Source: Rikenella microfusus DSM 15922
Lineage (GTDB): Bacteria > Bacteroidota > Bacteroidia > Bacteroidales > Rikenellaceae
Assembly (NCBI RefSeq): GCF_000427365.1
Contig: NZ_KE386488.1
Location: forward strand, 1,833,882-1,897,881
DNA length: 64,000 nt
Direction: 5' to 3'
Every line of letters begins with the position of its first letter. Position 1 is the first letter of the stretch. A program made the translations under genes and the position numbers. Below, in pieces: positions 1-64,000 of this stretch. The notes beneath the pieces were generated by a model. The model ran no database searches and was not told the DNA's origin. It worked only from the letters and a program-made list of their open reading frames with translations.

Positions 1-976
1 CCAATCCGGCGAGGATACGCCCCAAATCCCGGAACGCGCCGAGGGCGTCGCCGTTTCCGCCGGCCACTTTGCCGCGCAGCGTCCGCAGCAGGGGAACCGT
101 GAAGTCGCTTTTCGCCAGCAGGCCGACCAGTCCGGCGTAGCTGCCCATCATGCCGAGGAAAGTCTCCAGGCGGGACTGCATCCGTCCGATCCGCTTGGCA
201 TAGGTGCCGACGATACCCAGCTGCGATAACGAAAGGAGTATGGCGGGCCAGATGAATCCGTCGGCGCCTGCTGCGACCGCTCCCCATGCTCCCACGGTCA
301 GGGCCGGCAGCAGGTACGGCAGCCATTTCCAGAGGGAGCCTCCGAACAGTTCCGGTTCCGCGAGGAAACGTCTCCACGCTTCGTCGTCCGGTCCGTCGTT
401 TTTCTTTTTCCGTCCCAGCGTGCCGACCGTGCGGAAATGCAGGCACCAGTCCGGGCTGGCGGCCAGCTCCCCGGCGGCCTCCTGCCGCGCCCGGATCTCC
501 GCCGCGTCGAGGCAGGGCGTAAGCAGCCACCGGGCCAGGCCTCGCCGTCCGTCCGGGGTGACGGTGCGGTCGATCCGGCGGAAAAGGGAGTCTTCGCCGA
601 ACAGGTCGAGGTCGGCGGCATAGGGGTGCGCGGGATCGGCGAACTCTTCGCCCGTCGGCAGGTCGTCGAAATCGTCTTCCAGTGCGCCCGATTCCGTGCG
701 GCAGCAACGGATCATCTCGTCGCAATAACGGATCCGCCGGACGACGAATCCGTCCAGCACGCCTAACAGGATAAACGCGATGAGGGTCGCTGCGGCCATC
801 CCGATCCAGAACGGGCTGTCGAGCGCGACGATTCCGTAGAGGTCGCCGACGAGCAGTCCGAAAACGGCGATTCGCAGTACGGTAACGGCGTTGCGTTTTT
901 GCCGTTCTTTTTTCAGAATGGCGGTTTGCCGTGCGGAGGTCTCGGCATAATAGGCGAGCGGGGCGTTTTTATTCAT
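1..976 (-). CDS. MutS-family ATPase-like protein, N-terminal 325 residues (runs off window start)
   Basis: An open frame reads from the ATG at 976 (first residues MNKNAPLAYYAETSARQTAI) to the window edge with no stop, so the 3' half is missing. The visible part has a short basic N-terminus, two hydrophobic segments at about residues 30-75, a soluble region, and a further hydrophobic pair at about 225-265. This layout matches the roughly 600-residue membrane-associated MutS-related proteins of Bacteroidota, whose C-terminal ABC-type ATPase would lie outside the window. The family assignment is from overall resemblance; no Walker motif is present in the visible part. The protein may bind or process branched DNA, but its role is not known. 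The shorter frames in this stretch on both strands are shadows. Confidence 0.65.
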   Translation of the reverse strand, partial: MNKNAPLAYYAETSARQTAILKKERQKRNAVTVLRIAVFGLLVGDLYGIVALDSPFWIGMAAATLIAFILLGVLDGFVVRRIRYCDEMIRCCRTESGALEDDFDDLPTGEEFADPAHPYAADLDLFGEDSLFRRIDRTVTPDGRRGLARWLLTPCLDAAEIRARQEAAGELAASPDWCLHFRTVGTLGRKKKNDGPDDEAWRRFLAEPELFGGSLWKWLPYLLPALTVGAWGAVAAGADGFIWPAILLSLSQLGIVGTYAKRIGRMQSRLETFLGMMGSYAGLVGLLAKSDFTVPLLRTLRGKVAGGNGDALGAFRDLGRILAGL

Positions 977-1032
977 GCAGTCGCTGTGCGTAAAATATCG
1001 GTAAAGATAAAACGGATTTTTATTATGCGTAT

Positions 1033-1198
1033 CCGATTCACTGATATACCGAATATACTAGGATACGGGTTTCCCCGATCGGCTCCGCGCCGGACGGCAT
1101 AAGGCGATGCAAGCTCGGGCAAAAGACCCGGAGGGGTCCGTCGCGAGCCGAAAAAGCGCCGGTGAAAACCGTCGGTATAGCTAAAGTATATCATCGGG
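1033..1198. repeat. R2-family intergenic element
   Basis: About 166 bp with imperfect inverted ends (ccgattcactgatatacc on the left, and its counterpart ending atatcatcggg on the right). The GC-rich core contains cgcgccggacggcataaggc, which recurs near 28390 and, slightly changed, near 4500, 24845 and 57495. It fills the gap between the MutS-like gene and the acetyltransferase. No reading frame of note is present and no clear target duplication is visible. Confidence 0.6.
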
Positions 1199-1270
1199 TC
1201 TAATGGCTTGGTATAATAGTTGATAGCTCCTTTGGCAGCTCTTTTCAGGAGGGTTTGAGGTTCGAAAGCG

Positions 1271-1819
1271 ATGGAAACGAAAATACATATCGCAACGCCC
1301 CGGCTTCTGCTGCGGGAATGGGAAGAGGAGGACGTGGCGCCTTTCACCCGTATGAATGCCGATCCGAGGGTGATGGAGTATTTCCCGGCGCTGCTTTCGC
1401 CGGACGAAACGCGGCAGCTCTATGACCGGATACGGCACGAGTTCGCGGAGTGCGGCTTCGGGATGTTCGCCGTGCAGCGGGCGGCGGAGGGGGATTTTAT
1501 CGGTTTCGTGGGGCTGCATCGGATCGGTTTCGATGCGGATTTCACGCCGGGCGTCGAAGTGGGCTGGAGGTTGTCGCCCGCGGTGTGGGGCCGGGGGTAT
1601 GCTACGGAGGCTGCGGCGGCTTGCCTGGTTCATGCGCGTGAGGCGCTGGGGTTGGAGCGGGTCTATGCGTTCACGGCGTTGCCCAATGTGCGGTCGCAGC
1701 GGGTGATGCGGAAAATCGGCATGGAGCGGGTGGGGGAGTTCGATCATCCGTCGCTGCCGCCCGCGCATCCGTTGGCACGGCATGTCCTGTATGAAAAAAG
1801 GCTGGCGGCGTCGGAATGA
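1271..1819 (+). CDS. GNAT-family N-acetyltransferase (RimJ/RimL type)
   Basis: A 182-residue protein that would transfer an acetyl group from acetyl-CoA to an amine; the substrate cannot be read from sequence. It begins with the typical TPRLLLREW strand. The acetyl-CoA pyrophosphate loop is VWGRGYATEA (about residues 110-119), followed by the family's C-terminal NVRSQRVMRKIGM helix. Length is normal for RimJ/RimL-like enzymes, which modify ribosomal proteins or small molecules. It stands alone, with repeat elements on both sides, so context gives no hint of function. Confidence 0.85.
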   Translation: METKIHIATPRLLLREWEEEDVAPFTRMNADPRVMEYFPALLSPDETRQLYDRIRHEFAECGFGMFAVQRAAEGDFIGFVGLHRIGFDADFTPGVEVGWRLSPAVWGRGYATEAAAACLVHAREALGLERVYAFTALPNVRSQRVMRKIGMERVGEFDHPSLPPAHPLARHVLYEKRLAASE

Positions 1820-1874
1820 CGCGCCGGCCTCTATTCTTTTTATCCTGCTATCTCATAGGACCTGCGGCAGCGGA

Positions 1875-1945
1875 CAGGCCGGAGCCATGTCGGGTGGAGG
1901 GCTGTAACTCGCTGTGCTCGTTTGGCCTCCACTGGCTCCGGCCTG
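1875..1945. repeat. R3-family palindromic element
   Basis: Perfect 12-bp inverted arms, caggccggagcc (1875-1886) and ggctccggcctg (1934-1945), enclose a GC-rich interior. The same arms recur at 4358, 20882, 23223, 38944, 50331 and 53574. It lies between two convergent genes (acetyltransferase and ppa) and could form a hairpin in either transcript. It is listed as a repeat because no T-tract follows. Confidence 0.7.
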
Positions 1946-1973
1946 ACAATAAACGCCGCACTGTTAAATCTTT

Positions 1974-2642
1974 TTACAGTTTCAGCAGGGCTTCGAGGTT
2001 GTTGAACCGGTTGTGGTAGTCTTCCATCGAACGGCGGATTACTTCTTTGGCTTCTTCGGCTCCGTAGATGTGGGTGATCTCCACGTTCCGTTTGGCTCCG
2101 GGCAGGTCTTTGTAGGTCAGGAAGTAATGGCGCAGGCGCTCGACGACCAGCGGGGGAAGTTCCGATACGTCGTCAATATTGCCGTACACGGCGTCGTGTT
2201 TCAGCACGGCGATGATTTTGTCGTCGGCTTCGTTGTTGTCGATCATGCGGATGCCGCCGACGGGTTTGGCGTGCACCAGGATGTCGCCGTGGGTAATGGT
2301 CTTTTCGGTTAGCACGCAGACATCCACGGGGTCGCCGTCGCCGTGTATGTCGGTGCGTTGCAGGGCGTCGTTGCTCATCTGCGCGACCCGTTCGCCGCTG
2401 TAACTCTGCGGCAGGAATCCGTACAGGGCAGGAACGGTGTTGGAATATTTCTGGGGCCGGTCGATGAACAGGTAACCGGACTCTTTATCGACTTCGTATT
2501 TGACGGTGTCGGTCGAGACGATCTCGATAAAACAGGTTACTTTGTCGGGTGCTTCGTCTCCGATGTTCACTCCGTGCCAGGGGTGCGATTTGTAGCGCAA
2601 CCCCATCAACTGACCCACGATCGGGTCCATCAATTTCGACAT
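1974..2642 (-). CDS. ppa: inorganic pyrophosphatase (family I)
   Basis: Hydrolyses pyrophosphate to two phosphates in the cytoplasm, pulling biosynthetic reactions forward. The 222-residue protein carries the family I signature GDGDPVDVCVL, whose Asp residues bind the catalytic metals, plus the surrounding conserved DRPQKYSNTVPALYGFLP segment. The frame is open 77 codons further upstream, but that extension runs through the large intergenic hairpin at 2787-2853. The ATG at 2642 (MSKLMDPIVG) is therefore chosen. The gene lies downstream of trxB on the same strand, separated by hairpin-rich DNA, so co-transcription is doubtful. Confidence 0.93.
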   Translation of the reverse strand: MSKLMDPIVGQLMGLRYKSHPWHGVNIGDEAPDKVTCFIEIVSTDTVKYEVDKESGYLFIDRPQKYSNTVPALYGFLPQSYSGERVAQMSNDALQRTDIHGDGDPVDVCVLTEKTITHGDILVHAKPVGGIRMIDNNEADDKIIAVLKHDAVYGNIDDVSELPPLVVERLRHYFLTYKDLPGAKRNVEITHIYGAEEAKEVIRRSMEDYHNRFNNLEALLKL

Positions 2643-2697
2643 AATCTTCTGAAATTTTATCCGTTCGTTTATCCGTACATTGATGTTTGAGTCAGCC

Positions 2698-2942
2698 GTT
2701 CTTTTTCTGAAGAAAAAGAACCAAAAAGACTTTCGAGCAGCTACGCTACACCTCAGGCTCCGCAATCCTCTCGCATTGAGAGACCCTTTGTTCTGTAACG
2801 GACAGGGGGCTAATCGGGTATAACCCTTAGCCCCCTGTCCGTTACAGAACAAACCTTCAAAGGAACAGGGCATCCGGCAGGCTCAGGAGATGCGCCAGCA
2901 TCTCAAAAAGTTTTTTCGGTTCCTTTTGTGAACAAAAGGAAC
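2698..2942. other. triple-hairpin intergenic region between trxB and ppa
   Basis: Three inverted repeats in series. A 10-bp hairpin lies at 2698-2707/2712-2721 (gttctttttc and complement). A perfect 27-bp pair is at 2787-2813/2827-2853, with a further 4-bp stem (gggt/accc) inside. A second 10-bp hairpin is at 2919-2928/2933-2942 (gttccttttg and complement). The central one is strong enough to stop or protect transcripts from both directions. There is no coding capacity beyond the fortuitous upstream extension of the ppa frame. Confidence 0.75.
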
Positions 2943-2984
2943 AGTACCCTCAAACACAACAGTACAAATAAACGAACGATTAAA

Positions 2985-3914
2985 TTACGCGTTATTTTCA
3001 GCGAGGAAGCGTTCGCATTCCAGCGCCGCGATACAGCCCGACCCCGCCGCCGTGATCGCCTGACGGTAGTGCGGGTCCTGGACATCCCCCGCCGCGAACA
3101 CCCCCGGGACATTCGTGCGGCCGTGATGCGTAATGATATACCCCTGCTCGTCCAGATCGACCTGTCCCTGTACCAGTTCCGTATTCGGATGGTGGCCGAT
3201 CGCCAGGAACACCCCGTCCACGTCGATCCTCCGTTCGGCGCCGTCGTTCCCCGCCAGCAACATGCCCGTCACCCCATTGTCATCGCCCAGCACCTCTTTC
3301 GTGTTATGCTCGAAAATCACCTCGATATTAGGCGTAGTGAACACCCGTTGCTGCATCGCCTTCGACGCCCGGAGATAATTCTTGCGCACGATCAGATAGA
3401 CCTGCCGGCAGATCGAAGCCAGGTACGTGGCCTCCTCGCAGGCCGTGTCGCCCCCGCCGATGACCGCCACATCTTTCTTCCGATAGAAAAAACCGTCGCA
3501 CGTCGCGCATGCCGATACGCCCATGCCCCGGTATTTCTGTTCCGAAGGCAGCCCCAGGTATTTCGCCGTCGCGCCTGTAGCGATGATGATCGAATCGGCC
3601 GACAGGGTCCGTTCTCCGCCGTCGATCTCCGCGACGAAAGGCCGGATGCTGAGGTCCAGCCGCGTAATGACCCCGAAACGTACCTCGGTGCCGAACCGTT
3701 GCGCCTGTTTTTTTAGGTCTTCCATCATGGCCGTGCCTGAAATTCCTTCCGGATAACCCGGAAAGTTCTCGATGTCGGTCGTGGTCGTCAGCTGTCCGCC
3801 CGGTTCGATTCCTTCATACACCACCGGACTCAGGTTGGCCCGTGCCGCATATATGGCTGCCGTGTAGCCTGCCGGCCCGCTGCCGACGATCAGGCATTTG
3901 ATTTTTTCGGTCAT
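2985..3914 (-). CDS. trxB: thioredoxin-disulfide reductase
   Basis: FAD/NADPH flavoenzyme that reduces thioredoxin in the cytoplasm. The 309-residue protein has the FAD-binding GSGPAGYTAA near the N-terminus (residues 11-20), the redox-active CATC at residues 136-139, the NADPH-binding VIGGGDTACEEA immediately after it, and the second FAD motif GVFAAGDVQD near the C-terminus. Length is normal. A good -7 box (TACCTTTG) lies upstream at 3961-3968 on this strand, giving a leader of roughly 45 nt. Confidence 0.95.
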   Translation of the reverse strand: MTEKIKCLIVGSGPAGYTAAIYAARANLSPVVYEGIEPGGQLTTTTDIENFPGYPEGISGTAMMEDLKKQAQRFGTEVRFGVITRLDLSIRPFVAEIDGGERTLSADSIIIATGATAKYLGLPSEQKYRGMGVSACATCDGFFYRKKDVAVIGGGDTACEEATYLASICRQVYLIVRKNYLRASKAMQQRVFTTPNIEVIFEHNTKEVLGDDNGVTGMLLAGNDGAERRIDVDGVFLAIGHHPNTELVQGQVDLDEQGYIITHHGRTNVPGVFAAGDVQDPHYRQAITAAGSGCIAALECERFLAENNA

Positions 3915-3960
3915 TTTCGTTGGATTTTATATCGGATTTGCTCCTGATGAATTATGAGAA

Positions 3961-3968
3961 CAAAGGTA
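3961..3968 (-). promoter_or_regulatory. putative trxB promoter -7 box
   Basis: TACCTTTG on the minus strand matches the Bacteroidota -7 consensus TAnnTTTG and lies about 47 nt upstream of the trxB start. The -33 element was not clearly identified. Confidence 0.55.
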
Positions 3969-4084
3969 ATGATTTTTACAGAAGGAGGGATATGTTCCGG
4001 CTGGGGAAAACCGTCCGGTCGCATCCGACGGAGCAGGGCAGATCGGCGATTCTCGCGGTTCGAAAGCCGGCTGCGGAAAATTTT

Positions 4085-4320
4085 GAACCGTAGGTTTAAT
4101 TGTATGTCTTTCGCCGACAGGCGCTTGTTCTTTCTTTCCCGCTCATGCCGCGGGGGCACTTGCTTTCTTGCGCGACCAAGAAAGCAAGCAAAGAAGTCGC
4201 CGGGAATGCGATTCCCCGTTCCCGACTCACGTCGGATCGGAAAATCGCACATTCCCGGGTCGGCAGCCTTTACCCGTACTTCGATACCAAGGGAAAAGCC
4301 GGGAGTACTTTTTAAGCCTG
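4085..4320. repeat. R4-family element with central poly-T/poly-A hairpin
   Basis: About 235 bp beginning in aaccgtaggtttaattgtatg. It contains the perfect 12-bp hairpin cttgctttcttg/caagaaagcaag (4159-4170/4177-4188) and then a gggaat/attccc stem near 4200-4220. Closely related copies lie at 35610-35830 and 50515-50880. Hydrophilic short frames cross it, but they differ between copies and are not genes. Confidence 0.7.
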
Positions 4321-4357
4321 CATGATTACCATCATGATTACCAAGTTCTCCCTTAGT

Positions 4358-4429
4358 CAGGCCGGAGCCACCCCCGGCGTAGGCCTGCAACTGCGCTGCG
4401 CTTGTTGCGGCCCCGCTGGCTCCGGCCTT
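4358..4429. repeat. R3-family palindromic element
   Basis: Arms caggccggagcc (4358) and ggctccggcctt (ending 4429) enclose the conserved interior acccccggcgtaggcctgca. It follows directly after the R4 copy, so the 690 bp between trxB and the M23 gene is almost entirely repeat DNA. A fragment resembling an R1 end (ggactatatacgacttta) lies at 4464-4483, followed by R2-core-like sequence (cggcgccggacggcatgagg). Confidence 0.65.
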
Positions 4430-4593
4430 GAATCTGCAAATTAAAAGTAGGATTAAATATAAGGGGACTATATACGACTTTACGTAAACCCCCTTTCGGT
4501 TCGGCGCCGGACGGCATGAGGCGGTGCGAACCCGGACACTCCGGCCGGTTTGGAATAACCTCCGGACCATGTGCGATTGCGTCCGGCTTTCAT

Positions 4594-4601
4594 TATCTTT
4601 G
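4594..4601 (+). promoter_or_regulatory. putative promoter of the M23/LysM lipoprotein gene
   Basis: TATCTTTG matches TAnnTTTG, with TTG about 18 nt upstream (4577-4579). Only four bases separate it from the GTG start at 4606, implying a leaderless or nearly leaderless message. The stretch from the -33 TTG through the -7 box is almost the same as upstream of feoAB (47701-47730, minus strand). Confidence 0.6.
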
Positions 4602-4605
4602 TCCC

Positions 4606-6267
4606 GTGAAACGATTTTTATTTTCGAACAATTTGCACGCTTCCGTCCCGTGTTTTTTGACGGGAGCGGTGTGTATGCTGGCCGTCGGATGCTCGCCCCG
4701 GCTGGCGCCTGTCGGCACCGGCGGCCTGCTGACCCGTTCTTTCGCGAATTATTCGCAATCGACCGTAGTGCGGAGCGAGGCGCTGATGGCTGCCGAAAAG
4801 CCGGTCGAAGGTTCCCGTACGCCGGTACCCCGGCAGGAGACGACCCGCCGGTATGCCGCCGGCGAAGGGCAGAAGACCGTGCGAAGCGAATCGCAGACGA
4901 TTGCTCCCGAGAACGAACCGGCAGTTGCCGCCGTTTCCGAAAAGGAGACGCAAGAGGAGGCCCCGGCCGTCTCGCGCTCGTCGGGTATTCCGAAAGCGAC
5001 GGAAGAGTCGGTTTCCGGCTTGCAGAACGTGACTTTCGCGACCCCGCAGCAGAACCGGAACGAAACGGCTCCTGTTTCGAATGTCTCCTATACGTCGGGG
5101 AAAACTTCTTCTTCGGCGCAGGCGGCCGGAGCATCCATGAACAGACGCGAACGCCGGGCGTTGGAACGGCAGCGCAGGGCGGAGGCGAAACGGCTGCTCG
5201 CGGAACGCGAACAGGCAGGAGAGAGTGCCGCTCCTGCCGAAACGGTGCCGCCCGAAACGCCGGCTTCGGAGAGTAACAAGTCCGAAGAGTTGTCCGTCGA
5301 AGATTTCCTGCCCGGAGAATCGTCGGCGATGGCCCGGGCCGTGGCTATGCCGCAAACGGGCGTGACGAGCAAACCGGCTCCGGAGTTTACCCGCACGCAG
5401 ACCGTCGGGCAGGCGGTTGCCGGCCAGGATCCCGATGCCGTGGAACCGCCGGTCCATCGGTTCAAACCGAACGAGACGGAGCACGTCAAATTCTCCTATT
5501 ACGATCCGTTCGGCCAGGGCAACAACCGCTTCGTCGTGGTATTGGACGAACAACGTTTCTGCTATCCTTATCCCGGCAAATTCCTGTCCGGATACGGCCC
5601 CCGGGGCCGCAGCATGCACACGGGCGTGGACATCAAGGGTGTCCGGAACGATACCATACGGGCGGCTTTCGCCGGGACGGTGCGTATGTCCAAGCCTTAC
5701 AGCGGTTACGGCAACTGCGTGGTGATCCGACATAAGAACGGGCTGGAGACCCTGTACGGACACAACAGCCGCAATCTGGTGCGGGTGGGGGATGCGGTAC
5801 AGGCGGGCGACCCGATCGCCCTTATCGGCCGTACGGGGCGGGCGACCACCGAACATTGCCATTTCGAAGTACGGGTACAGGGTCAGCACATCAATCCGGC
5901 GCTGATTCTGGATTGTCAGAATCACAAGCTGCGCACCGGGGTATTGGCCGTGACGCGACAGTCGAACGGGCGTATCCTGGCGGCGAATCGGGCGAGCGGG
6001 CTGGCGCCGTCGCAGGCGACGGACGTCGAAGATACCGGTTCGCCTTCGACGGTAGCGGCAGGCGGCGGCGAAACCCGGCTGGCGTCTTCTTCCAAAGCGT
6101 CGTCGGGAGGAAGCACTCCGGCCGCATCGGTCTATACGGTCAAATCGGGGGATACGCTGTGGGGGATCGCGCGGCGGTTCGGTACGACGGTGAGCAAACT
6201 GTGTTCGCTGAACAATCTGGATCGCGAAGCGACGTTGCCGTTGGGCAAGAAACTGAAACTGAGGTAA
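4606..6267 (+). CDS. LysM-containing M23 peptidase lipoprotein (cell-wall hydrolase)
   Basis: Predicted envelope lipoprotein of 553 residues. The signal peptide ends in the lipobox LAVGC. A long low-complexity Ala/Glu/Pro-rich linker (about residues 50-270) leads to an M23/LytM domain with the zinc ligands in HTGVD (H338, D342) and HCH (H417, H419). A LysM peptidoglycan-binding domain closes the protein (YTVKSGDTLWGIARRFGTTV onward, residues 509-553). It should cut or remodel peptidoglycan from the outer membrane. The frame is open 30 codons upstream, but the GTG at 4606 gives a proper signal peptide and sits right behind a promoter box. Both HxxxD and HxH are intact, so an active enzyme is likely. 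Confidence 0.85.
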   Translation: MKRFLFSNNLHASVPCFLTGAVCMLAVGCSPRLAPVGTGGLLTRSFANYSQSTVVRSEALMAAEKPVEGSRTPVPRQETTRRYAAGEGQKTVRSESQTIAPENEPAVAAVSEKETQEEAPAVSRSSGIPKATEESVSGLQNVTFATPQQNRNETAPVSNVSYTSGKTSSSAQAAGASMNRRERRALERQRRAEAKRLLAEREQAGESAAPAETVPPETPASESNKSEELSVEDFLPGESSAMARAVAMPQTGVTSKPAPEFTRTQTVGQAVAGQDPDAVEPPVHRFKPNETEHVKFSYYDPFGQGNNRFVVVLDEQRFCYPYPGKFLSGYGPRGRSMHTGVDIKGVRNDTIRAAFAGTVRMSKPYSGYGNCVVIRHKNGLETLYGHNSRNLVRVGDAVQAGDPIALIGRTGRATTEHCHFEVRVQGQHINPALILDCQNHKLRTGVLAVTRQSNGRILAANRASGLAPSQATDVEDTGSPSTVAAGGGETRLASSSKASSGGSTPAASVYTVKSGDTLWGIARRFGTTVSKLCSLNNLDREATLPLGKKLKLR

Positions 6268-6358
6268 AGATTGCTATTTTGGGGATCGGTTCCGTCCGAC
6301 GGCGGGATTCGGGCCGGTCGCCGTTTCCGGAGACCTGTATGCTGCGGGCGCTCGATGA

Positions 6359-6392
6359 CGCCGCCCTGCGAAAAACAATTCGCAGGGCGGCG
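6359..6392 (+). terminator. hairpin terminator candidate after the M23 gene
   Basis: Perfect 14-bp arms (cgccgccctgcgaa, 6359-6372, and its complement, 6379-6392) around the loop aaacaa. Only a weak T-rich tail (gcatttat) follows, so termination efficiency is uncertain. The rest of 6393-6730 holds a 9-bp inverted repeat (aaccttatt/aataaggtt near 6526-6560) and no gene. Confidence 0.55.
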
Positions 6393-6730
6393 GCATTTAT
6401 GCGGGGGTAGGGGGGCGCCGGTGTTTTCCGCATGGCGATCATATATCGAGGAGATACCGGCTGCGCCCGGAATCGGGCAGGGAACTTTCTAATTCGGCCT
6501 TGCGGTACCGCGTCACGCCAGAAACGAGGAACCTTATTTCCGAATAATTTATTTGAATAAGGTTTTGCTCCGATATTCGAAATGCAAACGCCGAGAGCGG
6601 TACTTAGATTTTATACGAAACATTACGCTGTGTGTTTTTGTACGTGCCTGCACCTGGCGATAGCTCCTGAGGCTGGTCTGCACGCGGTTTTCGCAGACTC
6701 TGGCCGGTATGATTAAAGCGAAAAATAATA

Positions 6731-6902
6731 GGTAACTATATACGACGTTACCCTATATTATGCACACTTGATTCTCAGTATATTTCGGTCCTCGCCCACC
6801 TCCTTAAGCAGAGCAAAGCCCCGGTCCCCCGTGCCGAGCTGCACCGCAGGGCCGGTTGGGAAGGTCATTGCCTGATTGCGGGTAAAGTCGTATATAGTTA
6901 CC
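6731..6902. mobile_element. R1 element copy A (MITE-like) with perfect 8-bp target duplication
   Basis: 172 bp. The left end is GGTAACTATATACGACGTTA and the right end is the inverted counterpart finishing CGTATATAGTTACC. It is flanked on both sides by AAATAATA (6723-6730 and 6903-6910), the expected footprint of transposition. The interior shares CTCAGTATATTTCGG and CGCAGGGCCGGTTGGGAAG with the copies at 19827 and 52077. There is no transposase; the short frame inside (6758-6964) is not conserved between copies. Confidence 0.85.
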
Positions 6903-6930
6903 AAATAATAATCGTAGGGTTTATCATATA

Positions 6931-7020
6931 GGGCCGCGGCCTGCGGGGAACGCGACAATCGCATGAGCGATTGATTTTGCGGGTTTCCGCTGCGGGAAGC
7001 TGCGGCCTGTGCGACCCGAA
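6931..7020. repeat. R5-family element
   Basis: The GC-rich palindromic segment starts gggccgcggcctgcgggg and ends gctgcgggaagctgcggcc followed by gtgcgacccg. Related segments are at 35881-35965 and 53418-53520, and a partial one near 50980. It lies between R1 copy A and the promoter of the large operon. No gene is seen in 7021-7300 other than that promoter. Confidence 0.55.
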
Positions 7021-7188
7021 ATCCGCCAATTGTTGCTCAGTCGTTAAACCTTTACGCTGGGTTTCTGTACCGGCAGCTCGAAAATAATTTCAGGGAACAG
7101 GACATCCGAAACCGTTTCCGGACAAGGCCCCGCAGGCGGCGGGTATCCGGTCGGGCCGCACGGAATTGCCGGATTCGGAGAACAAACG

Positions 7189-7220
7189 TTTGCACGAACC
7201 CGGGAAAAAGTGTAATATTG
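7189..7220 (+). promoter_or_regulatory. putative promoter of the 7.3-19.4 kb operon
   Basis: TTTG (7189-7192), 20 nt, then TAATATTG (7213-7220), close to the Bacteroidota TTTG-N19-21-TAnnTTTG arrangement. The leader to the first start codon at 7303 would be about 75 nt. I see no other comparable promoter inside the operon. Confidence 0.55.
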
Positions 7221-7302
7221 TAAGTTTCATTACGGTTCGTATTATACGCTACCGGGATGAAATACGACCCGAAAAACCACTGCCTAAACTACCAACATCG
7301 AT

Positions 7303-9162
7303 ATGAAATCCTCAATATTGCGTTCCTGCCTTGCCGGCGGAATCATCCTGACCTGCGGTATGGGAAGCGGGGAAATGATCCCCGCGGCGCATGCCGCGCT
7401 TGCAGGAACGTCGCAGACGGCTCCCGCCGCCGCGGAGAACGCCCCGCTGTTCACGACCGACATAACGGTCCTTTCCGACGGTCGTATCGTCACCTCTAAT
7501 AAAGGCAACAAATCCGTGCGGATTTACGCTCCGGACAACCTCGCTGCGCCCGTCAAGGAATGGATTTTCGAACAGACGCCCACCGGCGTAGCCGCCGGGA
7601 CGTCGGGCGGCAGCGAAAAAATATACGTGACCACGTTCGAGAAACGAGGCACCCTCGACGTTATCGACCTGACTTCGGGTCGCGTGGAACGCTCCATCCC
7701 GGTCGGATCGGGAGCCACCTCGCCGCTCGTGTCGCAGGACGGGACGAAAGTTTACGTGCTCAACCAGTTCGCCAATACCGTAGCCGAAGTCGATCCCGAG
7801 GGCGGCGTCGTGCTCCGTACCGTGCAGGTATTGCGCGAGCCGAAAGGAGCCGTCGTGTCCAAAGACGGGAAATACCTTTTCGTAACCAATTTCCTGCCGG
7901 CCCAGCGGGCCGACCTGGACTATGTGGCCGCCGACGTCTCCGTGATCGACCTGGGGAGTTTCGAGAAGATCAAGGACATCAAGCTGGCCAACGGAAGCAA
8001 CGCGCTGCGCGGGATCGCGCTGAGTCCCGACGGGAAATACGTGCTCATTTCGCATAATATGGGCCGTTTCGCCGTGCCCACCTCGCAGTTGCAGCAGGGC
8101 TGGATGAACACCAGCGCCCTGAGCGTCGTGGACGCCGAAAAACTCACCTTCGAAGGAGGTATCGTACTGGACGAACCGGAACACGGGGCGGCCGGCATCT
8201 GGGACATCAAAAGCGTGGGCGACAAAGTTTATGTGACTCACTCCGGGACGCACGACCTCAGCGTGATCGACTATCCGGCCATGGCGGCCAAACTCCGGTC
8301 CTATACCGGCACCAAAGAGCAGCTCTCGTACGACCTGCGTTTCATGTACGGTATCCGCGAACGCGTGAAACTCACCGGCAACGGCCCGCGGAAAATGGCC
8401 GTATCGAAAGACGGTAAGCAACTTTACATTCCGACCTACTTTTCCGACACGCTCAACGTGTTCGACCTCTCCGGCAATACGGTGGGAGCGGCCGTCGCCC
8501 AGGTCGAGAACCGCAAGGAGACCGACGTGCAGGCCGGCGAACGGATTTTCAACGACGCCGCATACTGTTTCCAGAACTGGCAGTCCTGCAACGGCTGCCA
8601 TCCCGGCGACGCCCGCACCGACGGCATGAACTGGGACCTGATGAACGACGGGATCGGGAATCCCAAGAACTGCAAAAGCCTGTTGTATTCGCATTTCACG
8701 CCTCCCTGCATGATTTCCGGCATTCGGGCCGACGCCGCGATCGCCGACCGGAAAGGGTTTACGCACATCCAGTTCTACAACATCCCCGAAGAGATGGCCC
8801 TGAAAGTGGACGCCTATGTGAAAAGTCTGAAAGCGGTTCCGAGTCCTTACCTGGTGGGCGGCCAGCTTTCCGAAAAAGCCAAACAGGGGAAAAAGGTGTA
8901 TGAAAAGCTCAAATGCGACGAATGCCATAACGGCGAATATTACACCGACATGCAGATGCACCGTATCGGCGAGGATATCGAGTTCGAGAAAGGCTGGGAC
9001 ACGCCGACCCTGCGCGAAGTGTGGCGTACGGCTCCCTACCTGTTCGACGGCCGCGCCGCGACGATGAAGGAGGTCTTCGAGGTGCACCGGCACGGTATCG
9101 AAGACAAGAAAGTGAGCGCCAAGGACATCGACGCGCTGGTGGAATATGTCAATTCATTGTAG
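7303..9162 (+). CDS. secreted beta-propeller / diheme cytochrome c protein
   Basis: 619 residues. After an export signal (residues 1 to about 31) comes a YncE/YVTN-type beta-propeller (about 40-395) with recurring SPDGKYV-, SKDGKYL- and SKDGKQLY-like blade motifs. The C-terminal domain has two c-type haem sites, CNGCH (429-433) and CDECH (538-542), in a setting like bacterial diheme cytochrome c peroxidases/MauG (the late motif APYLFDGRAATMKEVFE is typical of that family). It probably acts in the periplasm or on the surface in electron transfer or oxidation. It is the first gene of a co-directional nine-gene locus. Haem attachment would need a maturase such as the CcsBA fusion at 58.6 kb. The substrate is unknown. 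Confidence 0.85.
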   Translation: MKSSILRSCLAGGIILTCGMGSGEMIPAAHAALAGTSQTAPAAAENAPLFTTDITVLSDGRIVTSNKGNKSVRIYAPDNLAAPVKEWIFEQTPTGVAAGTSGGSEKIYVTTFEKRGTLDVIDLTSGRVERSIPVGSGATSPLVSQDGTKVYVLNQFANTVAEVDPEGGVVLRTVQVLREPKGAVVSKDGKYLFVTNFLPAQRADLDYVAADVSVIDLGSFEKIKDIKLANGSNALRGIALSPDGKYVLISHNMGRFAVPTSQLQQGWMNTSALSVVDAEKLTFEGGIVLDEPEHGAAGIWDIKSVGDKVYVTHSGTHDLSVIDYPAMAAKLRSYTGTKEQLSYDLRFMYGIRERVKLTGNGPRKMAVSKDGKQLYIPTYFSDTLNVFDLSGNTVGAAVAQVENRKETDVQAGERIFNDAAYCFQNWQSCNGCHPGDARTDGMNWDLMNDGIGNPKNCKSLLYSHFTPPCMISGIRADAAIADRKGFTHIQFYNIPEEMALKVDAYVKSLKAVPSPYLVGGQLSEKAKQGKKVYEKLKCDECHNGEYYTDMQMHRIGEDIEFEKGWDTPTLREVWRTAPYLFDGRAATMKEVFEVHRHGIEDKKVSAKDIDALVEYVNSL

Positions 9163-9175
9163 ATCCAGGGAGGGT

Positions 9176-10354
9176 ATGGGATTCCGCATAATTTATAACA
9201 TAGACAAAGTCTGGTTCCGGGATTTCGGCGAAATGGTCGAGGAGATGCTCGACAAACTTACCGGGACGACTTCCGGACAAGGTATCGTGCCGTTGCGGCT
9301 GGTTTTTTTCGGAAATCCGGACAACAACGGCCAATATATGGAACACCGGGCCTGGCTGCTGGACCTGATCCGGAAACGGTGCGAGCGGTTCGGATGGCGG
9401 ATGCCGCTGGTAAGCTACGTGGCGCAGAAATCGCTGGATTCGGGTCTGGTGATGGAATCGCAGTGCGTCCCGCGCGAGAACGGCAGCCTCGTTCAGGAAA
9501 AAATATCGGCGGACGGAGTGCGTTATTTCACGGTCGAGACGCCGGAAGGCAAACGGCTCTTTACCGAAGGGATACTGCCCGCATCGATCGACGCTCCTAT
9601 TCTGGAACAGTCGAACGAAGTGCTCGGCAAACTGGGCGCCGTGCTCGACGCCGAAGGGATGGACATCAACACCATCGTCCGCCAGTGGAACTATATCGAA
9701 CGGATCACGTGCGTGCCGGAAGGCTGTAACCAGCATTACCAGGACTTCAACGACGCGCGGTCCCATTTCTACGCCCGTACCGAATGGAAAGGAGGCTATC
9801 CGGCGGCTACCGGGATCGGCACCTCGCACGGCGGGATCATGGTCGAGGTGGACGCCGTGGCGCTGCGGTGCCGCAAGTGCGCCGCGGTGGCGCTGGACAA
9901 CTCCCTGCAAGTGGCCGCGCACGATTATTCGCAGAACGTGCTGATCGGCGTGGCCGACAAGATATTCCGGCACAAAACCACCCCCAAGTTCGAACGCGCC
10001 AAAGCCGTGGTGAGTCCCGAATCGGGCCTTCAGGTCTATATTTCCGGGACGGCCGCCATCCGCGGCGAAGCCTCGCTCACCGGCGTGGGCATCGAACAGC
10101 AGACCGTCATCACGCTCGAAAACATCGAATACCTGATTTCCCGGCAGAACCTGCGCAAACATGGCGTCAAGGCGGAAAAAACGCCGGAAATACAAATATT
10201 TCGCGTATATTTGAAAGCCGAGAACCTGTTGGAACCGGCACGGAAAATCATCTGCGAACGGTATCCGGCGGTAAAGGCCCTGTACGTACTGACCGACGTG
10301 TGCCGCGACGAGCTGCTGATCGAGATCGAGGGAGTGGCGTTCACGGCCGAATGA
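9176..10354 (+). CDS. RidA/chorismatase-fold protein (FkbO/Hyg5-like), function unknown
   Basis: 392 residues from the ATG at 9176, which follows the previous stop by 13 nt behind a purine-rich ccagggaggg. There is no export signal, so it is probably cytoplasmic. An N-terminal LVFFGNPDNNGQYMEHR region and a C-terminal YISGTAAIRGEASLTG segment followed by a Q-rich helix resemble the YjgF/RidA-like domain pair of FkbO/Hyg5 chorismatases. In those enzymes the corresponding segment reads GTASIxGH, so the last residue differs here (E for H). Two CxxC-like pairs (CRKC near residue 235 and others) are not typical. Chorismate hydrolysis is therefore not assured. The family call is from motif memory only. 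Confidence 0.5.
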   Translation: MGFRIIYNIDKVWFRDFGEMVEEMLDKLTGTTSGQGIVPLRLVFFGNPDNNGQYMEHRAWLLDLIRKRCERFGWRMPLVSYVAQKSLDSGLVMESQCVPRENGSLVQEKISADGVRYFTVETPEGKRLFTEGILPASIDAPILEQSNEVLGKLGAVLDAEGMDINTIVRQWNYIERITCVPEGCNQHYQDFNDARSHFYARTEWKGGYPAATGIGTSHGGIMVEVDAVALRCRKCAAVALDNSLQVAAHDYSQNVLIGVADKIFRHKTTPKFERAKAVVSPESGLQVYISGTAAIRGEASLTGVGIEQQTVITLENIEYLISRQNLRKHGVKAEKTPEIQIFRVYLKAENLLEPARKIICERYPAVKALYVLTDVCRDELLIEIEGVAFTAE

Positions 10355-10405
10355 CGGGCCTCGTAAGACTGGAATGTAAAACCGAAAACATAAAAATCTA
10401 ACACC

Positions 10406-11122
10406 ATGAAAAACGTAAACTTTTTCAAAGCATCGATGATCGCGCTCTGCGGAGCCGCGCTGACCCTGACCTCCTGCGGCGGGTCCTGCCCGGCCGGCCA
10501 GAACGGCGACTCGACCGCTGTAAAAACCACCGACATGAAAAAAGCACCTTATCAGAAAAAGTACACTAACGCCGATTTCTACGACGCGCAGGGGAATTTC
10601 AAACAGGATGTGGCCAAAGAGGCTTTTCTGGACATGTTCGCTTACTACGGCGTGCCGTTCACCCCGCTGATGGAGAAAGACATCTGGTTCACCGACTTCG
10701 GGCTGGGCGACTTCGAGAACGTCGGGATGGGCGGTATCTTCTGGATCAACGATTCGACCTACGGTTATTTCGCGCACTCGATCTACCTGCTCCCCGGTCA
10801 GATGATTCCGGAACACAAACACGTCAAGACCGCCTTCCCGGCCAAACAGGAATCCTGGATGGTCGATAAGGGCTGGGTTTACAACTTCTCCGAAGTCGGC
10901 GAACCGACCGAAGGCGCCGATGCCCTGATTCCCGCATCGCAGAAAGAATCCACCGTGTCGAAGAATTACGTGAAACAGAATCTCGGCGAAGTACTGACCC
11001 TGAAAGCGCCGGAAAGCTGGCACTTCATGATGGCCGGCCCGGAAGGCGCGATCGTGTGGGAATTCGCCAACTACCACGATAACGCGGGACTGCGCTTCAC
11101 CAAACCCGGCGCGGCGTTGTAG
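10406..11122 (+). CDS. cupin-fold lipoprotein, D-lyxose-isomerase-like
   Basis: 238 residues. The signal sequence ends in LTSC (lipid-modified C24), placing it in the envelope. The cupin core has LLPGQMIPEHKH (H137, H139), a Glu around residue 149 and H206 in ESWHFMMAGPEGAIVWEFAN: a plausible 3-His/1-Glu metal site like that of YdaE-type D-lyxose isomerases. Those enzymes are cytoplasmic, so an extracytoplasmic anchored member is odd; another metal-dependent activity is possible. It sits 51 nt behind the RidA-like gene in the same direction. Confidence 0.6.
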   Translation: MKNVNFFKASMIALCGAALTLTSCGGSCPAGQNGDSTAVKTTDMKKAPYQKKYTNADFYDAQGNFKQDVAKEAFLDMFAYYGVPFTPLMEKDIWFTDFGLGDFENVGMGGIFWINDSTYGYFAHSIYLLPGQMIPEHKHVKTAFPAKQESWMVDKGWVYNFSEVGEPTEGADALIPASQKESTVSKNYVKQNLGEVLTLKAPESWHFMMAGPEGAIVWEFANYHDNAGLRFTKPGAAL

Positions 11123-11245
11123 CTCCCTTTGCCTCCGCGAGGGGGGGAGAGCGACAGCCTTGAGCGGCGGAGGCGGGAAAAGGGTTTCCTTCCTCCTCCG
11201 CTTTGTGACAAATCTATACTAACCCAAAACAGATAAGACCGAGTT

Positions 11246-11563
11246 ATGAGAACATTTGACCATGTCGGCATACCGACCTGCGAACCCAAACCGGGCGAAG
11301 TGTATAACGAAGGCATGAAAGTGTGGCTGACCGATTTCGCGAAAAGCCCGAACCGGATCGAATGGCTCCGTTTCGACAAGGATTCGTGGATGCCCCGACT
11401 GATTCAGAGCACCACCCATATGGCCTACCGGGTAACCGATCCGGAAGCCGAAATGAAAGGCAAGACCGTGCTCCTGCCGCCCACCGATTGCGGGGGAGGC
11501 AACTGGATCGCCTTCGTCGAAGAAGAGGGGATCGCCGTGGAGCTGATGTGGCAGGTCAAATAA
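11246..11563 (+). CDS. VOC (glyoxalase/bleomycin-resistance) superfamily protein
   Basis: 105 residues, one two-module VOC fold. It starts FDHVGIPT and ends GIAVELMW, both characteristic. Potential metal ligands H6, E39, H58 and E99 fall in the usual four-strand positions, so a metal-dependent isomerase, epimerase or lyase activity is plausible. It has no signal peptide. It lies 26 nt upstream of dhaK, suggesting translational linkage. The 123-nt gap before it contains G-rich short repeats but no gene. Confidence 0.75.
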   Translation: MRTFDHVGIPTCEPKPGEVYNEGMKVWLTDFAKSPNRIEWLRFDKDSWMPRLIQSTTHMAYRVTDPEAEMKGKTVLLPPTDCGGGNWIAFVEEEGIAVELMWQVK

Positions 11564-11589
11564 TAAATAACTCAACCAAATCGTTGATA

Positions 11590-12603
11590 ATGAAGATGAA
11601 CAAGTTTATCAATTCGACCGAAAACATAACTTCCGAACTGCTGGAAGGCTACACGATGGCCTTTTCCGAAACCGTGAAACTGGGCGCGGAAAACATCGTG
11701 GTACGTACCCGGCCCAAAGCCGAAGACAAGGTGGCGATCATCGCGTTCGGCGGTTCGGGCCACGAACCGGCCGTGAGCGGTTTCGTGGGCGAAGGGATGT
11801 TGGACGCATCGGTGGTGGGCGATATTTTCGCCGCTCCGGGGGCGCAGCGTCTGTTCCAGGCTCTCCAGATGTTCAAACGGGACGCAGGGATTTTGCTTCT
11901 CGTGCTGAACCACTCCGGCGATGTGATGAGCGGCAACATGGCCAAACAGCTCGCCGAACGCGCCGGGATCAAAGTGAAGTCGATCATGACCCACGACGAC
12001 ATCTCGGCCGGGCTGGACGCTCCGGACGAAGACCGCCGCGGACTGGCCGGAGCCATCCCGATGTACAAGATACTGGGCGCCGCCGCCGAACAGGGCAAAT
12101 CGCTGGACGAACTGATCGAAATCGGCGAACGCTTCAACAAGCAGATCGCGACCCTGGCCGTGGCCATGCGCGCCTGCACCCACCCGCAGAACGGCGCTAC
12201 GATCACCGAACTGCCCGAAGGGATGATGCAGATCGGCATGGGACAGCACGGCGAAGCCGGACAGGGAGGTAACGAACCGCTCGTATCGGCTGACGCCACC
12301 GCCGAATTCATGGTCGGCCAGCTGATGAAGAAACTCGACCTGAAGAGCGGCGACAACGTGTTGCTGTACATCAACGGCGTAGGTTCCACGACCCTGATGG
12401 AACAGTTCATCGTTTACCGCGCCGCCGCCAAAAAACTCGCCGCCGCCGGGATAACGGTAGCCGACGGATACGCCGGCGAACTGCTGACCGTCCAGGAACA
12501 GGCCGGGTTCCAGATGATCCTCGCCAAACTGGACGCAGACCACCTCGACCTGCTGAAAAACTACAAGGCCGACGCCCCGTACTGGAAACGTTTCGGCAAA
12601 TAA
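11590..12603 (+). CDS. dhaK: dihydroxyacetone kinase subunit DhaK homologue
   Basis: 337 residues. DhaK binds short-chain ketoses covalently through a histidine. Here GMGQHGEAG supplies H220, GGSGHEP supplies H58, and NHSGDVMSG supplies the base D111, all three catalytic positions known from E. coli DhaK. The partner dhaL follows 132 nt downstream. No DhaM phosphotransferase is seen, so the pair may use ATP or a DhaM encoded elsewhere. DhaK/DhaL relatives also phosphorylate erythrulose and other ketoses, so dihydroxyacetone is only one possible substrate. ATG 11590 was chosen; ATG 11596 is an alternative. Confidence 0.88.
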   Translation: MKMNKFINSTENITSELLEGYTMAFSETVKLGAENIVVRTRPKAEDKVAIIAFGGSGHEPAVSGFVGEGMLDASVVGDIFAAPGAQRLFQALQMFKRDAGILLLVLNHSGDVMSGNMAKQLAERAGIKVKSIMTHDDISAGLDAPDEDRRGLAGAIPMYKILGAAAEQGKSLDELIEIGERFNKQIATLAVAMRACTHPQNGATITELPEGMMQIGMGQHGEAGQGGNEPLVSADATAEFMVGQLMKKLDLKSGDNVLLYINGVGSTTLMEQFIVYRAAAKKLAAAGITVADGYAGELLTVQEQAGFQMILAKLDADHLDLLKNYKADAPYWKRFGK

Positions 12604-12735
12604 CGCGTCCGCCTCTGCTTTCGGACGGGCGGACACCCCTCCCAGGAAGACCCTCTGTTCCCTTGAGAAAGGGGGCAGGGGGCGTGGGGTTAAAGGAGCA
12701 TACCGAAAAAGAGACTAACACCTAACATAAACCAT

Positions 12736-13374
12736 ATGACCGGAAAATTGACTGTACCGGATTTTCAGAAAATGATCCAGAAAGCGTTGGCCGACGTGAC
12801 GGCACGTGCCGGGGAGTTCAGCGAGCTGGATGCCGTGATCGGCGACGGCGACCACGGCGAAGCGATCGTGACGGCGCTGGGCGCCATCGCGAAAGTTTCG
12901 AACGCCACCGATGCGGCCGGCAAGGATTTCAAAACCCTGCTCGGCGACATGGGATTCGGCGTGATGATGGAGACCAGCGGCTCCACCTCGACCCTGCTCG
13001 GCGGCCTGCTGCTCGGGATGAGCGACGGAGTGCCGGCCGGCGCTGCGGAACTCGACGCCGCACAGGTCAAGGCGATGTTCAAAGGCGGTCTGGAAGGCGT
13101 TCAGAAGAATACGAAAGCCATGCCGGGCGACAAGACCATGATGGACGCCCTCTACCCGGCGGTTACGGCCATGCAGGAGTGCGCTTCGGACGACGTGGAA
13201 ACCATACTGAAAGCCGGTGCCGACGCCGCGCAGAAAGGCGCGGAAGCCACCGTGCAGATGAAAGCCAACTTCGGCCGCGCCCGCAACTACGGCGAAAAAT
13301 CCGTAGGACATGCCGACAGCGGCGCATCGTCGTGGGCCTGCATGTTCGGCGCATTCGCAGCCGCGCTGGCCTGA
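12736..13374 (+). CDS. dhaL: dihydroxyacetone kinase subunit DhaL homologue
   Basis: 212 residues. This is the nucleotide-binding subunit that pairs with DhaK. The Mg-nucleotide site is LDAVIGDGDHG (D32, D37, D39, matching the Asp triad of E. coli DhaL). The family motifs GSTSTLLGGLLLGM (phosphate-binding helix region) and PGDKTMMDAL are present. The C-terminus GHADSGASSWACMFGAF is also typical. It lies between dhaK and the LsrF-like gene, all on one strand. Confidence 0.9.
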   Translation: MTGKLTVPDFQKMIQKALADVTARAGEFSELDAVIGDGDHGEAIVTALGAIAKVSNATDAAGKDFKTLLGDMGFGVMMETSGSTSTLLGGLLLGMSDGVPAGAAELDAAQVKAMFKGGLEGVQKNTKAMPGDKTMMDALYPAVTAMQECASDDVETILKAGADAAQKGAEATVQMKANFGRARNYGEKSVGHADSGASSWACMFGAFAAALA

Positions 13375-13508
13375 CCGTCCCGCCGGACGTTGCGGTTTCC
13401 GTCGCCCCCGGCCCCGTTCCGGTACTTTCCGCGCGTCCCGCGCGGGGCCTGCGCCGGAACGATAAATGAAAATAATCGAAATCAATCAGAATAAGAACAG
13501 AAGAAGAC

Positions 13509-14387
13509 ATGGCAGACATGGATGGGATCCTTGAAAACAAGGACAAAGACTACGGCATCGGGATTCCGGTGGCCAACCAGAACTATTTCGTAAAAGGGGC
13601 TGATAACCTCGACTGGGGGATGAAAGACCGCCTCTCGCGGATCTTCCGGCCCGGCACCGGCCGTACCGTGATGCTCGCTTTCGACCACGGGTATATCATG
13701 GGGCCGACCTCCGGCCTGGAACGCCTGGACCTGAACATCGTGCCGTTGATCCAGTACGCCGACTCGCTGATGTGCACCCGCGGCTCGCTGCGTTCGGTGG
13801 TGCCGCCGACCTATAACAAAGGTATCTGCCTGCGTTATTCGGCCGGGTCGTCGATCCTGACCGACCTGAACAACGAATGCGTGCTCGATCCGGTGGACGC
13901 CGTGCGCGTGAACGCTTCGGCGATGGCCGTGATGGTGGCCATGGGCAACGACAAATTCGAAGCCAAGACCATTGAAAACCTCGTCCGTACCGCAGACGCC
14001 GGATACAAATACGGCATTCCCACGATGGGCGTTACCGCCGTGGGCAAAGATATGGCCCGCGACTCCAAATACTTCGGCCTGGCTTCGCGCGTGTGCGCCG
14101 AAAACGGGGCCAATATCGTGAAGACCTACTACTGCGACGGCTTCGCCAAAGTGGTGAACGCCTGCCCGGTACCCATCGTGATCGCCGGCGGCAAGAAACT
14201 CGAAGAGAAAGAGGCCCTCGAACTCTGCTACAAAGCCATTAACGACGGGGCCATGGGCGTCGATATGGGCCGCAACGTGTTCCAGTCGGAAAATCCCGCC
14301 GCGATGATCCAGGCCGTGAGTGCTGTGGTACACGAAGGGCTGACCCCCGAACAGGGCTTCGAAATGTACAAAGACCTGTCGAAATAA
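13509..14387 (+). CDS. lsrF: LsrF-type class I aldolase/thiolase
   Basis: 292 residues, closely resembling E. coli LsrF throughout (shared stretches such as GIGIP, LDWGM, TVMLAFDHGY, VPIVIAGGKK and GVDMGRN). LsrF is a class I enzyme of the DhnA/DeoC superfamily that cleaves phosphorylated 3-hydroxy-2,4-pentadione, the last step of AI-2 degradation. The Schiff-base lysine is present as K205 in NIVKTYYCD. No LsrK, LsrR or Lsr transporter is nearby; DhaK/DhaL take the place of a kinase. The real substrate could be AI-2-like or another phosphorylated ketose. Confidence 0.85.
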   Translation: MADMDGILENKDKDYGIGIPVANQNYFVKGADNLDWGMKDRLSRIFRPGTGRTVMLAFDHGYIMGPTSGLERLDLNIVPLIQYADSLMCTRGSLRSVVPPTYNKGICLRYSAGSSILTDLNNECVLDPVDAVRVNASAMAVMVAMGNDKFEAKTIENLVRTADAGYKYGIPTMGVTAVGKDMARDSKYFGLASRVCAENGANIVKTYYCDGFAKVVNACPVPIVIAGGKKLEEKEALELCYKAINDGAMGVDMGRNVFQSENPAAMIQAVSAVVHEGLTPEQGFEMYKDLSK

Positions 14388-14401
14388 TTCCGCATCGAGT
14401 C

Positions 14402-15343
14402 ATGAAACGCTTCATACATAAACTGGCTTCCGCCGCTGCGGTGGGAACCGCGGCGTTCGCGATGGTTTCGTGCGGCGGTAAAACGGCTGCTCCGCAGGAG
14501 AAGATGCTCATCGCCGGTTCGTTCTGGGACACCATCGCCGTGGTGAACCGTTCGGCCGGAGACGTGATCGAGTGGAAATACGGCCTGCCCGCAGGATCGG
14601 AATGCAACAGCGTCGAGATCGTGCCGGGCGGCGACGTGCTGCTCTCCTACAAGAAAGGGGCGCGCGTGATCAAGCGCGACGCGGCGGGCACCGTCGTGTG
14701 GGACTATACCGACGTGGCCGATACCGCCGAATTGCAGACCGCGACGCGGCTGCCCGACGGGGGCTACCTGCTGGCCATCTGCGGTACCCCGGCCCGCATC
14801 GTCGAACTGGACTCCACCGGAACCCAGGTGCGCAAAGAGGTGCGTTACGACCTGGGCATCCGGCCCGCGCATGCTCAGTTCCGCCGTGTGGCGAAGGCTG
14901 CGAACGGAAACTACCTGATTCCGATTATTTCGGCCGGCAAGGTGCTTGAAATCAAGGACGATTCGACCCTTGTCGCGGAATACGGCGTCGGCGGAACCCC
15001 GTTCTCGGTTCAGGAACTGCCCGGCGGCAACCTTTTCGTCGCGTTGGGCGACGGCCACAGCGCCGTCGAGATCGAACGGGCCGGCGGCGCTCTTGTGCAG
15101 CGGATCGATTCGATTCCCGGCGTCCCGATGCACTTTGTCGCTTATTCGGAACGTTTGGCTAACGGAAATACGCTGATCTCCAACTGGCAGGGACACCTGC
15201 CGGCGGAACAGCAGACCGCCGCCCAACTGGTCGAGATCGATCCGGCCGGTGCCGTAGTCTGGTCTTACGACGGACGCGGCGGCCGCCCTGTGAAAGGGGG
15301 AGGCGTGGACTTCGTTTCGGCTTTTTATCCCTTTACGGAATAA
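14402..15343 (+). CDS. beta-propeller lipoprotein (PQQ-like/arylsulfotransferase-like repeats)
   Basis: 313 residues. The lipoprotein signal ends in MVSC (C24). Blade-like repeats of the form (I/V)EWKYGLP, VVWDYTDV and VVWSYDGRG, with DGGYLLAI and GNTLISNW motifs, indicate a beta-propeller related to PQQ-repeat and arylsulfotransferase N-terminal propellers. No catalytic residues could be assigned, so it may be a binding or scaffold protein. It starts 14 nt after the LsrF-like stop and ends 25 nt before the giant gene, so the three are probably translated from one message. Confidence 0.7.
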   Translation: MKRFIHKLASAAAVGTAAFAMVSCGGKTAAPQEKMLIAGSFWDTIAVVNRSAGDVIEWKYGLPAGSECNSVEIVPGGDVLLSYKKGARVIKRDAAGTVVWDYTDVADTAELQTATRLPDGGYLLAICGTPARIVELDSTGTQVRKEVRYDLGIRPAHAQFRRVAKAANGNYLIPIISAGKVLEIKDDSTLVAEYGVGGTPFSVQELPGGNLFVALGDGHSAVEIERAGGALVQRIDSIPGVPMHFVAYSERLANGNTLISNWQGHLPAEQQTAAQLVEIDPAGAVVWSYDGRGGRPVKGGGVDFVSAFYPFTE

Positions 15344-15368
15344 CAGCATACTAACACCAAACAAATAG

Positions 15369-18300
15369 ATGATCAAGAGAACAGTTTTCACAGCAAGCCT
15401 GGCTCTGGTGATGGCCGCTGCGGTGCCCGTTACGGCATCCGCCGCGTTGTCCGTTCCGGTCGCCGCTGCGCCCGCCAAGAAAAAGGCGCAGCAGACCTGG
15501 CTCCAGCAGGCTTTGGCGGCCAAAGAGAAATTGGCGGCCGATTCGCCGAACGGGTTGCCGTACGTTTCGACCGAATACCGGCGCGGGACGGCTCCCGGCA
15601 AAGTCTCCATCGACCTGACCGGCCTCAAGGAGATCTCGTTGGTAACGTGGGCCACGCCCGACGGTACGGATTACGACCACGCCGTATGGGCCGACGCCAA
15701 GTTTACCAAAAAGGACGGTACCGTGGTATGGATCGGAGATATGAAACCCAAGGTGAAACGGATCGAAGGCAACTGGACCAGTACCGACAAGAACCTGGCC
15801 GGCAATACGTTGCAGATCCGGGACACCAAGTACGACCACGGTCTGGTCGCCCATGCCAACAGTCTGCTCACGTATGAACTGAACGGCGAATACACCCGTT
15901 TCGACTCCGAAATCGGTATCGACGAAGGGTCGAGCGGCGGCAGCGCCATTTTCAAAGTCATGGTGACCAACGGTCGCAAAGAGGCCGAAGAGCTGATCAA
16001 GGCATGTCCGGAAGTTCAGGCCAAACTCGGCACGTTTATCGGCGCCCCGATCTCGGACTGGCTGACTTCACCCGGAACTTCGCTCGAACAGGCCGCCGCG
16101 ACCAAAATCGTCAGCCAGTTGAGCAAACCGGAATATTTCAACGCCAAGATCAAGGAGCTGGAAGCGAATCCCGATATGGAGAAACGCATCCTCGGCTATA
16201 TGGAACTCGCCGAACAAGCCGAAAAGGTGTTGAACCTCCAGGCCCAGCTCGAATGGCTCAACATTCCGGCCATCGGTAAGGCGCTGGCCGACATGAAGAC
16301 CATGAAAGGCTTCGACGGCCAGAAATACGATGCCGCTTACGCCGAACTCAAGACCCTGGCGGCGAACGGGTTCGACAACATCTACAAAGGCGACCAGGCT
16401 ACGATGGATGCCGCAGCCAAAGCACTGGCCCTCAAGCGGGAAATCCTGATGGCCAATCCGCTGCTGGACATCGACAAAATCGTTGTGACCAAGTACGACA
16501 TCGGCAAGAGCGCCCGTTACGTGATGGCTCCGGCTCTGGGTACCCAGCCCAACAACTGGTCGAACCAGTATTCGGCATCGCGTGGCGGTTTCCGCGCTTC
16601 GATCGTCGAGCTGTCCAACCTGCGCGGCGACAAGATCAAGGAACGCGTCATCTACAAGCCGAAAGGCGACGAACCCGTAACCGACGTGCACATGCACTGG
16701 GATGCCGACCGCATGCTGTTCACCTCCGTGGACTCGGCGCGTCGCTGGCACGTGTTCGAAATCAAGACCGACGGCACGGGGCTGAAAAACATTACGGCAG
16801 CCATTCCGGAACCGGATGTGGAGTTCGCCGACGGTGCTTATCTGCCCGACGGACGGCTGATCATCAATACCACGCTGGGGTATCACGGGGTGCCTTGCGT
16901 GGACGGGGCCGACGCGGTGGGCAACTTCGCGCTGTACGACCCGAAGACCGGTTACCTGCGCCGTCTGACCTTCGACCAGGACAACAACTGGAACCCGACC
17001 GTGATGAACAACGGCCGCGTGATGTACACCCGCTGGGAGTACACCGACCTGATCCACTACTTCTCGCGCTTCGTGATGCACATGAACCCGGACGGTACCG
17101 AGAACAAAAACCTCTACGGCAGCGGTTCGTGGTTCCCGAACTCGACGTTCGACATGCAACCGCTCCCCGACGGGTCGAGCGCGTTCGTCGGGATTATTTC
17201 CGGGCACCACGGCATCGCGCGGTCCGGACGCCTGATTATCTTCGACCCGGCCAAGTCGCGTAAGGAAGAGAAAGGCATGGTACAGGAAATCCCGTTCAGC
17301 ACCCGCCCGATCGAACCGATCATCAAGGACGAAATGGTGAACGGCGTATGGCCGCAGTTCCTCAAACCGCAGCCGCTGAGCAACAAGTATTTCCTGGTGA
17401 CCGCCAAGCTGACCCCGAACTCGTTGTGGGGCATCTATCTGGTGGACATCTACGATAACATGACCCTCGTGGTGGAAGGCGAAGGGGACGGTTACATCAA
17501 CGCGATTCCGGTAGTCAAGAAAGTGACTCCGCCGGTGATCCCCGATAAGGTCAACGAAGACAGCAAGGAGGCCACCGTCTTCATTCAGGATATTTACGAA
17601 GGCGAAGGTCTGCCGGGCGTACCGCGCGGCACCGTCAAGAAGCTCCGTATCCTGGCCTACGAGTACGCTTACCGCGACTCCCCCTCGAACCATGCCGCAC
17701 AGGGTATCCAGTCCGGGTGGGACATCAAGCGTCTGCTGGGCGAAGTGCCGGTGGAAGCCGACGGCTCGGCCATCTTCACCATCCCGGCCAATACCCCGAT
17801 CTCGCTCCAGCCGCTCGACTCGCTGGGCCGCGCCATCCAGTGGATGCGCAGCTGGTTCGTCGGTATGCCGGGCGAAACGGTATCCTGCGTGGGCTGCCAC
17901 GAAGACCAGAACCTGATGCCGATTCCGAAACGCACAATGGCATCGACCAAGAAACCCTCCAAGATCGAAGTGCCGGAGGGCGGCGTGCGTCCGTTCACGT
18001 TCGAGCTGGAGATCCAGCCGATCCTCGACCGGGCCTGCGTAGCCTGCCACAACAACGAGAACGCGGCCGGCGGCAAGAACTTTACCGGCGGGCGCTACAA
18101 CAACCTCTATAAGTTCAGCGACAGCTACCTCGATTTCCACCCCTATTTCTACCGCCAGGGGCCGGAAGCCGACATGTACGTGTTGGTGCCGTACGAATTC
18201 AACGCGTCGAACAGCGAAATGGTCCAGATGCTCGAAAACGGGCACCACGGCGTGAAGCTGACCGACAAGGAATGGAAAACCCTCTACAACTGGATCGACT

Positions 18301-19415
18301 TCAACGCTCCGTATCACAGCGGGTTCTTCAACGTTCGTGAACTGAAAGTCGGCCAGCACGGCTACAATCAGGTACAGCGTCGTAAGGAACTGATGGACAA
18401 ATACGCCAACGGCATGATGGTGGACTGGCAGAAAGAGATCCGCGATTATGCGGCGTATCTTGAAAAACAGCCCAAACCGGAACCCGTGATGCCGGAACCG
18501 CAGCCGGAACCGAAGGTCAAGAAGATCAAGGTGAAAGGCTGGCCGTTCTCGGTGGAAGAGGCGAAAGCCATGGTCGGCGAGGACAACAAGAAGAGCATCG
18601 AGATCGCTCCGGGTATCACGATGAACTTCGTGCGGATCCCGGCCGGCACGTTCGTCATGGGGGCCGACAAAGGCATCTCCGCTCCGAAGAGCAAAGTGAA
18701 GATCGAAAAGCCGTTCTGGATGGGCGAGATCGAAGTGAGCAACGAACAGTTCCGCGCGTTGTTCCCGGACCACGACAACCGTCTGATCGGCCAGCACTGG
18801 AAAGACCATACGGGTCCGAACTACCTGGTCAATGAAGACTGGCGTCCGGCGATCCGCGTCAGCTGGGAACAGGCTATGGAATACTGCCGCATGCTGAGCG
18901 AAAAGACCGGCCTGAAGATTACTCTGCCCAGCGAAGCGCAGTGGGAATGGGCCGCGCGTGCCGGTTCCGACGGCGATAACTGGTGGGGTGTCGATCCCGA
19001 CTTCTCGCCGTACGAAAACCTGGCCGACGTTCAGTTGCAGAAGATGGCCGTGAGCGGCGTCGATCCGCAGCCGATGAGTCCGAACAGCCGGATTTTCAAA
19101 TATTGGGACTTCCTGCCCAAGGACGCTTCGGTGGACGACGGCAATATGCTGCTCGGCAAGAGCGGTTCGTACAAACCGAACGCATGGGGGCTGTACGATA
19201 TGCAGGGTAATGTGGCCGAATGGACCCGGTCGGATTATCGCCCGTACCCGTACAGCGCTAAGGCGGACGTCGAGAATGTTTCGAATGCCGATAAAGTGGC
19301 TCGCGGCGGTTCGTGGATCGACCGTACCAAGAACGCCAGCCTGTCGGTACGCCGTCACTTCCTGCCGTGGCAGAAAGTGCGCAACGTGGGCTTCCGCGTG
19401 ATTATCGAAGAATAA
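15369..19415 (+). CDS. giant NPCBM - hydrazine-synthase-alpha-like - diheme - formylglycine-enzyme-like fusion
   Basis: 1348 residues with an N-terminal export signal (AAVPVTASA end). An NPCBM-like carbohydrate-binding domain spans about 75-205. A helical stretch (about 215-370) follows, then a WD/PD40-like propeller region resembling the middle domain of hydrazine synthase alpha. The two haem sites are CVGCH (839-843) and CVACH (890-894). A Pro/Glu/Lys linker near 1035-1060 leads to a SUMF1/formylglycine-generating-enzyme-type domain at about 1077-1346 (NFVRIPAGTFVMGAD, LPSEAQWEWAARAG, GNVAEWTRSDYRPYP, VARGGSWIDR, NVGFRVI). The Cys pair used by true formylglycine enzymes is not evident, so this part may be a binding fold. 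It is the last gene of the operon, followed by a strong terminator. Confidence 0.8.
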   Translation: MIKRTVFTASLALVMAAAVPVTASAALSVPVAAAPAKKKAQQTWLQQALAAKEKLAADSPNGLPYVSTEYRRGTAPGKVSIDLTGLKEISLVTWATPDGTDYDHAVWADAKFTKKDGTVVWIGDMKPKVKRIEGNWTSTDKNLAGNTLQIRDTKYDHGLVAHANSLLTYELNGEYTRFDSEIGIDEGSSGGSAIFKVMVTNGRKEAEELIKACPEVQAKLGTFIGAPISDWLTSPGTSLEQAAATKIVSQLSKPEYFNAKIKELEANPDMEKRILGYMELAEQAEKVLNLQAQLEWLNIPAIGKALADMKTMKGFDGQKYDAAYAELKTLAANGFDNIYKGDQATMDAAAKALALKREILMANPLLDIDKIVVTKYDIGKSARYVMAPALGTQPNNWSNQYSASRGGFRASIVELSNLRGDKIKERVIYKPKGDEPVTDVHMHWDADRMLFTSVDSARRWHVFEIKTDGTGLKNITAAIPEPDVEFADGAYLPDGRLIINTTLGYHGVPCVDGADAVGNFALYDPKTGYLRRLTFDQDNNWNPTVMNNGRVMYTRWEYTDLIHYFSRFVMHMNPDGTENKNLYGSGSWFPNSTFDMQPLPDGSSAFVGIISGHHGIARSGRLIIFDPAKSRKEEKGMVQEIPFSTRPIEPIIKDEMVNGVWPQFLKPQPLSNKYFLVTAKLTPNSLWGIYLVDIYDNMTLVVEGEGDGYINAIPVVKKVTPPVIPDKVNEDSKEATVFIQDIYEGEGLPGVPRGTVKKLRILAYEYAYRDSPSNHAAQGIQSGWDIKRLLGEVPVEADGSAIFTIPANTPISLQPLDSLGRAIQWMRSWFVGMPGETVSCVGCHEDQNLMPIPKRTMASTKKPSKIEVPEGGVRPFTFELEIQPILDRACVACHNNENAAGGKNFTGGRYNNLYKFSDSYLDFHPYFYRQGPEADMYVLVPYEFNASNSEMVQMLENGHHGVKLTDKEWKTLYNWIDFNAPYHSGFFNVRELKVGQHGYNQVQRRKELMDKYANGMMVDWQKEIRDYAAYLEKQPKPEPVMPEPQPEPKVKKIKVKGWPFSVEEAKAMVGEDNKKSIEIAPGITMNFVRIPAGTFVMGADKGISAPKSKVKIEKPFWMGEIEVSNEQFRALFPDHDNRLIGQHWKDHTGPNYLVNEDWRPAIRVSWEQAMEYCRMLSEKTGLKITLPSEAQWEWAARAGSDGDNWWGVDPDFSPYENLADVQLQKMAVSGVDPQPMSPNSRIFKYWDFLPKDASVDDGNMLLGKSGSYKPNAWGLYDMQGNVAEWTRSDYRPYPYSAKADVENVSNADKVARGGSWIDRTKNASLSVRRHFLPWQKVRNVGFRVIIEE

Positions 19416-19445
19416 ACGGTATTCGTCGGAAACCGTAAATCTGAG

Positions 19446-19485
19446 GCCCGGCCTTCCATCCTGAGATGGAAGGCCGGGCTTTTTT
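19446..19485 (+). terminator. intrinsic terminator of the large operon
   Basis: Perfect 15-bp stem (gcccggccttccatc, 19446-19460, with its complement, 19465-19479), tetraloop ctga, then six T residues. It lies 30 nt after the giant gene. I see no gene in 19486-19750. Confidence 0.92.
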
Positions 19486-19750
19486 CGGTTGATTTCCGGA
19501 AGCGGTCGGGGATACTTTGTTTTGCGGCGGAAAGAACAGGTATTGGGGCAGAGTTGATCGGGCTTCGGGAGCGGTTCCCACCCGGTGAGTTATGATTGGG
19601 GCGAAAGTCTGGCGATACCGGTCCTGCGGCGCGAAACGACGTAAAAAGCGATGGAGCGGATAACGTGTACGGACCCGACCGTATTTGCCGGCGTTGCCGG
19701 ATAACCGGGTGCCGGGCATAGGTGGTATCAGTAGAAATGCCTTTGGCGGT

Positions 19751-20768
19751 TTATTCGACTTGCGCGAGAAAATCCCCGATTTTGTCGGAAAGAAAGGTAA
19801 AACCGTATGCGAGCAATTTTTCCGGAGGTAAGTATATACGACTTTACCCTATATTATATGCCCGCTTAATCCTCAGTATATTTCGGCCCGCGCCCACCCC
19901 CCGAAGCGGCGTAGCCGCTTGGGCGCAGGGCCGTTTAGGGAGATCGTTACCCGATTTTGGGTAAAGTCGTATATACTTACCTTTCCGGATAGACGCATTG
20001 TCCCGAAAGTACCAACTGCGCAGCCTCTCCCATAAACAGGTGAAGCAACAGGTCGGGAACCGGCAGTACGAGCCATGAACGGTATCGCTCGGCCAGCGCC
20101 CGGGTGAATGGTCCGTTATTGATCCGCCGGGGAGCCGCCATATTGACCGGCCCGCTGATGTCCGGACGCTGGATGACGAATTCCACGGCCCGCATCAGGT
20201 CTCGCAGGTCGATCCAGGCGAAATGCTGCTGTCCGGAGCCGAGGCGGACCGTTATGCGATGCCGTGCGGGAAACGCCATTCGGTGAAATACGCAGCCGTC
20301 CGGAGCGAGGACCAAGGCGAAGCGGGCGATCACGCATCGTACCTGCGGCGGAACGCGGATCGCCTCCGCCTCCCGGTTCCGGCAGACATCGGCGAGGAAT
20401 CCTTCTCCTTTCCGGGCATCCGATTCACCGTAACAGCCCTTTGCCGGATAATACCCGACAGCCGAAGCGGAAATGAACAGGTCGGGTTTCGCCTCCTGCG
20501 AGCGGATCGCTTCCACGATGGCCCGTGTCGTTCCGATACGGCTGTCATAAATTTCCCGGCGGTATTCCGCCGTCCAGCGCCTGTTGAGCGGAGCGCCTGC
20601 CAGGTTGATCACCGTATCGCATGACGACAGTGCCTCCGACAGTCTCTCCCGTTTCTCCGGGACGAAAAGTTCCCGGCCTATCGGTACGATTTCGTGCCCC
20701 CATTCCGGGAGAAATTTTTGTAAATGGCTGCCTACGAATCCCGTGGCGCCGCTAATCGCTGTTTTCTT
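19751..20768 (-). pseudogene. TIGR01777-family NAD-dependent epimerase, split by an R1 element and lacking a start codon
   Basis: Read without the insertion, the frame encodes about 284 residues. The NAD-binding ISGATGFVGSHL lies at the N-terminus, with VINLAGAPLNRRW, SASAVGYYP and a C-terminal segment ending YGFTFLSDKIGDFLAQVE, all typical of SDR-type TIGR01777 proteins. Two lesions are seen. First, R1 copy B (19827-19981) is inserted after VYPE and introduces a stop; deleting it with one 8-bp duplication rejoins the frame exactly to the stop at 19751-19753. Second, the codon where the initiator is expected (20766-20768, before KTAISG) is AAG rather than ATG, with an in-frame TAA just upstream. 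A truncated product from the internal GTG at 20612 would lack the NAD-binding loop. Confidence 0.9.
19827..19981. mobile_element. R1 element copy B (MITE-like) inserted in the epimerase gene, perfect 8-bp target duplication
   Basis: 155 bp with ends GGTAAGTATATACGACTTTA and the inverted counterpart finishing CGTATATACTTACC. It is flanked by TTTCCGGA at 19819-19826 and 19982-19989. The interior includes CTCAGTATATTTCGGCCCGC and CGCAGGGCCGTTTAGGGAG. Because excision plus one duplication restores an uninterrupted gene, this copy moved after the gene existed. No transposase is encoded; an enzyme acting in trans is inferred. Confidence 0.95.
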
Positions 20769-20858
20769 GGCTTTTTACTCTCCACGGGCCGATTAGCCTG
20801 TATTGTCCGGGCCTGCGGATACGGTTCCGGAGGCCCGTTTCCGGATCGTTTCGAATAA

Positions 20859-21145
20859 CTGTACTTTTAATTGGTAGATTCAAGGCCGGAGCCGGCGGGG
20901 CCGCAACAAGCACCGCGCAGTTGCAGGCGTTAACTTCGCTTCGCTCGTTTTGCCTGGCGGCTTCCTCGCGCTGCCTCGCCAAAGCCCGCAAGCGGCCTTT
21001 AGGTCTCGGTACGCAGCTCGGTTCCTCCTTGCGCCTCGGCCATTCGTGCGAGCCCGATGGCTCTCGGCTACTGCGTCGATTCGCCGGGGGTGGCTCCGGC
21101 CTGACTAAGGGAGAACATGGCAATAAACCGTACAGTTAAATAAAC
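20859..21145. repeat. R3-family element (inverse orientation) carrying a nested 130-bp module
   Basis: The outer arms aaggccggagcc (20882-20893) and ggctccggcctg (21092-21103) and their flanks are the reverse complement of the copy at 4330-4450. Between them lies an extra module at about 20949-21079 (tgcctcgccaaagcccgcaa ... gcccgatggctctcggct) absent from the other R3 copies but present inside an R4 copy at 50648-50775. Degenerate TAACCGTA-type palindromes border the element. From 21146 to 21388 only R1/R2-like end fragments are seen (21248-21300). Confidence 0.7.
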
Positions 21146-21388
21146 GGTAAATATCCTGTTTTACTTCAGATATTTCTGGTCTGCGTCTTGTACCCCAGAG
21201 CGGTTGCATTGCTTGGTGCTAAAACCATTCGGGGGAGATCCTGGATAAAGTCGTATAGGTTTACGAATCCCATTTTATATACACTGATATACCGGATATA
21301 TCAAGGTGAAAACTCCTCCGTTTTCGCTGGCTCCGAACCACAGTCTGCAAATTGAATACGATCGGCTCCGATACATGGAAAAAGAGCC

Positions 21389-21396
21389 TATCTTTG
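21389..21396 (+). promoter_or_regulatory. putative promoter -7 box of the glycosyltransferase gene
   Basis: TATCTTTG nine bases before the ATG at 21406, implying a very short leader. It also argues against the upstream in-frame ATG at 21352. Confidence 0.5.
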
Positions 21397-21405
21397 CGGT
21401 CGGGA

Positions 21406-22530
21406 ATGAAAATTTGCTGCATATTCAACATAGCGCCGTTGTATCGGGAAGGCATCTACCGGAAGATGGACGACGATCCCGAACTGGAATTCGACTTTCT
21501 GGCCGGCGAAGAGTCCACCGGCGGCATCGCCCTGATGGACCTCGGCATCCTGAAAGGTTTCCGCGGGTACCTGCACAACATTTACCGCAAAGGCGGCAAA
21601 CTCGTCTGGCAGAAAAAAGCCGTCCGCAAAGCATTTTCGAAAAAATACGACGCCTATATACTCACCGGCAATCCCGGCATACGTTCCAACTGGATCATTG
21701 CCCTGCTGGCCAGGCTGACGGGGCGCCCCGTTTACCTCTGGACGCACGGGCTGCACGGCGACGAACGCGGGATGAAACTCCGTAAAAACCTGTGGTACTT
21801 CCGGTTGGCGGGACACCTGCTGCTATACGGCGAACGCCCCTACCGGCTGCTGCTCGAAAGAGGCTATCCTGCCCGGCGGATGGCCGTGATCTACAACTCG
21901 CTGGACTACGACAAACAGGCCGCGATTCGCGAACGGATCGGCGACCGGGGTTTTATCCGCAACTATTTCGGCAACGACCTGCCTCTGCTCGTTTTCGTCG
22001 GGCGGCTGACCGTCGCCAAGAAATTAAACCTCTTGCTGGAAGCTATGGTTCGGCTCGAAAGCGAAGGATCGGCCTGCAATCTGGTGCTTGTCGGCGACGG
22101 GCCTGCGAGGGAGCGGCTCGAAAAAGAGGCCGACACCCTGGGACTCGCCGACCGCGTATGGTTCTACGGCGAGACTTACGACGACCACATCATCGGCACT
22201 TTTCTGTATCACAGCGCGGCGTGCGTCAGCCCCGGCAACGTGGGCCTCACCGCGATCCATTCGCTGACTTTCGGCACCCCGGTGGTCACCCATTCCGACG
22301 GCAACAGACAGGGACCGGAATACGAAGCGATCGAACCCGGCATAAGCGGCTCGCTGTTCGCGGAAAACGATACTGAGGCCCTGGCCGGAGCGATCCGGCC
22401 GTGGCTCGGCCTCGGGCGGCAAAGCCGCGAAGAGGTACGTGCGGCCTGCCGCCGGATCATCGACGAAAAATTCAATCCGGACCGGCAGATGCAAGTATTG
22501 CGCACGGTATTCGGCACCCGAAGGCATTGA
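21406..22530 (+). CDS. GT4-family glycosyltransferase
   Basis: 374 residues of GT-B fold. The N-terminal half begins MKICCIFNIAPLYREGIYRK. The C-terminal nucleotide-sugar domain has LLVFVGRLTVAKKLNLLLEA, a VGDGPARERLE turn and SPGNVGLTAIHSLTFGTPVV. The first acidic residue of the usual E-x7-E pair is not obvious, so donor handling may differ. It probably adds a sugar to a surface glycan or lipid; donor and acceptor are unknown. It is isolated from other glycan genes; grpE follows 47 nt later on the same strand. A second, distinct GT4 gene is at 36258. Confidence 0.85.
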   Translation: MKICCIFNIAPLYREGIYRKMDDDPELEFDFLAGEESTGGIALMDLGILKGFRGYLHNIYRKGGKLVWQKKAVRKAFSKKYDAYILTGNPGIRSNWIIALLARLTGRPVYLWTHGLHGDERGMKLRKNLWYFRLAGHLLLYGERPYRLLLERGYPARRMAVIYNSLDYDKQAAIRERIGDRGFIRNYFGNDLPLLVFVGRLTVAKKLNLLLEAMVRLESEGSACNLVLVGDGPARERLEKEADTLGLADRVWFYGETYDDHIIGTFLYHSAACVSPGNVGLTAIHSLTFGTPVVTHSDGNRQGPEYEAIEPGISGSLFAENDTEALAGAIRPWLGLGRQSREEVRAACRRIIDEKFNPDRQMQVLRTVFGTRRH

Positions 22531-22577
22531 ATTGGTACGCTATTTGACAAACTGTGAGCAGATAATACGAAACCGTT

Positions 22578-23159
22578 ATGGAAAATCAGGAGAATCATAC
22601 AGAAAATCAGGAGTTTGAGAACAAGACGCTGGACGATGCCGTTCCAGAGCCTACGATCGACACTGACACGCTGACAGCCGACCAGGATATCGCAGACATG
22701 GATGCCGCGCAGGAAGCCGACAAAATGGCAGAGGCATGTAAAGCATGGCAGGACAAATATATGCGCCTGTCGGCGGAATTCGACAATTTCCGCAAACGGA
22801 CGCTGAAAGAGAAGATGGACCTGATCGCCAGCGGCGGCGAAGACGTCATCAAAGCGATCATTCCGGTGGTGGACGATTTCGAACGGGCGATCGCCGCTCT
22901 GGACGGCAAAGAGCATGTCGCAGCCGAATGCGAAGGCGTCCGCCTGATTTACCAGAAATTCCTGGATATTCTCAAATCCAAAGGAGTAACGCCGATAGAC
23001 GCGTTGGGCAAACCGATGGATGTCGATTTCCACGATGCGGTGGCCAAAGTACCCGTGGACGACGCGGAGAAAAAAGGCACGGTCATCGACGTGGTACAGA
23101 CGGGTTACATGCTGAAAGACAAGGTGCTGCGATTTGCGAAGGTGGTGGTGGGAGAATAA
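22578..23159 (+). CDS. grpE: nucleotide exchange factor GrpE
   Basis: 193 residues. An acidic, disordered N-terminus (about 60 residues) is followed by the long dimerising helix and the GrpE core (WQDKYMRLSAEFDNFRKRT, FLDILKSKGVTPIDALGKPMD, VIDVVQTGYMLKDKVLRFAKVVVGE). It releases ADP from DnaK during chaperone cycling. The dnaJ gene lies 158 nt downstream in the same direction. No dnaK and no CIRCE-like operator are seen in the window. Confidence 0.95.
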   Translation: MENQENHTENQEFENKTLDDAVPEPTIDTDTLTADQDIADMDAAQEADKMAEACKAWQDKYMRLSAEFDNFRKRTLKEKMDLIASGGEDVIKAIIPVVDDFERAIAALDGKEHVAAECEGVRLIYQKFLDILKSKGVTPIDALGKPMDVDFHDAVAKVPVDDAEKKGTVIDVVQTGYMLKDKVLRFAKVVVGE

Positions 23160-23222
23160 CTGCATCCGTTCGATTATTTGTTCCTGATTACCGATTTCCT
23201 GCGGCGCACGAAGTGAGCCGCG

Positions 23223-23277
23223 CGGGCCGGAGCCATCCCCGGCGCAGGCCTGCAAGCCGTCCCCCGCTGGCTCCGGC
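23223..23277. repeat. short R3-family element between grpE and dnaJ
   Basis: The arms gggccggagcc and ggctccggc enclose a shortened R3 interior (ccccggcgcaggcctgcaag). It lies within the presumed grpE-dnaJ transcript, where it would form a GC-rich hairpin and could uncouple the two levels. Confidence 0.6.
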
Positions 23278-23317
23278 AGCAAAATAATCGAACGATAAAA
23301 AGAATTAGATTACGATA

Positions 23318-24502
23318 ATGGCTGATAAAAGAGACTATTACGAAGTGCTGGGCGTGAGCCGCGACGCGTCGCCGGAAGAGATCAAGAAGGCGTACCGCAA
23401 AGCCGCGATCCAGTTCCACCCGGACAAAAATCCGGGCGATAAGAACGCCGAGGAGAAATTCAAGGAGGCCGCCGAAGCGTACGACGTGCTGAGCAATCCG
23501 GACAAAAAGGCGCGTTACGACCAGTTCGGCCATGCCGGCATGGGCGGAGCAGCCGGCGGTGCGGGCGGATTCGGCGGGTTCGGAGGCGAATACGGCGGAT
23601 TCACGATGGAGGACATCTTCTCGCGCTTCGGCGACATCTTCGGCGGAGGCCGTTTCGGAGGCTTCGGCGGCGGAGGAACTTCGGGCGGATACGGCGGCGG
23701 GACGGTGAGCCGGGGCAGCGACCTGCGCGTAAAAGTCAGGCTGACGCTGGCCGAAATCGTCAAAGGAACGACCAAAAAACTCAAGATCAAGAAAGACATC
23801 GCGTGCGACCAGTGCGGCGGCACGGGGGCGAAAGACAGCAATTCGTATGCGACCTGTTCTACCTGCGGCGGTTCGGGACATGTGACGCAGGTGGTCAATA
23901 CGTTTTTCGGACGTACCCAGACCACGACGACCTGTCCGACCTGCGGAGGAAGCGGCAAGACGATCACCGCTCCGTGTCCGAAATGCCATGGGAACGGGAC
24001 TGTCAAGGGCGAAGAGGTCGTGGAGATCAATATTCCCGCCGGCGTCGGCGAGGGCATGCAGCTTTCGGTGTCGGGCAAAGGCAATGCGGCCCGGCACGGC
24101 GGCATCAACGGCGACCTGCTGGTGGTGATCGAGGAAGAGCCGCATCCGGAATTGAAACGAGAGGGCAACGACCTGATATACAACCTGCCGCTCAATGTGG
24201 CGGACGCTATTCTCGGCGCTTCGGTCGAGATTCCGACGGTGGACGGCAAGGCGCGTATCAAGATCGAACCCGGCACGGTGGCGGGTCGCGTGCTGCGGCT
24301 GCGCGGCAAGGGGATTCCGGACGTGAACGGTTACGGAACGGGCGACCTGCTGGTCGTCGTGGACATCCACATCCCGGCGCATGTCTCCCCGGCCGAAAAG
24401 GAGGCGTTGGAAAAACTCCGCGCTTCGGACAATTTCAAACCGGCCGCATCGGCCAAAACGCGTAATCTGTTCGAACGGATGCGGAACTATTTCATGTCTT
24501 GA
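23318..24502 (+). CDS. dnaJ: chaperone DnaJ (Hsp40)
   Basis: 394 residues with all class I parts: a J domain with the HPD triad (FHPDKNPGD), a long Gly/Phe-rich linker (about 78-145), four zinc-binding repeats ([32 protein letters not shown]) and the C-terminal substrate-binding domains. It stimulates DnaK ATPase and delivers unfolded proteins. Length is normal for the family. It probably shares a message with grpE. Confidence 0.96.
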
Positions 24503-24537
24503 CACACAAACCGCTCCGACCGTTAAGAGCGGGGGCA

Positions 24538-24594
24538 CGCCTAAAGGGCAAGGGGCCTTGAGGAAACTCCTCAAGGCCCCTTGCCCTTTAGGCG
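24538..24594 (+). terminator. large perfect hairpin after dnaJ
   Basis: 26-bp perfect inverted arms (24538-24563 and 24569-24594) with the 5-nt loop aaact. No T-run follows, so it may act as a transcript 3' stabiliser or bidirectional block, not a classic intrinsic terminator. Confidence 0.6.
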
Positions 24595-24603
24595 GTGTAT
24601 ATT

Positions 24604-25096
24604 TGGAGGTAAGTATATAGACTTTACTCTATTTATTTGTATGTCCGACCCGGATTATATACCTTAAAGTACCCGTCATTCTCCAGCTCGCGCCGACCTT
24701 TTCGGATCGTTTGCCGGGCTTGCATCGCCCCGTGCCGGACGGCACGGAGACGAAAGGAGGGAAATCCTGCAAATTGGGATTCATTAGGGCGACTATATAC
24801 AACCTTACACCAGCTTCCCCATAACCTCATTTCGGCTCAGCGCCGGATGACTTTCAGCCGTCGGGGGGCGACGCGAGTCGCAAAGCGCCGGTGAGAACTA
24901 TGGGTAGTATATCGAGTGGATAAGCGTATTTGACCCCAAACCGGGCAACGATCTCCCCAACCGGCCCTGCGCCCAAGCGGCTACGCCGCTTCGGGGGTGG
25001 GCGCGGGCCGAAATATACTGAAAATCAAAGCGCTCGTATAAAATAAGGTCAAGTCGTATATACTTTACCTCAAAATATATCATCGGGTCGGGATAA
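24604..25096. repeat. composite of R1 and R2 fragments between dnaJ and the TlpA-like gene
   Basis: In order: an R1-type left end at 24608 (ggtaagtatatagacttta), an R2-type left end at 24648 (cccggattatatacctta), another R1-like end near 24787 (gcgactatatacaacctta), an R2 core (24805-24917), an inverted R1 copy with its good end at 25069 and a decayed other end at 24918, and an R2-type right end (atatcatcgggtc) at 25096. Nested insertion followed by decay is the simplest explanation. I find no clear target duplications and no gene. Confidence 0.6.
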
Positions 25097-25107
25097 ACGG
25101 CAACGAA

Positions 25108-26577
25108 TCACCGGGCCAGCAGATCGTCGATATGTTCGGACGCCTGCGCCAACGCCGACGGCCGTTCCGCTTTCATCGTGGCGATCTTTCCGTCGCGTCC
25201 CACCAGGATGTACGTCGGATAACCCGATAAACTATACGTTCCCGTGAACAGGTTCGTCGCATCCTCGTCGAACCAGTAATTTTCCCCCTCCGGCCTCTGC
25301 TGCGCCACGAACCGGAGCCATGTCTCGCGGTCGGAGGCCAGACACAGGTTCACGAATACAACATCCTTGCCCTGCATCAGCTTGTGCAGTGCGGGAGCCT
25401 CTTTCATCTCGACCCGGCACGGGCCGCACCACGTGGCATACACGTCGATATAGAGCACCTTCCCCGGATATTTCGCCGTCAGGTAAGCGAATATGTCCCC
25501 TTCGGGCACCTCGACGACCGTACTGTCAGCCGCGAGGTAAGCCACCCCCTTCACCGGCATGTCCGGAAACACAGGGGCCGCTTTCAGCCGGCCTGCCCAT
25601 GCTTCCAGCCGTTCGCCCAGCGACGGGTCCGTAAAGACCGATTTCAGCTCCGGCACCGAGTCGTACAGTTCCGGATTCTGGTCGATCCGATCCGTAAGGA
25701 ATTGCCACATCATCACGTCGCGGCTCCGCGTGGCCGGCTCGTCGGACAGGATACGAATCCCTCCCCGAACCATTTGCGCCAGCTCGCGCCGCTCCCAGGC
25801 TGCGGCGACCGCCGTATCGGCCTCGATCTTCGTCTGCATATAAGCCAGCAGATGATAAGGATACATCATCGAACGGAAATTCGCCGTATCGTGGATGCCG
25901 AAAAGCGGATCGCCGAACAGGGCCAGCCGCTCCTGCGGGTCGTCGTATTTGTACTCCAGCAATTGATTGGCCAGAGCGAAAATCAGGTCCCGGCGGACGA
26001 AATCCCGCAGCGTGTCGTCCAACACGATGCCTGCGCGCCGGGCATAAGCCTCTACCGAATCCGACGTTTGCCCTGTCCGCTCCCGAATCCGGACGAGCAT
26101 CGCTTCGGGAGCGGCATTGAAATCCAGCGACAACGGTTCAGGACAATTGTACAGGCAGTCGTACGCATAGTCCATGATCGCAGACAACCGGTCGTTGTCT
26201 TCCGCATGCGCCCCGCCGAAACGGACGGCTCCCGGTTCGCCCGTCCGCATTTTCGCGGCGTCGATGGTCAGGTGTACCGAATCGCCCGGAGCGACGAACA
26301 AATTGATGAAATCGCCGCAAACGAGCGTGGCGTTGTGCAGGCAGGTGATCCCGTCCGTCTCGAACCGGAACGAACCGTCGTCGGCCAGCCGCTGCCCCAT
26401 CCGTTCGTTCACGATCGGGTCGCAGAGATTCCAGATAACGACGTTCGGATCTTCCTCCGTACGGTTGATTACCTCCCCGGCGACAACGGTGCGTTGTCCT
26501 TCCGAATTCTTTTCGTTGCCGCACGCGGCCAGCAACATGGACGCGCAGACGACAGGCGCCAGTTTATGGATTCGCAT
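25108..26577 (-). CDS. TlpA-like thioredoxin-fold lipoprotein
   Basis: 489 residues. Lipobox LLAACG (C19) puts it in the envelope. An N-terminal DUF4369-like beta region and a helical middle precede a C-terminal TlpA/ResA-type thioredoxin domain with W383-C-G-P-C387 in VYATWCGPCRVEMKEAP and the cis-Pro loop LSGYPTYILVGRDG. It should reduce or exchange disulfides of exported proteins, possibly including apocytochromes. It is the last gene of the ECF sigma operon, starting 3 nt after the small membrane gene. Confidence 0.85.
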   Translation of the reverse strand: MRIHKLAPVVCASMLLAACGNEKNSEGQRTVVAGEVINRTEEDPNVVIWNLCDPIVNERMGQRLADDGSFRFETDGITCLHNATLVCGDFINLFVAPGDSVHLTIDAAKMRTGEPGAVRFGGAHAEDNDRLSAIMDYAYDCLYNCPEPLSLDFNAAPEAMLVRIRERTGQTSDSVEAYARRAGIVLDDTLRDFVRRDLIFALANQLLEYKYDDPQERLALFGDPLFGIHDTANFRSMMYPYHLLAYMQTKIEADTAVAAAWERRELAQMVRGGIRILSDEPATRSRDVMMWQFLTDRIDQNPELYDSVPELKSVFTDPSLGERLEAWAGRLKAAPVFPDMPVKGVAYLAADSTVVEVPEGDIFAYLTAKYPGKVLYIDVYATWCGPCRVEMKEAPALHKLMQGKDVVFVNLCLASDRETWLRFVAQQRPEGENYWFDEDATNLFTGTYSLSGYPTYILVGRDGKIATMKAERPSALAQASEHIDDLLAR

Positions 26578-26580
26578 AAG

Positions 26581-26919
26581 CTAAAGATTGGTTTCCGCTT
26601 GATTCCCGACGGCTTTTTCCGTACGGGGAATCTGCCAGCTTACCGGAGCCAGGCGTATTTCCGTTCCCCGCTGCCCGTACCGTTCCAACCGTCCCGTCAG
26701 GCCGGCCGGGTCGAAGCCGGACAGGGCCATCCATACGATCAGCATGACCGAGGCGAAAGCCGTGGCGAAAGTCGGAATCCGGTAGGAATTGCGCGACGGA
26801 GGGACAGGTTCGATATGTCCCATGATTCGCTGCGTAAACCCGTCGTCCGGTACGCGTTCCCGGCGGGCGGCGGCCAGCAGCCCTTCCAGCGGATCGTTCT
26901 GTATCCGGTTTCGTTTCAT
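26581..26919 (-). CDS. small single-membrane-span protein coupled to the ECF sigma factor
   Basis: 112 residues from the ATG at 26919, overlapping the sigma factor stop by four bases (ATGA). A charged N-terminal region (about 65 residues, with DPLEGLLAAARRERVPDDGF) is followed by one membrane helix (TFATAFASVMLIVWMALSGF) and a 45-residue tail. Position and topology suggest an anti-sigma or sigma-accessory protein, but no FecR or zinc anti-sigma motif is visible. The frame extends upstream through the sigma gene and that part is a shadow. Confidence 0.7.
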   Translation of the reverse strand: MKRNRIQNDPLEGLLAAARRERVPDDGFTQRIMGHIEPVPPSRNSYRIPTFATAFASVMLIVWMALSGFDPAGLTGRLERYGQRGTEIRLAPVSWQIPRTEKAVGNQAETNL

Positions 26920-27452
26920 AGTTCTTCGTTTTTCAGGTATTCCCTCAATTTCGATTTCGCCCGTGCCACGACGCTTTTGACCGTGCCGAGCGGCATGTCC
27001 GCCACATGGGCGATCTGGCTGTGCGAGAGCTGCTCGACGGCCGAAAGCAGGATCACGTTCCGTTCGGTATCGTCCAGACAGGCCAAAGCACTCTGCAAGA
27101 TAGTATTTTCGGCCGACATTTCGCATCCGGCGGTTACCTGGTCCAGTTCCTGCGACGGCCGCCGGCTCCGGCAGTTGTCGAGGAAAGTGCGGTAAGCGAT
27201 GCGGAACAGCCACGCACGGAACGATCCCAGACCGGAAAACTGGCGGATGGAGGTGAATGCTTTCAAGAAGGTCTCCTGTGCCAGATCATCGGCCCGGAAG
27301 CGGTCGCCCGCAGTCAGGTGGGTCAGGTAACGTCTCAGGGGAGACTGGTACCGTTCGACCAGCCTCCCGAAAGCGGCGCGGTCGCCCGACCGCCTGACCC
27401 GCTGCACAAGAAGCAGTTCCCCGACGGGATTGTATTTATCGGTTGTCGTCAC
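26916..27452 (-). CDS. ECF-type RNA polymerase sigma factor
   Basis: 178 residues with region 2 (DDLAQETFLKAFTSIRQFSG, which binds core polymerase and -10 DNA) and region 4 (LSHSQIAHVADMPLGTVKSVVARAKSKLREYL, a helix-turn-helix for the -35). The start overlaps the preceding gene's stop by 17 nt and the stop overlaps the next start by 4, so translation is coupled through the operon. It probably controls an envelope response involving the TlpA-like lipoprotein; the signal is unknown. Confidence 0.92.
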   Translation of the reverse strand: MTTTDKYNPVGELLLVQRVRRSGDRAAFGRLVERYQSPLRRYLTHLTAGDRFRADDLAQETFLKAFTSIRQFSGLGSFRAWLFRIAYRTFLDNCRSRRPSQELDQVTAGCEMSAENTILQSALACLDDTERNVILLSAVEQLSHSQIAHVADMPLGTVKSVVARAKSKLREYLKNEEL

Positions 27453-28101
27453 GACGCTGTACGTACAGGCGGAACAAATAGATCACGGCGTAACCCACTC
27501 CGGCGATCAGCGCCCACAGCAGGAGACCTGAAAAGAACCGTATATATCCGGTATTGACAACGCCGACCCAGGCAAGCAGGGCGAAACCGCAAATCGCGAC
27601 GATCAGCAGCCGCCGGATGAAAACCGTTACGGGCAGTTCGGTCCGGATGTCGGCCGGGAGTTGTTCGCCGCGTTCGATCCGCAGGCGTTCGAGTTCGTAC
27701 TCTTTTTCCCGCCTGCGGTAGCGGGCTTTCTGGCTGATGAAGACGACGATCACGAGGGCGGCCATGACCAGTGCGACGATCAGCACGGCTGCCACATGGT
27801 CGCCGTTCAGGTCGGTTCGGGCGCGGTCGTAGGCCGCGTTGCGGATTTGCCGTACGGTTTGCTCCAGATCGGCCACGCGGTCGCCGAGCGCGGTCAGCAG
27901 GCTGTCGGTTTTGATCCGGGCGGCAGGGGGTGTCGGCAGGGCTGCGGGCGCGGCCAGCGTATCGGCAGGTACCGTCAGGCTCGTCGTGTCGCCCGCCGTA
28001 GGAAGGGGAAGCGTTCCGGCGGGGTTTTCTGCCAGCAGGGCGGAGCTGCTTCCGAATATCATCCCCAGGCCGAGCAGGGTGCAAAGCATTGTTTTTTTCA
28101 T
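27436..28101 (-). CDS. membrane protein at the head of the ECF operon (DUF6249-like)
   Basis: 221 residues from the ATG at 28101 (MKKTMLC); the ATG at 28113 is an alternative, and codons further upstream are probably non-coding. There is a signal peptide, then a Pro/Ala-rich stretch, a short coiled region (ALGDRVADLEQTVRQI) and three hydrophobic helices in the C-terminal half. The general plan matches DUF6249-type proteins often found beside ECF sigma genes in Bacteroidota; the DUF match is from memory. Function is unknown, possibly signal sensing. Confidence 0.65.
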   Translation of the reverse strand: MKKTMLCTLLGLGMIFGSSSALLAENPAGTLPLPTAGDTTSLTVPADTLAAPAALPTPPAARIKTDSLLTALGDRVADLEQTVRQIRNAAYDRARTDLNGDHVAAVLIVALVMAALVIVVFISQKARYRRREKEYELERLRIERGEQLPADIRTELPVTVFIRRLLIVAICGFALLAWVGVVNTGYIRFFSGLLLWALIAGVGYAVIYLFRLYVQRRDDNR

Positions 28102-28292
28102 CGTATTCTGCATTTTGGGATTTTGTCTTTCTGCATGTAAGACGCAGCGGCCCGTCGTTTCGGATGCCGGCAAGTGAAATTTATTCTGATTTTTTTGTAC
28201 CCGAAGATATACTCGGAAGAATTCCGGCCGGCCCGGCGGGAGAGGGCGGCACGAACCGAAAAGCTGCGGATACATCGGAATATACAATCGGA

Positions 28293-28460
28293 GATAAATA
28301 TATACGACTTTTACCCTACCCGATTACATACACTGATATACCAAATATAATAAATTACCAGGATGCGAGCTTCCCCGCGATCGGCGCCGCGCCGGACGGC
28401 ATAAGGCGCGGAGCCGAAACGGAATTATCAGAAAGTTTGTGTAAAGTCGTATATAGTCCC
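28293..28460. repeat. hybrid repeat: R1-like ends around an R2 core
   Basis: The left end contains atatatacgacttttaccc and the right end gtaaagtcgtatatagtccc, both R1-type. The interior is R2-like (cccgattacatacactgata ... gcgccggacggcataaggcg). This indicates that the two families are related or recombine. It lies between the ECF operon and glpK. No target duplication was found. Confidence 0.6.
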
Positions 28461-28550
28461 TTTTATCGACTCATTTCGCAGCTTTTCCGGCGAACGCACT
28501 GTCTCTTTGGCGGGCCTGCCAGAGATAGTCCGGTGCGAGTACCGGATTCA

Positions 28551-30062
28551 TTACGACTCTTCCACCCAGCCTTCGGAGCGTTTCACGGCCCGGTGCCAGT
28601 CGTGAAGCAGTTTTTCGGCCTTCTCTTCCGGAATCGACGGACCGAATGCCCGGTCCAGTTTCCATATTTTTTGCAGATCCGCGATGTTCCGCCAATACCC
28701 CACCGCCAGGCCGGCCAGGAACGCCGCTCCCATCGCCGTCGATTCCAGCACCACGGGGCGCAACACCTCGCCCCGGCAAATGTCCGCCTGGAACTGCATC
28801 AGAAAGTCGTTCGCTACCGCCCCACCGTCCACGCGCATCTCTTTCGACAAAACGCCCACGTCGCCGGCCATCGCTCCCATGATGTCGTACACCTCGTAAG
28901 CGACCCCTTCCAGCGCCGCCCGGGCCAGATGCGCAGCCGTCGTACCCCGTGTGATGCCGACGATCGTACCCCGCGCGTATTGGTCCCAGTACGGCGCTCC
29001 CAACCCCGTCAGGGCCGGTACGAAATATACCCCTCCGTTGTCCGGCACCGATACGGCCAGCTTCTCCGTTTCCGCTGACGATCCTACCACATGCAGCGCA
29101 TCCCTGAGCCACTGGACGACCGCCCCGCCCACGAAAACGCTCCCCTCCAGCGCATAAGTCGCCCGTCCTGCGATTCGCCAGGCGACGGTCGTCAGCAGGT
29201 TGTTTTTCGAGACGACCGGTTTGTCCCCCGTATTGGTCATCATGAAACATCCCGTACCGTAAGTGGTCTTGACCATGCCCGGTTCCGTGCATAGCTGCCC
29301 GAACAGAGCCGCCTGCTGGTCGCCGGCGATGCCGGAGATCGGAATCTTGGTCGAAAAGAGCGTCGTGGCCGTATCGCAATAAATCTCGCTGCTGTCGCGG
29401 ACCTCGGGCAGCATCGACTCCGGAATGTCGAACAGAGCCAGCAGCTCTTTGTCCCATTCCAGCGTATGGATGTTGAACAACATGGTGCGCGAGGCGTTGC
29501 TCGCGTCCGTGACATGTACCCGTCCGCGCGTGAATTTCCACACCAGCCAGCTGTCGACCGTTCCGAAACAGAGTTTTCCCTTCGCGGCCCGTTCGCGTGC
29601 TCCCTCCACGTTGTCCAGAATCCACTTGATTTTGGTAGCCGAAAAATAGGCATCGGGAATCAGTCCCGTTTTTTTTCGGATCGTTTCCGTTTTTCCGGCC
29701 TGTTTCAGCTGCTCGCAATAGGCCGCCGTACGGTGGTCCTGCCAGACGATGGCGTTGTAGATGGGGAGCGAAGTCTCGCGGTCCCAGACGATCGTGGTCT
29801 CGCGTTGGTTGGTGATGCCGATGCAGGCGATGTCCAGCCCCGTCAGGTCGGCTTTGGCCACCGCTTCGGCAGCTACCGACGACTGGGTGTACCAGATTTC
29901 GGACGGGTCGTGCTCGACCCAGCCCGGGCGCGGGAATAGCTGTTCGAAGGGTTTCTGCGCCGATGCGACCACGGTCCCGTCGTGGTTCAGAATAATAGCC
30001 CGGGACGAGGTGGTTCCCTGGTCGAGGGCGAGAACGTATTTGCGGGTGATTTCGGTTGTCAT
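28551..30062 (-). CDS. glpK: glycerol kinase
   Basis: 503 residues of the FGGY kinase family. It phosphorylates glycerol to glycerol-3-phosphate. The N-terminal ATP-binding [14 protein letters not shown], the substrate-binding [10 protein letters not shown], the second nucleotide motif [13 protein letters not shown] and the C-terminal signature [18 protein letters not shown] are all intact. It lies 84 nt downstream of glpD on the same strand; glpF is nearby on the other strand. Length is normal. Confidence 0.96.
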
Positions 30063-30146
30063 GATTCAAAGCGATTTAAATATGGAGCGGTCTTCGCGGA
30101 AGCCCGGACTGCGCCGGGCCTGTGCCGCAGGCCGCTCCCCGGTATG

Positions 30147-31712
30147 TTATTTCAGCAGATACCCCTCCGCCAGACGGGTGAACTCCCGTACCTGCTCCTG
30201 TTGCCAGCGTTCGTCGCGCCCCAGCTCCTGCGCCATGAGGCGGGCCGCCGCCGGAGCCATCGCGATCGCCGCCCGGGCATCCAACAACAACATCCTCAGC
30301 CGTCGTGCCAGCACGTCTTCGACCGTGTAGGCCATCTCTTCGTGTACGGCCCAGACTACTTCGGCCCCCGTGTACGGATAGTCCGGATGCAGCCTTTCGC
30401 CCAGATCGGGACGTTCCGCTTTGATCGCCAGCACTTTCTGCTCGTCCGACCCGTAAAAATAGAGCGGAGACCCGAAATCCGTCGGCTCATGATAGCCGTG
30501 AATCGGATAGTGCGCCGTTTCGCATCGGCGATCCGGCAGCAGATTCAGCCGGATCGCCCGGTCTATGGTATCCTCTGCCATTTTACGGTAAGTCGTCCAT
30601 TTGCCGCCCGTGATCGTGACGAGTTTCGACGGCGATACGATGATTTTGTGGCTCCGCGAGATCTCTTTCGTGCTTTTGCCTTCCTCTTTCGGGGCCGCGA
30701 GCGGACGGAGGCCGGCGAATACCGACAGCACGTCGCTCCGCTTCGGTTTCCGAATCAGGTAACGTCCGGCCGTGTCGAGGATGAAGTTCACCTCTTCTTC
30801 CAGCGGACGGGGCTCCAGTTCCGGATGTTCGCGCAGCGTGTCGGTCGTTCCGACGATCACCTTGCCGTGCCACGGCACGGCGAACAGCACCCGCCCGTCG
30901 TCCGTTTTCGGAATCATGACGGCGCTCGTGCCGCCGAGGAACGAGCGGTCGAGCACCACGTGTATCCCCTGGCTCGGCCTGACCATCGGTTTGTCTTCCG
31001 GATTGTCCATCACGAGGATCGAATCCACGAAAACGCCCGTAGCGTTGATGACCGCCCCGGCCCGCACATCATAAGTCCTGTCCGTGAACCGGTCTTCGAC
31101 CCGCACGCCGTTCACCGTACCGTCTGCCCCTTTGAGCAAGCCGGTAACCCGGGCGTAGTTCATCACCATGCCGCCCGCGTCCGTCGCGGTCTGCGCCAGA
31201 TTCACCGCCAGCCGTGCGTCGTCGAACTGCCCGTCGTGGTACGACACCCCTCCCCGCAGCCCATCCGGTTTCAGAGTCGGAATCAGTTTCAGTACGGTCG
31301 ATCTCTTTTTCGGCAGCGATTTGCCCAGCCCCAACCGTCCCGCCATCAGGTCGTAAACGGTCAGGCCGATCGTATAAAACGGCTTTTCCCACCAGCGGTA
31401 GCACGGGATGATAAAATCTTCGTTTTCGACCAGATGCGGCGCGTTCCGCCGCAACAGGCCTCGTTCGCGCAGGGCTTCGAACACCAGCCCCACGTCGCCC
31501 TGCGCCAGGTAACGTACCCCGCCGTGCACCAGTTTGGTACTCCGGCTCGATGTCCCTTTGGCGAAATCCTCCTGTTCGAAAAGCACGACGCTGTAACCGC
31601 GCGTGGCCGCATCCACTGCCACGCCGAGTCCCGTGGCTCCGCCGCCGATCACCGCGACGTCCCATATCCGTTCCCTGTCTTCCAGCGCCCGCACCGTATT
31701 GTCTCTGTTCAT
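30147..31712 (-). CDS. glpD: glycerol-3-phosphate dehydrogenase (FAD-dependent)
   Basis: 521 residues. It oxidises glycerol-3-phosphate to dihydroxyacetone phosphate and passes electrons to the quinone pool. The FAD-binding VAVIGGGATGLGVAVDAATR, the family signature GTSSRSTKLVHGGVRYL and the C-terminal DAO_C helical domain are present. ATG 31712 (MNRDNTV) was chosen; the longer frame upstream runs through the divergent promoter region shared with pdxB. It is probably co-transcribed with glpK. Confidence 0.93.
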   Translation of the reverse strand: MNRDNTVRALEDRERIWDVAVIGGGATGLGVAVDAATRGYSVVLFEQEDFAKGTSSRSTKLVHGGVRYLAQGDVGLVFEALRERGLLRRNAPHLVENEDFIIPCYRWWEKPFYTIGLTVYDLMAGRLGLGKSLPKKRSTVLKLIPTLKPDGLRGGVSYHDGQFDDARLAVNLAQTATDAGGMVMNYARVTGLLKGADGTVNGVRVEDRFTDRTYDVRAGAVINATGVFVDSILVMDNPEDKPMVRPSQGIHVVLDRSFLGGTSAVMIPKTDDGRVLFAVPWHGKVIVGTTDTLREHPELEPRPLEEEVNFILDTAGRYLIRKPKRSDVLSVFAGLRPLAAPKEEGKSTKEISRSHKIIVSPSKLVTITGGKWTTYRKMAEDTIDRAIRLNLLPDRRCETAHYPIHGYHEPTDFGSPLYFYGSDEQKVLAIKAERPDLGERLHPDYPYTGAEVVWAVHEEMAYTVEDVLARRLRMLLLDARAAIAMAPAAARLMAQELGRDERWQQEQVREFTRLAEGYLLK

Positions 31713-31794
31713 AATCATCCGTATTTTGATATGGACCGGGAATTGCAAAATCTGCGCCATAGGCGCCCGCGGGAGACCGAACCGGGAAAAGTAG

Positions 31795-31802
31795 TACATT
31801 TG
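31795..31802 (+). promoter_or_regulatory. putative promoter -7 box of pdxB
   Basis: TACATTTG five bases before the ATG at 31808, so the predicted transcript would begin at or next to the start codon. Confidence 0.5.
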
Positions 31803-31807
31803 GGAGT

Positions 31808-32821
31808 ATGAAAATCGTAATCGACGATAAGATCCCTTTTATACGGGGCGTGTTCGAGCCGTACGCCGAGGTGGCGTACCGTCCCGGCGCAAAAATAGAT
31901 GCCGCGGCCGCGAAGGACGCGGATATACTGGTGGTCCGTACCCGGACGCGATGCGACGCGGCGTTGCTCGCCGGCAGCCGGGTACGGCTGATCGCCACGG
32001 CTACCATCGGTTATGACCATATCGACACGGACTATTGCCGCAGCCGGGGAATCCGGGTCGCTACGGCGGCCGGATGCAACGCGCGGGGCGTGCTGCAATG
32101 GGTGTTCGCCGCTCTGCTGGCCCTGGGGGCGAGGCCGGAAGGCGCCACGCTGGGCATCGTCGGTGCGGGCAACGTGGGAACCGCCGTCCGCGAGGCGGCG
32201 GAGACGGTCGGTTTCGATGTCGTCTGCTGCGATCCTCCGCGCGTACGGCGTGCGGAACCGGGAACGGAACGTTTCGTAGCGCTGCCCGAACTTCTGAAAC
32301 GGGCGGATGTCGTCACGATGCATGTCCTGCTGGACGATACGACGCGGGGAATGGCCTCCCGCGAATTCTTCGAGACCATGAAGCCGGGCGCGGTTTTCCT
32401 GAACAGTTCGCGGGGCGAGGCGGTGGACGACGCGGCGTTGAAGGAGGCGCTGCGCAGCGGCCGCGTGTCGCGCGCGGCGATCGACGTGTGGAACCGCGAG
32501 CCGCAGATCGACCGGGAGTTGTTGTCGGCGGCGGCGATAGCCACGCCGCACATCGCAGGCTATTCGTTGCAGGGCAAAGCGATGGGGACGGCGATGACGG
32601 TGCGTACGGTGGCATCGTTTTTGAATCTGCCCATATCCGGGGACTGGTATCCTGCCGGCTTGCCGGCACAGTGTCCCCGGACAGACCTGACCTGGGACGG
32701 AATCGCCGCCTGTATGCCGGATTATTACGATATAGGGACCGACGACGCGGCGTTGCGAGCAACGCCCGAACGGTTCGAGGAGCTGCGCGGCGATTACCGG
32801 TTCCGGAAAGAATTTTTTTAA
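31808..32821 (+). CDS. pdxB: 4-phosphoerythronate dehydrogenase
   Basis: 337 residues. It is the second enzyme of DXP-independent pyridoxal-5-phosphate synthesis, oxidising 4-phosphoerythronate. The PdxB-specific N-terminus KIVIDDKIPFIRGVFEPYAE, the NAD-binding GIVGAGNVGTAVREAA, and the catalytic Arg/Glu/His arranged as in 2-hydroxyacid dehydrogenases (NSSRGEAVDD, DVWNREPQID, TPHIAGYSLQGKAMG) are visible. It is somewhat shorter than the E. coli enzyme, mainly at the C-terminal dimerisation part. It lies between glpD and glpF, metabolically unrelated genes. Confidence 0.9.
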   Translation: MKIVIDDKIPFIRGVFEPYAEVAYRPGAKIDAAAAKDADILVVRTRTRCDAALLAGSRVRLIATATIGYDHIDTDYCRSRGIRVATAAGCNARGVLQWVFAALLALGARPEGATLGIVGAGNVGTAVREAAETVGFDVVCCDPPRVRRAEPGTERFVALPELLKRADVVTMHVLLDDTTRGMASREFFETMKPGAVFLNSSRGEAVDDAALKEALRSGRVSRAAIDVWNREPQIDRELLSAAAIATPHIAGYSLQGKAMGTAMTVRTVASFLNLPISGDWYPAGLPAQCPRTDLTWDGIAACMPDYYDIGTDDAALRATPERFEELRGDYRFRKEFF

Positions 32822-32905
32822 GCCGGTATGCAGCCTGCGGCATCGGCCGTCCGCCCTTCCTGCCCGGAACAAACCATACCGCGCAACCCTGAAAAGACCG
32901 ATGTC

Positions 32906-33643
32906 ATGACACCTTTTGTCGCCGAGCTGCTCGGCACCCTGCTTATGATCCTGCTCGGCAACGGCGTCGTGGCCAATGTCGTGCTCGAACGCACCAAAGG
33001 CCGCGGCGGCGGATGGATCGTCATCACGACGGGCTGGGCGCTCGCCGTTTTCGTCGGCGTGGTCGTCGCCGGCCCTTTCAGCGGCGCGCACCTCAACCCT
33101 GCCGTAACGCTCGGATTCGCACTCACCGGCCAGTTCGCGTGGAGCGCCGTGCCCGGCTACGTCGCCGCCCAGCTGATCGGAGCGGCCGCCGGAGCCGCGC
33201 TCGTCTGGTTGTTCTACTACGCGCATCTGAAAGCAACGGAGGATCCGGCCTCGAAGCTGGACCTGTTTTGCACTTCGCCAGCCATCGCCGACCGGCGGTT
33301 CAATTTCGCGGGCGAAATGATCGCCACTTTCGTGCTGATCTTCTCCGTGTTTTACATCTCCGACGGCAATCTGACCCTTCCGGACGACGGTACGACATTA
33401 CCGGTCGGCCTCGGCTCCGTGGGCGCGCTGCCCGTCGCTTTCATCGTGTGGGCGATCGGTCTTTCGTTGGGCGGTACCACCGGCTATGCCATCAATCCGG
33501 CCCGGGATCTGGCCCCGCGCGCGATGCACGCATTGCTGCCGATGGGGACGAAAGGGAGCAGCCGGTGGAGTTATGCGTGGATTCCCGTTCTGGGGCCGTT
33601 GTGCGGAGCGGCGGCAGCCGCACTGCTGTTTTCGGGAATCTGA
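32906..33643 (+). CDS. glpF: glycerol facilitator (aquaglyceroporin)
   Basis: 245 residues, six membrane helices and the two pore half-helices with NPA boxes (HLNPAVT and INPARD). Asp after the second NPAR is the hallmark of glycerol-conducting rather than water-only channels. ATG 32906 (MTPFVAEL) was chosen; the 26 codons upstream in frame are not membrane-like. It lies 84 nt behind pdxB. Together with glpK and glpD it completes glycerol uptake and oxidation. Confidence 0.93.
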   Translation: MTPFVAELLGTLLMILLGNGVVANVVLERTKGRGGGWIVITTGWALAVFVGVVVAGPFSGAHLNPAVTLGFALTGQFAWSAVPGYVAAQLIGAAAGAALVWLFYYAHLKATEDPASKLDLFCTSPAIADRRFNFAGEMIATFVLIFSVFYISDGNLTLPDDGTTLPVGLGSVGALPVAFIVWAIGLSLGGTTGYAINPARDLAPRAMHALLPMGTKGSSRWSYAWIPVLGPLCGAAAAALLFSGI

Positions 33644-33658
33644 ACGGAGAAAAATACG

Positions 33659-33666
33659 TACCTTAG
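33659..33666 (+). promoter_or_regulatory. possible promoter -7 box of the M20 amidohydrolase
   Basis: TACCTTAG (one mismatch to TAnnTTTG) lies eight bases before the ATG at 33675. With glpF ending at 33643, read-through is also possible. Confidence 0.35.
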
Positions 33667-33674
33667 CGACACTT

Positions 33675-34847
33675 ATGGACAACGGTATTTTTGAGGCCGC
33701 GCAAAGGCTCGCGGCACAAGTTACGCAGTGGAGGCGGGAGATACACCGGAACGCGGAGCTTTCGTTCGAGGAACACTGGACTTCGGCCCTGATCCGCCGG
33801 GTGCTGGACCAGTACGATATTCCGTATGAAGAGGTGGCCGGGACAGGCGTACTGGCCCGTATCGACGGCCGCACGGCCGATGCGCGGCATCCGGTCGTCC
33901 TGCGGGCCGACATGGACGCGCTGCCGATCGCCGAAGCGACGGGGTTGCCGTTCGCCTGCACGAACGGGGCGATGCATGCCTGCGGGCACGACATGCACAC
34001 GGCCGCGCTGCTGGGTGCTTTAGTCTTACTGAACGAGCGCCGGGAGCGGTTCGAAGGAACGGTCCTGGGATTGTTCCAGCCGGGCGAGGAACTTTGGCCG
34101 GGGGGGGCCTCCCTGGTACTGAAGGAGGGGGTGTTCGACGGCATGGAGCCGCGGGCGTTCGTGGGCGGGCATGTGTCGCCGGAACTGGAAGTGGGGCGAA
34201 TCGGGGTGCGGAGCGGTACTTTCATGGCTTCGACGGACGAGATCCATATCGTCGTGCATGGCCAGGGAGGACACGGCGCCCTGCCGCATCTGCTGAAAGA
34301 CCCGGTGCTGGCCGCTTCGGCCATGATCGTGGCGATGCAGCAGATCGTCAGCCGCAACAATTACGCATTCACGCCGTCCGTGCTGTCCTTCGGGCGGGTG
34401 ATCGCCGACGGAGCGACCAATATCATCCCGGACAAGGTGGAGATCGAAGGGACATTCCGCACGATGGACGAGGAGTGGAGGACGCAGGCGCACCGGCGCA
34501 TCCGCGAGGTGGCGGAACATACGGCCGCCGCTTACGGTTGCACGGCGGAAGTCGATCTGCTGGTAGGCTATCCGTGCGTATTGAATAACGAAAGACTGAC
34601 GGCCGTGGCGCGGGATGTTATCGGCGAAACTTTCGGAGAGGGCGCTTTCGCGGATATTCCGCGGCGTATGACGGCCGAAGATTTCGGTTCCTATTCGGTG
34701 CGCTATCCGTCGGTATTCTTCCGCTGGGGCGTGGAATGCGAAACGCCGCTCCACAATGCGGCGTTCGTGGCCGACGAACGCGCGATTCCCTACGGTGTGG
34801 CGATGCTGGCGGCCATGGCGCTGAAGATTTCTGACCCCAGGGCCTGA
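33675..34847 (+). CDS. M20D-family amidohydrolase (N-acyl-amino acid/peptide hydrolase)
   Basis: 390 residues. The metallopeptidase core has HACGHDMHTA (a Cys and two His metal ligands), a QPGEE segment with the catalytic Glu and a late EDFGSYSVRYPSVFF. The dimerisation insert starts near VHGQGGHGALPHLLKDPV. These enzymes remove acyl groups from amino acids, including N-acetyl-diaminopimelate and auxin-type conjugates; the substrate cannot be read here. It lies 31 nt after glpF on the same strand. Confidence 0.9.
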   Translation: MDNGIFEAAQRLAAQVTQWRREIHRNAELSFEEHWTSALIRRVLDQYDIPYEEVAGTGVLARIDGRTADARHPVVLRADMDALPIAEATGLPFACTNGAMHACGHDMHTAALLGALVLLNERRERFEGTVLGLFQPGEELWPGGASLVLKEGVFDGMEPRAFVGGHVSPELEVGRIGVRSGTFMASTDEIHIVVHGQGGHGALPHLLKDPVLAASAMIVAMQQIVSRNNYAFTPSVLSFGRVIADGATNIIPDKVEIEGTFRTMDEEWRTQAHRRIREVAEHTAAAYGCTAEVDLLVGYPCVLNNERLTAVARDVIGETFGEGAFADIPRRMTAEDFGSYSVRYPSVFFRWGVECETPLHNAAFVADERAIPYGVAMLAAMALKISDPRA

Positions 34848-34930
34848 CATTTTCCATTCGCCCGCCTCTCGGAACCGGAGCGGGCCGGACTTATTTTTCC
34901 GTTTTCCGATTATATACTTTGATATAGGTT

Positions 34931-35446
34931 ATGAAAAGACTCTATATCGTCCGTCACGGCGCGGCCCAATCTTCTTTCGAGGCCGGCAGCGACTTCGCAC
35001 GACGGCTCGTTCCCGCGGGGGAGGAGCGTGTCCGGGCCGTCGCGGAACATTTCGCGGCGTTGCCGGAGGTCGTCTTCCCGCAACGGATCGTTTCCAGCGC
35101 GGCGCCGCGGGCGGCGCAGACGGCCCGGATATGGGCCAGCGTGCTGGGTGTCGGAGCCGAGCGGTATGCGGAGACTGCGGAGTTGTATCGCGGAGGCCCT
35201 GCCGTTTATCTCGATACGATCGTCCGCTCTCTCCCGGACGAAGTCTCCTGCGCCATGGCGGTGGGCCATAATCCGGCGGTATCGGAACTGCTGGCGTCGC
35301 TGACGGGAGTCCCGGCGGGAGAATACCTGATGCGCAAGGGGGATGCGGCGTGCGTGGCGTTCGACCTGCCGGACGATGCCCGGTGGGAAGAGCTGTATGC
35401 GGCGGAAGGCGAAATGGAACGATACCTGATTGCCGCCTCGGTATAA
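34931..35446 (+). CDS. sixA: SixA-type phosphohistidine phosphatase
   Basis: 171 residues of the histidine phosphatase (RHG) superfamily. The catalytic R8-H9-G10 is in YIVRHGAAQ, the Arg pocket is in IVSSAAPRAAQTA, and the second His is in MAVGHNPAVSELL. SixA removes phosphate from phosphohistidine proteins, such as the PTS phosphocarrier NPr or HPt domains. The small size and lack of extra domains fit SixA better than phosphoglycerate mutase. No partner is nearby. Confidence 0.85.
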   Translation: MKRLYIVRHGAAQSSFEAGSDFARRLVPAGEERVRAVAEHFAALPEVVFPQRIVSSAAPRAAQTARIWASVLGVGAERYAETAELYRGGPAVYLDTIVRSLPDEVSCAMAVGHNPAVSELLASLTGVPAGEYLMRKGDAACVAFDLPDDARWEELYAAEGEMERYLIAASV

Positions 35447-35609
35447 CCGCCCTTCCAGAACAGAGGAGGCGGAAGCACGAAAGTTTTTCGGCATATGCGA
35501 CCTGCACGGATCCTTTCGGATCGGCATCTGATCGAATGCGATAAAACGAGCGTAGCGAAAATCGACATTCGTCGTCCACGCCGGTTCCGGTCTTTGCCTG
35601 CAAACTGCA

Positions 35610-35830
35610 CAGTAGGTTCAATTGTATAGCTTTCTCCGACAGGCGTTTGTTTTTTCGCACGCTCATACCGCGGGGCACTCTTTTCTATACGTCTCATGCC
35701 GACGGGCACTTACTTTTTTGCACGACCAAAAAAGTAAGCAAAAAGTCGCCGGGAATGCGATTCCCCGCTCCCGACTCCCGTCGGATCGGAAAATCGCACA
35801 TTCCCGGGTCGGTAACCTTTTCCCGATAAA
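35610..35830. repeat. R4-family element
   Basis: Same order as the copy at 4085: taggttcaattgtatag start, perfect hairpin cttacttttttg/caaaaaagtaag (35709-35720/35727-35738), then tcgccgggaatgcgattccc and the cgcacattcccgggtcgg tail. The hairpin arm sequence differs from copy 4085 but pairs perfectly in both, that is, compensatory change. I see nothing in 35447-35609. Confidence 0.7.
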
Positions 35831-35880
35831 CGAGTATAGCGGTGAGCTGCGAATATACGATTAACAGTCCTGTTGTTTGC

Positions 35881-35965
35881 CGAGGGGCGCAGCCTGCGGG
35901 GACCGGGAACGAGCTGTGCGAGTGAGCGGGTCTCCGCTGCGGGAGGCTGCGGCCCGCGCGACCTG
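35881..35965. repeat. R5-family element
   Basis: It starts ggggcgcagcctgcggggac and ends ctgcgggaggctgcggcccg with gcgacctgaaggtcgc just after. A TTAACCGTA half-palindrome follows at 35992. Nothing else is recognisable in 36000-36240 before the glycosyltransferase promoter. Confidence 0.5.
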
Positions 35966-36241
35966 AAGGTCGCAAACATATCCCTATCATTTAACCGTAC
36001 TTTTTTTCAAAACCGACACTGCCGGCAAATCCAGAGACCGTTCGCGGGCTGGGGTAAGCGGTAAAAGGAAAACGAGCGGCATACTGAGCCCCGAGACCTT
36101 TTACGGACATTGACGAGATAGCACGAAGAATCGACGCAATCTCCGGGCGCCATCGAATCCGTTCGAATGTCCGAGGCGCAAGGAGAAAACCCTCAGGCAA
36201 CCCGGAGGCGAAACAAGCACCCGAACACAATGAAAAAGACC

Positions 36242-36249
36242 TATCTTTG
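36242..36249 (+). promoter_or_regulatory. putative promoter -7 box of the second glycosyltransferase
   Basis: TATCTTTG eight bases before the ATG at 36258, implying a leader of only a few bases. Confidence 0.5.
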
Positions 36250-36257
36250 CGAATGGG

Positions 36258-37433
36258 ATGAAATTTCTGATCGTACATAACCGGTACAGCCGGTGCGGCG
36301 GCGAAGAAGGCGTCGTCGCCTTCCAACGGCACCTGCTCGAAAGCCGCGGACACAGCGTCGTGATGTACGAACGGTCCTACGACGAGATACGGAACTGGCG
36401 GTTCGGACGGTTCGCCTCGCTTTTTTCCGCCCTGTACAACCGCCGTTCCGTGCGCGAAATTCGGGAACTCGTCCGAAAAGAGCGGCCCGATACGGCGATC
36501 ATCCACAATCTGTACCCCGTCATCTCCCCCGCCGTATTGCCCGTACTGAAAAAAAACGGCGTCCGCGTGCTGATGACCCTGCACAACTACCGGTTGGTAT
36601 GTCCGACCGGCATATTCTACACGAATGGCGGCATCTGCGAGCGGTGCGGACAAAGCGCCGGGCGCGAATGGAACTGCTTCGCCCGCCGGTGCGAAGGAAG
36701 CCTTGCCGGAAGTTTCGGCTACGCTCTGCGCGGGTGGTGGAGCCGCACCGAAAGATATTTCCCGCATAACGTGGATCGGTTCCTCGCCCTCTCGGACTTT
36801 CAGCGCGACGTATTGAGCCGTTATACCGGCATCCCGGCCGACCGTTTCGCCGTGATCCCGAACTGTATCGACCCGGCATCGATGCCCCTGCCCGCGACCG
36901 GAACGTCCGGAGAATTACCCCTCCGATCCGGACGCTATATCGCCTATGCCGGGCGACTGAACCGGGAAAAAGGGACAGACCTGCTGTTCGAAGCGGCCCG
37001 CCTGCTGCCCGCCCTCGAATTCCGCGTGGCGGGGCAGCCGGCCGACGGATACCGGTTGCCGGAAATACCGGCAAACGTGCGGATGCTCGGCCAGTTAAAC
37101 AAAGAGGAGTTGGCCGACCTTTACGCCGGAGCGCTGGCCGTAGCGGTGACGAGCCGGTGGTACGAAGGTTTCCCGTTGGCCGTGGTCGAAGCGATGTACT
37201 ATGGCGCCCCGGTCGTCGTACCGGACCTGGCCGGGCTGCCTCAGATCGTGGATTACGGGAGGTGCGGAGCCGTTTATACGTCCGGATCGGCCTCTGCGCT
37301 GGCCGCCTGTCTTTCGCGGCTGGCCGACGAGCCGCGGCTGGCCGACGAACTGGGACGCTGCGGCCGGGAACGGGCAAGACGGCAATACAGTGCCGACATT
37401 TATTACCGGCTGTTGATCGAAAACGCCCGCTGA
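36258..37433 (+). CDS. GT4-family glycosyltransferase with Cys-rich loop
   Basis: 391 residues of GT-B fold. Its N-terminus MKFLIVHNRYSRCGGEEGVV is typical of this GT4 subgroup. A loop with CERC and two later Cys (NCFARRC) at about 130-155 may bind zinc. The C-terminal domain has YIAYAGRLNREKGTDLLFEA and the E-x7-E donor motif in EGFPLAVVEAMYYGAPVV. It probably acts in surface polysaccharide assembly. No other glycan genes are adjacent; the flavoenzyme follows 59 nt later. Confidence 0.87.
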   Translation: MKFLIVHNRYSRCGGEEGVVAFQRHLLESRGHSVVMYERSYDEIRNWRFGRFASLFSALYNRRSVREIRELVRKERPDTAIIHNLYPVISPAVLPVLKKNGVRVLMTLHNYRLVCPTGIFYTNGGICERCGQSAGREWNCFARRCEGSLAGSFGYALRGWWSRTERYFPHNVDRFLALSDFQRDVLSRYTGIPADRFAVIPNCIDPASMPLPATGTSGELPLRSGRYIAYAGRLNREKGTDLLFEAARLLPALEFRVAGQPADGYRLPEIPANVRMLGQLNKEELADLYAGALAVAVTSRWYEGFPLAVVEAMYYGAPVVVPDLAGLPQIVDYGRCGAVYTSGSASALAACLSRLADEPRLADELGRCGRERARRQYSADIYYRLLIENAR

Positions 37434-37492
37434 TTCCCGTTGCGGCATGAAATGTGCAATCGGTAACGCATAGTTTATCAACCGAACGCATC

Positions 37493-38569
37493 ATGCCGAC
37501 CAAACTTTTTTCTCCGCTCGCATTGCGGGCCGTTACCCTCCGGAACCGGATCGCCGTATCCCCCATGTGCCAATACTCCGCCAAAAGCGGATATGCCAAC
37601 GATTGGCATCTGGTGCACTACGGAAGCCGCGCCGTGGGCGGCGCGGGACTCGTCATCGTCGAAGCCGCGGCCGTACGGCCCGAAGGACGCATCACGCCCG
37701 ACGATCTCGGCCTGTGGGACGACGCCCATATTCCGGCGCTGCGCCGCATCGCCTCTTTTATCGAAGCCCAGGGCTGTGCCGCGGGTATCCAGTTGGCCCA
37801 TGCCGGCCGTAAAGGAAGCATCGCCTCCGAATGGAAAGGCGGCCGTTACTTGTCTGCACAGGACGGCGGTTGGCGTACCGTAGCTCCTTCGGCTATTCCG
37901 TTCAGCGACCATATGCCGGCTCCGAGGGCGCTGACCGCCCAGGAGGCGAAGCTGGTGGCCTGCGACTTCGCTGGCGCGGCCCGGCGTGCCGTCGAAGCCG
38001 GATTCCGGATCATCGAAATCCACGCGGCGCACGGCTATCTGCTCCACGAATTTCTTTCCCCTCTGTCGAACCGCCGCACAGACGAATACGGCGGCTGTTT
38101 CGAAAACCGCGCGCGGCTCGTGCTGGAAACAGTCCGGGCCGTACGCGAAGCCATTCCGGACTCGTTGCCGCTCTGTGTACGCATTTCGGCGACCGACTGG
38201 GCGGACGGAGGCTGGGACATCGGACAATCGGTCGAGCTGGCCGACTTGCTCAAACAATACGGCGTAGACCTGATCGACGTATCGGGCGGCGGATTGGTGC
38301 CGTATGCCAGAATTCCGTCCGGACCGGGCTATCAGGTATCTTTCGCGGCGCGTATCCGCCGCGAAACCGGCATGAAAACCGGGGCGGTAGGGTTGATTAC
38401 GACAGCCGGACAGGCCGAGGAAATTCTCGAAGCGGATGCGGCGGACCTGATCCTGATGGGACGAGAATTCTTACGAGATCCTTATTTCCCGCTCCATGCC
38501 GCATCCGAACTGTATGAGGATATGAAATGGCCGGCACAATATGCCCGGGCGAAAACAAGCGGAAAATAA
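37493..38569 (+). CDS. old yellow enzyme-family NADPH dehydrogenase (YqjM-like)
   Basis: 358 residues. FMN-dependent ene-reductase of the YqjM subgroup. The active-site Cys is in SPMCQYSAKSG, and the substrate-anion-binding His is in EIHAAHGYLLHEFLSP, followed by the conserved SNRRTDEYGG. The FMN-binding AVGLITTAGQAEEIL and LILMGREFLRDPYFP are at the C-terminus. It reduces activated C=C bonds; the physiological substrate is unknown. ATG 37493 was chosen over 37454 because MPTKLFSPL matches family N-termini. Confidence 0.92.
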   Translation: MPTKLFSPLALRAVTLRNRIAVSPMCQYSAKSGYANDWHLVHYGSRAVGGAGLVIVEAAAVRPEGRITPDDLGLWDDAHIPALRRIASFIEAQGCAAGIQLAHAGRKGSIASEWKGGRYLSAQDGGWRTVAPSAIPFSDHMPAPRALTAQEAKLVACDFAGAARRAVEAGFRIIEIHAAHGYLLHEFLSPLSNRRTDEYGGCFENRARLVLETVRAVREAIPDSLPLCVRISATDWADGGWDIGQSVELADLLKQYGVDLIDVSGGGLVPYARIPSGPGYQVSFAARIRRETGMKTGAVGLITTAGQAEEILEADAADLILMGREFLRDPYFPLHAASELYEDMKWPAQYARAKTSGK

Positions 38570-38784
38570 CCGTGCGTCTGCGGTCTCTGCATCCCCTATG
38601 CCGCCGGACTCGCAACCGGATAGCGTAAAGGAGTGTCGGCTCGGTTTCGGGCAGCCGGGGATCGGTGCCCGACTGTCGGGAATCACGACGATAACCGCAC
38701 AGGAAAGTACAGTCGGACGACCGGAAGACGGATACGACCGTTTGCCATACAAAACCGGTACGGCGGGATTCGAAAAGGTACGGT

Positions 38785-39110
38785 TAAAATATAAGTTTCC
38801 GTGTCAGCGGGCGGGCCGGAAGCCTTCCCACGGGAGGCCCGGTGTTGCTGGGCACTCCAGCCGGGCTATAACTACTCGTGGCCTCCCGTGCGCCCGACCC
38901 GAATGAAAAATAACCGTATGGTTTTATGTAAATTTCCCATTATCAGGCCGGAACCACCCCGGCGTAGGCCTGCAAACAGTCCACACTGGCTCCGGCCGAT
39001 AGAATTAGCCATACGGTTAAACATAAATCTCCGCCCGACCGAAAGGTCGCAAAGTATATCCTTGCCATTTAACCGTACGATTAACATGCTTTACCCAAAC
39101 GGTTTTAGAT
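38785..39110. repeat. R3 element and related repeats bounded by TAACCGTA palindromes
   Basis: A 38785-38890 segment (aagtttccgtgtcagc start, paired cgggaggcccgg/cgggcct parts) resembles 53650-53710. An R3 copy at 38944-38997 is enclosed by taaccgtatggtttta (38918) and its inverted counterpart agccatacggttaaac (39005). Another taaccgtacgattaac lies at 39071. No gene is present in 38570-39130. Confidence 0.65.
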
Positions 39111-39132
39111 AAACGTATATGGTTATTTCCTA

Positions 39133-39176
39133 AAAGCGGTACGGGGCGGCCCTTTTCGGCCGCCCCGTACCGCTTT
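39133..39176 (-). terminator. intrinsic terminator candidate of cstA
   Basis: Perfect 19-bp arms (39133-39151 and 39158-39176) with a 6-nt loop. Read on the minus strand it ends in a four-T tract and lies 15 nt after the cstA stop. Confidence 0.75.
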
Positions 39177-39190
39177 CATATCCTGCCGGC

Positions 39191-40624
39191 TCAGATCGCG
39201 ATTCGCCCACGCCGCACCGAGCGCAGATACCACGCCATTACTCCCACGATCGCAGCTGTCAGGGCTGTTCCTACGGCCAGCCCGGTATAATACGGCAGAT
39301 GCAGCCCCTCTTCGGCGATGAAGATATAAAACGATACGATGAAAGTCATAAACGCGGCCGGAAGGAAAGCGATGATCCAGCGTTGCCGCCGCACGCCCAG
39401 GTAAACCGTTACCGTCCACAGGCAAATCGCCGCCAGCACTTGGTTGGCCCATGCGAAATATTTCCAGATCACGTCGAACGGCATCAACGTAATCGCCACT
39501 CCAACCAGAAAGATCGGTACCGAGATATAGAGCCGTTTGCGGAGCTGTTTCTGCTCCATGTGAAGGAAATCCGCAGCGATGAGCCGCGCACAGCGGAACG
39601 CGGTGTCGCCGCTGGTGATCGGCGCGGCGACCACCCCCAGCAGGGCCAGGAAAGCGCCGGCTTTCCCCAACGTCGTGTTGGTGATGATATCGACCGCCCA
39701 TGCGGCATTGTTACCGTGCTCGGCCAGAGCCGCGCTCAGGCCTTCCGTACCGTTCCAGAATGCCATTCCGATCGCTGCCCAGATCAGGGCGATGACGCCT
39801 TCCGAAATCATAGCGCCGAAAAAGACCGGACGCCCCTGCCTCTGGTTGGTGATGCACCGCGCCATCATCGGCGACTGCGTGGCGTGGAATCCCGATACCG
39901 CGCCGCAGGCGATGGTGATGAAAAGCGTGGGTACGATCGGCAGGCCCGCCGGGTTGGCCGTGAAATTGCCGAACGACGAGGCCGAAAGGTCCGGTATCCG
40001 GTACGGCCCGAAGATCAGCACGCCGAGGATACCGAAAGCCATGATGAACAACGCCGCCCCGAAGACCGGGTAGAAGCGGCCGATGATCTTGTCGATGGGC
40101 AGCAGGGTGGCGAGGACATAATAGACGAGGATGATCCAGACCCATACGGACTGCGTGAGGCCGGTGAATCCTTCGAGGATACCGGCCGGCCCTACCATAA
40201 AGACGGCTCCGACCAGTATCATCAGGAACAGGGTAAAGGCGCGCATCACCTGACGCACGGTCATGCCCATGTATTTGCCGACGATTTCCGGGAAGCTGAG
40301 ACCGCCTTCCTTGAGCGAAATCATGCCGCTGGCGTAATCCTGCAAGGCTCCGATAAAGATCGAGCCGACGGTGATCCACACGAAAGCGACAGGGCCGTAC
40401 ATGGCCCCCAGCAATGCCCCGAAGATGGGACCGAGACCGGCGATGTTCAGCAGTTGGATCAAAAAGGTCTTCCAGACCGGAAGCGGCAGGTAATCGACGC
40501 CGTCGCGGAGGGTTTCGGAGGGGACTTCGGCCGCAGGATCCATCTCGAACCGGCGTTCGAGGTAACGGGCATAGGTGAAATAGGAGGCGATGAGCAATCC
40601 CAGGCAGATCAGGAAAGTAATCAT
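39191..40624 (-). CDS. cstA: CstA-family carbon starvation/peptide (pyruvate) transporter
   Basis: 477 residues, about 13-14 hydrophobic helices. Family motifs are present: GLGPIFGALLGAMYGPVAF, LKEGGLSFPEIVGKYMG, and ATQSPMMARCITNQRQGRP followed by ISEGVIALIWAAIGMAF. E. coli CstA and YjiY import peptides or pyruvate on carbon limitation. The Bacteroidota members are shorter, as here. A TATCTTTG box at 40650-40657 (minus) is a likely promoter. It is monocistronic. Confidence 0.92.
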   Translation of the reverse strand: MITFLICLGLLIASYFTYARYLERRFEMDPAAEVPSETLRDGVDYLPLPVWKTFLIQLLNIAGLGPIFGALLGAMYGPVAFVWITVGSIFIGALQDYASGMISLKEGGLSFPEIVGKYMGMTVRQVMRAFTLFLMILVGAVFMVGPAGILEGFTGLTQSVWVWIILVYYVLATLLPIDKIIGRFYPVFGAALFIMAFGILGVLIFGPYRIPDLSASSFGNFTANPAGLPIVPTLFITIACGAVSGFHATQSPMMARCITNQRQGRPVFFGAMISEGVIALIWAAIGMAFWNGTEGLSAALAEHGNNAAWAVDIITNTTLGKAGAFLALLGVVAAPITSGDTAFRCARLIAADFLHMEQKQLRKRLYISVPIFLVGVAITLMPFDVIWKYFAWANQVLAAICLWTVTVYLGVRRQRWIIAFLPAAFMTFIVSFYIFIAEEGLHLPYYTGLAVGTALTAAIVGVMAWYLRSVRRGRIAI

Positions 40625-40649
40625 GTTTTGTTTTCCGTTTGTAACGCTG

Positions 40650-40657
40650 CAAAGATA
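40650..40657 (-). promoter_or_regulatory. putative cstA promoter -7 box
   Basis: TATCTTTG on the minus strand, 25 nt before the cstA ATG at 40624. Confidence 0.55.
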
Positions 40658-40794
40658 CCGATTTCAGCGCCGTGATGTTCCGTACAGGCTCGTTTTCTGC
40701 AACCGGCGGGCCGGTGGCATGGTATTTGACTTATTATTCAGCCGAGGTATGAACCTATATAAATAATTATTCTTAAAAATATTCGTATGGGGTG

Positions 40795-40858
40795 CGGCGC
40801 TCCGCGTGCATGACTGTCCGGGTTTGCGGACGGTATGCCTGGCGGGGCGCCGTTTTTT
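40795..40858 (+). ncRNA. candidate small RNA 3' end / orphan intrinsic terminator
   Basis: A long stem reads outward from gtccg/cggac through gcat/atgc and ccgc/gcgg to cggcgc/gcgccg (40795-40852), followed by six T residues (40853-40858). It points away from cstA, and no coding gene precedes it on this strand, so it may end a short transcript from the AT-rich 40700-40790. It is only a candidate: no clear promoter was identified. The rest of 40859-41257 shows only degenerate R1/R2 fragments (41019, 41131). Confidence 0.4.
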
Positions 40859-41257
40859 CATGAGGTAAGCAGTTGACGGATCCCGGCGGTGATTCTTCGA
40901 TCGGTCTGTCCGTTGTTCGGCGCGGGAGACCGCATGCCATGCGGATTGAAGGAGGCGGATATTCGGACCAGCCGGTACTGTACGGTAGTAAACCGTCTTA
41001 GCTTTTCCGCCTCTGACAGTTTTCAGCCGTCAAAGGCAACGCAAGCCGCGAGCTATTATCGTCCTCCGGCTATTCGTTTGTTGTATTAAGCGCGTATAGA
41101 AATCATTATGGTATGCGGATGATTTCAGGTAAAGTCGCAGAGAGTTCCGGCGGTCTCAAGCATCCCGGCCAATACGATGAACCGTGAGGTTTAATGATCG
41201 GGCAATAATTTGCGACTTTCCGGATAAAACGAGACGAAGCCGTATAATTCTTTCAAT

Positions 41258-42289
41258 TTACATGATCGTCTTTATTGAACGCCCGGGCAGCACATCCTGC
41301 AAAGCCTCCGGCCGGTACCCCTCCGAACGGAGACCGCAACGTCCCGGCCGCCCGCTTCGGCGGGCCGCATAGCAATAGAGACAACCGTGCCGGCACGTGC
41401 CGTAGGCGCCGATGTCTTTGCTTCGTATGCAACCGCACCATTCGCGCTGGCCCTTGTCCCGGTTCGGGTTCGGGCGGGACGCCGACGCAGAACGATACCG
41501 CTCCGGCCAGCCGAGGAAACGCATCAGCGTTTCGTCCTGCGGGAACAGCCGGATCATCAGTTCGTCGTCGATACAGCGGTTGCGGCCGATCCCGAACGGA
41601 GAGAGGTCTATCCGTTCTCCGCACGTAGACAATTCGAAGCCCCACGAACGGTTCAGGGCGGCCAGTTCGCTGGCGAAAAGGCGCATCTCCGCCTCGTCGA
41701 ATTCCCGCCAGCCGCCGCGCGTCCCCGACAACCGGGCCTTCACGCCGCGGTAAGCGGCGATGTCCGCAAAACTGAACACCAGCTTTTCCGTATACCCTTT
41801 CAAGCGGTCGCCGATCGCCGAAATCTTTTCCAGCAAGTCCGTTACCCCCGTCCGGTCGGACAGGATCAGCGGATCGAAACGCCAGATTACCCGGCTGTTC
41901 CCCAGCCGATCGGCCAGCCGACGGAAAACATCCATGCGTCGGGAGAGTGCCGGTACGCCGGGTTCCAATTCCTCTCGTTCGTAATCGTTCAGCGTGAACT
42001 GGATGTAGCTGTGGATATGCCGTTCGTCCAGCTGCGGCAGACAGTCGAGCAGCGGTTCCGGATTTTTCGACCAAAAGACGATTAACCGAGTCTTGCAGTA
42101 AGACACATAAGTCCGTTTTCCGTTGAACGGATTTATCCACGCGGAATAACCGGCCCGCAGCCGTCCGAAAAACCAGTCGGCGTAAAAAGCCGGAATGTCC
42201 GTAGCGCGACTGGCCGATACGATCACCGGAGCCGATGCCGCCGCAGGTTCTCCGTTATCCCTCGTTATGTCCGTCGTTTCCCATATCAT
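41258..42289 (-). CDS. DUF1848 protein (radical-SAM-related)
   Basis: 343 residues. Its N-terminus VIVSASRATDIPAFYADWFF, the internal VFWSKNPEPLL and the C-terminal Cys cluster (WCGCIRSKDIGAYGTCRHGC then LYCYA) are the hallmarks of DUF1848, a family thought to be related to spore-photoproduct-lyase-like radical enzymes. The cluster could bind iron-sulfur. Substrate and role are unknown. It is divergent from the ferredoxin-nitroreductase gene, 80 nt apart, so they may share regulation. Confidence 0.85.
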   Translation of the reverse strand: MIWETTDITRDNGEPAAASAPVIVSASRATDIPAFYADWFFGRLRAGYSAWINPFNGKRTYVSYCKTRLIVFWSKNPEPLLDCLPQLDERHIHSYIQFTLNDYEREELEPGVPALSRRMDVFRRLADRLGNSRVIWRFDPLILSDRTGVTDLLEKISAIGDRLKGYTEKLVFSFADIAAYRGVKARLSGTRGGWREFDEAEMRLFASELAALNRSWGFELSTCGERIDLSPFGIGRNRCIDDELMIRLFPQDETLMRFLGWPERYRSASASRPNPNRDKGQREWCGCIRSKDIGAYGTCRHGCLYCYAARRSGRPGRCGLRSEGYRPEALQDVLPGRSIKTIM

Positions 42290-42346
42290 AACCGCAAGTT
42301 AGGCATTTCCCGGATACCAACCGGCCCTCGTCATCCGTTATTTGAT

Positions 42347-42354
42347 TATCTTTA
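42347..42354 (+). promoter_or_regulatory. possible promoter -7 box of the ferredoxin-nitroreductase gene
   Basis: TATCTTTA (one mismatch) ends 15 nt before the ATG at 42370. Confidence 0.4.
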
Positions 42355-42369
42355 CCGACCCACAAAAAC

Positions 42370-43242
42370 ATGTCTATGGAGATCATTCTCGATATCAACG
42401 AAGTCAGCTGCGTTCGCTGCGGCCGTTGCGTGGCTGTCTGCCCGTCCCGTATTTTCACTCAGTCCGAACCCCGCGGGGCGGTCGGGACGCAGCACACGGC
42501 GAATTGCATCGTCTGCGGGCACTGCGTGGCGGCTTGCCCGACCGCTTCGGTGCGCCATTCGGCTTTCCCGGCCGGGACGGTGCATCCGATCGAAAGAGGA
42601 ACGCTTCCCTCGCCGGAACAGGTGATGTTGCTGTGCAAGGCGCGGCGTTCGAACAGGGCTTTCGTCAAGGAACCCGTGCCCCGCGAGAAGCTGGAGCAGA
42701 TCGTCGAAGCGGCCCACCGTGCGCCTACGGCCAGCAACATGCAGCAGGTGGCTTTCACGGTGGTGACCGATCCCGAGAAACTGCGGCGGATCACCAACCT
42801 GACGCTCGACATCTACGACAGCGTACTGCGCAAATTGGAGAATCCGTTGCTCAGACCGCTCCTGAAACGGCTGTTGCCGCAAGTCTATCGCTATCTGCCG
42901 ACGTTCCACCGCCTGCTCGATGAGCAGGCCAAAGGCAACGATCTGGTTCTGCGGGGGGCTGCCGCCGTGTTGTTCATCCACACGCCGCCCGAAGTGCGGT
43001 TCGGAAAGGCGGATGCCAACCTCGCTTACGAAAACGGGTCGCTGATGGCCGAAAGTCTCGGTATCGCCCAATTCTATACGGGGTTCGTCTGCTCGGCCGT
43101 CGAACAGGACCGCAAAGGGAAATTCGATGCCTTGCTGGAGCTGAAAGGACGTAAAATACAGGCCGGGATGGCGTTGGGCGTGCCGGCTTTCCGGTTCTCG
43201 AATTACATCGACAAAAAGCCGCTCGAGGTGACCTGGCTGTAA
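42370..43242 (+). CDS. ferredoxin-nitroreductase fusion
   Basis: 290 residues. Two [4Fe-4S] ferredoxin motifs are fused to a nitroreductase domain: CVRCGRCVAVCP and CIVCGHCVAACP in the first 62 residues, and RRSNRAFVKEPVP with APTASNMQQV for FMN binding from about residue 95. The fusion lets reduced ferredoxin-type clusters feed the flavin. It probably reduces small electrophiles such as quinones or nitro compounds. ATG 42376 is an alternative start. Confidence 0.9.
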   Translation: MSMEIILDINEVSCVRCGRCVAVCPSRIFTQSEPRGAVGTQHTANCIVCGHCVAACPTASVRHSAFPAGTVHPIERGTLPSPEQVMLLCKARRSNRAFVKEPVPREKLEQIVEAAHRAPTASNMQQVAFTVVTDPEKLRRITNLTLDIYDSVLRKLENPLLRPLLKRLLPQVYRYLPTFHRLLDEQAKGNDLVLRGAAAVLFIHTPPEVRFGKADANLAYENGSLMAESLGIAQFYTGFVCSAVEQDRKGKFDALLELKGRKIQAGMALGVPAFRFSNYIDKKPLEVTWL

Positions 43243-43375
43243 CTGTCCGGCTTTTCCGGCCGTTTTACGGACGGGGGAGTCCGGATAGAGGGCAATCGAT
43301 CGGCGTGTGCGGGCTAAAAAGGATCGGCCGGCGAACGGAGTGATAGGTGCTGAGAAACCGATGATTTTACCGAGT

Positions 43376-43516
43376 CCCGATTATATTTTGATATATTGAA
43401 CGTGTTCGGCAGCGATTGCCCCGACCGGCTCTGACCGGACGGTTTCCGGCCGTCGGAGAGGGCGATGCGAGCCGAAAGCGCAGGTGGTGTAAAAGAAATA
43501 CAAAGTATATATAACT
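43376..43516. repeat. R2-family element downstream of hydF
   Basis: The left end cccgattatattttgatata and the core gaccggacggtttccggccg ... gcgatgcgagccgaaagcgc match R2. The right end is degenerate (aagtatatataactctac) and abuts the hydF stop codon. The 274 bp between the nitroreductase and hydF holds nothing else. Confidence 0.6.
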
Positions 43517-44629
43517 CTACCCTCGTACTTGCAATTTCCGTATCAGCATGCCGTAATTGGTAATCGGCACCCCGCTCCGCCGGGCCGCATGGATACGGGA
43601 CTGGATCATCCGCCGTGTCGATACGCACCCGCCGCACTGTACCGCCAGCGCGAAATAGCCGGGCACCGCGTACAACTCGGCCGGGAGCGGATCGCGACCG
43701 CTGACGAACGTGAACCGCAGGTCGCCGACACCCGTATATTCCCGCAGCCAACCGGGTATTTTGGCGCGTCCGATGTCGTCGCATGTCGCCTGATGCGAAC
43801 AGTTTTCGATAATCAACACCCGGTCGCCGGGTTTCAGAACGTCCACCGCTTTCAGCCCTTCCGTATAAACCGCCTTGTCCCCTTTCTGTTCCGCCAGCAG
43901 GACGCTGAACGAGGTAACCTCCGTCCGGGGACGGTGTTTCCCGACCATGGCGACGACTTCCCTGAACGCCTGGCTGTCGGTTACGACTAAGCGGGGGGCG
44001 TACATCTCCAGCGCCTCCGGCAACTGCGGGGGCTGTACCGTTACCGCTACCGCTCTTGCGTCCAGCGCCGCCCGGAGCGCCTGTACCTGGGGAAGGATCA
44101 GACGGCCGGCCGGAGCCGCGCTGTCGATCGGGCAGACGAAAACGAGCACGTCTCCTGCGGCGATCGGACGTTCTCCGAAAAACGGGGGAACCGACTGCGA
44201 CGATTCCGGCATACTTTCCCGCACCCGTCGCAGGATTTCGTCCGTCGAGAGGTTCGCCGCCCGTTCAGGCAGCACCAACGCCGGGACATCGTTCGCCCGG
44301 ACGGTATCCAACAGGTGCCTTTCCGCCGGGGAAGGTTCGCTGCCGACCAGCAATACGATCGCCAGATCGACTTCGGTCAGCGTCTGCCAGGTTTTTCGCA
44401 CCCGGAGCCGCCCCAGTTCCGAGGCCGTATCGTCGATTCCCGCGGTATCGATAAAGACTACCGGGCCGTAACCTGCGATCTCGAACGACCGCCTCACCGG
44501 ATCGGCGGTCGTGCCCGCCTGGGGCGACACGATCGCGCTCTGTTGTCCGGTCAGGCGGTTCAGCAGAGTACTTTTGCCGGCATTGGCCACTCCGTAGATG
44601 CCGATATGCGGCGACGATTCCTTTCCCAT
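43517..44629 (-). CDS. hydF: [FeFe]-hydrogenase H-cluster maturation GTPase HydF
   Basis: 370 residues. It is the scaffold on which the 2Fe subcluster of [FeFe]-hydrogenase is completed. The N-terminal GTPase has a P-loop GVANAGKSTLLN and DTAGID. The C-terminal cluster domain supplies the [4Fe-4S] Cys in NCSHQATCDDIGRAKIP and QCGGC. HydE, HydG and the hydrogenase are not in the window but are implied. It points to hydrogen metabolism in an anaerobe. The region upstream (44630-44963) shows only an R1-like end (ggtaactatacgatttta, 44643) and no gene. Confidence 0.93.
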   Translation of the reverse strand: MGKESSPHIGIYGVANAGKSTLLNRLTGQQSAIVSPQAGTTADPVRRSFEIAGYGPVVFIDTAGIDDTASELGRLRVRKTWQTLTEVDLAIVLLVGSEPSPAERHLLDTVRANDVPALVLPERAANLSTDEILRRVRESMPESSQSVPPFFGERPIAAGDVLVFVCPIDSAAPAGRLILPQVQALRAALDARAVAVTVQPPQLPEALEMYAPRLVVTDSQAFREVVAMVGKHRPRTEVTSFSVLLAEQKGDKAVYTEGLKAVDVLKPGDRVLIIENCSHQATCDDIGRAKIPGWLREYTGVGDLRFTFVSGRDPLPAELYAVPGYFALAVQCGGCVSTRRMIQSRIHAARRSGVPITNYGMLIRKLQVRG

Positions 44630-44963
44630 ATCACTTTTTCAGGTAACTATACGATTTTATCCCGTTTTATCCGGGGAGTCGGTACCGCCCGGTAACGAAC
44701 CTGAGCGGAATCGACCTGTGCCCTGCGCGGGCAATATCCGTAAGGAAAACAGCGGGGCATTCGCGATGCCAACAAACCTGTACCCGGATATTTGCCCCCA
44801 TACATCCCCGGAGGATAACGGAGGCTTCGGATCGGCACGACCGCAGGCCGGATACTCCCGATACCGCATCGGAAACGACAGCGGCCCGACACCGAAAACC
44901 GCAGAAGACCGGCCCTGTAAAGAGGACTGGTCCGACAAACAGCAACGGCAATGCTCCGAAAAA

Positions 44964-45149
44964 CTATTTCCCTCTCTTTCCGAGGTTGTCCGACGGACAG
45001 CCGCAACAACCGCTTCCCCGCCGTCCCGAACCGTCGGAACAGCCGCAACCGCAGCCGCCCCGGCGTCCTCGCGCCCGCCGCACGATCCGCCATACAACCA
45101 CCGCGACGCACACGGCAACGATAATCAATACGAGCGTATCCTGATTCAT
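44964..45149 (-). CDS. FeoB-associated Cys-rich membrane protein
   Basis: 61 residues: one N-terminal membrane helix (TLVLIIVAVCVAVVVWRIV), a basic stretch, then a Gly/Cys-rich tail with six Cys (CGCGC, CCGC). Small proteins of this kind regularly follow feoB and are thought to assist ferrous iron uptake, perhaps as a cluster or iron sensor. It begins 6 nt after the feoAB stop, so it is surely in that operon. Confidence 0.88.
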   Translation of the reverse strand: MNQDTLVLIIVAVCVAVVVWRIVRRARGRRGGCGCGCSDGSGRRGSGCCGCPSDNLGKRGK

Positions 45150-45155
45150 AAGTCG

Positions 45156-47681
45156 CTATCCTCCGAAAACGCGCGATCCGATCTGGTAGATCGCGCAGGA
45201 AACCACCCAGGCCAGACCCGTGGTATAAAACATCGTGAATACCGCCCACTTCCATCCCGCCTCCTTGCGGATCGCCGCGATCGCGGCGATACACGGGAAA
45301 TAGAGCAGGATGAAGATCATCATCCCGTAAGCCACCAGCGGCGTATAGACAGGCTCCCCGGCTTTCGGGCCCGACGCGTAACGCTGCGATTGCAGGCTGC
45401 GTACCAACATACCGTCCACCTCTTCGTCATCGCCGCCCGTATCGTCCGATACCGCCGCTTCTTTCGTTAAAGCCGCCCCTCCGGGACCGTCGGCCGTCGC
45501 AGCGGAATCCGCCGAGACCTCGGCAACCGGATTGTTCAGCACAGCCATGGTACTCACCACGATCTCTTTCGCCGCCAGACCGCTCAGCAGGCTTACTCCG
45601 ATCTTCCAGTCGAATCCCAACGGCCGGATCGCCGGTTCGATAGCATGCCCCAGCCGTCCGATATACGAATTTTCGGCCTGCCATTCCGCCGCTGCTTCCG
45701 GCGAAGAGGCCATCGCCGCCTGCTGCGCTTCGCTCGGCCGCGGATAGTGGCCCAACGCCCAAATCAGGATCGACGCTACCAGGATCACCGTCCCCATCTT
45801 ACGCAGGTATTGCGAACCTTTGCTCCACATGTGCCGCACCACGCTGCGCCCGGTCGGTATGCGGTAAGGCGGCAGCTCCATGACGAACGGCGCCTCCTCC
45901 TTGTGGAACAGGATTCGTTTGAGCGCCAACGACGACAGCACGGCGACCAGGATGCCGATCACGTAAACCGACATCAGCACCAGCCCCTGCCCGTCCGGGA
46001 AAAAGGCCGAAATCAGCAGCACATAGACCGGCAAACGCGCCGAGCACGACATGAACGGCATAATCAGCATGGTCAGTATCCGGTCTTTGCGGCTTTCGAG
46101 CGTCCGCGTGGCCATGATGGCCGGCACGTTGCATCCGAACCCCATCAGCAGCGGGATGAACGACTTGCCGTGCAGCCCGATACGGTGCATGAAGCGGTCC
46201 ATCAGGAACGCCGTACGGGCCATATAACCGGTATCCTCCATCAACGAGATGAAGAAGAAAAGAATCAGTATCTGGGGCAGGAAGACGATCACGCCGCCTA
46301 CGCCGCTGATGACCCCGTCCACCAGCAGGTCGCGCAGCGACCCGTCGGGCATGGCCTCCGAAACCCATTCGCCGAGCCATTCGACGCCGTTTTCGATCCA
46401 CCCCATCGGAATCTCGCCCAACGAAAAAGTAATCTGGAACATCGCCCACATCAGCAGCAGGAAGATCGGGAATCCCCATATTTTATGGGTCATGATGCGG
46501 TCGATGCGGGCGGCCTTGCGGTTCTTGTCGGCCGTGCCCGGCGTAAAGGTCTCGCTCAGCGCCCCGGCGATAAAACCGTACCGGGCATTGGCGATCACCG
46601 TTTCCGCCCGGTCGTTGTAGAATTTCTCCAGCCGCGCCGTTTCATGGGCGACCGTCTCTTCGATCTTTCCGAAATTGGCAGTTCCCTCTAGCAACCGGAG
46701 CGTATCCCGGTCGCCTTCGAGCAACTTGATGGCCAGGTAGCGCGACGAATAGTGCGCCACGATGTCGCAGTCCTGCCAGATCAGGTTCTGGAGCGTGGAG
46801 ATACTTCGTTCGATGTCTTCCCCGTAATTGATATGGATGTGGCGTACCGTCGGTTCGTTGTCTTCGAACACCGCTATCACGCGGTCGAACAACCCGTCGA
46901 TCCCTTCGCCTTTGGAAGCGACGGTCGGCACGATCGGAATCCCGATCATGCGTCCCAGCGCTTCGTAGTCGAACTTCGCGCCGCTGGCCGTCAGTTCGTC
47001 GTACATGTTCAGGGCGATCACCACTTTCAGGTTCATGTCGATCAGCTGGGTGGTCAGGAACAGGTTGCGTTCGAGGTTCGAGGCGTCCACCACATTGACC
47101 ACCACGTCCGGCATCTGTTCCAGGATATGCCGCCTCACGTACAGCTCCTCCGGCGTATATTCCGTGATCGAATAGGTGCCCGGCAGGTCGGCCAGCCGCA
47201 GGGTATAACCGCCACGGTGCGCCGTGGCCTCTTTGGCCTCGACCGTGACTCCGCTGTAGTTGCCCACCCGCTCGTGCGAACCGCTGGCGAGGTTGAACAG
47301 CGACGTTTTGCCGCAGTTGGGATTCCCCACCAGCGCCACGTTGATCGTTCTTCCGGCTTCGTGTCGGAACCGGTTGGCCGTCTCGTCTTCCCGGATCACC
47401 TGTACCGGCGGACGGGCGGCAGTTTCGTCCGTACCCCGGTCTTCCGTCACTTCGATCAGTTCCGCTTCGCTGCGCCGCAGGGCGATATGGTACCCCATGA
47501 TTTCATACTCGACGGGATCCAGAAACGGAGCGTTTTTAATCACCGTCACCCGTTTGCCGCGGATGAATCCCATCTCCGTAATACGTTTACGGAACGACCC
47601 GTGGCCGAGCACTTTCGTGATGACGCCGCTCTCGGCGGTAGATAATTCCGACAAGCGTCGGCATGTATTCTCGTTTTCCAT
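45156..47681 (-). CDS. feoB: FeoA-FeoB fusion ferrous iron transporter
   Basis: 841 residues. FeoA-like SH3 domain at about 1-75, then the FeoB G domain (GNPNCGKTSLFN P-loop, DLPGTYS, LNMYDE guanine specificity) and the helical spacer. The two-Gate membrane region (GFGCNVPAIMATRTLESRKDRI and its second repeat) contains the Cys-bearing MSCSARLPVYVLLISAFF. It imports Fe(II) across the inner membrane. ATG 47681 (MENENTC) was chosen; 47687 is possible. FeoA-FeoB fusion is common in Bacteroidota. The promoter is at 47701-47708. Confidence 0.94.
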   Translation of the reverse strand: MENENTCRRLSELSTAESGVITKVLGHGSFRKRITEMGFIRGKRVTVIKNAPFLDPVEYEIMGYHIALRRSEAELIEVTEDRGTDETAARPPVQVIREDETANRFRHEAGRTINVALVGNPNCGKTSLFNLASGSHERVGNYSGVTVEAKEATAHRGGYTLRLADLPGTYSITEYTPEELYVRRHILEQMPDVVVNVVDASNLERNLFLTTQLIDMNLKVVIALNMYDELTASGAKFDYEALGRMIGIPIVPTVASKGEGIDGLFDRVIAVFEDNEPTVRHIHINYGEDIERSISTLQNLIWQDCDIVAHYSSRYLAIKLLEGDRDTLRLLEGTANFGKIEETVAHETARLEKFYNDRAETVIANARYGFIAGALSETFTPGTADKNRKAARIDRIMTHKIWGFPIFLLLMWAMFQITFSLGEIPMGWIENGVEWLGEWVSEAMPDGSLRDLLVDGVISGVGGVIVFLPQILILFFFISLMEDTGYMARTAFLMDRFMHRIGLHGKSFIPLLMGFGCNVPAIMATRTLESRKDRILTMLIMPFMSCSARLPVYVLLISAFFPDGQGLVLMSVYVIGILVAVLSSLALKRILFHKEEAPFVMELPPYRIPTGRSVVRHMWSKGSQYLRKMGTVILVASILIWALGHYPRPSEAQQAAMASSPEAAAEWQAENSYIGRLGHAIEPAIRPLGFDWKIGVSLLSGLAAKEIVVSTMAVLNNPVAEVSADSAATADGPGGAALTKEAAVSDDTGGDDEEVDGMLVRSLQSQRYASGPKAGEPVYTPLVAYGMMIFILLYFPCIAAIAAIRKEAGWKWAVFTMFYTTGLAWVVSCAIYQIGSRVFGG

Positions 47682-47700
47682 AATCATCGTTAGCGGAGGA

Positions 47701-47708
47701 CAAAGATA
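47701..47708 (-). promoter_or_regulatory. putative feoAB promoter -7 box
   Basis: TATCTTTG on the minus strand, 19 nt before the start, with TTG about 18 nt further upstream. Sequence from TTG to just past the box is nearly the same as at 4577-4603 ahead of the M23 lipoprotein gene. Confidence 0.6.
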
Positions 47709-47920
47709 ATGAAAGCCGGGTGCAACGGCATTCCCCGCCGTCGGCAGCAACCGCGGATCATCGCCCTCGACGTGCAAAGTTAGCGGTTTCCGTCCGTCTG
47801 CTCTATCCCTCTTTATGGGGATAAGCCGGATTCCGCCTCCCCATTATTGGGGAATATTGGCCAGACGTAGATATAACAATTCTTTAACACCGTCTCCTGT
47901 TTGGCGGCTTTTTTGTACCT

Positions 47921-47928
47921 TACCTTTG
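47921..47928 (+). promoter_or_regulatory. putative ppk1 promoter -7 box
   Basis: TACCTTTG 26 nt before the ATG at 47955; a TTTG lies 17 nt upstream (47900-47903). Confidence 0.55.
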
Positions 47929-47954
47929 TCGGAAGAAACGAAAACGGATTCATT

Positions 47955-50015
47955 ATGCTGTACAACAGGGAATTAAGCTGGATTTCCTTCAACGAACGCG
48001 TCATGCAGGAAGCGCAGGACCGCAGCGTACCGCTGCTCCAGCGGCTGCGGTTTCTGGGTATCTATTCCAACAATCAGGACGAGTTTTTCAAAGTGCGCGT
48101 GGCCAACCTCGAACGGATGATGCTACTGCGCGGAGCGCGCACCAAAGAGATGCAGGGCGGCGACACGCTGGAAACCCTGCTGGGCAGGATATACGACCGC
48201 CTCAACGGATTGCAGCGCACGTTCGAACAAACCTACCGGGAGATTCTCGCCGAGATGGAAAGCCACGGGATATTCATCGTGGACGAAACGAAGCTCACCG
48301 ACCGCCAGGCGGCTTTCTGCCGGGACTATTTCGCCGACCGGATCAGCCCGTTGCTGGTACCCCTTCTGGTACGCAAAAGCACGAAACTGCCTTTCCTGCG
48401 CGACGGCCGCATTTACCATGCCGTCCGGATGACCGGTCCCGGTCCCAAACAGACGGTGCGTTACGCGGTCGTCGAGATTCCGGGCACGGCCACGCTGCCG
48501 CGTTTCATCGTGCTACCGCCCTCGGCGGAGGGGCGGACGGAAATCATCTTCGTGGACGACATCATCCGCCTGTGTCTGGACGAAGTGTTCTTCATGTTCG
48601 ATTACGACCGGATCGAAGCCTACGCGTTCAAGTTCATGCGCGATGCGGAGATGTCGCTGGACGACGACGTGAATAAAAGCATCGTCGAAAAGATGGAACA
48701 GGGGATCGACAAACGCAAGCACGGCCGGCCGGTACGCATGGTGTACGACAAGAAGATGCCGGCCGACCTGCTGGAGACCCTCACGGCCAAACTGGGCCTC
48801 AAAGCCGGCGACAATGTCAGCCCCGGCGGACGGTACCACCTGATGCGCGACCTGATGAAATTCCCGAAGGTCGCGCCGGAGCTGGAGTACCGCAACCCGG
48901 TACCGCTGCGGCATCCGGCCATCCGGCCCTTTTCGAGCATCATCGACGTGATCCGCCGGCAGGACATCCTGCTCAATTACCCCTACTATACGTTCAACCA
49001 TTTCATCGACTTCCTGCGCGAGGCGGCGATGGACCCAAAAACGACGGGTATCAGCATGACACTTTACCGCACGGCCGACCGCTCGAAGATCATCCGGGCG
49101 CTTATCAACGCGGCGAAGAACGGCAAGAAGGTCGTCGTTTTCATGGAGCTGCTGGCGCGTTTCGACGAAGAACGCAACATCGAGAACGCGGAGACGCTCC
49201 GGCAGGCCGGAATCAAGGTGATCTACGGTATCGAGGGGCTGAAAGTGCATAGCAAACTGGTATTGGTAGAGCGACGCGAAGGATCGAAGATCAAGGGATA
49301 CGTGCACGTGGGTACCGGCAATTTCAACGAAGACACGGCGGGCGTTTACAGCGACTTTTCGCTTTTTACGGCCAACCCGCAGATCGCGGAAGACGCGCGG
49401 CAGGTATTCGAATTCCTGCAAACGAGCTACAAGCATATGGATACGCGGCAACTGCTCGTATCGCCGTTCAACATGCGCAAAAGTTTCGAGGAGCTGATCG
49501 ACGCGGAGATCGACAACGCCCGCCGGAAGAAAAAGGCGTATATCTATGCGAAATGCAACAGCCTGACGGACGAGAAGATCATCCAGCGGCTCTACAAGGC
49601 GAGCGCGGCGGGTGTCAAGGTGCGGCTCGTTATCCGGGGGGCGTGCTGTCTGATGCCGGGCGTGGAGGAGATCAGCGAAAATATCCGGGGAATCAGCATT
49701 GTGGACAAATATCTGGAACATGCGCGGCTTTTCATCTTCTGCAACGGAGGCAAGGAAAAAGTCTTTATCGGCAGCGCGGACTGGATGACGCGGAACCTGA
49801 ACCGGCGGGTGGAGGTGATCGTTCCGATTTTGGACAAGCAAATACAGGCCGTACTGAAAAAGGTCTTTTCGATCCAGTGGCACGATAATGTGAAGGCGCG
49901 CGATTTGCAGGATCCGCTGTCGAACCGTTACCGGGGCGACGGAGAGGAAATTCCGGTTGCGGAACGTGTCCGTTCGCAGGTCGCCCTGTACGATTATTAC
50001 GCTTCGCTGGAATGA
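47955..50015 (+). CDS. ppk1: polyphosphate kinase 1
   Basis: 686 residues. It polymerises the terminal phosphate of ATP into polyphosphate. The four-domain PPK1 layout is visible from the N-terminal NRELSWISFNERVMQEA. The autophosphorylated His is H432 in GLKVHSKLVLV and the second catalytic His is H589 in EHARLFIFCNGG, matching E. coli H435/H592. GTGNFNEDTAGVYSD is also conserved. ATG 47955 (MLYNREL) was chosen; the 18 codons upstream overlap the promoter box. Length is normal. Confidence 0.95.
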   Translation: MLYNRELSWISFNERVMQEAQDRSVPLLQRLRFLGIYSNNQDEFFKVRVANLERMMLLRGARTKEMQGGDTLETLLGRIYDRLNGLQRTFEQTYREILAEMESHGIFIVDETKLTDRQAAFCRDYFADRISPLLVPLLVRKSTKLPFLRDGRIYHAVRMTGPGPKQTVRYAVVEIPGTATLPRFIVLPPSAEGRTEIIFVDDIIRLCLDEVFFMFDYDRIEAYAFKFMRDAEMSLDDDVNKSIVEKMEQGIDKRKHGRPVRMVYDKKMPADLLETLTAKLGLKAGDNVSPGGRYHLMRDLMKFPKVAPELEYRNPVPLRHPAIRPFSSIIDVIRRQDILLNYPYYTFNHFIDFLREAAMDPKTTGISMTLYRTADRSKIIRALINAAKNGKKVVVFMELLARFDEERNIENAETLRQAGIKVIYGIEGLKVHSKLVLVERREGSKIKGYVHVGTGNFNEDTAGVYSDFSLFTANPQIAEDARQVFEFLQTSYKHMDTRQLLVSPFNMRKSFEELIDAEIDNARRKKKAYIYAKCNSLTDEKIIQRLYKASAAGVKVRLVIRGACCLMPGVEEISENIRGISIVDKYLEHARLFIFCNGGKEKVFIGSADWMTRNLNRRVEVIVPILDKQIQAVLKKVFSIQWHDNVKARDLQDPLSNRYRGDGEEIPVAERVRSQVALYDYYASLE

Positions 50016-50023
50016 TTCCGGAG

Positions 50024-50415
50024 GTAAGCATATACGGATATTATCGCAAGACGGACGGTCTCCCGATCGGCTTTGCGATACCGTAGGGCGCCATGTCCCG
50101 GAATATTGGCCATTCCCAGGAGGGGCGCAGGTCGCTCTTGGGGTTTCTGCATAAAACATCGTGTTTTTTATTCGCAGGCTACATCGCGGAACCAGCGAGG
50201 GCAGGGGAGGAGCACAGTCCGGTTCGAGTGCCGGGCGGCACCGGCCTCCCGTGGGGGAGGCGTCCGGCCCGCCCGCTAATGCGGAAACTTATATTTTAAC
50301 TGTATGGTTAATCGCCATGTTCTCCTTAGTCAGTCCGGAGCCACCCCCGGCGTAGGGCTGCAACCTACGGTTTTGCCCTCGCTGGCTCCAGGCTTTAGTC
50401 TGCAAATTAACCGTA
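50024..50415. repeat. R1 end fragment and an R3 copy downstream of ppk1
   Basis: At 50024 an R1-type left end (ggtaagcatatacgg) follows the ppk1 stop, preceded by attccgga; its other end is missing. An R5-like GC-rich stretch lies at about 50200-50285. An R3 copy (cagtccggagcc to ggctccaggct, 50331-50393) is enclosed by ttaactgtatggttaa (50296) and aattaaccgtaccgtt (50404). There is no gene. Confidence 0.6.
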
Positions 50416-50514
50416 CCGTTTTTTATTCATGCGATTCTTCCGAATCGCCGGCTTTCGCGCCCAAGCCGCTTTTGCGGCTTCGGGGGGTGGGCGTAAAGCC
50501 GAATGGGCAAAATG

Positions 50515-50880
50515 GTTTAACCGTAGGATTAATTGTATGTCTTTCGCTGACGGGCGTTTATTTTTTTTCTTCACCCGCTCATGCCGCGGGGACACCGGCT
50601 GTGCCGCACGCCTCATGCCGGCGGGGCACTTACTTTTTTACCTACGGTTTGCCTGTGGCTTCCTCGCGCTGCCTCGCCATAGTCCGTAAACGGCCTCTGG
50701 CCTCGGTACGCTGCTCGGTTCCTCCTGGCGCCTCAGCCATTCGTGCAAGCCCGATGGCTCTCGGCTGCTGCGTCGGTTGCGCGACCAAAAAAGTAAGCAA
50801 AAAAATCGCACATTCCCGGGTCGGCAGCCTCTGTCCGTACTTCGACACCAATGTAAAAAACCGGGAATACTTTGTAAACC
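50515..50880. repeat. R4-family element with the nested 130-bp module inside its hairpin loop
   Basis: It begins taaccgtaggattaattgta. The hairpin arms cttactttttt (50628-50639) and aaaaaagtaag (50787-50797) are separated by about 145 nt instead of the usual 6-8. The extra DNA, about 50648-50775, is the module also found in the R3 copy at 20949-21079. The R4 tail (cgcacattcccgggtcgg, 50806) follows. 50881-51040 contains R5-like sequence and a degenerate TAACCGTA palindrome; 51041-51132 nothing recognisable. Confidence 0.7.
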
Positions 50881-51132
50881 TACAGTTATCCGACTGCCTG
50901 CGCGTATGTTTTCCTGGTCCGAAGCCAGCGAAAGCGAGCAGTTACGGTTTGGATCGTATGCCGGTCGGCACTAAACCTCCACTGCGGGAGGCTGCGGGCT
51001 ACCCGCTGATGCGGAAACTCATGTTTAGCCATACAATCAAAATCGACATGGCGTCCCGCTCGGATTCGGAGGGCTGTTCAAGAGATTTTTCCGGTTTTGG
51101 GCAATACTTACTTATGATTGCCTGCGGCTTTT

Positions 51133-51834
51133 TCAGATCTGTTCCGGGCCGCCCAGTGCACGGATATATTTGTCGATATACTCCCGTTTCTCTTTGGACT
51201 TATACTGTTCGATATACCTCGGATGTTCCAATACGGTCAGGCGGCCGAACAGTCCGGCTTTGCGGTTCATCCGGTCGATGCAATCCGCATTTTTCCGGCC
51301 GAGGACGAAAACTTCGGAGGTATCCAAACCGAAACCGACCTGTTCCCGCAACGAAGCGATCATGAAATTTTCCGTCGCCCGGAACAGATCTGACGTATCG
51401 TAATAATTGGCGTTCAGTCGCTTGCCATCCGCGGTTTCCCGGACGATCGCCAGCGGGAAAGGCGAATTGATGTAAAAATTCCGGTAAAAAATCTCGGCCC
51501 CGCCATATGCGGCGATCATGTCGTAGATGAAAACGGACGACACTTCGTGGGAACGCTCCGATTCCATACGAATGCCGCAGACGCTTTCCAGCCGTTTGGT
51601 GTCGGTGAACGGGATCCCGGTCACGCCGGCTCCGTGCCGGCCGGGGTTGATTCCGACGATGAAGCGGCGCGGTTGCGCATCGTCGTAATATTTTCGGTAG
51701 AATCTTTCCATAGCCTGTACTGTCTCCGGATTTTCGCGAAACGGGTTTACGACCCGGAATCCTGCCGGAAGACCGTCCGGATAATCCAGACTGCGGTTGA
51801 ATGCGATGATGCGGTCGGCGAATGTTCGTGCCAT
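51133..51834 (-). CDS. SMUG2-type uracil-DNA glycosylase (DUF4918)
   Basis: 233 residues. The VGINPGRHGAGVTGIPFTDT motif is the uracil-pocket/catalytic loop of the SMUG2 (DUF4918) branch of uracil-DNA glycosylases. The later VLEHPRYIEQY region is in the position of the minor-groove-binding loop. It likely removes uracil or damaged pyrimidines from DNA. It lies downstream of tRNA-Phe on the same strand, with a terminator between, so it needs its own promoter, which I could not pick out. Confidence 0.85.
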   Translation of the reverse strand: MARTFADRIIAFNRSLDYPDGLPAGFRVVNPFRENPETVQAMERFYRKYYDDAQPRRFIVGINPGRHGAGVTGIPFTDTKRLESVCGIRMESERSHEVSSVFIYDMIAAYGGAEIFYRNFYINSPFPLAIVRETADGKRLNANYYDTSDLFRATENFMIASLREQVGFGLDTSEVFVLGRKNADCIDRMNRKAGLFGRLTVLEHPRYIEQYKSKEKREYIDKYIRALGGPEQI

Positions 51835-51891
51835 CGGTCAGACTTTGTGCGGATTTCCGGACAAGATACGGAACCCGGCGCATTACCCGAA

Positions 51892-51924
51892 AAAAAAGAC
51901 CCTTGATATTCAAGGGTCTTTTTT
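51892..51924. terminator. bidirectional terminator between tRNA-Phe and the SMUG2 gene
   Basis: The stem gacccttga/tcaagggtc (51898-51906/51910-51918) is flanked by a run of A on the left and T on the right. Minus-strand reading gives a U-tract after tRNA-Phe. Confidence 0.85.
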
Positions 51925-51932
51925 CCGAAAAG

Positions 51933-52005
51933 TGGTGCCACCGGGAATCGAACCAGGGACACAAGGATTTTCAGTCCTTTGCTCTACCAACTGAGCTATG
52001 GCACC
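51933..52005 (-). tRNA. tRNA-Phe (anticodon GAA)
   Basis: 73 nt on the minus strand. The acceptor stem is GGTGCCA/TGGCACC with discriminator A, the D-loop is AGCTCAGTTGGTAGAGC, the anticodon loop is CTGAAAA (GAA) and the T arm has GGTTCGATTCC. The 3' CCA is not encoded, so it must be added by CCA-transferase. Confidence 0.97.
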
Positions 52006-52076
52006 GTCGTTTTTCGATTGCAGTGCAAAGGTAGGCAAAATTTCCGAGTTTCCAAATTTCCGGCGAAAAAAATGAA

Positions 52077-52252
52077 GGTAATTATATCCGACTTTACCCT
52101 AAGTTTATATGTATACTTGATTCTCAGTATATTTCGGCTCGCGCCCGCCTCCTTGAGCAGAAAAGAACCCCGGTCCCCTTGTGCCGAGCGGCACCGCAGG
52201 GCCGGTTGGGAAGATCGTTTCCCGATTCCGGGTAAAGTCGCATATAGTTACC
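52077..52252. mobile_element. R1 element copy D (MITE-like)
   Basis: 176 bp. The left end is GGTAATTATATCCGACTTTA and the right end finishes CGCATATAGTTACC. The interior shares CTCAGTATATTTCGG and CGCAGGGCCGGTTGGGAAG with copies A and B. The flanks aaaatgaa and caaataaa agree at 6 of 8 positions, consistent with an old target duplication. It lies between tRNA-Phe and ldhA. Confidence 0.75.
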
Positions 52253-52317
52253 CAAATAAATTCCTATCGTCATTTACACCGTTTGTTTTTCGGCCGGCAA
52301 CAGTTTTAAACAGGCTC

Positions 52318-53325
52318 TTATTTGCTTCCTTTCACCTCGTTCGCGAGCGTTTTCCCGTCCGTAAAGTCCCGGATGTTCGCGAGCGTCGTTTCGGCGATAT
52401 TGGCCAGCGCCTCGCGCGTGAAGAACCCCTGGTGCGAGGTGACGATCACATTGTTGAACGACAGCAGGCGGGCCAGCGTGTCGTCGTCGATGATCTTGTC
52501 CGACTTGTCTTCGTAGAAATATTCCCCCTCCTCTTCGTACACATCCAGCCCGGCGGCACCGATCCGTTTCTCTTTGAGGCCTTCGATCAGGGCGTTGGTG
52601 CGGATCAGCTGTCCGCGCCCCGTATTGATGAGGATCACGCCCGGCTTCATGCGGCCGATGGATTCCTCGTCGATCATGTAACGCGTCTGTTCGGTCAGGG
52701 GGCAGTGCAGCGAAACGATGTCCGAACGTTCGTACAGCTCGTCGAGCGGAACGTAAGTCATGCCTGCTTCCCGTGCGAACCGCTCGTCCGGGTAGAGGTC
52801 GTATCCCAATACCTCCATACCGAATCCCCGGAGGATCCGGATCAGTATTCGGGCGATTTTACCGGTGCCTACGATACCGGCAGTTTTGCCGTGCATGTCG
52901 AATCCCATCAGGCCGTGGAGCGAGAAATTCCCGTCCCGTGTGCGCCAGTAAGCCCGATGGATTTTCCGGTTGAGGGCCAGCATCAGGGCTACGGCATGTT
53001 CGGCCACGGCATAGGGCGAATAGGCCGGTACCCGCACGACGGCGATCCCGTTCCGTGCCGCCGCGTCGAGGTCCACGTTGTTGAATCCGGCGCAGCGAAG
53101 CGCGATCAACGGTACACCCTGTTCTTTCAGGGCACGGATGGCGGCAGCGTCGGCCGTGTCGTTCACGAAGATACACGCTGCGGCCGCCCCTTTGGCCAGT
53201 ACGGCGCTCTCTTCCGTCAGGTGTCCCTTGTAATAGCGGATATCGAAGCCGAAGGCTTCGTTAGCCTGGTCGAACGACTCCCGGTCGTAGGGTTTGGCTC
53301 CGAAAAATGCGATTTTAGTGGTCAT
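52318..53325 (-). CDS. ldhA: D-lactate dehydrogenase (fermentative, LdhA type)
   Basis: 335 residues of the D-2-hydroxyacid dehydrogenase family. It reduces pyruvate to D-lactate with NADH. NAD binding is GIVGTGKIARILIRIL, and the catalytic Arg/Glu/His are in NTGRGQLIRTNAL, GLDVYEEEGEYFYEDKS and VTSHQGFFT. The YFYED/DKIIDDD stretch is specific to LdhA. ATG 53325 (MTTKIAFFGAKPYD) was chosen; the long upstream extension runs through repeat DNA. Confidence 0.9.
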   Translation of the reverse strand: MTTKIAFFGAKPYDRESFDQANEAFGFDIRYYKGHLTEESAVLAKGAAAACIFVNDTADAAAIRALKEQGVPLIALRCAGFNNVDLDAAARNGIAVVRVPAYSPYAVAEHAVALMLALNRKIHRAYWRTRDGNFSLHGLMGFDMHGKTAGIVGTGKIARILIRILRGFGMEVLGYDLYPDERFAREAGMTYVPLDELYERSDIVSLHCPLTEQTRYMIDEESIGRMKPGVILINTGRGQLIRTNALIEGLKEKRIGAAGLDVYEEEGEYFYEDKSDKIIDDDTLARLLSFNNVIVTSHQGFFTREALANIAETTLANIRDFTDGKTLANEVKGSK

Positions 53326-53417
53326 GTTTTTGCGATTTGTTGCCGACGTACCGTACTCTCTGCAAAAAGGATACCGTACCGGAGTCGAAATGTATGATGT
53401 AATGTTAAAAATCAGGT

Positions 53418-53710
53418 TTCGCATCCGCAGGCTGCGGGGGACGGGGTAGTTGCAGCCCGGATCGAATACCGAGCGGTACCGGGCCTTCGTTGCGGGAGGC
53501 TGGGCCTGTGCAACCTTCCGGTCGGGCGGAGATTTATGTTTAACCGTATGGTTTGATGTAAATTCCCCATTGTCAGGCCGGAACCACCCCCGGCGTAGGC
53601 CTGCAAGCAGTCCACGCTGGTCCTGACCGATAGAATTAACCGTAGGGTTAAGACTAAATTTCCGTGTCAGCAATGGGCCGGGCGCCTCCTCATGGGAAGC
53701 CCGGCGCTTT
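53418..53710. repeat. R5 and R3 copies between ldhA and metH
   Basis: An R5-like segment lies at 53418-53520 (gcaggctgcggggg ... tgcgggaggctgg). An R3 copy (53574-53630) is enclosed by taaccgtatggttt (53542) and aattaaccgtagggttaa (53634). A hairpin gccgggcgcc/ggaagcccggc segment resembling 38800-38860 closes the block. The 431-bp gap contains no gene. Confidence 0.6.
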
Positions 53711-53756
53711 CCGACCCTCCGTTCCCGCATCTGTCCCGCAAGCTCCGTCCTGCTGT

Positions 53757-57344
<3,588 letters not shown>

Positions 57345-57362
57345 AAGTTTTAAAAATATTTT

Positions 57363-57370
57363 GCAAAGAT
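57363..57370 (-). promoter_or_regulatory. putative metH promoter -7 box
   Basis: TATCTTTG on the minus strand, 18 nt before the metH ATG. This leaves no room for a leader riboswitch if it is the only promoter. Confidence 0.55.
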
Positions 57371-57441
57371 AACAATCTTCTATTTAGGGTGAATAAATAC
57401 GGCGGCAGCCATACGGTGTCCGGAAGCGTATATTTTGATCG

Positions 57442-57590
57442 CCCGATTATACGTTTTGGTATGCCGGACCGGTGGTCAATTTCCCTCTGTCGGCTTCGCG
57501 CCGGACGGCTGGCACCGTCGGGAGGGGCAGCGGCGCGGGCCGAAAAAACTCTGGTGAAAACCGATCGGTATATCCAAGTATATAATCGGG
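57442..57590. repeat. R2-family element with degenerate 8-bp flanking duplication
   Basis: 149 bp with ends cccgattatacgttttggta and the inverted counterpart ending tatataatcggg. It is flanked by tttgatcg (57434-57441) and tttgattt (57591-57598), 6 of 8 the same. The core contains cgcgccggacggctggcacc. This is the best-defined R2 copy and suggests that R2 is also a mobile element. Confidence 0.7.
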
Positions 57591-57625
57591 TTTGATTTTA
57601 GGAAGAGTATGTACGGCTTCTCTAT

Positions 57626-57790
57626 GGTGAGTATATACCTTGCACCCTATTTATATGCACACCTGAATTTCAAATATTTCGGCCCCGCCGCCCTCTCGGA
57701 CGAAAGCGACTCCCGGCCGGAGTGCCCGGCGGCATCGCAGGGCCGTTCGGGGAGATCATTTCCCGTTTTTGGATAACGGGTATGCCGACC
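57626..57790. repeat. degenerate R1 copy E upstream of the DAHP synthase gene
   Basis: The left end is ggtgagtatatacc, the interior is caaatatttcggccccgccg and cgcagggccgttcggggaga, and the right end is decayed (ggataacgggtatgccgacc). No target duplication is visible. It ends about 90 nt before the next start codon, so it may have displaced or supplied promoter sequence. Confidence 0.6.
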
Positions 57791-57880
57791 GAAACATATA
57801 TCGTGCGCTTTTTTGTTCCCGCCTTTGGAGATTCCCGCGACAAAACAGTACCTTTAACCCTCAAAAAACTAACACCAAAC

Positions 57881-58633
57881 ATGAAACTCGTCTCGGATAA
57901 AATCATCGTCAGCGGCCCGTGCAGCGCAGAGAACCGCGAACAGGTGCTGAAAACGGCGGAAGGGCTCGCCGCATGCGGAGTCACGGCATTCAGGGCCGGA
58001 CTCTGGAAGCCTCGCACCCGTCCCGGATGCTTCGAAGGGGTGGGGGCCGAAGGACTCGAATGGATGGCCGAAGCGAGGCGCACCTACGGCATGCGCATCG
58101 CCACCGAACTGAACAGCGCCCGCAACGCCGATCTGCTGCTGAAAGCGGGCATGGACATCGCGTGGATAGGGGCGCGCACCGCCACCAATCCTTTCGACGT
58201 GCAGGACATCGCCGACGCCCTGCGCGGGTGCCACATCGACGTATATATCAAAAACCCCGTGGCTCCCGATTCGGCCTTGTGGCTCGGCGCCATAGAGCGT
58301 ATGGAACGCGCCGGCATCAAAGGGCGCATCGTAGCCATCCACCGCGGATTCTGCGCCTGGGAGAAAGATATTTTCCGCAACAACCCGATCTGGAGCATCC
58401 CGCTTTGGCTCAAGGCGCAGCGGCCCGATATCCCGGTCGTCTGCGATCCCAGCCATATCTCCGGGCAGGCCAGGCTCGTACCCTACGTCTCCCGCATGGC
58501 CCTGTCGTTGGGATTCGACGGCCTGTTCATCGAGTCCCACTGCAATCCCGCCGCCGCGCTGAGCGACGCGGCGCAGCAGCTGACCCCCGAAGAGGTCGGC
58601 CATATGTTCCAGGACCTGAAACTGACAGAATAG
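57881..58633 (+). CDS. 3-deoxy-7-phosphoheptulonate (DAHP) synthase, short AroAII/KdsA-like class I form
   Basis: 250 residues. It condenses phosphoenolpyruvate and erythrose-4-phosphate at the entry of the shikimate pathway. Motifs are IIVSGPCSAEN, AGLWKPRTRPGCFEGVG, IKNPVAPDSALWLG and VVCDPSHISG. In many Bacteroidota a chorismate mutase domain is fused at the C-terminus; here the protein stops without it. ATG 57881 follows an A-rich leader; the longer upstream frame crosses the R1 copy. ccsBA begins 7 nt later, so they are likely co-transcribed. Confidence 0.88.
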   Translation: MKLVSDKIIVSGPCSAENREQVLKTAEGLAACGVTAFRAGLWKPRTRPGCFEGVGAEGLEWMAEARRTYGMRIATELNSARNADLLLKAGMDIAWIGARTATNPFDVQDIADALRGCHIDVYIKNPVAPDSALWLGAIERMERAGIKGRIVAIHRGFCAWEKDIFRNNPIWSIPLWLKAQRPDIPVVCDPSHISGQARLVPYVSRMALSLGFDGLFIESHCNPAAALSDAAQQLTPEEVGHMFQDLKLTE

Positions 58634-58640
58634 ACCGTAT

Positions 58641-61289
58641 ATGAAAAAAACGATCCGGATACTCGTCTCCTATCCCGCGATGGCCGTGATGCTCGTGCTT
58701 TATGCGGCGGCGATGGCCGCGGCCACTTTCGTGGAAAGCAAATACGGCACGCCGGCGGCCCGGCACTGGGTCTATGACAACTGGCTCTTTTACCTGCTCC
58801 AGGCGCTGCTGGTCGTGAATTTCGTCGGCGTCGCGGCCCGGCAGCGTCTCCTCCGACAGCGTAAATGGGCGACGCTGGTCTTTCATTACGCCTTTGCCGT
58901 GATCCTGCTGGGGGCGTTCGTTACGCACCTGACCGGCCGCGAAGGGATCATGCATATCCGGGAAGGGGAAAGCTCCGATGCGTTGCTCGACCCTGCGAAT
59001 CCGGCCGAGGTGCTCGAAACCCTGCCCTTCAGCGTCGAACTGACCGATTTCCGGCTGGTACGCTATCCGGGTTCGCACAGCCCCTCGTCGTTCGAAAGCG
59101 ACGTGGTGGTGCGGCGGGAAGGGTATCCCGACCGACGGGAGAATATCTATATGAACAACGTGCTCCATGTGGGGGCGTACCGGCTCTACCAGTCGAGCTA
59201 CGACCCCGACGAGCTGGGAACGGTGCTCTCGGTCAATCGCGACCGCACGGGCACGTTCATTACCTATTTCGGCTATGTCCTGTTGATGGGAGGGATGATC
59301 CTTTCGCTGTTCCATAAGCATTCCCGTTTCCGGACGCTCGCCCGGATGCTGGGGCGCAAATCGACGGCGGCCGCTGCGGCGCTGCTCCTGTTCGGCGGTT
59401 GGCAGGGGGCGGCGGCCCAGCAGCGGGTCGATACGCTGACCCTCTCCGAGTTGGAGGCCAATGCCCGGCGGCAAATGGAGCAGATCGAACGGGAACATGC
59501 CGAAGCCGCCCTGCGCGATGCGGAGTCCGAGTGGGAAGCCGCGGGGCTGCCGGCCGAAATGCCGGAGGGAGTGGAGCCGGAACCGTCGCAGCGGCGGAAG
59601 ATAGACCGCCGCCGGGAGAAAAAAATGGCCGGTTTGTACGCTGCCGAGACGGCTGTCAGTCCAGAGACCGCCGCCGCTTTCGGCCGGTTGATGGTGCAGA
59701 GCCGCGAAGGGCGTATCGAGCCGGTGGACACCTATGCGGCCAAGCTGCTGCGCAAGATATACCGGGGCGACAGGTACGAGGGGCTGAATCCCGACCAGGT
59801 GCTGATCGGCATCGTCACCCAGCCCCAGATATGGAGCCGCATCCCGATGATCGACGTGGGCAGCGAGGCGCTGCTCCGCAAGACGGGGATCGACGAAGAA
59901 CAGGCGGAGTCGGGCTGTCTGGCCTTTATCGACGTGCTGGACGACGAGGGGAACTATATCTTCGCCGACGAAGTGGAGGCGGTGTACGCCAAACCCGTGC
60001 GCGAACGGAACAAGTACGACAAGGAGCTGCTCAAGTTGGACGAAAAGATCAACATCATCAACGCGCTGTTCGCCGGGCAGATGCTGGCCATTTTCCCGCA
60101 CGACGGGACGCTGGACAACAACGACGCGTGGTACTCGCCGGGCGACGACCTGAGCGTGTTCGCCGGCCAGGATTCGATGTTCGTGAGCAAAATTTTCCCG
60201 TGGTTCGCCACCGAGTCCGTGAAATCGATCGAATCGGGCGACTGGAGCGTTCCGGTCGAAATCGCCGGGATGATCGCCACCTACCAGAACGCCAAAGCGA
60301 AAACTTACCACATCGACCGGGACCGGATCGAAGCCGAAATGCTTTATAACCGGCTGAATCTGTTCAAATGGGCCGGATTCTTTTACATGGGTTTCGGGCT
60401 GCTGCTGATCCTCGCCCTGATTTTCCGGATGGTCGATCCCTCGAAAGGGTGGCGGATCGCGGTCGGCGTGCTGACCGGCGTCATCGCGGTCGTTTTCCTC
60501 GGACAGACCTTCGGTGTCGGACTGCGTTGGTATATAGCCGGCCGGCCGCCGGTGTCGAACGCTTACGAGTCGATGATCTTCGTGGCGTGGGCCACGGCGG
60601 TCGCGGGGCTGGCTTTCGGGCGGCGGTCGCGGATGACCATGGCGCTGGCCGCATTCCTTTCGGGCGTGCTGATGTTCGTCTCGACACTGAACTGGATGGA
60701 TCCGGAGATCACGCCGCTGGTGCCGGTGCTCAAGTCGCCGTGGTTGCTGGTACACGTGGCCGCCATAACGGGCAGTTACGGCTTTTTCGGCATCGGATTC
60801 CTGTTGGGGCTGATCTCGCTGCTGATCATGGCCTGCAAGACGGCCCGCAACGCCGGACGGCTCGACGCGCAGATCCGCGAACTGACCGTCATCAACGAAA
60901 TGGCCCTGACGGTGGGGCTGGTGCTGCTTACCGCCGGGACGTTTCTCGGCGCCGTATGGGCCAACGAATCGTGGGGGCGTTACTGGGGCTGGGATCCGAA
61001 AGAGACGTGGGCGCTGATCACGATGATCGTCTATGCGTTCATCCTCCATGCCCGGTTCGTGCCGGCCCTGCGGCGCGGCGGAGATTATCTGTTCGGTCTG
61101 ATGACCGTCGTCGGACTGGGCGCGGTGCTGATGACCTTTTTCGGAGTGAACTATTACCTGAGCGGGATGCACTCCTACGGGGCCGATTCGGCGCCGCCCG
61201 CGCTGTACGCGATCTGGGTGGTGTACGGGATAGCGGCAGCGATCGCTGTGCTGGCCTGGAGAAAACGGAACCTGTCCGGGCGGGAGTAA
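58641..61289 (+). CDS. ccsA: cytochrome c maturation protein, ResB-CcsA (CcsBA) fusion
   Basis: 882 residues. System II haem exporter/ligase. The ResB-like half has N-terminal helices (to about 95), a helix near 210 and a large extracytoplasmic region. The CcsA half (about 575 to the end) has helices with conserved His (LLVHVAAITGSYG, AFILHARFVP) and the haem-presenting tryptophan-rich WGRYWGWDPKETWAL. It transports haem and joins it to CxxCH motifs outside the cytoplasm. It is the obvious candidate to mature the haem proteins at 7303 and 15369. Its pairing with a shikimate gene looks accidental. Confidence 0.93.
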   Translation: MKKTIRILVSYPAMAVMLVLYAAAMAAATFVESKYGTPAARHWVYDNWLFYLLQALLVVNFVGVAARQRLLRQRKWATLVFHYAFAVILLGAFVTHLTGREGIMHIREGESSDALLDPANPAEVLETLPFSVELTDFRLVRYPGSHSPSSFESDVVVRREGYPDRRENIYMNNVLHVGAYRLYQSSYDPDELGTVLSVNRDRTGTFITYFGYVLLMGGMILSLFHKHSRFRTLARMLGRKSTAAAAALLLFGGWQGAAAQQRVDTLTLSELEANARRQMEQIEREHAEAALRDAESEWEAAGLPAEMPEGVEPEPSQRRKIDRRREKKMAGLYAAETAVSPETAAAFGRLMVQSREGRIEPVDTYAAKLLRKIYRGDRYEGLNPDQVLIGIVTQPQIWSRIPMIDVGSEALLRKTGIDEEQAESGCLAFIDVLDDEGNYIFADEVEAVYAKPVRERNKYDKELLKLDEKINIINALFAGQMLAIFPHDGTLDNNDAWYSPGDDLSVFAGQDSMFVSKIFPWFATESVKSIESGDWSVPVEIAGMIATYQNAKAKTYHIDRDRIEAEMLYNRLNLFKWAGFFYMGFGLLLILALIFRMVDPSKGWRIAVGVLTGVIAVVFLGQTFGVGLRWYIAGRPPVSNAYESMIFVAWATAVAGLAFGRRSRMTMALAAFLSGVLMFVSTLNWMDPEITPLVPVLKSPWLLVHVAAITGSYGFFGIGFLLGLISLLIMACKTARNAGRLDAQIRELTVINEMALTVGLVLLTAGTFLGAVWANESWGRYWGWDPKETWALITMIVYAFILHARFVPALRRGGDYLFGLMTVVGLGAVLMTFFGVNYYLSGMHSYGADSAPPALYAIWVVYGIAAAIAVLAWRKRNLSGRE

Positions 61290-61350
61290 TCCGGTTCCGG
61301 CATTGTGGGGGGGATGAACGGCGGCGGACGGAATTTTCGGCCTCAGGGAA

Positions 61351-61380
61351 TTGGAAGTCGGGAAAAATGTGTTACCTTTG
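61351..61380 (+). promoter_or_regulatory. putative rpsO promoter
   Basis: TTG (61351-61353), 19 nt, TACCTTTG (61373-61380), a good match to the Bacteroidota pattern. Leader to the ATG at 61413 is about 28 nt. Confidence 0.6.
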
Positions 61381-61412
61381 CCCCGCTTCTAATTAATAGA
61401 CCGTATAATTAC

Positions 61413-61688
61413 ATGAGCACTTACATCAACACCGAAAAGAAACAGGAACTGTTTCAGAACTACGGCAAAGCCGCTACCGACACCGGTTCGGCCGAGAGCC
61501 AGATCGCGCTGTTCTCGTATCGGATCGCGCACCTGACCGAACACCTCAAACAACACAAACACGACTACAACACGCAGCGCGCCCTGCTGAGACTGGTGGG
61601 TAAACGCCGCAGCATGCTCGATTACCTGGTGAAAACCGATATCGAACGTTACCGTGCCATCGTGAAAGCGCTGGGTCTGCGTAAATAG
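61413..61688 (+). CDS. rpsO: 30S ribosomal protein S15
   Basis: 91 residues with the S15 signature (DTGSAESQIALFSYRIAHLTEHLKQHKHDYNTQRALLRLVGKR, split here by positions 22-65). It binds 16S rRNA helices 20-22 early in small-subunit assembly. ATG 61413 (MSTYINTEKK) was chosen. pnp follows after a terminator, the conserved rpsO-pnp order. Confidence 0.97.
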   Translation: MSTYINTEKKQELFQNYGKAATDTGSAESQIALFSYRIAHLTEHLKQHKHDYNTQRALLRLVGKRRSMLDYLVKTDIERYRAIVKALGLRK

Positions 61689-61706
61689 GTTTATTTCAAC
61701 GAAGAG

Positions 61707-61749
61707 CGACGGTTTCTTTGCCTTTTGCAGGGAAACCGTCGTCTTTTTT
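61707..61749 (+). terminator. intrinsic terminator between rpsO and pnp
   Basis: Stem cgacggtttc/gaaaccgtcg (61707-61716/61732-61741) followed by a T-rich tract (tctttttt). Confidence 0.85.
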
Positions 61750-61770
61750 ACGAATCATGGGCTTCCCGCA

Positions 61771-61800
61771 TTTGCGGGGGCCGTTTTTTTTGTATCTTAG
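61771..61800 (+). promoter_or_regulatory. putative pnp promoter
   Basis: TTTG (61771-61774), 18 nt, TATCTTAG (61793-61800); one mismatch in the -7 box. The leader is about 30 nt. Confidence 0.45.
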
Positions 61801-61835
61801 TCCCCAAATTTTCAAGGAAAAACAACAGATAACCC

Positions 61836-63977
61836 ATGTATTACAACGCAACCAAAAAGAACATCGAACTCAGCGGAGGGCGTACCATCGAGATCGAGAC
61901 CGGCAAACTGGCCAAACAGGCCGACGGCGCGGTCGTCGTGCGTCAGGGCGACACCATGCTGCTGGCGACCGTCGTAGCGGCGAAAGACGCCAAAGAGGAT
62001 GTGGACTTCATGCCCCTTTCCGTAGAATATAAAGAGAAATACGCGGCCAACGGCCGTTTTCCCGGCGGGTTCCTCAAACGCGAAGCGCGTCCGTCGGACT
62101 ACGAAATACTCGTGTCGCGCCTGATCGACCGCGCCCTGCGGCCGCTCTTCCCCGGCGACTATCATGCCGAAGTCTTCGTGACCGTGACCCTGCTGTCCGC
62201 CGATCCCGACATCCAGCCCGACGCATTGGCGGGACTGGCGGCATCTTCGGCGCTGGCCGTTTCGACCATTCCGTTCGGCGGCCCGATCTCCGAAGTGCGC
62301 GTGGCCCGTATCGGCGGCGAATTCGTCATCAATCCGACCTTCTCGCAGATGGAAGGCGGCGCCTGCGACCTCGACATCATGGTCGCCGCGACGATCGACA
62401 ACATCATGATGGTCGAAGGCGAAATGAAAGAGGTGTCCGAAGCCGTGATGCTCGACGCCATCAAATTCGCCCACGAAGAGATCAAGAAACAGTGCCGGGC
62501 CCAGCTCGAACTGATGCAGGAGGTAGGCAAAACCGAAAAACGCGCCTATTGCCACGAACAGAACGATTGGGGGCTGCGCGACGCCGTGGCGGGCGCTACC
62601 TACGACAAAGTGTACGAAGTGGCCAAGAGCCAACTGCCCAAACACGAACGCAGCGACCGCTTCGACGAAATCCTGGAACAGTATCTCGCCGGATTCGAGG
62701 AGCAGTACGGCGCCGAGGAACGCGCGGCCAAAGAGAGCATGATCCGCCGTTACTTCCACGACTACTCGCTCAAGCCGGCCATGCGCAACATGATCCTGAA
62801 CGAGGGGATCCGGCTGGACGGCCGCAAGACCAACGAGATCAGGCCGATATGGTGCGAAGTAGGGTACCTGCCCGCCCCGCACGGCTCGGCCGTTTTCACG
62901 CGCGGCGAAACGCAGTCGCTGACAACCGTAACGCTTGGCACAAAACTTGATGAAAAAATGATCGACGACGTCCTGCGCGAAGGGACCGAACGATTCGTTC
63001 TTCACTACAATTTCCCGCCTTTCTCGACCGGCGAGGCGCGTCCGGCACGGGGTTTGTCGCGCCGGGAGATCGGACACGGCAACCTGGCGCTGCGCGCACT
63101 CAAACCGATGATTCCCTCCGAGGCCGAATGCCCGTATGCCATTCGCGTGGTGTCCGACATTCTGGAGTCCAACGGCTCGTCGTCCATGGCTACGGTATGC
63201 GCCGGGACGCTGGCCCTGATGGATGCCGGGGTGAAGATCAAAAAACCGGTATCGGGGATCGCCATGGGGCTGATCGCCGAAGGCGGCCGAGTGGCCGTCC
63301 TTTCGGACATCCTGGGCGACGAAGACCACTTGGGCGACATGGATTTCAAGGTGACAGGCACCGCCGACGGCATCACCGCCACCCAGATGGACATCAAGGT
63401 GGACGGCCTCTCGTACGAAGTGCTGGCCGCCGCGCTCGAACAGGCCCGCCAGGGCCGGATGTACATCCTCGGCAAACTGACCGAAACCATCGCCGCTCCG
63501 CGCGAGGATTACAAACCCCATGTGCCGCGCATGGTTCAGATCACCATTCCGAAAGACTTTATCGGGGCCGTGATCGGACCGGGCGGTAAAGTGATCCAGG
63601 AGATGCAGAAGGAGACCGGCACGACCATCACCATCACCGAAGAGGGCGAAATCGGGAAAGTGGACGTGTTCGGAGCCGATAAGGAAGGCGTCGAAGCGGC
63701 CATCGCCAAGATCAAAGGGATGACCGCCGTACCGGAAGTAGGGACCGTTTATCACGGCAAAGTGAAATCGGTGGTGGCTTTCGGAGCGTTCGTCGAGATA
63801 CTTCCGGGCAAGGACGGCCTGCTGCACATTTCGGAAATCGCCCACCGTCGGTTCGAAACCATGGAAGAGACCGGCATCAAGGAAGGCGACATGATGGACG
63901 TGAAACTGATCGCGGTCGATCCCAAAAACGGCAAGCTGAAACTTTCGCGCAAAGCGTTGCTCGAAAAAGGGCAGTAA
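61836..63977 (+). CDS. pnp: polyribonucleotide nucleotidyltransferase (PNPase)
   Basis: 713 residues. 3'-to-5' phosphorolytic exoribonuclease of RNA decay. There are two RNase PH domains (the second with the catalytic region GISMGLI-like [11 protein letters not shown] and [16 protein letters not shown]), an all-helical linker, a KH domain ([20 protein letters not shown]) and a C-terminal S1 domain ([20 protein letters not shown]). The complete gene ends 23 nt before the window end. Confidence 0.97.
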
Positions 63978-64000
63978 AAAGTAAAAGAGAAACTTCGGAA

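Follow-up and report, generated by a model that had tools for sequence, protein, structure and literature searches.

Hydrazine-synthase-like haem proteins share a conserved operon with DhaKL- and LsrF-type enzymes in gut Bacteroidales

RESULTS

Organization of the operon

The analysed window is a stretch of 64,000 nucleotides from Rikenella microfusus, in which nine co-directional ORFs (g1 to g9) occupy positions 7303-19415 with gaps of 13-134 nt (Table 1; starts at 9176 and 11590 were adopted for g2 and g5). The first-pass annotation had described nine same-strand genes with short gaps, headed by a promoter motif, closed by a strong terminator and encoding four exported and five cytoplasmic-looking products, and this description is borne out. 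The motif at the operon head is one of two forward matches (alongside three reverse ones) found in the whole window with at most one mismatch to TTTG-N19..21-TAnnTTTG, a promoter consensus of Bacteroidetes. A scan for sigma-70-type promoters returned 5 sites against 5.4 expected, none above chance. The hairpin at the operon end is the longest of 12 terminator-like sites, which as a set do not exceed shuffled sequence (mean 17.0). Two of the exported products, g1 and g9, carry two CxxCH motifs each, and g3 and g8 are lipoprotein-like, with the motifs LTSC and MVSC recognized by eye. The other five (g2 and g4 to g7) belong to the families named earlier, the VOC assignment of g4 being weak: searches against Pfam and NCBIfam gave no match. 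As also noted before, family matches over the operon span include no transporter, SusC/D or regulator; none of the nine genes represents the SusC/SusD pair of a polysaccharide utilisation locus. The earlier description had not recognized that g1 and g9 are homologous to hydrazine synthase, that g9 also carries NPCBM and FGE domains and that g3 is homologous to isomerases.

Table 1. Features of the operon and of two further genes in the window
Feature	Position	Strand	Evidence
Promoter-like TTTG-N20-TAATATTG	7189..7220	+	sequence
g1, exported di-haem protein resembling hydrazine synthase beta-gamma	7303..9162	+	NF052342 8.6e-35, PDB, Foldseek
g1 CxxCH motifs	8587..8601, 8914..8928		
g2, chorismatase (FkbO/Hyg5)-like protein	9176..10354	+	PF21168 1.5e-10; PDB
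g3, exported lipoprotein, D-lyxose/D-mannose-isomerase-like cupin	10406..11122	+	profile vs PDB
g4, short VOC-like protein (weak)	11246..11563	+	profile; best PDB match 3hdp, E 0.0035
g5, DhaK	11590..12603	+	PF02733 1.3e-94; PDB 3ct4 6.8e-62
g6, DhaL	12736..13374	+	PF02734 7.6e-38; PDB 2btd 1.8e-22
g7, LsrF, CoA-dependent thiolase family	13509..14387	+	NF006081 445.5 bits, cut-off 297; PDB 3gkf 2.1e-105
g8, Mal s 1-like propeller lipoprotein	14402..15343	+	PF22701 8.1e-43
g9, exported, HZS alpha-like core	15369..19415	+	PF18582 1.3e-36, PF08305 2.4e-26, PF03781 1.7e-40; PDB; Foldseek
g9 CxxCH motifs	17886..17900, 18036..18050		
Terminator hairpin, 18 pairs	19443..19482	+	terminator scan
Short DAHP-synthase-like gene	57881..58633	+	one of three PF00793 matches in genome
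CcsBA cytochrome c synthase	58641..61289	+	only Cytochrom_C_asm match in genome

The haem proteins are related to hydrazine synthase

The main feature of the operon, missed by the first-pass annotation, is the homology of its haem proteins to hydrazine synthase (HZS). They had been described as haem-bearing propeller proteins; export and the CxxCH motifs stand, and the fold to which they belong is corrected to that of hydrazine synthase. The architecture of g1 comprises a seven-bladed propeller and a CCP/MauG-like part, the latter reflected in a CCP_MauG match in the family search. In the PDB it matches both HZS beta (5c2v_B, 8.8e-26) and gamma (5c2v_C, 1e-20). Both CxxCH motifs are invariant among 20 aligned g1 sequences, and C422 and C457 represent invariant extra cysteines, which may be joined in a disulfide or provide a further haem bond. 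In g9, an NPCBM domain (aa 120-203), the HZS_alpha domain (aa 754-845) and a C-terminal FGE domain (aa 1086-1345) can be distinguished. The only PDB match of its core up to E 0.01 is HZS alpha (5c2v_A, 2.8e-9), with which both CxxCH motifs align, and the two motifs are present in all 28 g9-type proteins examined, out of 83 found. Foldseek searches with predicted structures (mean pLDDT 70 for g1 and 60 for the g9 core, the propellers being fair and the haem parts poor) placed 5c2v_B first for g1 and 5c2v_A first for the g9 core. By these sequence and Foldseek matches, the operon contains homologues of all three HZS subunits, alpha, beta and gamma.

The relationship is distant. The NF052342 match of g1 lies under the model's cut-off, and the curated HZS cut-offs are missed by a wide margin (120 of 1250 bits for beta-gamma, 34 of 800 for alpha). 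According to PMC12607021, HZS Tyr591, four residues past the CxxCH histidine, is the ligand of haem alpha-I; Asn occupies this position in all 21 aligned g9-type copies. Roles of gamma-His144 and of a third haem bond to gamma-Cys165 are described in PMC12758564. On the HMMER alignment, these two residues fall on Ile471 and Ala481 of g1. Candidate counterparts of His772, the distal ligand of the bis-His haem alpha-II, are the invariant histidines 540 and 575 (A6 numbering), in a region where the model is poor. When 395 genomes from the phylum were screened with the g1 profile (E 1e-30), two matched, both in the window's order, while the HZS_alpha domain is wider, occurring in 17 of the 395 at E 0.001 (13 above the cut-off).

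Other gene products

The g3 product appears to be a sugar-isomerase-like cupin. Although under Pfam detection, its profile matches D-lyxose/D-mannose isomerase cupins (7nzo, 2.6e-17; 2y0o, 6.2e-13), and H137, H139, E149 and H206, invariant in 23 copies, align with the isomerase site, where they presumably correspond to the metal-site residues of the D-lyxose isomerase type. It differs from those enzymes in being an exported lipoprotein with a strict haem-protein partner.

Domain matches of g2, g5 and g6 to FkbO/Hyg5 chorismatases and DhaK/DhaL kinases are clear, whereas all three score below the NCBIfam cut-offs set for these functions, and their substrate may therefore differ. For g2 (5ag3, 1.4e-37; FkbO 4bps, 3.3e-29), the Pfam N-domain passes its cut-off, and the FkbO/Hyg5 chorismatase subfamily model gives 132.5 of 325 bits. 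The DhaK equivalog (dhaK1) is missed at 289.7 of 406.25 bits and DhaL at 124.4 of 138.3. Both the Dak1 and Dak2 domains are present, g5 being the only Dak1 match genome-wide, and the histidine of the GxGxHGE motif, which we assume to be the DhaK active-site residue, aligns. By contrast, g7 passes the curated LsrF (PRK08227) family cut-off, an imperfect guide in that the E. coli control matched below it in a search of 198 genomes. K205 of its KTYY motif, taken here as the catalytic lysine, is invariant in nine aligned copies and aligns with E. coli LsrF.

Conservation and genomic context

The nine-gene operon is conserved in many gut Bacteroidales, including cultured gut Parabacteroides and Bacteroides. 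Among 58 named loci with sufficient downstream DNA, g3 and g9 are each kept in 57 and DhaK in 50, the remaining eight retaining the exported half without it. The g2 gene is missing from 12 of these loci, and 28 of 198 genomes of the order encode members of its family, mostly outside the operon, so that it is neither essential nor specific. Relatives of g9 (at least 46% identity) and strong g3 matches are found in the same seven of the 198 genomes. LsrF above the cut-off likewise occurs in seven, six of them operon genomes and the seventh interrupted; among 15 named operon genomes searched, it is present in 12 and absent altogether from three. The absences of DhaK and LsrF imply that the exported half can dispense with the cytoplasmic one, and it indeed stands alone in, among others, B. 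faecalis and B. bouchesdurhonensis. Co-occurrence of the two halves in relatives, on which the first-pass annotation had staked its proposal in advance, is seen in two different gene orders that keep them as one unit. The proposed joint unit thus withstands this check, yet is incomplete at the eight loci that lack DhaK.

In 36 of the 58 loci, CcsBA is encoded downstream of g1, and in Parabacteroides-type loci it lies inside the operon; together with an IclR regulator, it is a frequent extra member at relatives' loci. The CcsBA of the window likely serves g1 and g9. The neighbouring DAHP-synthase-like gene is possibly linked to the same system: a gene of this type directly follows g9 in five Bacteroides loci. 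It has no place in our best explanation, which we count against that explanation. Glycan enzymes next to the operon vary by species: GH130 and a transporter lie behind g8 in two Parabacteroides loci, and GH92 inside one operon. The GH130 and GH92 neighbours would point to mannose, but given so few cases among the loci inspected, we do not claim it as the substrate. Paralogues of g9 adjoin SusC/SusD with GH88 or GH123 (loci L082 and L085, SusC/D of the latter being read from sequence).

DISCUSSION

HZS was once held to lack relatives, until a survey of December 2025 reported distant homologues without naming their function (PMC12758564). These form clades I-IV in Planctomycetota, Desulfobacterota and others and, as far as the accessible text goes, Bacteroidota are mentioned only for beta-gamma homologues. 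Like them, the present operon has co-located alpha-like and fused beta-gamma-like genes outside anammox and has lost key HZS residues. In clades I-III the position of His144 is taken by Trp and the neighbours are FG-GAP proteins, whereas here we find Ile and the cupin, DhaKL and LsrF. Compared with anammox HzsABC (PDB 5C2V), the homologous alpha, beta and gamma parts and four c-haem motifs are shared, those of alpha and gamma in alignment. The differences are the fusion of beta and gamma, the NPCBM and FGE domains gained by alpha, the changes at Tyr591, His144 and Cys165, and the cytoplasmic sugar-type enzymes in the operon. We found no description of this operon in the open-licence literature of PubMed Central.

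The operon probably serves an unusual sugar-oxidation pathway. From its gene content, homologies, conservation as a set and frequent CcsBA, we infer a complex, a substrate, an electron direction, an import step, an order of steps and a reaction, as follows. Proteins g1 and g9 would form an extracytoplasmic redox enzyme that has the hydrazine-synthase fold and carries four c-type haems. It would be supplied with sugar by the cupin isomerase g3 and probably assisted by the propeller lipoprotein g8. This complex would oxidise the sugar, or a hydroxyketone derived from it, and pass the electrons to an extracytoplasmic acceptor. After import, DhaKL would phosphorylate the product at its hydroxymethyl-ketone end, and LsrF with CoA would cleave it into DHAP and an acyl-CoA; g4 and g2 may act as accessory isomerase or lyase. 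To such a single system of two halves we assign a probability of about 0.45. Against it we also count the weak haem parts of the structure models, the loci lacking DhaK and genomes lacking LsrF, the dispensable g2, the glycan neighbours that vary by species, the want of a transporter in the operon span and the peroxidase at locus L080 discussed below. A particular chemical version, which we offer only tentatively, is that g3 yields a ketose, the haem complex oxidises C4 to give a 2,4-diulose (R-CO-CHOH-CO-CH2OH), DhaKL acts at C1 and LsrF releases DHAP and R-CO-CoA. The case in which R is CH3 corresponds to the known LsrF substrate. The earlier idea of oxidation or binding of a carbohydrate-like compound gains from the isomerase-like g3 and the glycan-related neighbours of g9 paralogues, and we also count the NPCBM domain and the GH130, transporter and GH92 genes as carbohydrate context; the actual reaction is still conjecture. 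For the final step, LsrF-type thiolysis is a sharper guess than the general aldol/thiol cleavage suggested before.

The resemblance to the E. coli Lsr operon (LsrK-LsrG-LsrF) lies in an LsrF family member above the cut-off and in the logic of kinase plus thiolase. It raises the alternative of AI-2 catabolism or quenching, with LsrF cleaving a phospho-AI-2 derivative, DhaKL replacing LsrK, the VOC protein or cupin replacing LsrG, and the haem proteins being accessory. A gut-associated lsrF homologue of Bacteroidetes was indeed reported in 2018 and read as AI-2 quenching (PMC6084841). Yet the kinase here is DhaK/DhaL, the family matches of the span include no LsrK, LsrB or Lsr transporter (LsrACD), the conserved haem proteins and the added cupin would be left unexplained, and some genomes hold the exported half only. 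We therefore consider this alternative unlikely. Marginally less probable still is that the two halves are unrelated modules sharing a locus for historical reasons. The solitary exported halves and the loci lacking DhaK would suit this idea, which is opposed by the persistence of both halves together in two gene orders and by the near confinement of LsrF to operon genomes among the 198 sampled.

The haem proteins themselves admit other roles. The CCP_MauG match of g1 suggests that g1 and g9 might accept electrons and reduce H2O2 or another small oxidant like CCP, the cytoplasmic genes being co-controlled metabolism. A cytochrome c peroxidase with three haems, encoded behind g8 at locus L080, could equally fit peroxide chemistry. 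That peroxidase occurs in one locus only, cupin and NPCBM parts would be unexplained, and a Trp described as important in CCP/MauG (PMC12758564) aligns with Ile471 of g1; with this Trp missing, a plain peroxidase is just as doubtful as unrelated modules. The similarity to MauG, together with the strict pairing of g3 and g9 (seven of seven genomes), might instead point to maturation, in which the haem complex builds an oxidative cofactor or cross-link in g3 or g8 as the working enzyme. We know of no modified residue in lyxose-isomerase-type cupins, and find this improbable. Finally, homologues of all three subunits might suggest that a gut bacterium makes a hydrazine synthase or another enzyme that forms N-N bonds. 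Because the residues that HZS needs are altered (Tyr591 to Asn, gamma-His144 to Ile, gamma-Cys165 to Ala), and with scores far under the curated cut-offs, we reject hydrazine synthesis and regard any N-N bond formation as scarcely credible.

The operon offers an alternative home for the lsrF associated with gut colonisation. The lsrF reported in 2018 is probably the g7-type gene of this operon, which weakens the plain AI-2 quenching reading. A broader view, which we regard as rather speculative, is that HZS-fold complexes are a wider group of extracytoplasmic haem oxidoreductases whose gut members would oxidise sugars. In gut Bacteroidales they would feed an undescribed catabolic route through C4 oxidation of a ketose, DhaKL phosphorylation and LsrF thiolysis; anammox HZS would be a specialised offshoot, and the colonisation-associated lsrF of Bacteroidetes would serve this route instead of AI-2 quenching. 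Cultured gut bacteria are now seen to encode HZS homologues in an operon that is both compact and conserved, with defined cytoplasmic partners and often their own CcsBA, and the wider chemistry of the HZS haem fold thereby becomes directly testable.

Operon layout and gene products

The nine co-directional genes (g1–g9) described in the first-pass annotation are present, separated by intergenic gaps of 13–134 nt, and both of its flanking signals were recovered: a promoter-like TTTG-N20-TAATATTG at the head and, as terminator, an 18-pair hairpin. The genome that contains the window is 2.88 Mb in 2 contigs and 98.5% complete. A second forward promoter-like match in the window precedes a pair made up of a DAHP-synthase-like gene and the cytochrome c synthase CcsBA. 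Two intergenic stretches, before the DhaL and LsrF genes, are unusually long and GC-rich; compared with each other, they were found to have no repeats in common. A short element with inverted-repeat ends forms three pairs, two of which bracket the operon, one on each side. Allowing up to 3 mismatches, its 22-base motif occurs 7 times in the window (0 expected), the seventh match being single.

Coordinates of features in the window and in related loci
Feature	Sequence	Position
Nine-gene operon	window	7303-19415
Promoter-like sequence	window	7189
Terminator hairpin	window	19443-19482
Second promoter-like match	window	57824
Intergenic stretch before DhaL	window	12604-12735
Intergenic stretch before LsrF	window	13375-13508
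Inverted-repeat element pairs	window	6731-6902; 19827-19981; 52077-52252
Single match of 22-base motif	window	25047
DAHP-synthase-like gene/CcsBA pair	window	57881-61289
CcsBA	window	58641-61289
Second HZS_alpha-domain protein	L201 (G000:C2)	7300-9597
g9 paralogue and neighbours	L082	7818-17198
g9 paralogue and neighbours	L085	3-16805
Alpha and beta-gamma pair	L097 (G567)	8158-12382
Genes behind the operon	L208	4844-18721

Among the other products, g7 is LsrF (445.5 bits against a cut-off of 297), matching the E. coli LsrF structure at 2.1e-105; g5 and g6 are DhaK and DhaL, both below the NCBIfam cut-offs. The g2 product is chorismatase-like (1.4e-37), g8 encodes a propeller lipoprotein of Mal s 1-like type, and weak evidence suggests that g4 may be VOC-like. 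By profile match (2.6e-17), g3 is a D-lyxose/D-mannose-isomerase-like cupin; His137, His139, Glu149 and His206 align with the isomerase and are invariant in 23 copies, and no Pfam family was found in 23 members at E 0.001.

Homology to hydrazine synthase

Both g1 and g9 encode proteins homologous to hydrazine synthase (HZS), with which anammox bacteria form hydrazine. For g1, the model of fused HZS beta and gamma gave a match at 8.6e-35, far short of its cut-off, and a g1 profile run against the PDB found the beta (8.8e-26) and gamma (1e-20) subunits of HZS. In g9, the HZS_alpha middle domain was detected above cut-off (1.3e-36), with an NPCBM domain N-terminal and an FGE domain C-terminal of the HZS-alpha-like core; the sole PDB match of this core up to E 0.01 was 5c2v_A (2.8e-9), with both CxxCH motifs aligned. 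Foldseek ranked HZS chains first for both predicted models (mean pLDDT 70 for g1 and 60 for the g9 core): 5c2v_B for g1 (6.1e-22, TM 0.84 by target; next, a surface-layer propeller at 4.5e-19) and 5c2v_A for the g9 core (1.8e-16, 740 columns; next other protein, 8.2e-6). The haem parts of these models are poor, so the HZS gamma assignment of g1 rests on sequence. In g1, Cys422 and Cys457 are conserved without exception across the 20 sequences aligned.

That g1 and g9 encode a hydrazine synthase was considered and rejected, since key residues of the enzyme are replaced. Tyr591, a haem ligand in HZS four residues after the alpha-I CxxCH histidine (PMC12607021), is Asn in all 21 aligned g9 copies, and gamma-His144 and gamma-Cys165 align with Ile471 and Ala481 of g1 (positions counted by hand on the alignment). 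At the His144 position, CCP/MauG proteins have Trp, as do HZS-homologue clades I-III (PMC12758564).

Conservation of the operon

The scan with the g1 alignment yielded 194 relatives. The best 80 of these belong to Rikenellaceae, Parabacteroides, Bacteroides, Tannerellaceae and similar groups, the closest being seven loci of Rikenella, Millionella and another member of Rikenellaceae, at 75-87% identity in g1, from which the host is taken to be a gut member of Rikenellaceae; some relatives' record titles name rectum or cecum samples. Of the best 80 (of 194), 58 loci have 9.9 kb or more of sequence downstream of g1; among these, g3 and g9 are each kept in 57, DhaK in 50, VOC in 49, g2 in 46 (absent from 12), CcsBA in 36, DhaL in 30, LsrF in 23 and g8 in 18, the low counts of DhaL, LsrF and g8 arising partly because many loci end there. 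DhaK is missing from eight (L132, L137, L143, L145, L148, L150, L151, L153). Two gene orders occur: 1-2-3-4-5-6-7-8-9 (order A) and 1-2-3-9-CcsBA-4-5-6-7-8 (order B). LsrF is encoded in 12 of 15 genomes searched whole (that of L106 left out), twice each in B. clarus and B. nordii, and is absent from the whole genomes of L137, L145 and L150.

Among 198 genomes sampled from the order, seven have g9 relatives of at least 46% identity, and the same seven have strong g3 matches (E < 1e-70), G446 adding one weak match. LsrF exceeds the cut-off in seven: six that carry the operon, plus G441, where the gene is interrupted by two stops. The LsrF model also matched the E. coli control, at a score below the cut-off. 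Co-occurrence of LsrF with g9 gives a Fisher P of 6e-10, to be taken only as a guide because the genomes are related. DhaK was found in ten genomes (six within the operon, four elsewhere) and the g2 family in 28, mostly outside the operon. Neither LsrF nor DhaK was found in G405 (61% complete), which has g9 and g3. The operon is split over contigs in G481 and G581, the G417 locus lacks g2, and G513 lacks g8. The locus and genome sets are not independent, since G347, G481, G581 and G417 are identical records to L111, L129, L149 and L166, respectively.

Associated genes and carbohydrate context

An IclR regulator gene immediately precedes g1 in 54 of 76 loci. With the window's CcsBA as query, a copy was detected in 45 of the 99 loci scanned, a few of which duplicate each other; that of L110 comprises ResB and Cytochrom_C_asm. 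By PF01578, CcsBA is single in the window's genome. PF00793 has three matches there, among them the short DAHP-synthase-like gene directly before CcsBA. In four Bacteroides loci (L203, L205, L208, L209) the same two kinds of gene directly follow g9, the DAHP-synthase-like call having been checked against families for L208 only; in L211 the DAHP-synthase-like gene follows g9 with no CcsBA match. Behind g8 stand an MFS transporter and GH130 in P. distasonis (L206), an SSS transporter and GH130 in P. goldsteinii (L215), and a three-haem CCP in L080, while L086 has GH92 between g8 and g9. In Bacteroides stercorirosoris (L208) the operon, of order A, is followed by genes for enzymes that act on uronic-acid polysaccharides: GH88 twice, GH2, an alginate-lyase family member and PL8.

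Of the stand-alone g9 paralogues, one has SusC/SusD and GH88 as neighbours (L082) and another has GH123, a sulfatase and a GH2 protein (L085, with SusC/D-like ORFs read from sequence); no neighbours of these kinds were seen by eye around those of L083 and L093. This company, the NPCBM domain and the g3 cupin all point to a link with carbohydrates, but the glycan differs between species. The window's genome encodes a second HZS_alpha-domain protein about 430 kb from the operon (765 aa, two CxxCH, without FGE), with no other operon-gene homologues in the 19.5 kb examined around it. A more distant adjacent alpha and beta-gamma pair, without other operon genes, occurs in L097.

Proposed pathway and relation to known systems

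The substrate of LsrF is R-CO-CHOH-CO-CH2-OP, where R is CH3, and hydroxymethyl ketones are the substrates of DhaK-type kinases. Oxidation of a ketose at C4 gives a compound of this shape and, going beyond the gene homologies, we infer from this a pathway in which the g3 cupin would make a ketose outside the cytoplasm and a putative g1/g9 haem complex would oxidise it at C4. The product would then be imported and phosphorylated at C1 by DhaKL, and LsrF would yield DHAP and an acyl-CoA. The first-pass annotation had suggested extracytoplasmic oxidation or binding of a carbohydrate-like compound, followed by intracellular phosphorylation and cleavage of a ketose derivative; its observation of the nine-gene operon holds, and its interpretation is partly supported and made more specific.

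Co-located HZS homologues have been reported in Planctomycetota, Desulfobacterota and a few other groups, Bacteroidota being named, in the passages cited here, for beta-gamma homologues only (PMC12758564). A gut-associated lsrF homologue of Bacteroidetes has been described, with AI-2 quenching as its suggested role (PMC6084841). Since the intact LsrF genes of the 198-genome sample all lie in the operon, the gene described there is probably g7. Literature searches of open-licence PubMed Central brought up no description of the operon. In gut Bacteroidales, the operon joins a conserved haem system of the HZS fold to a catabolic module of the LsrF type.
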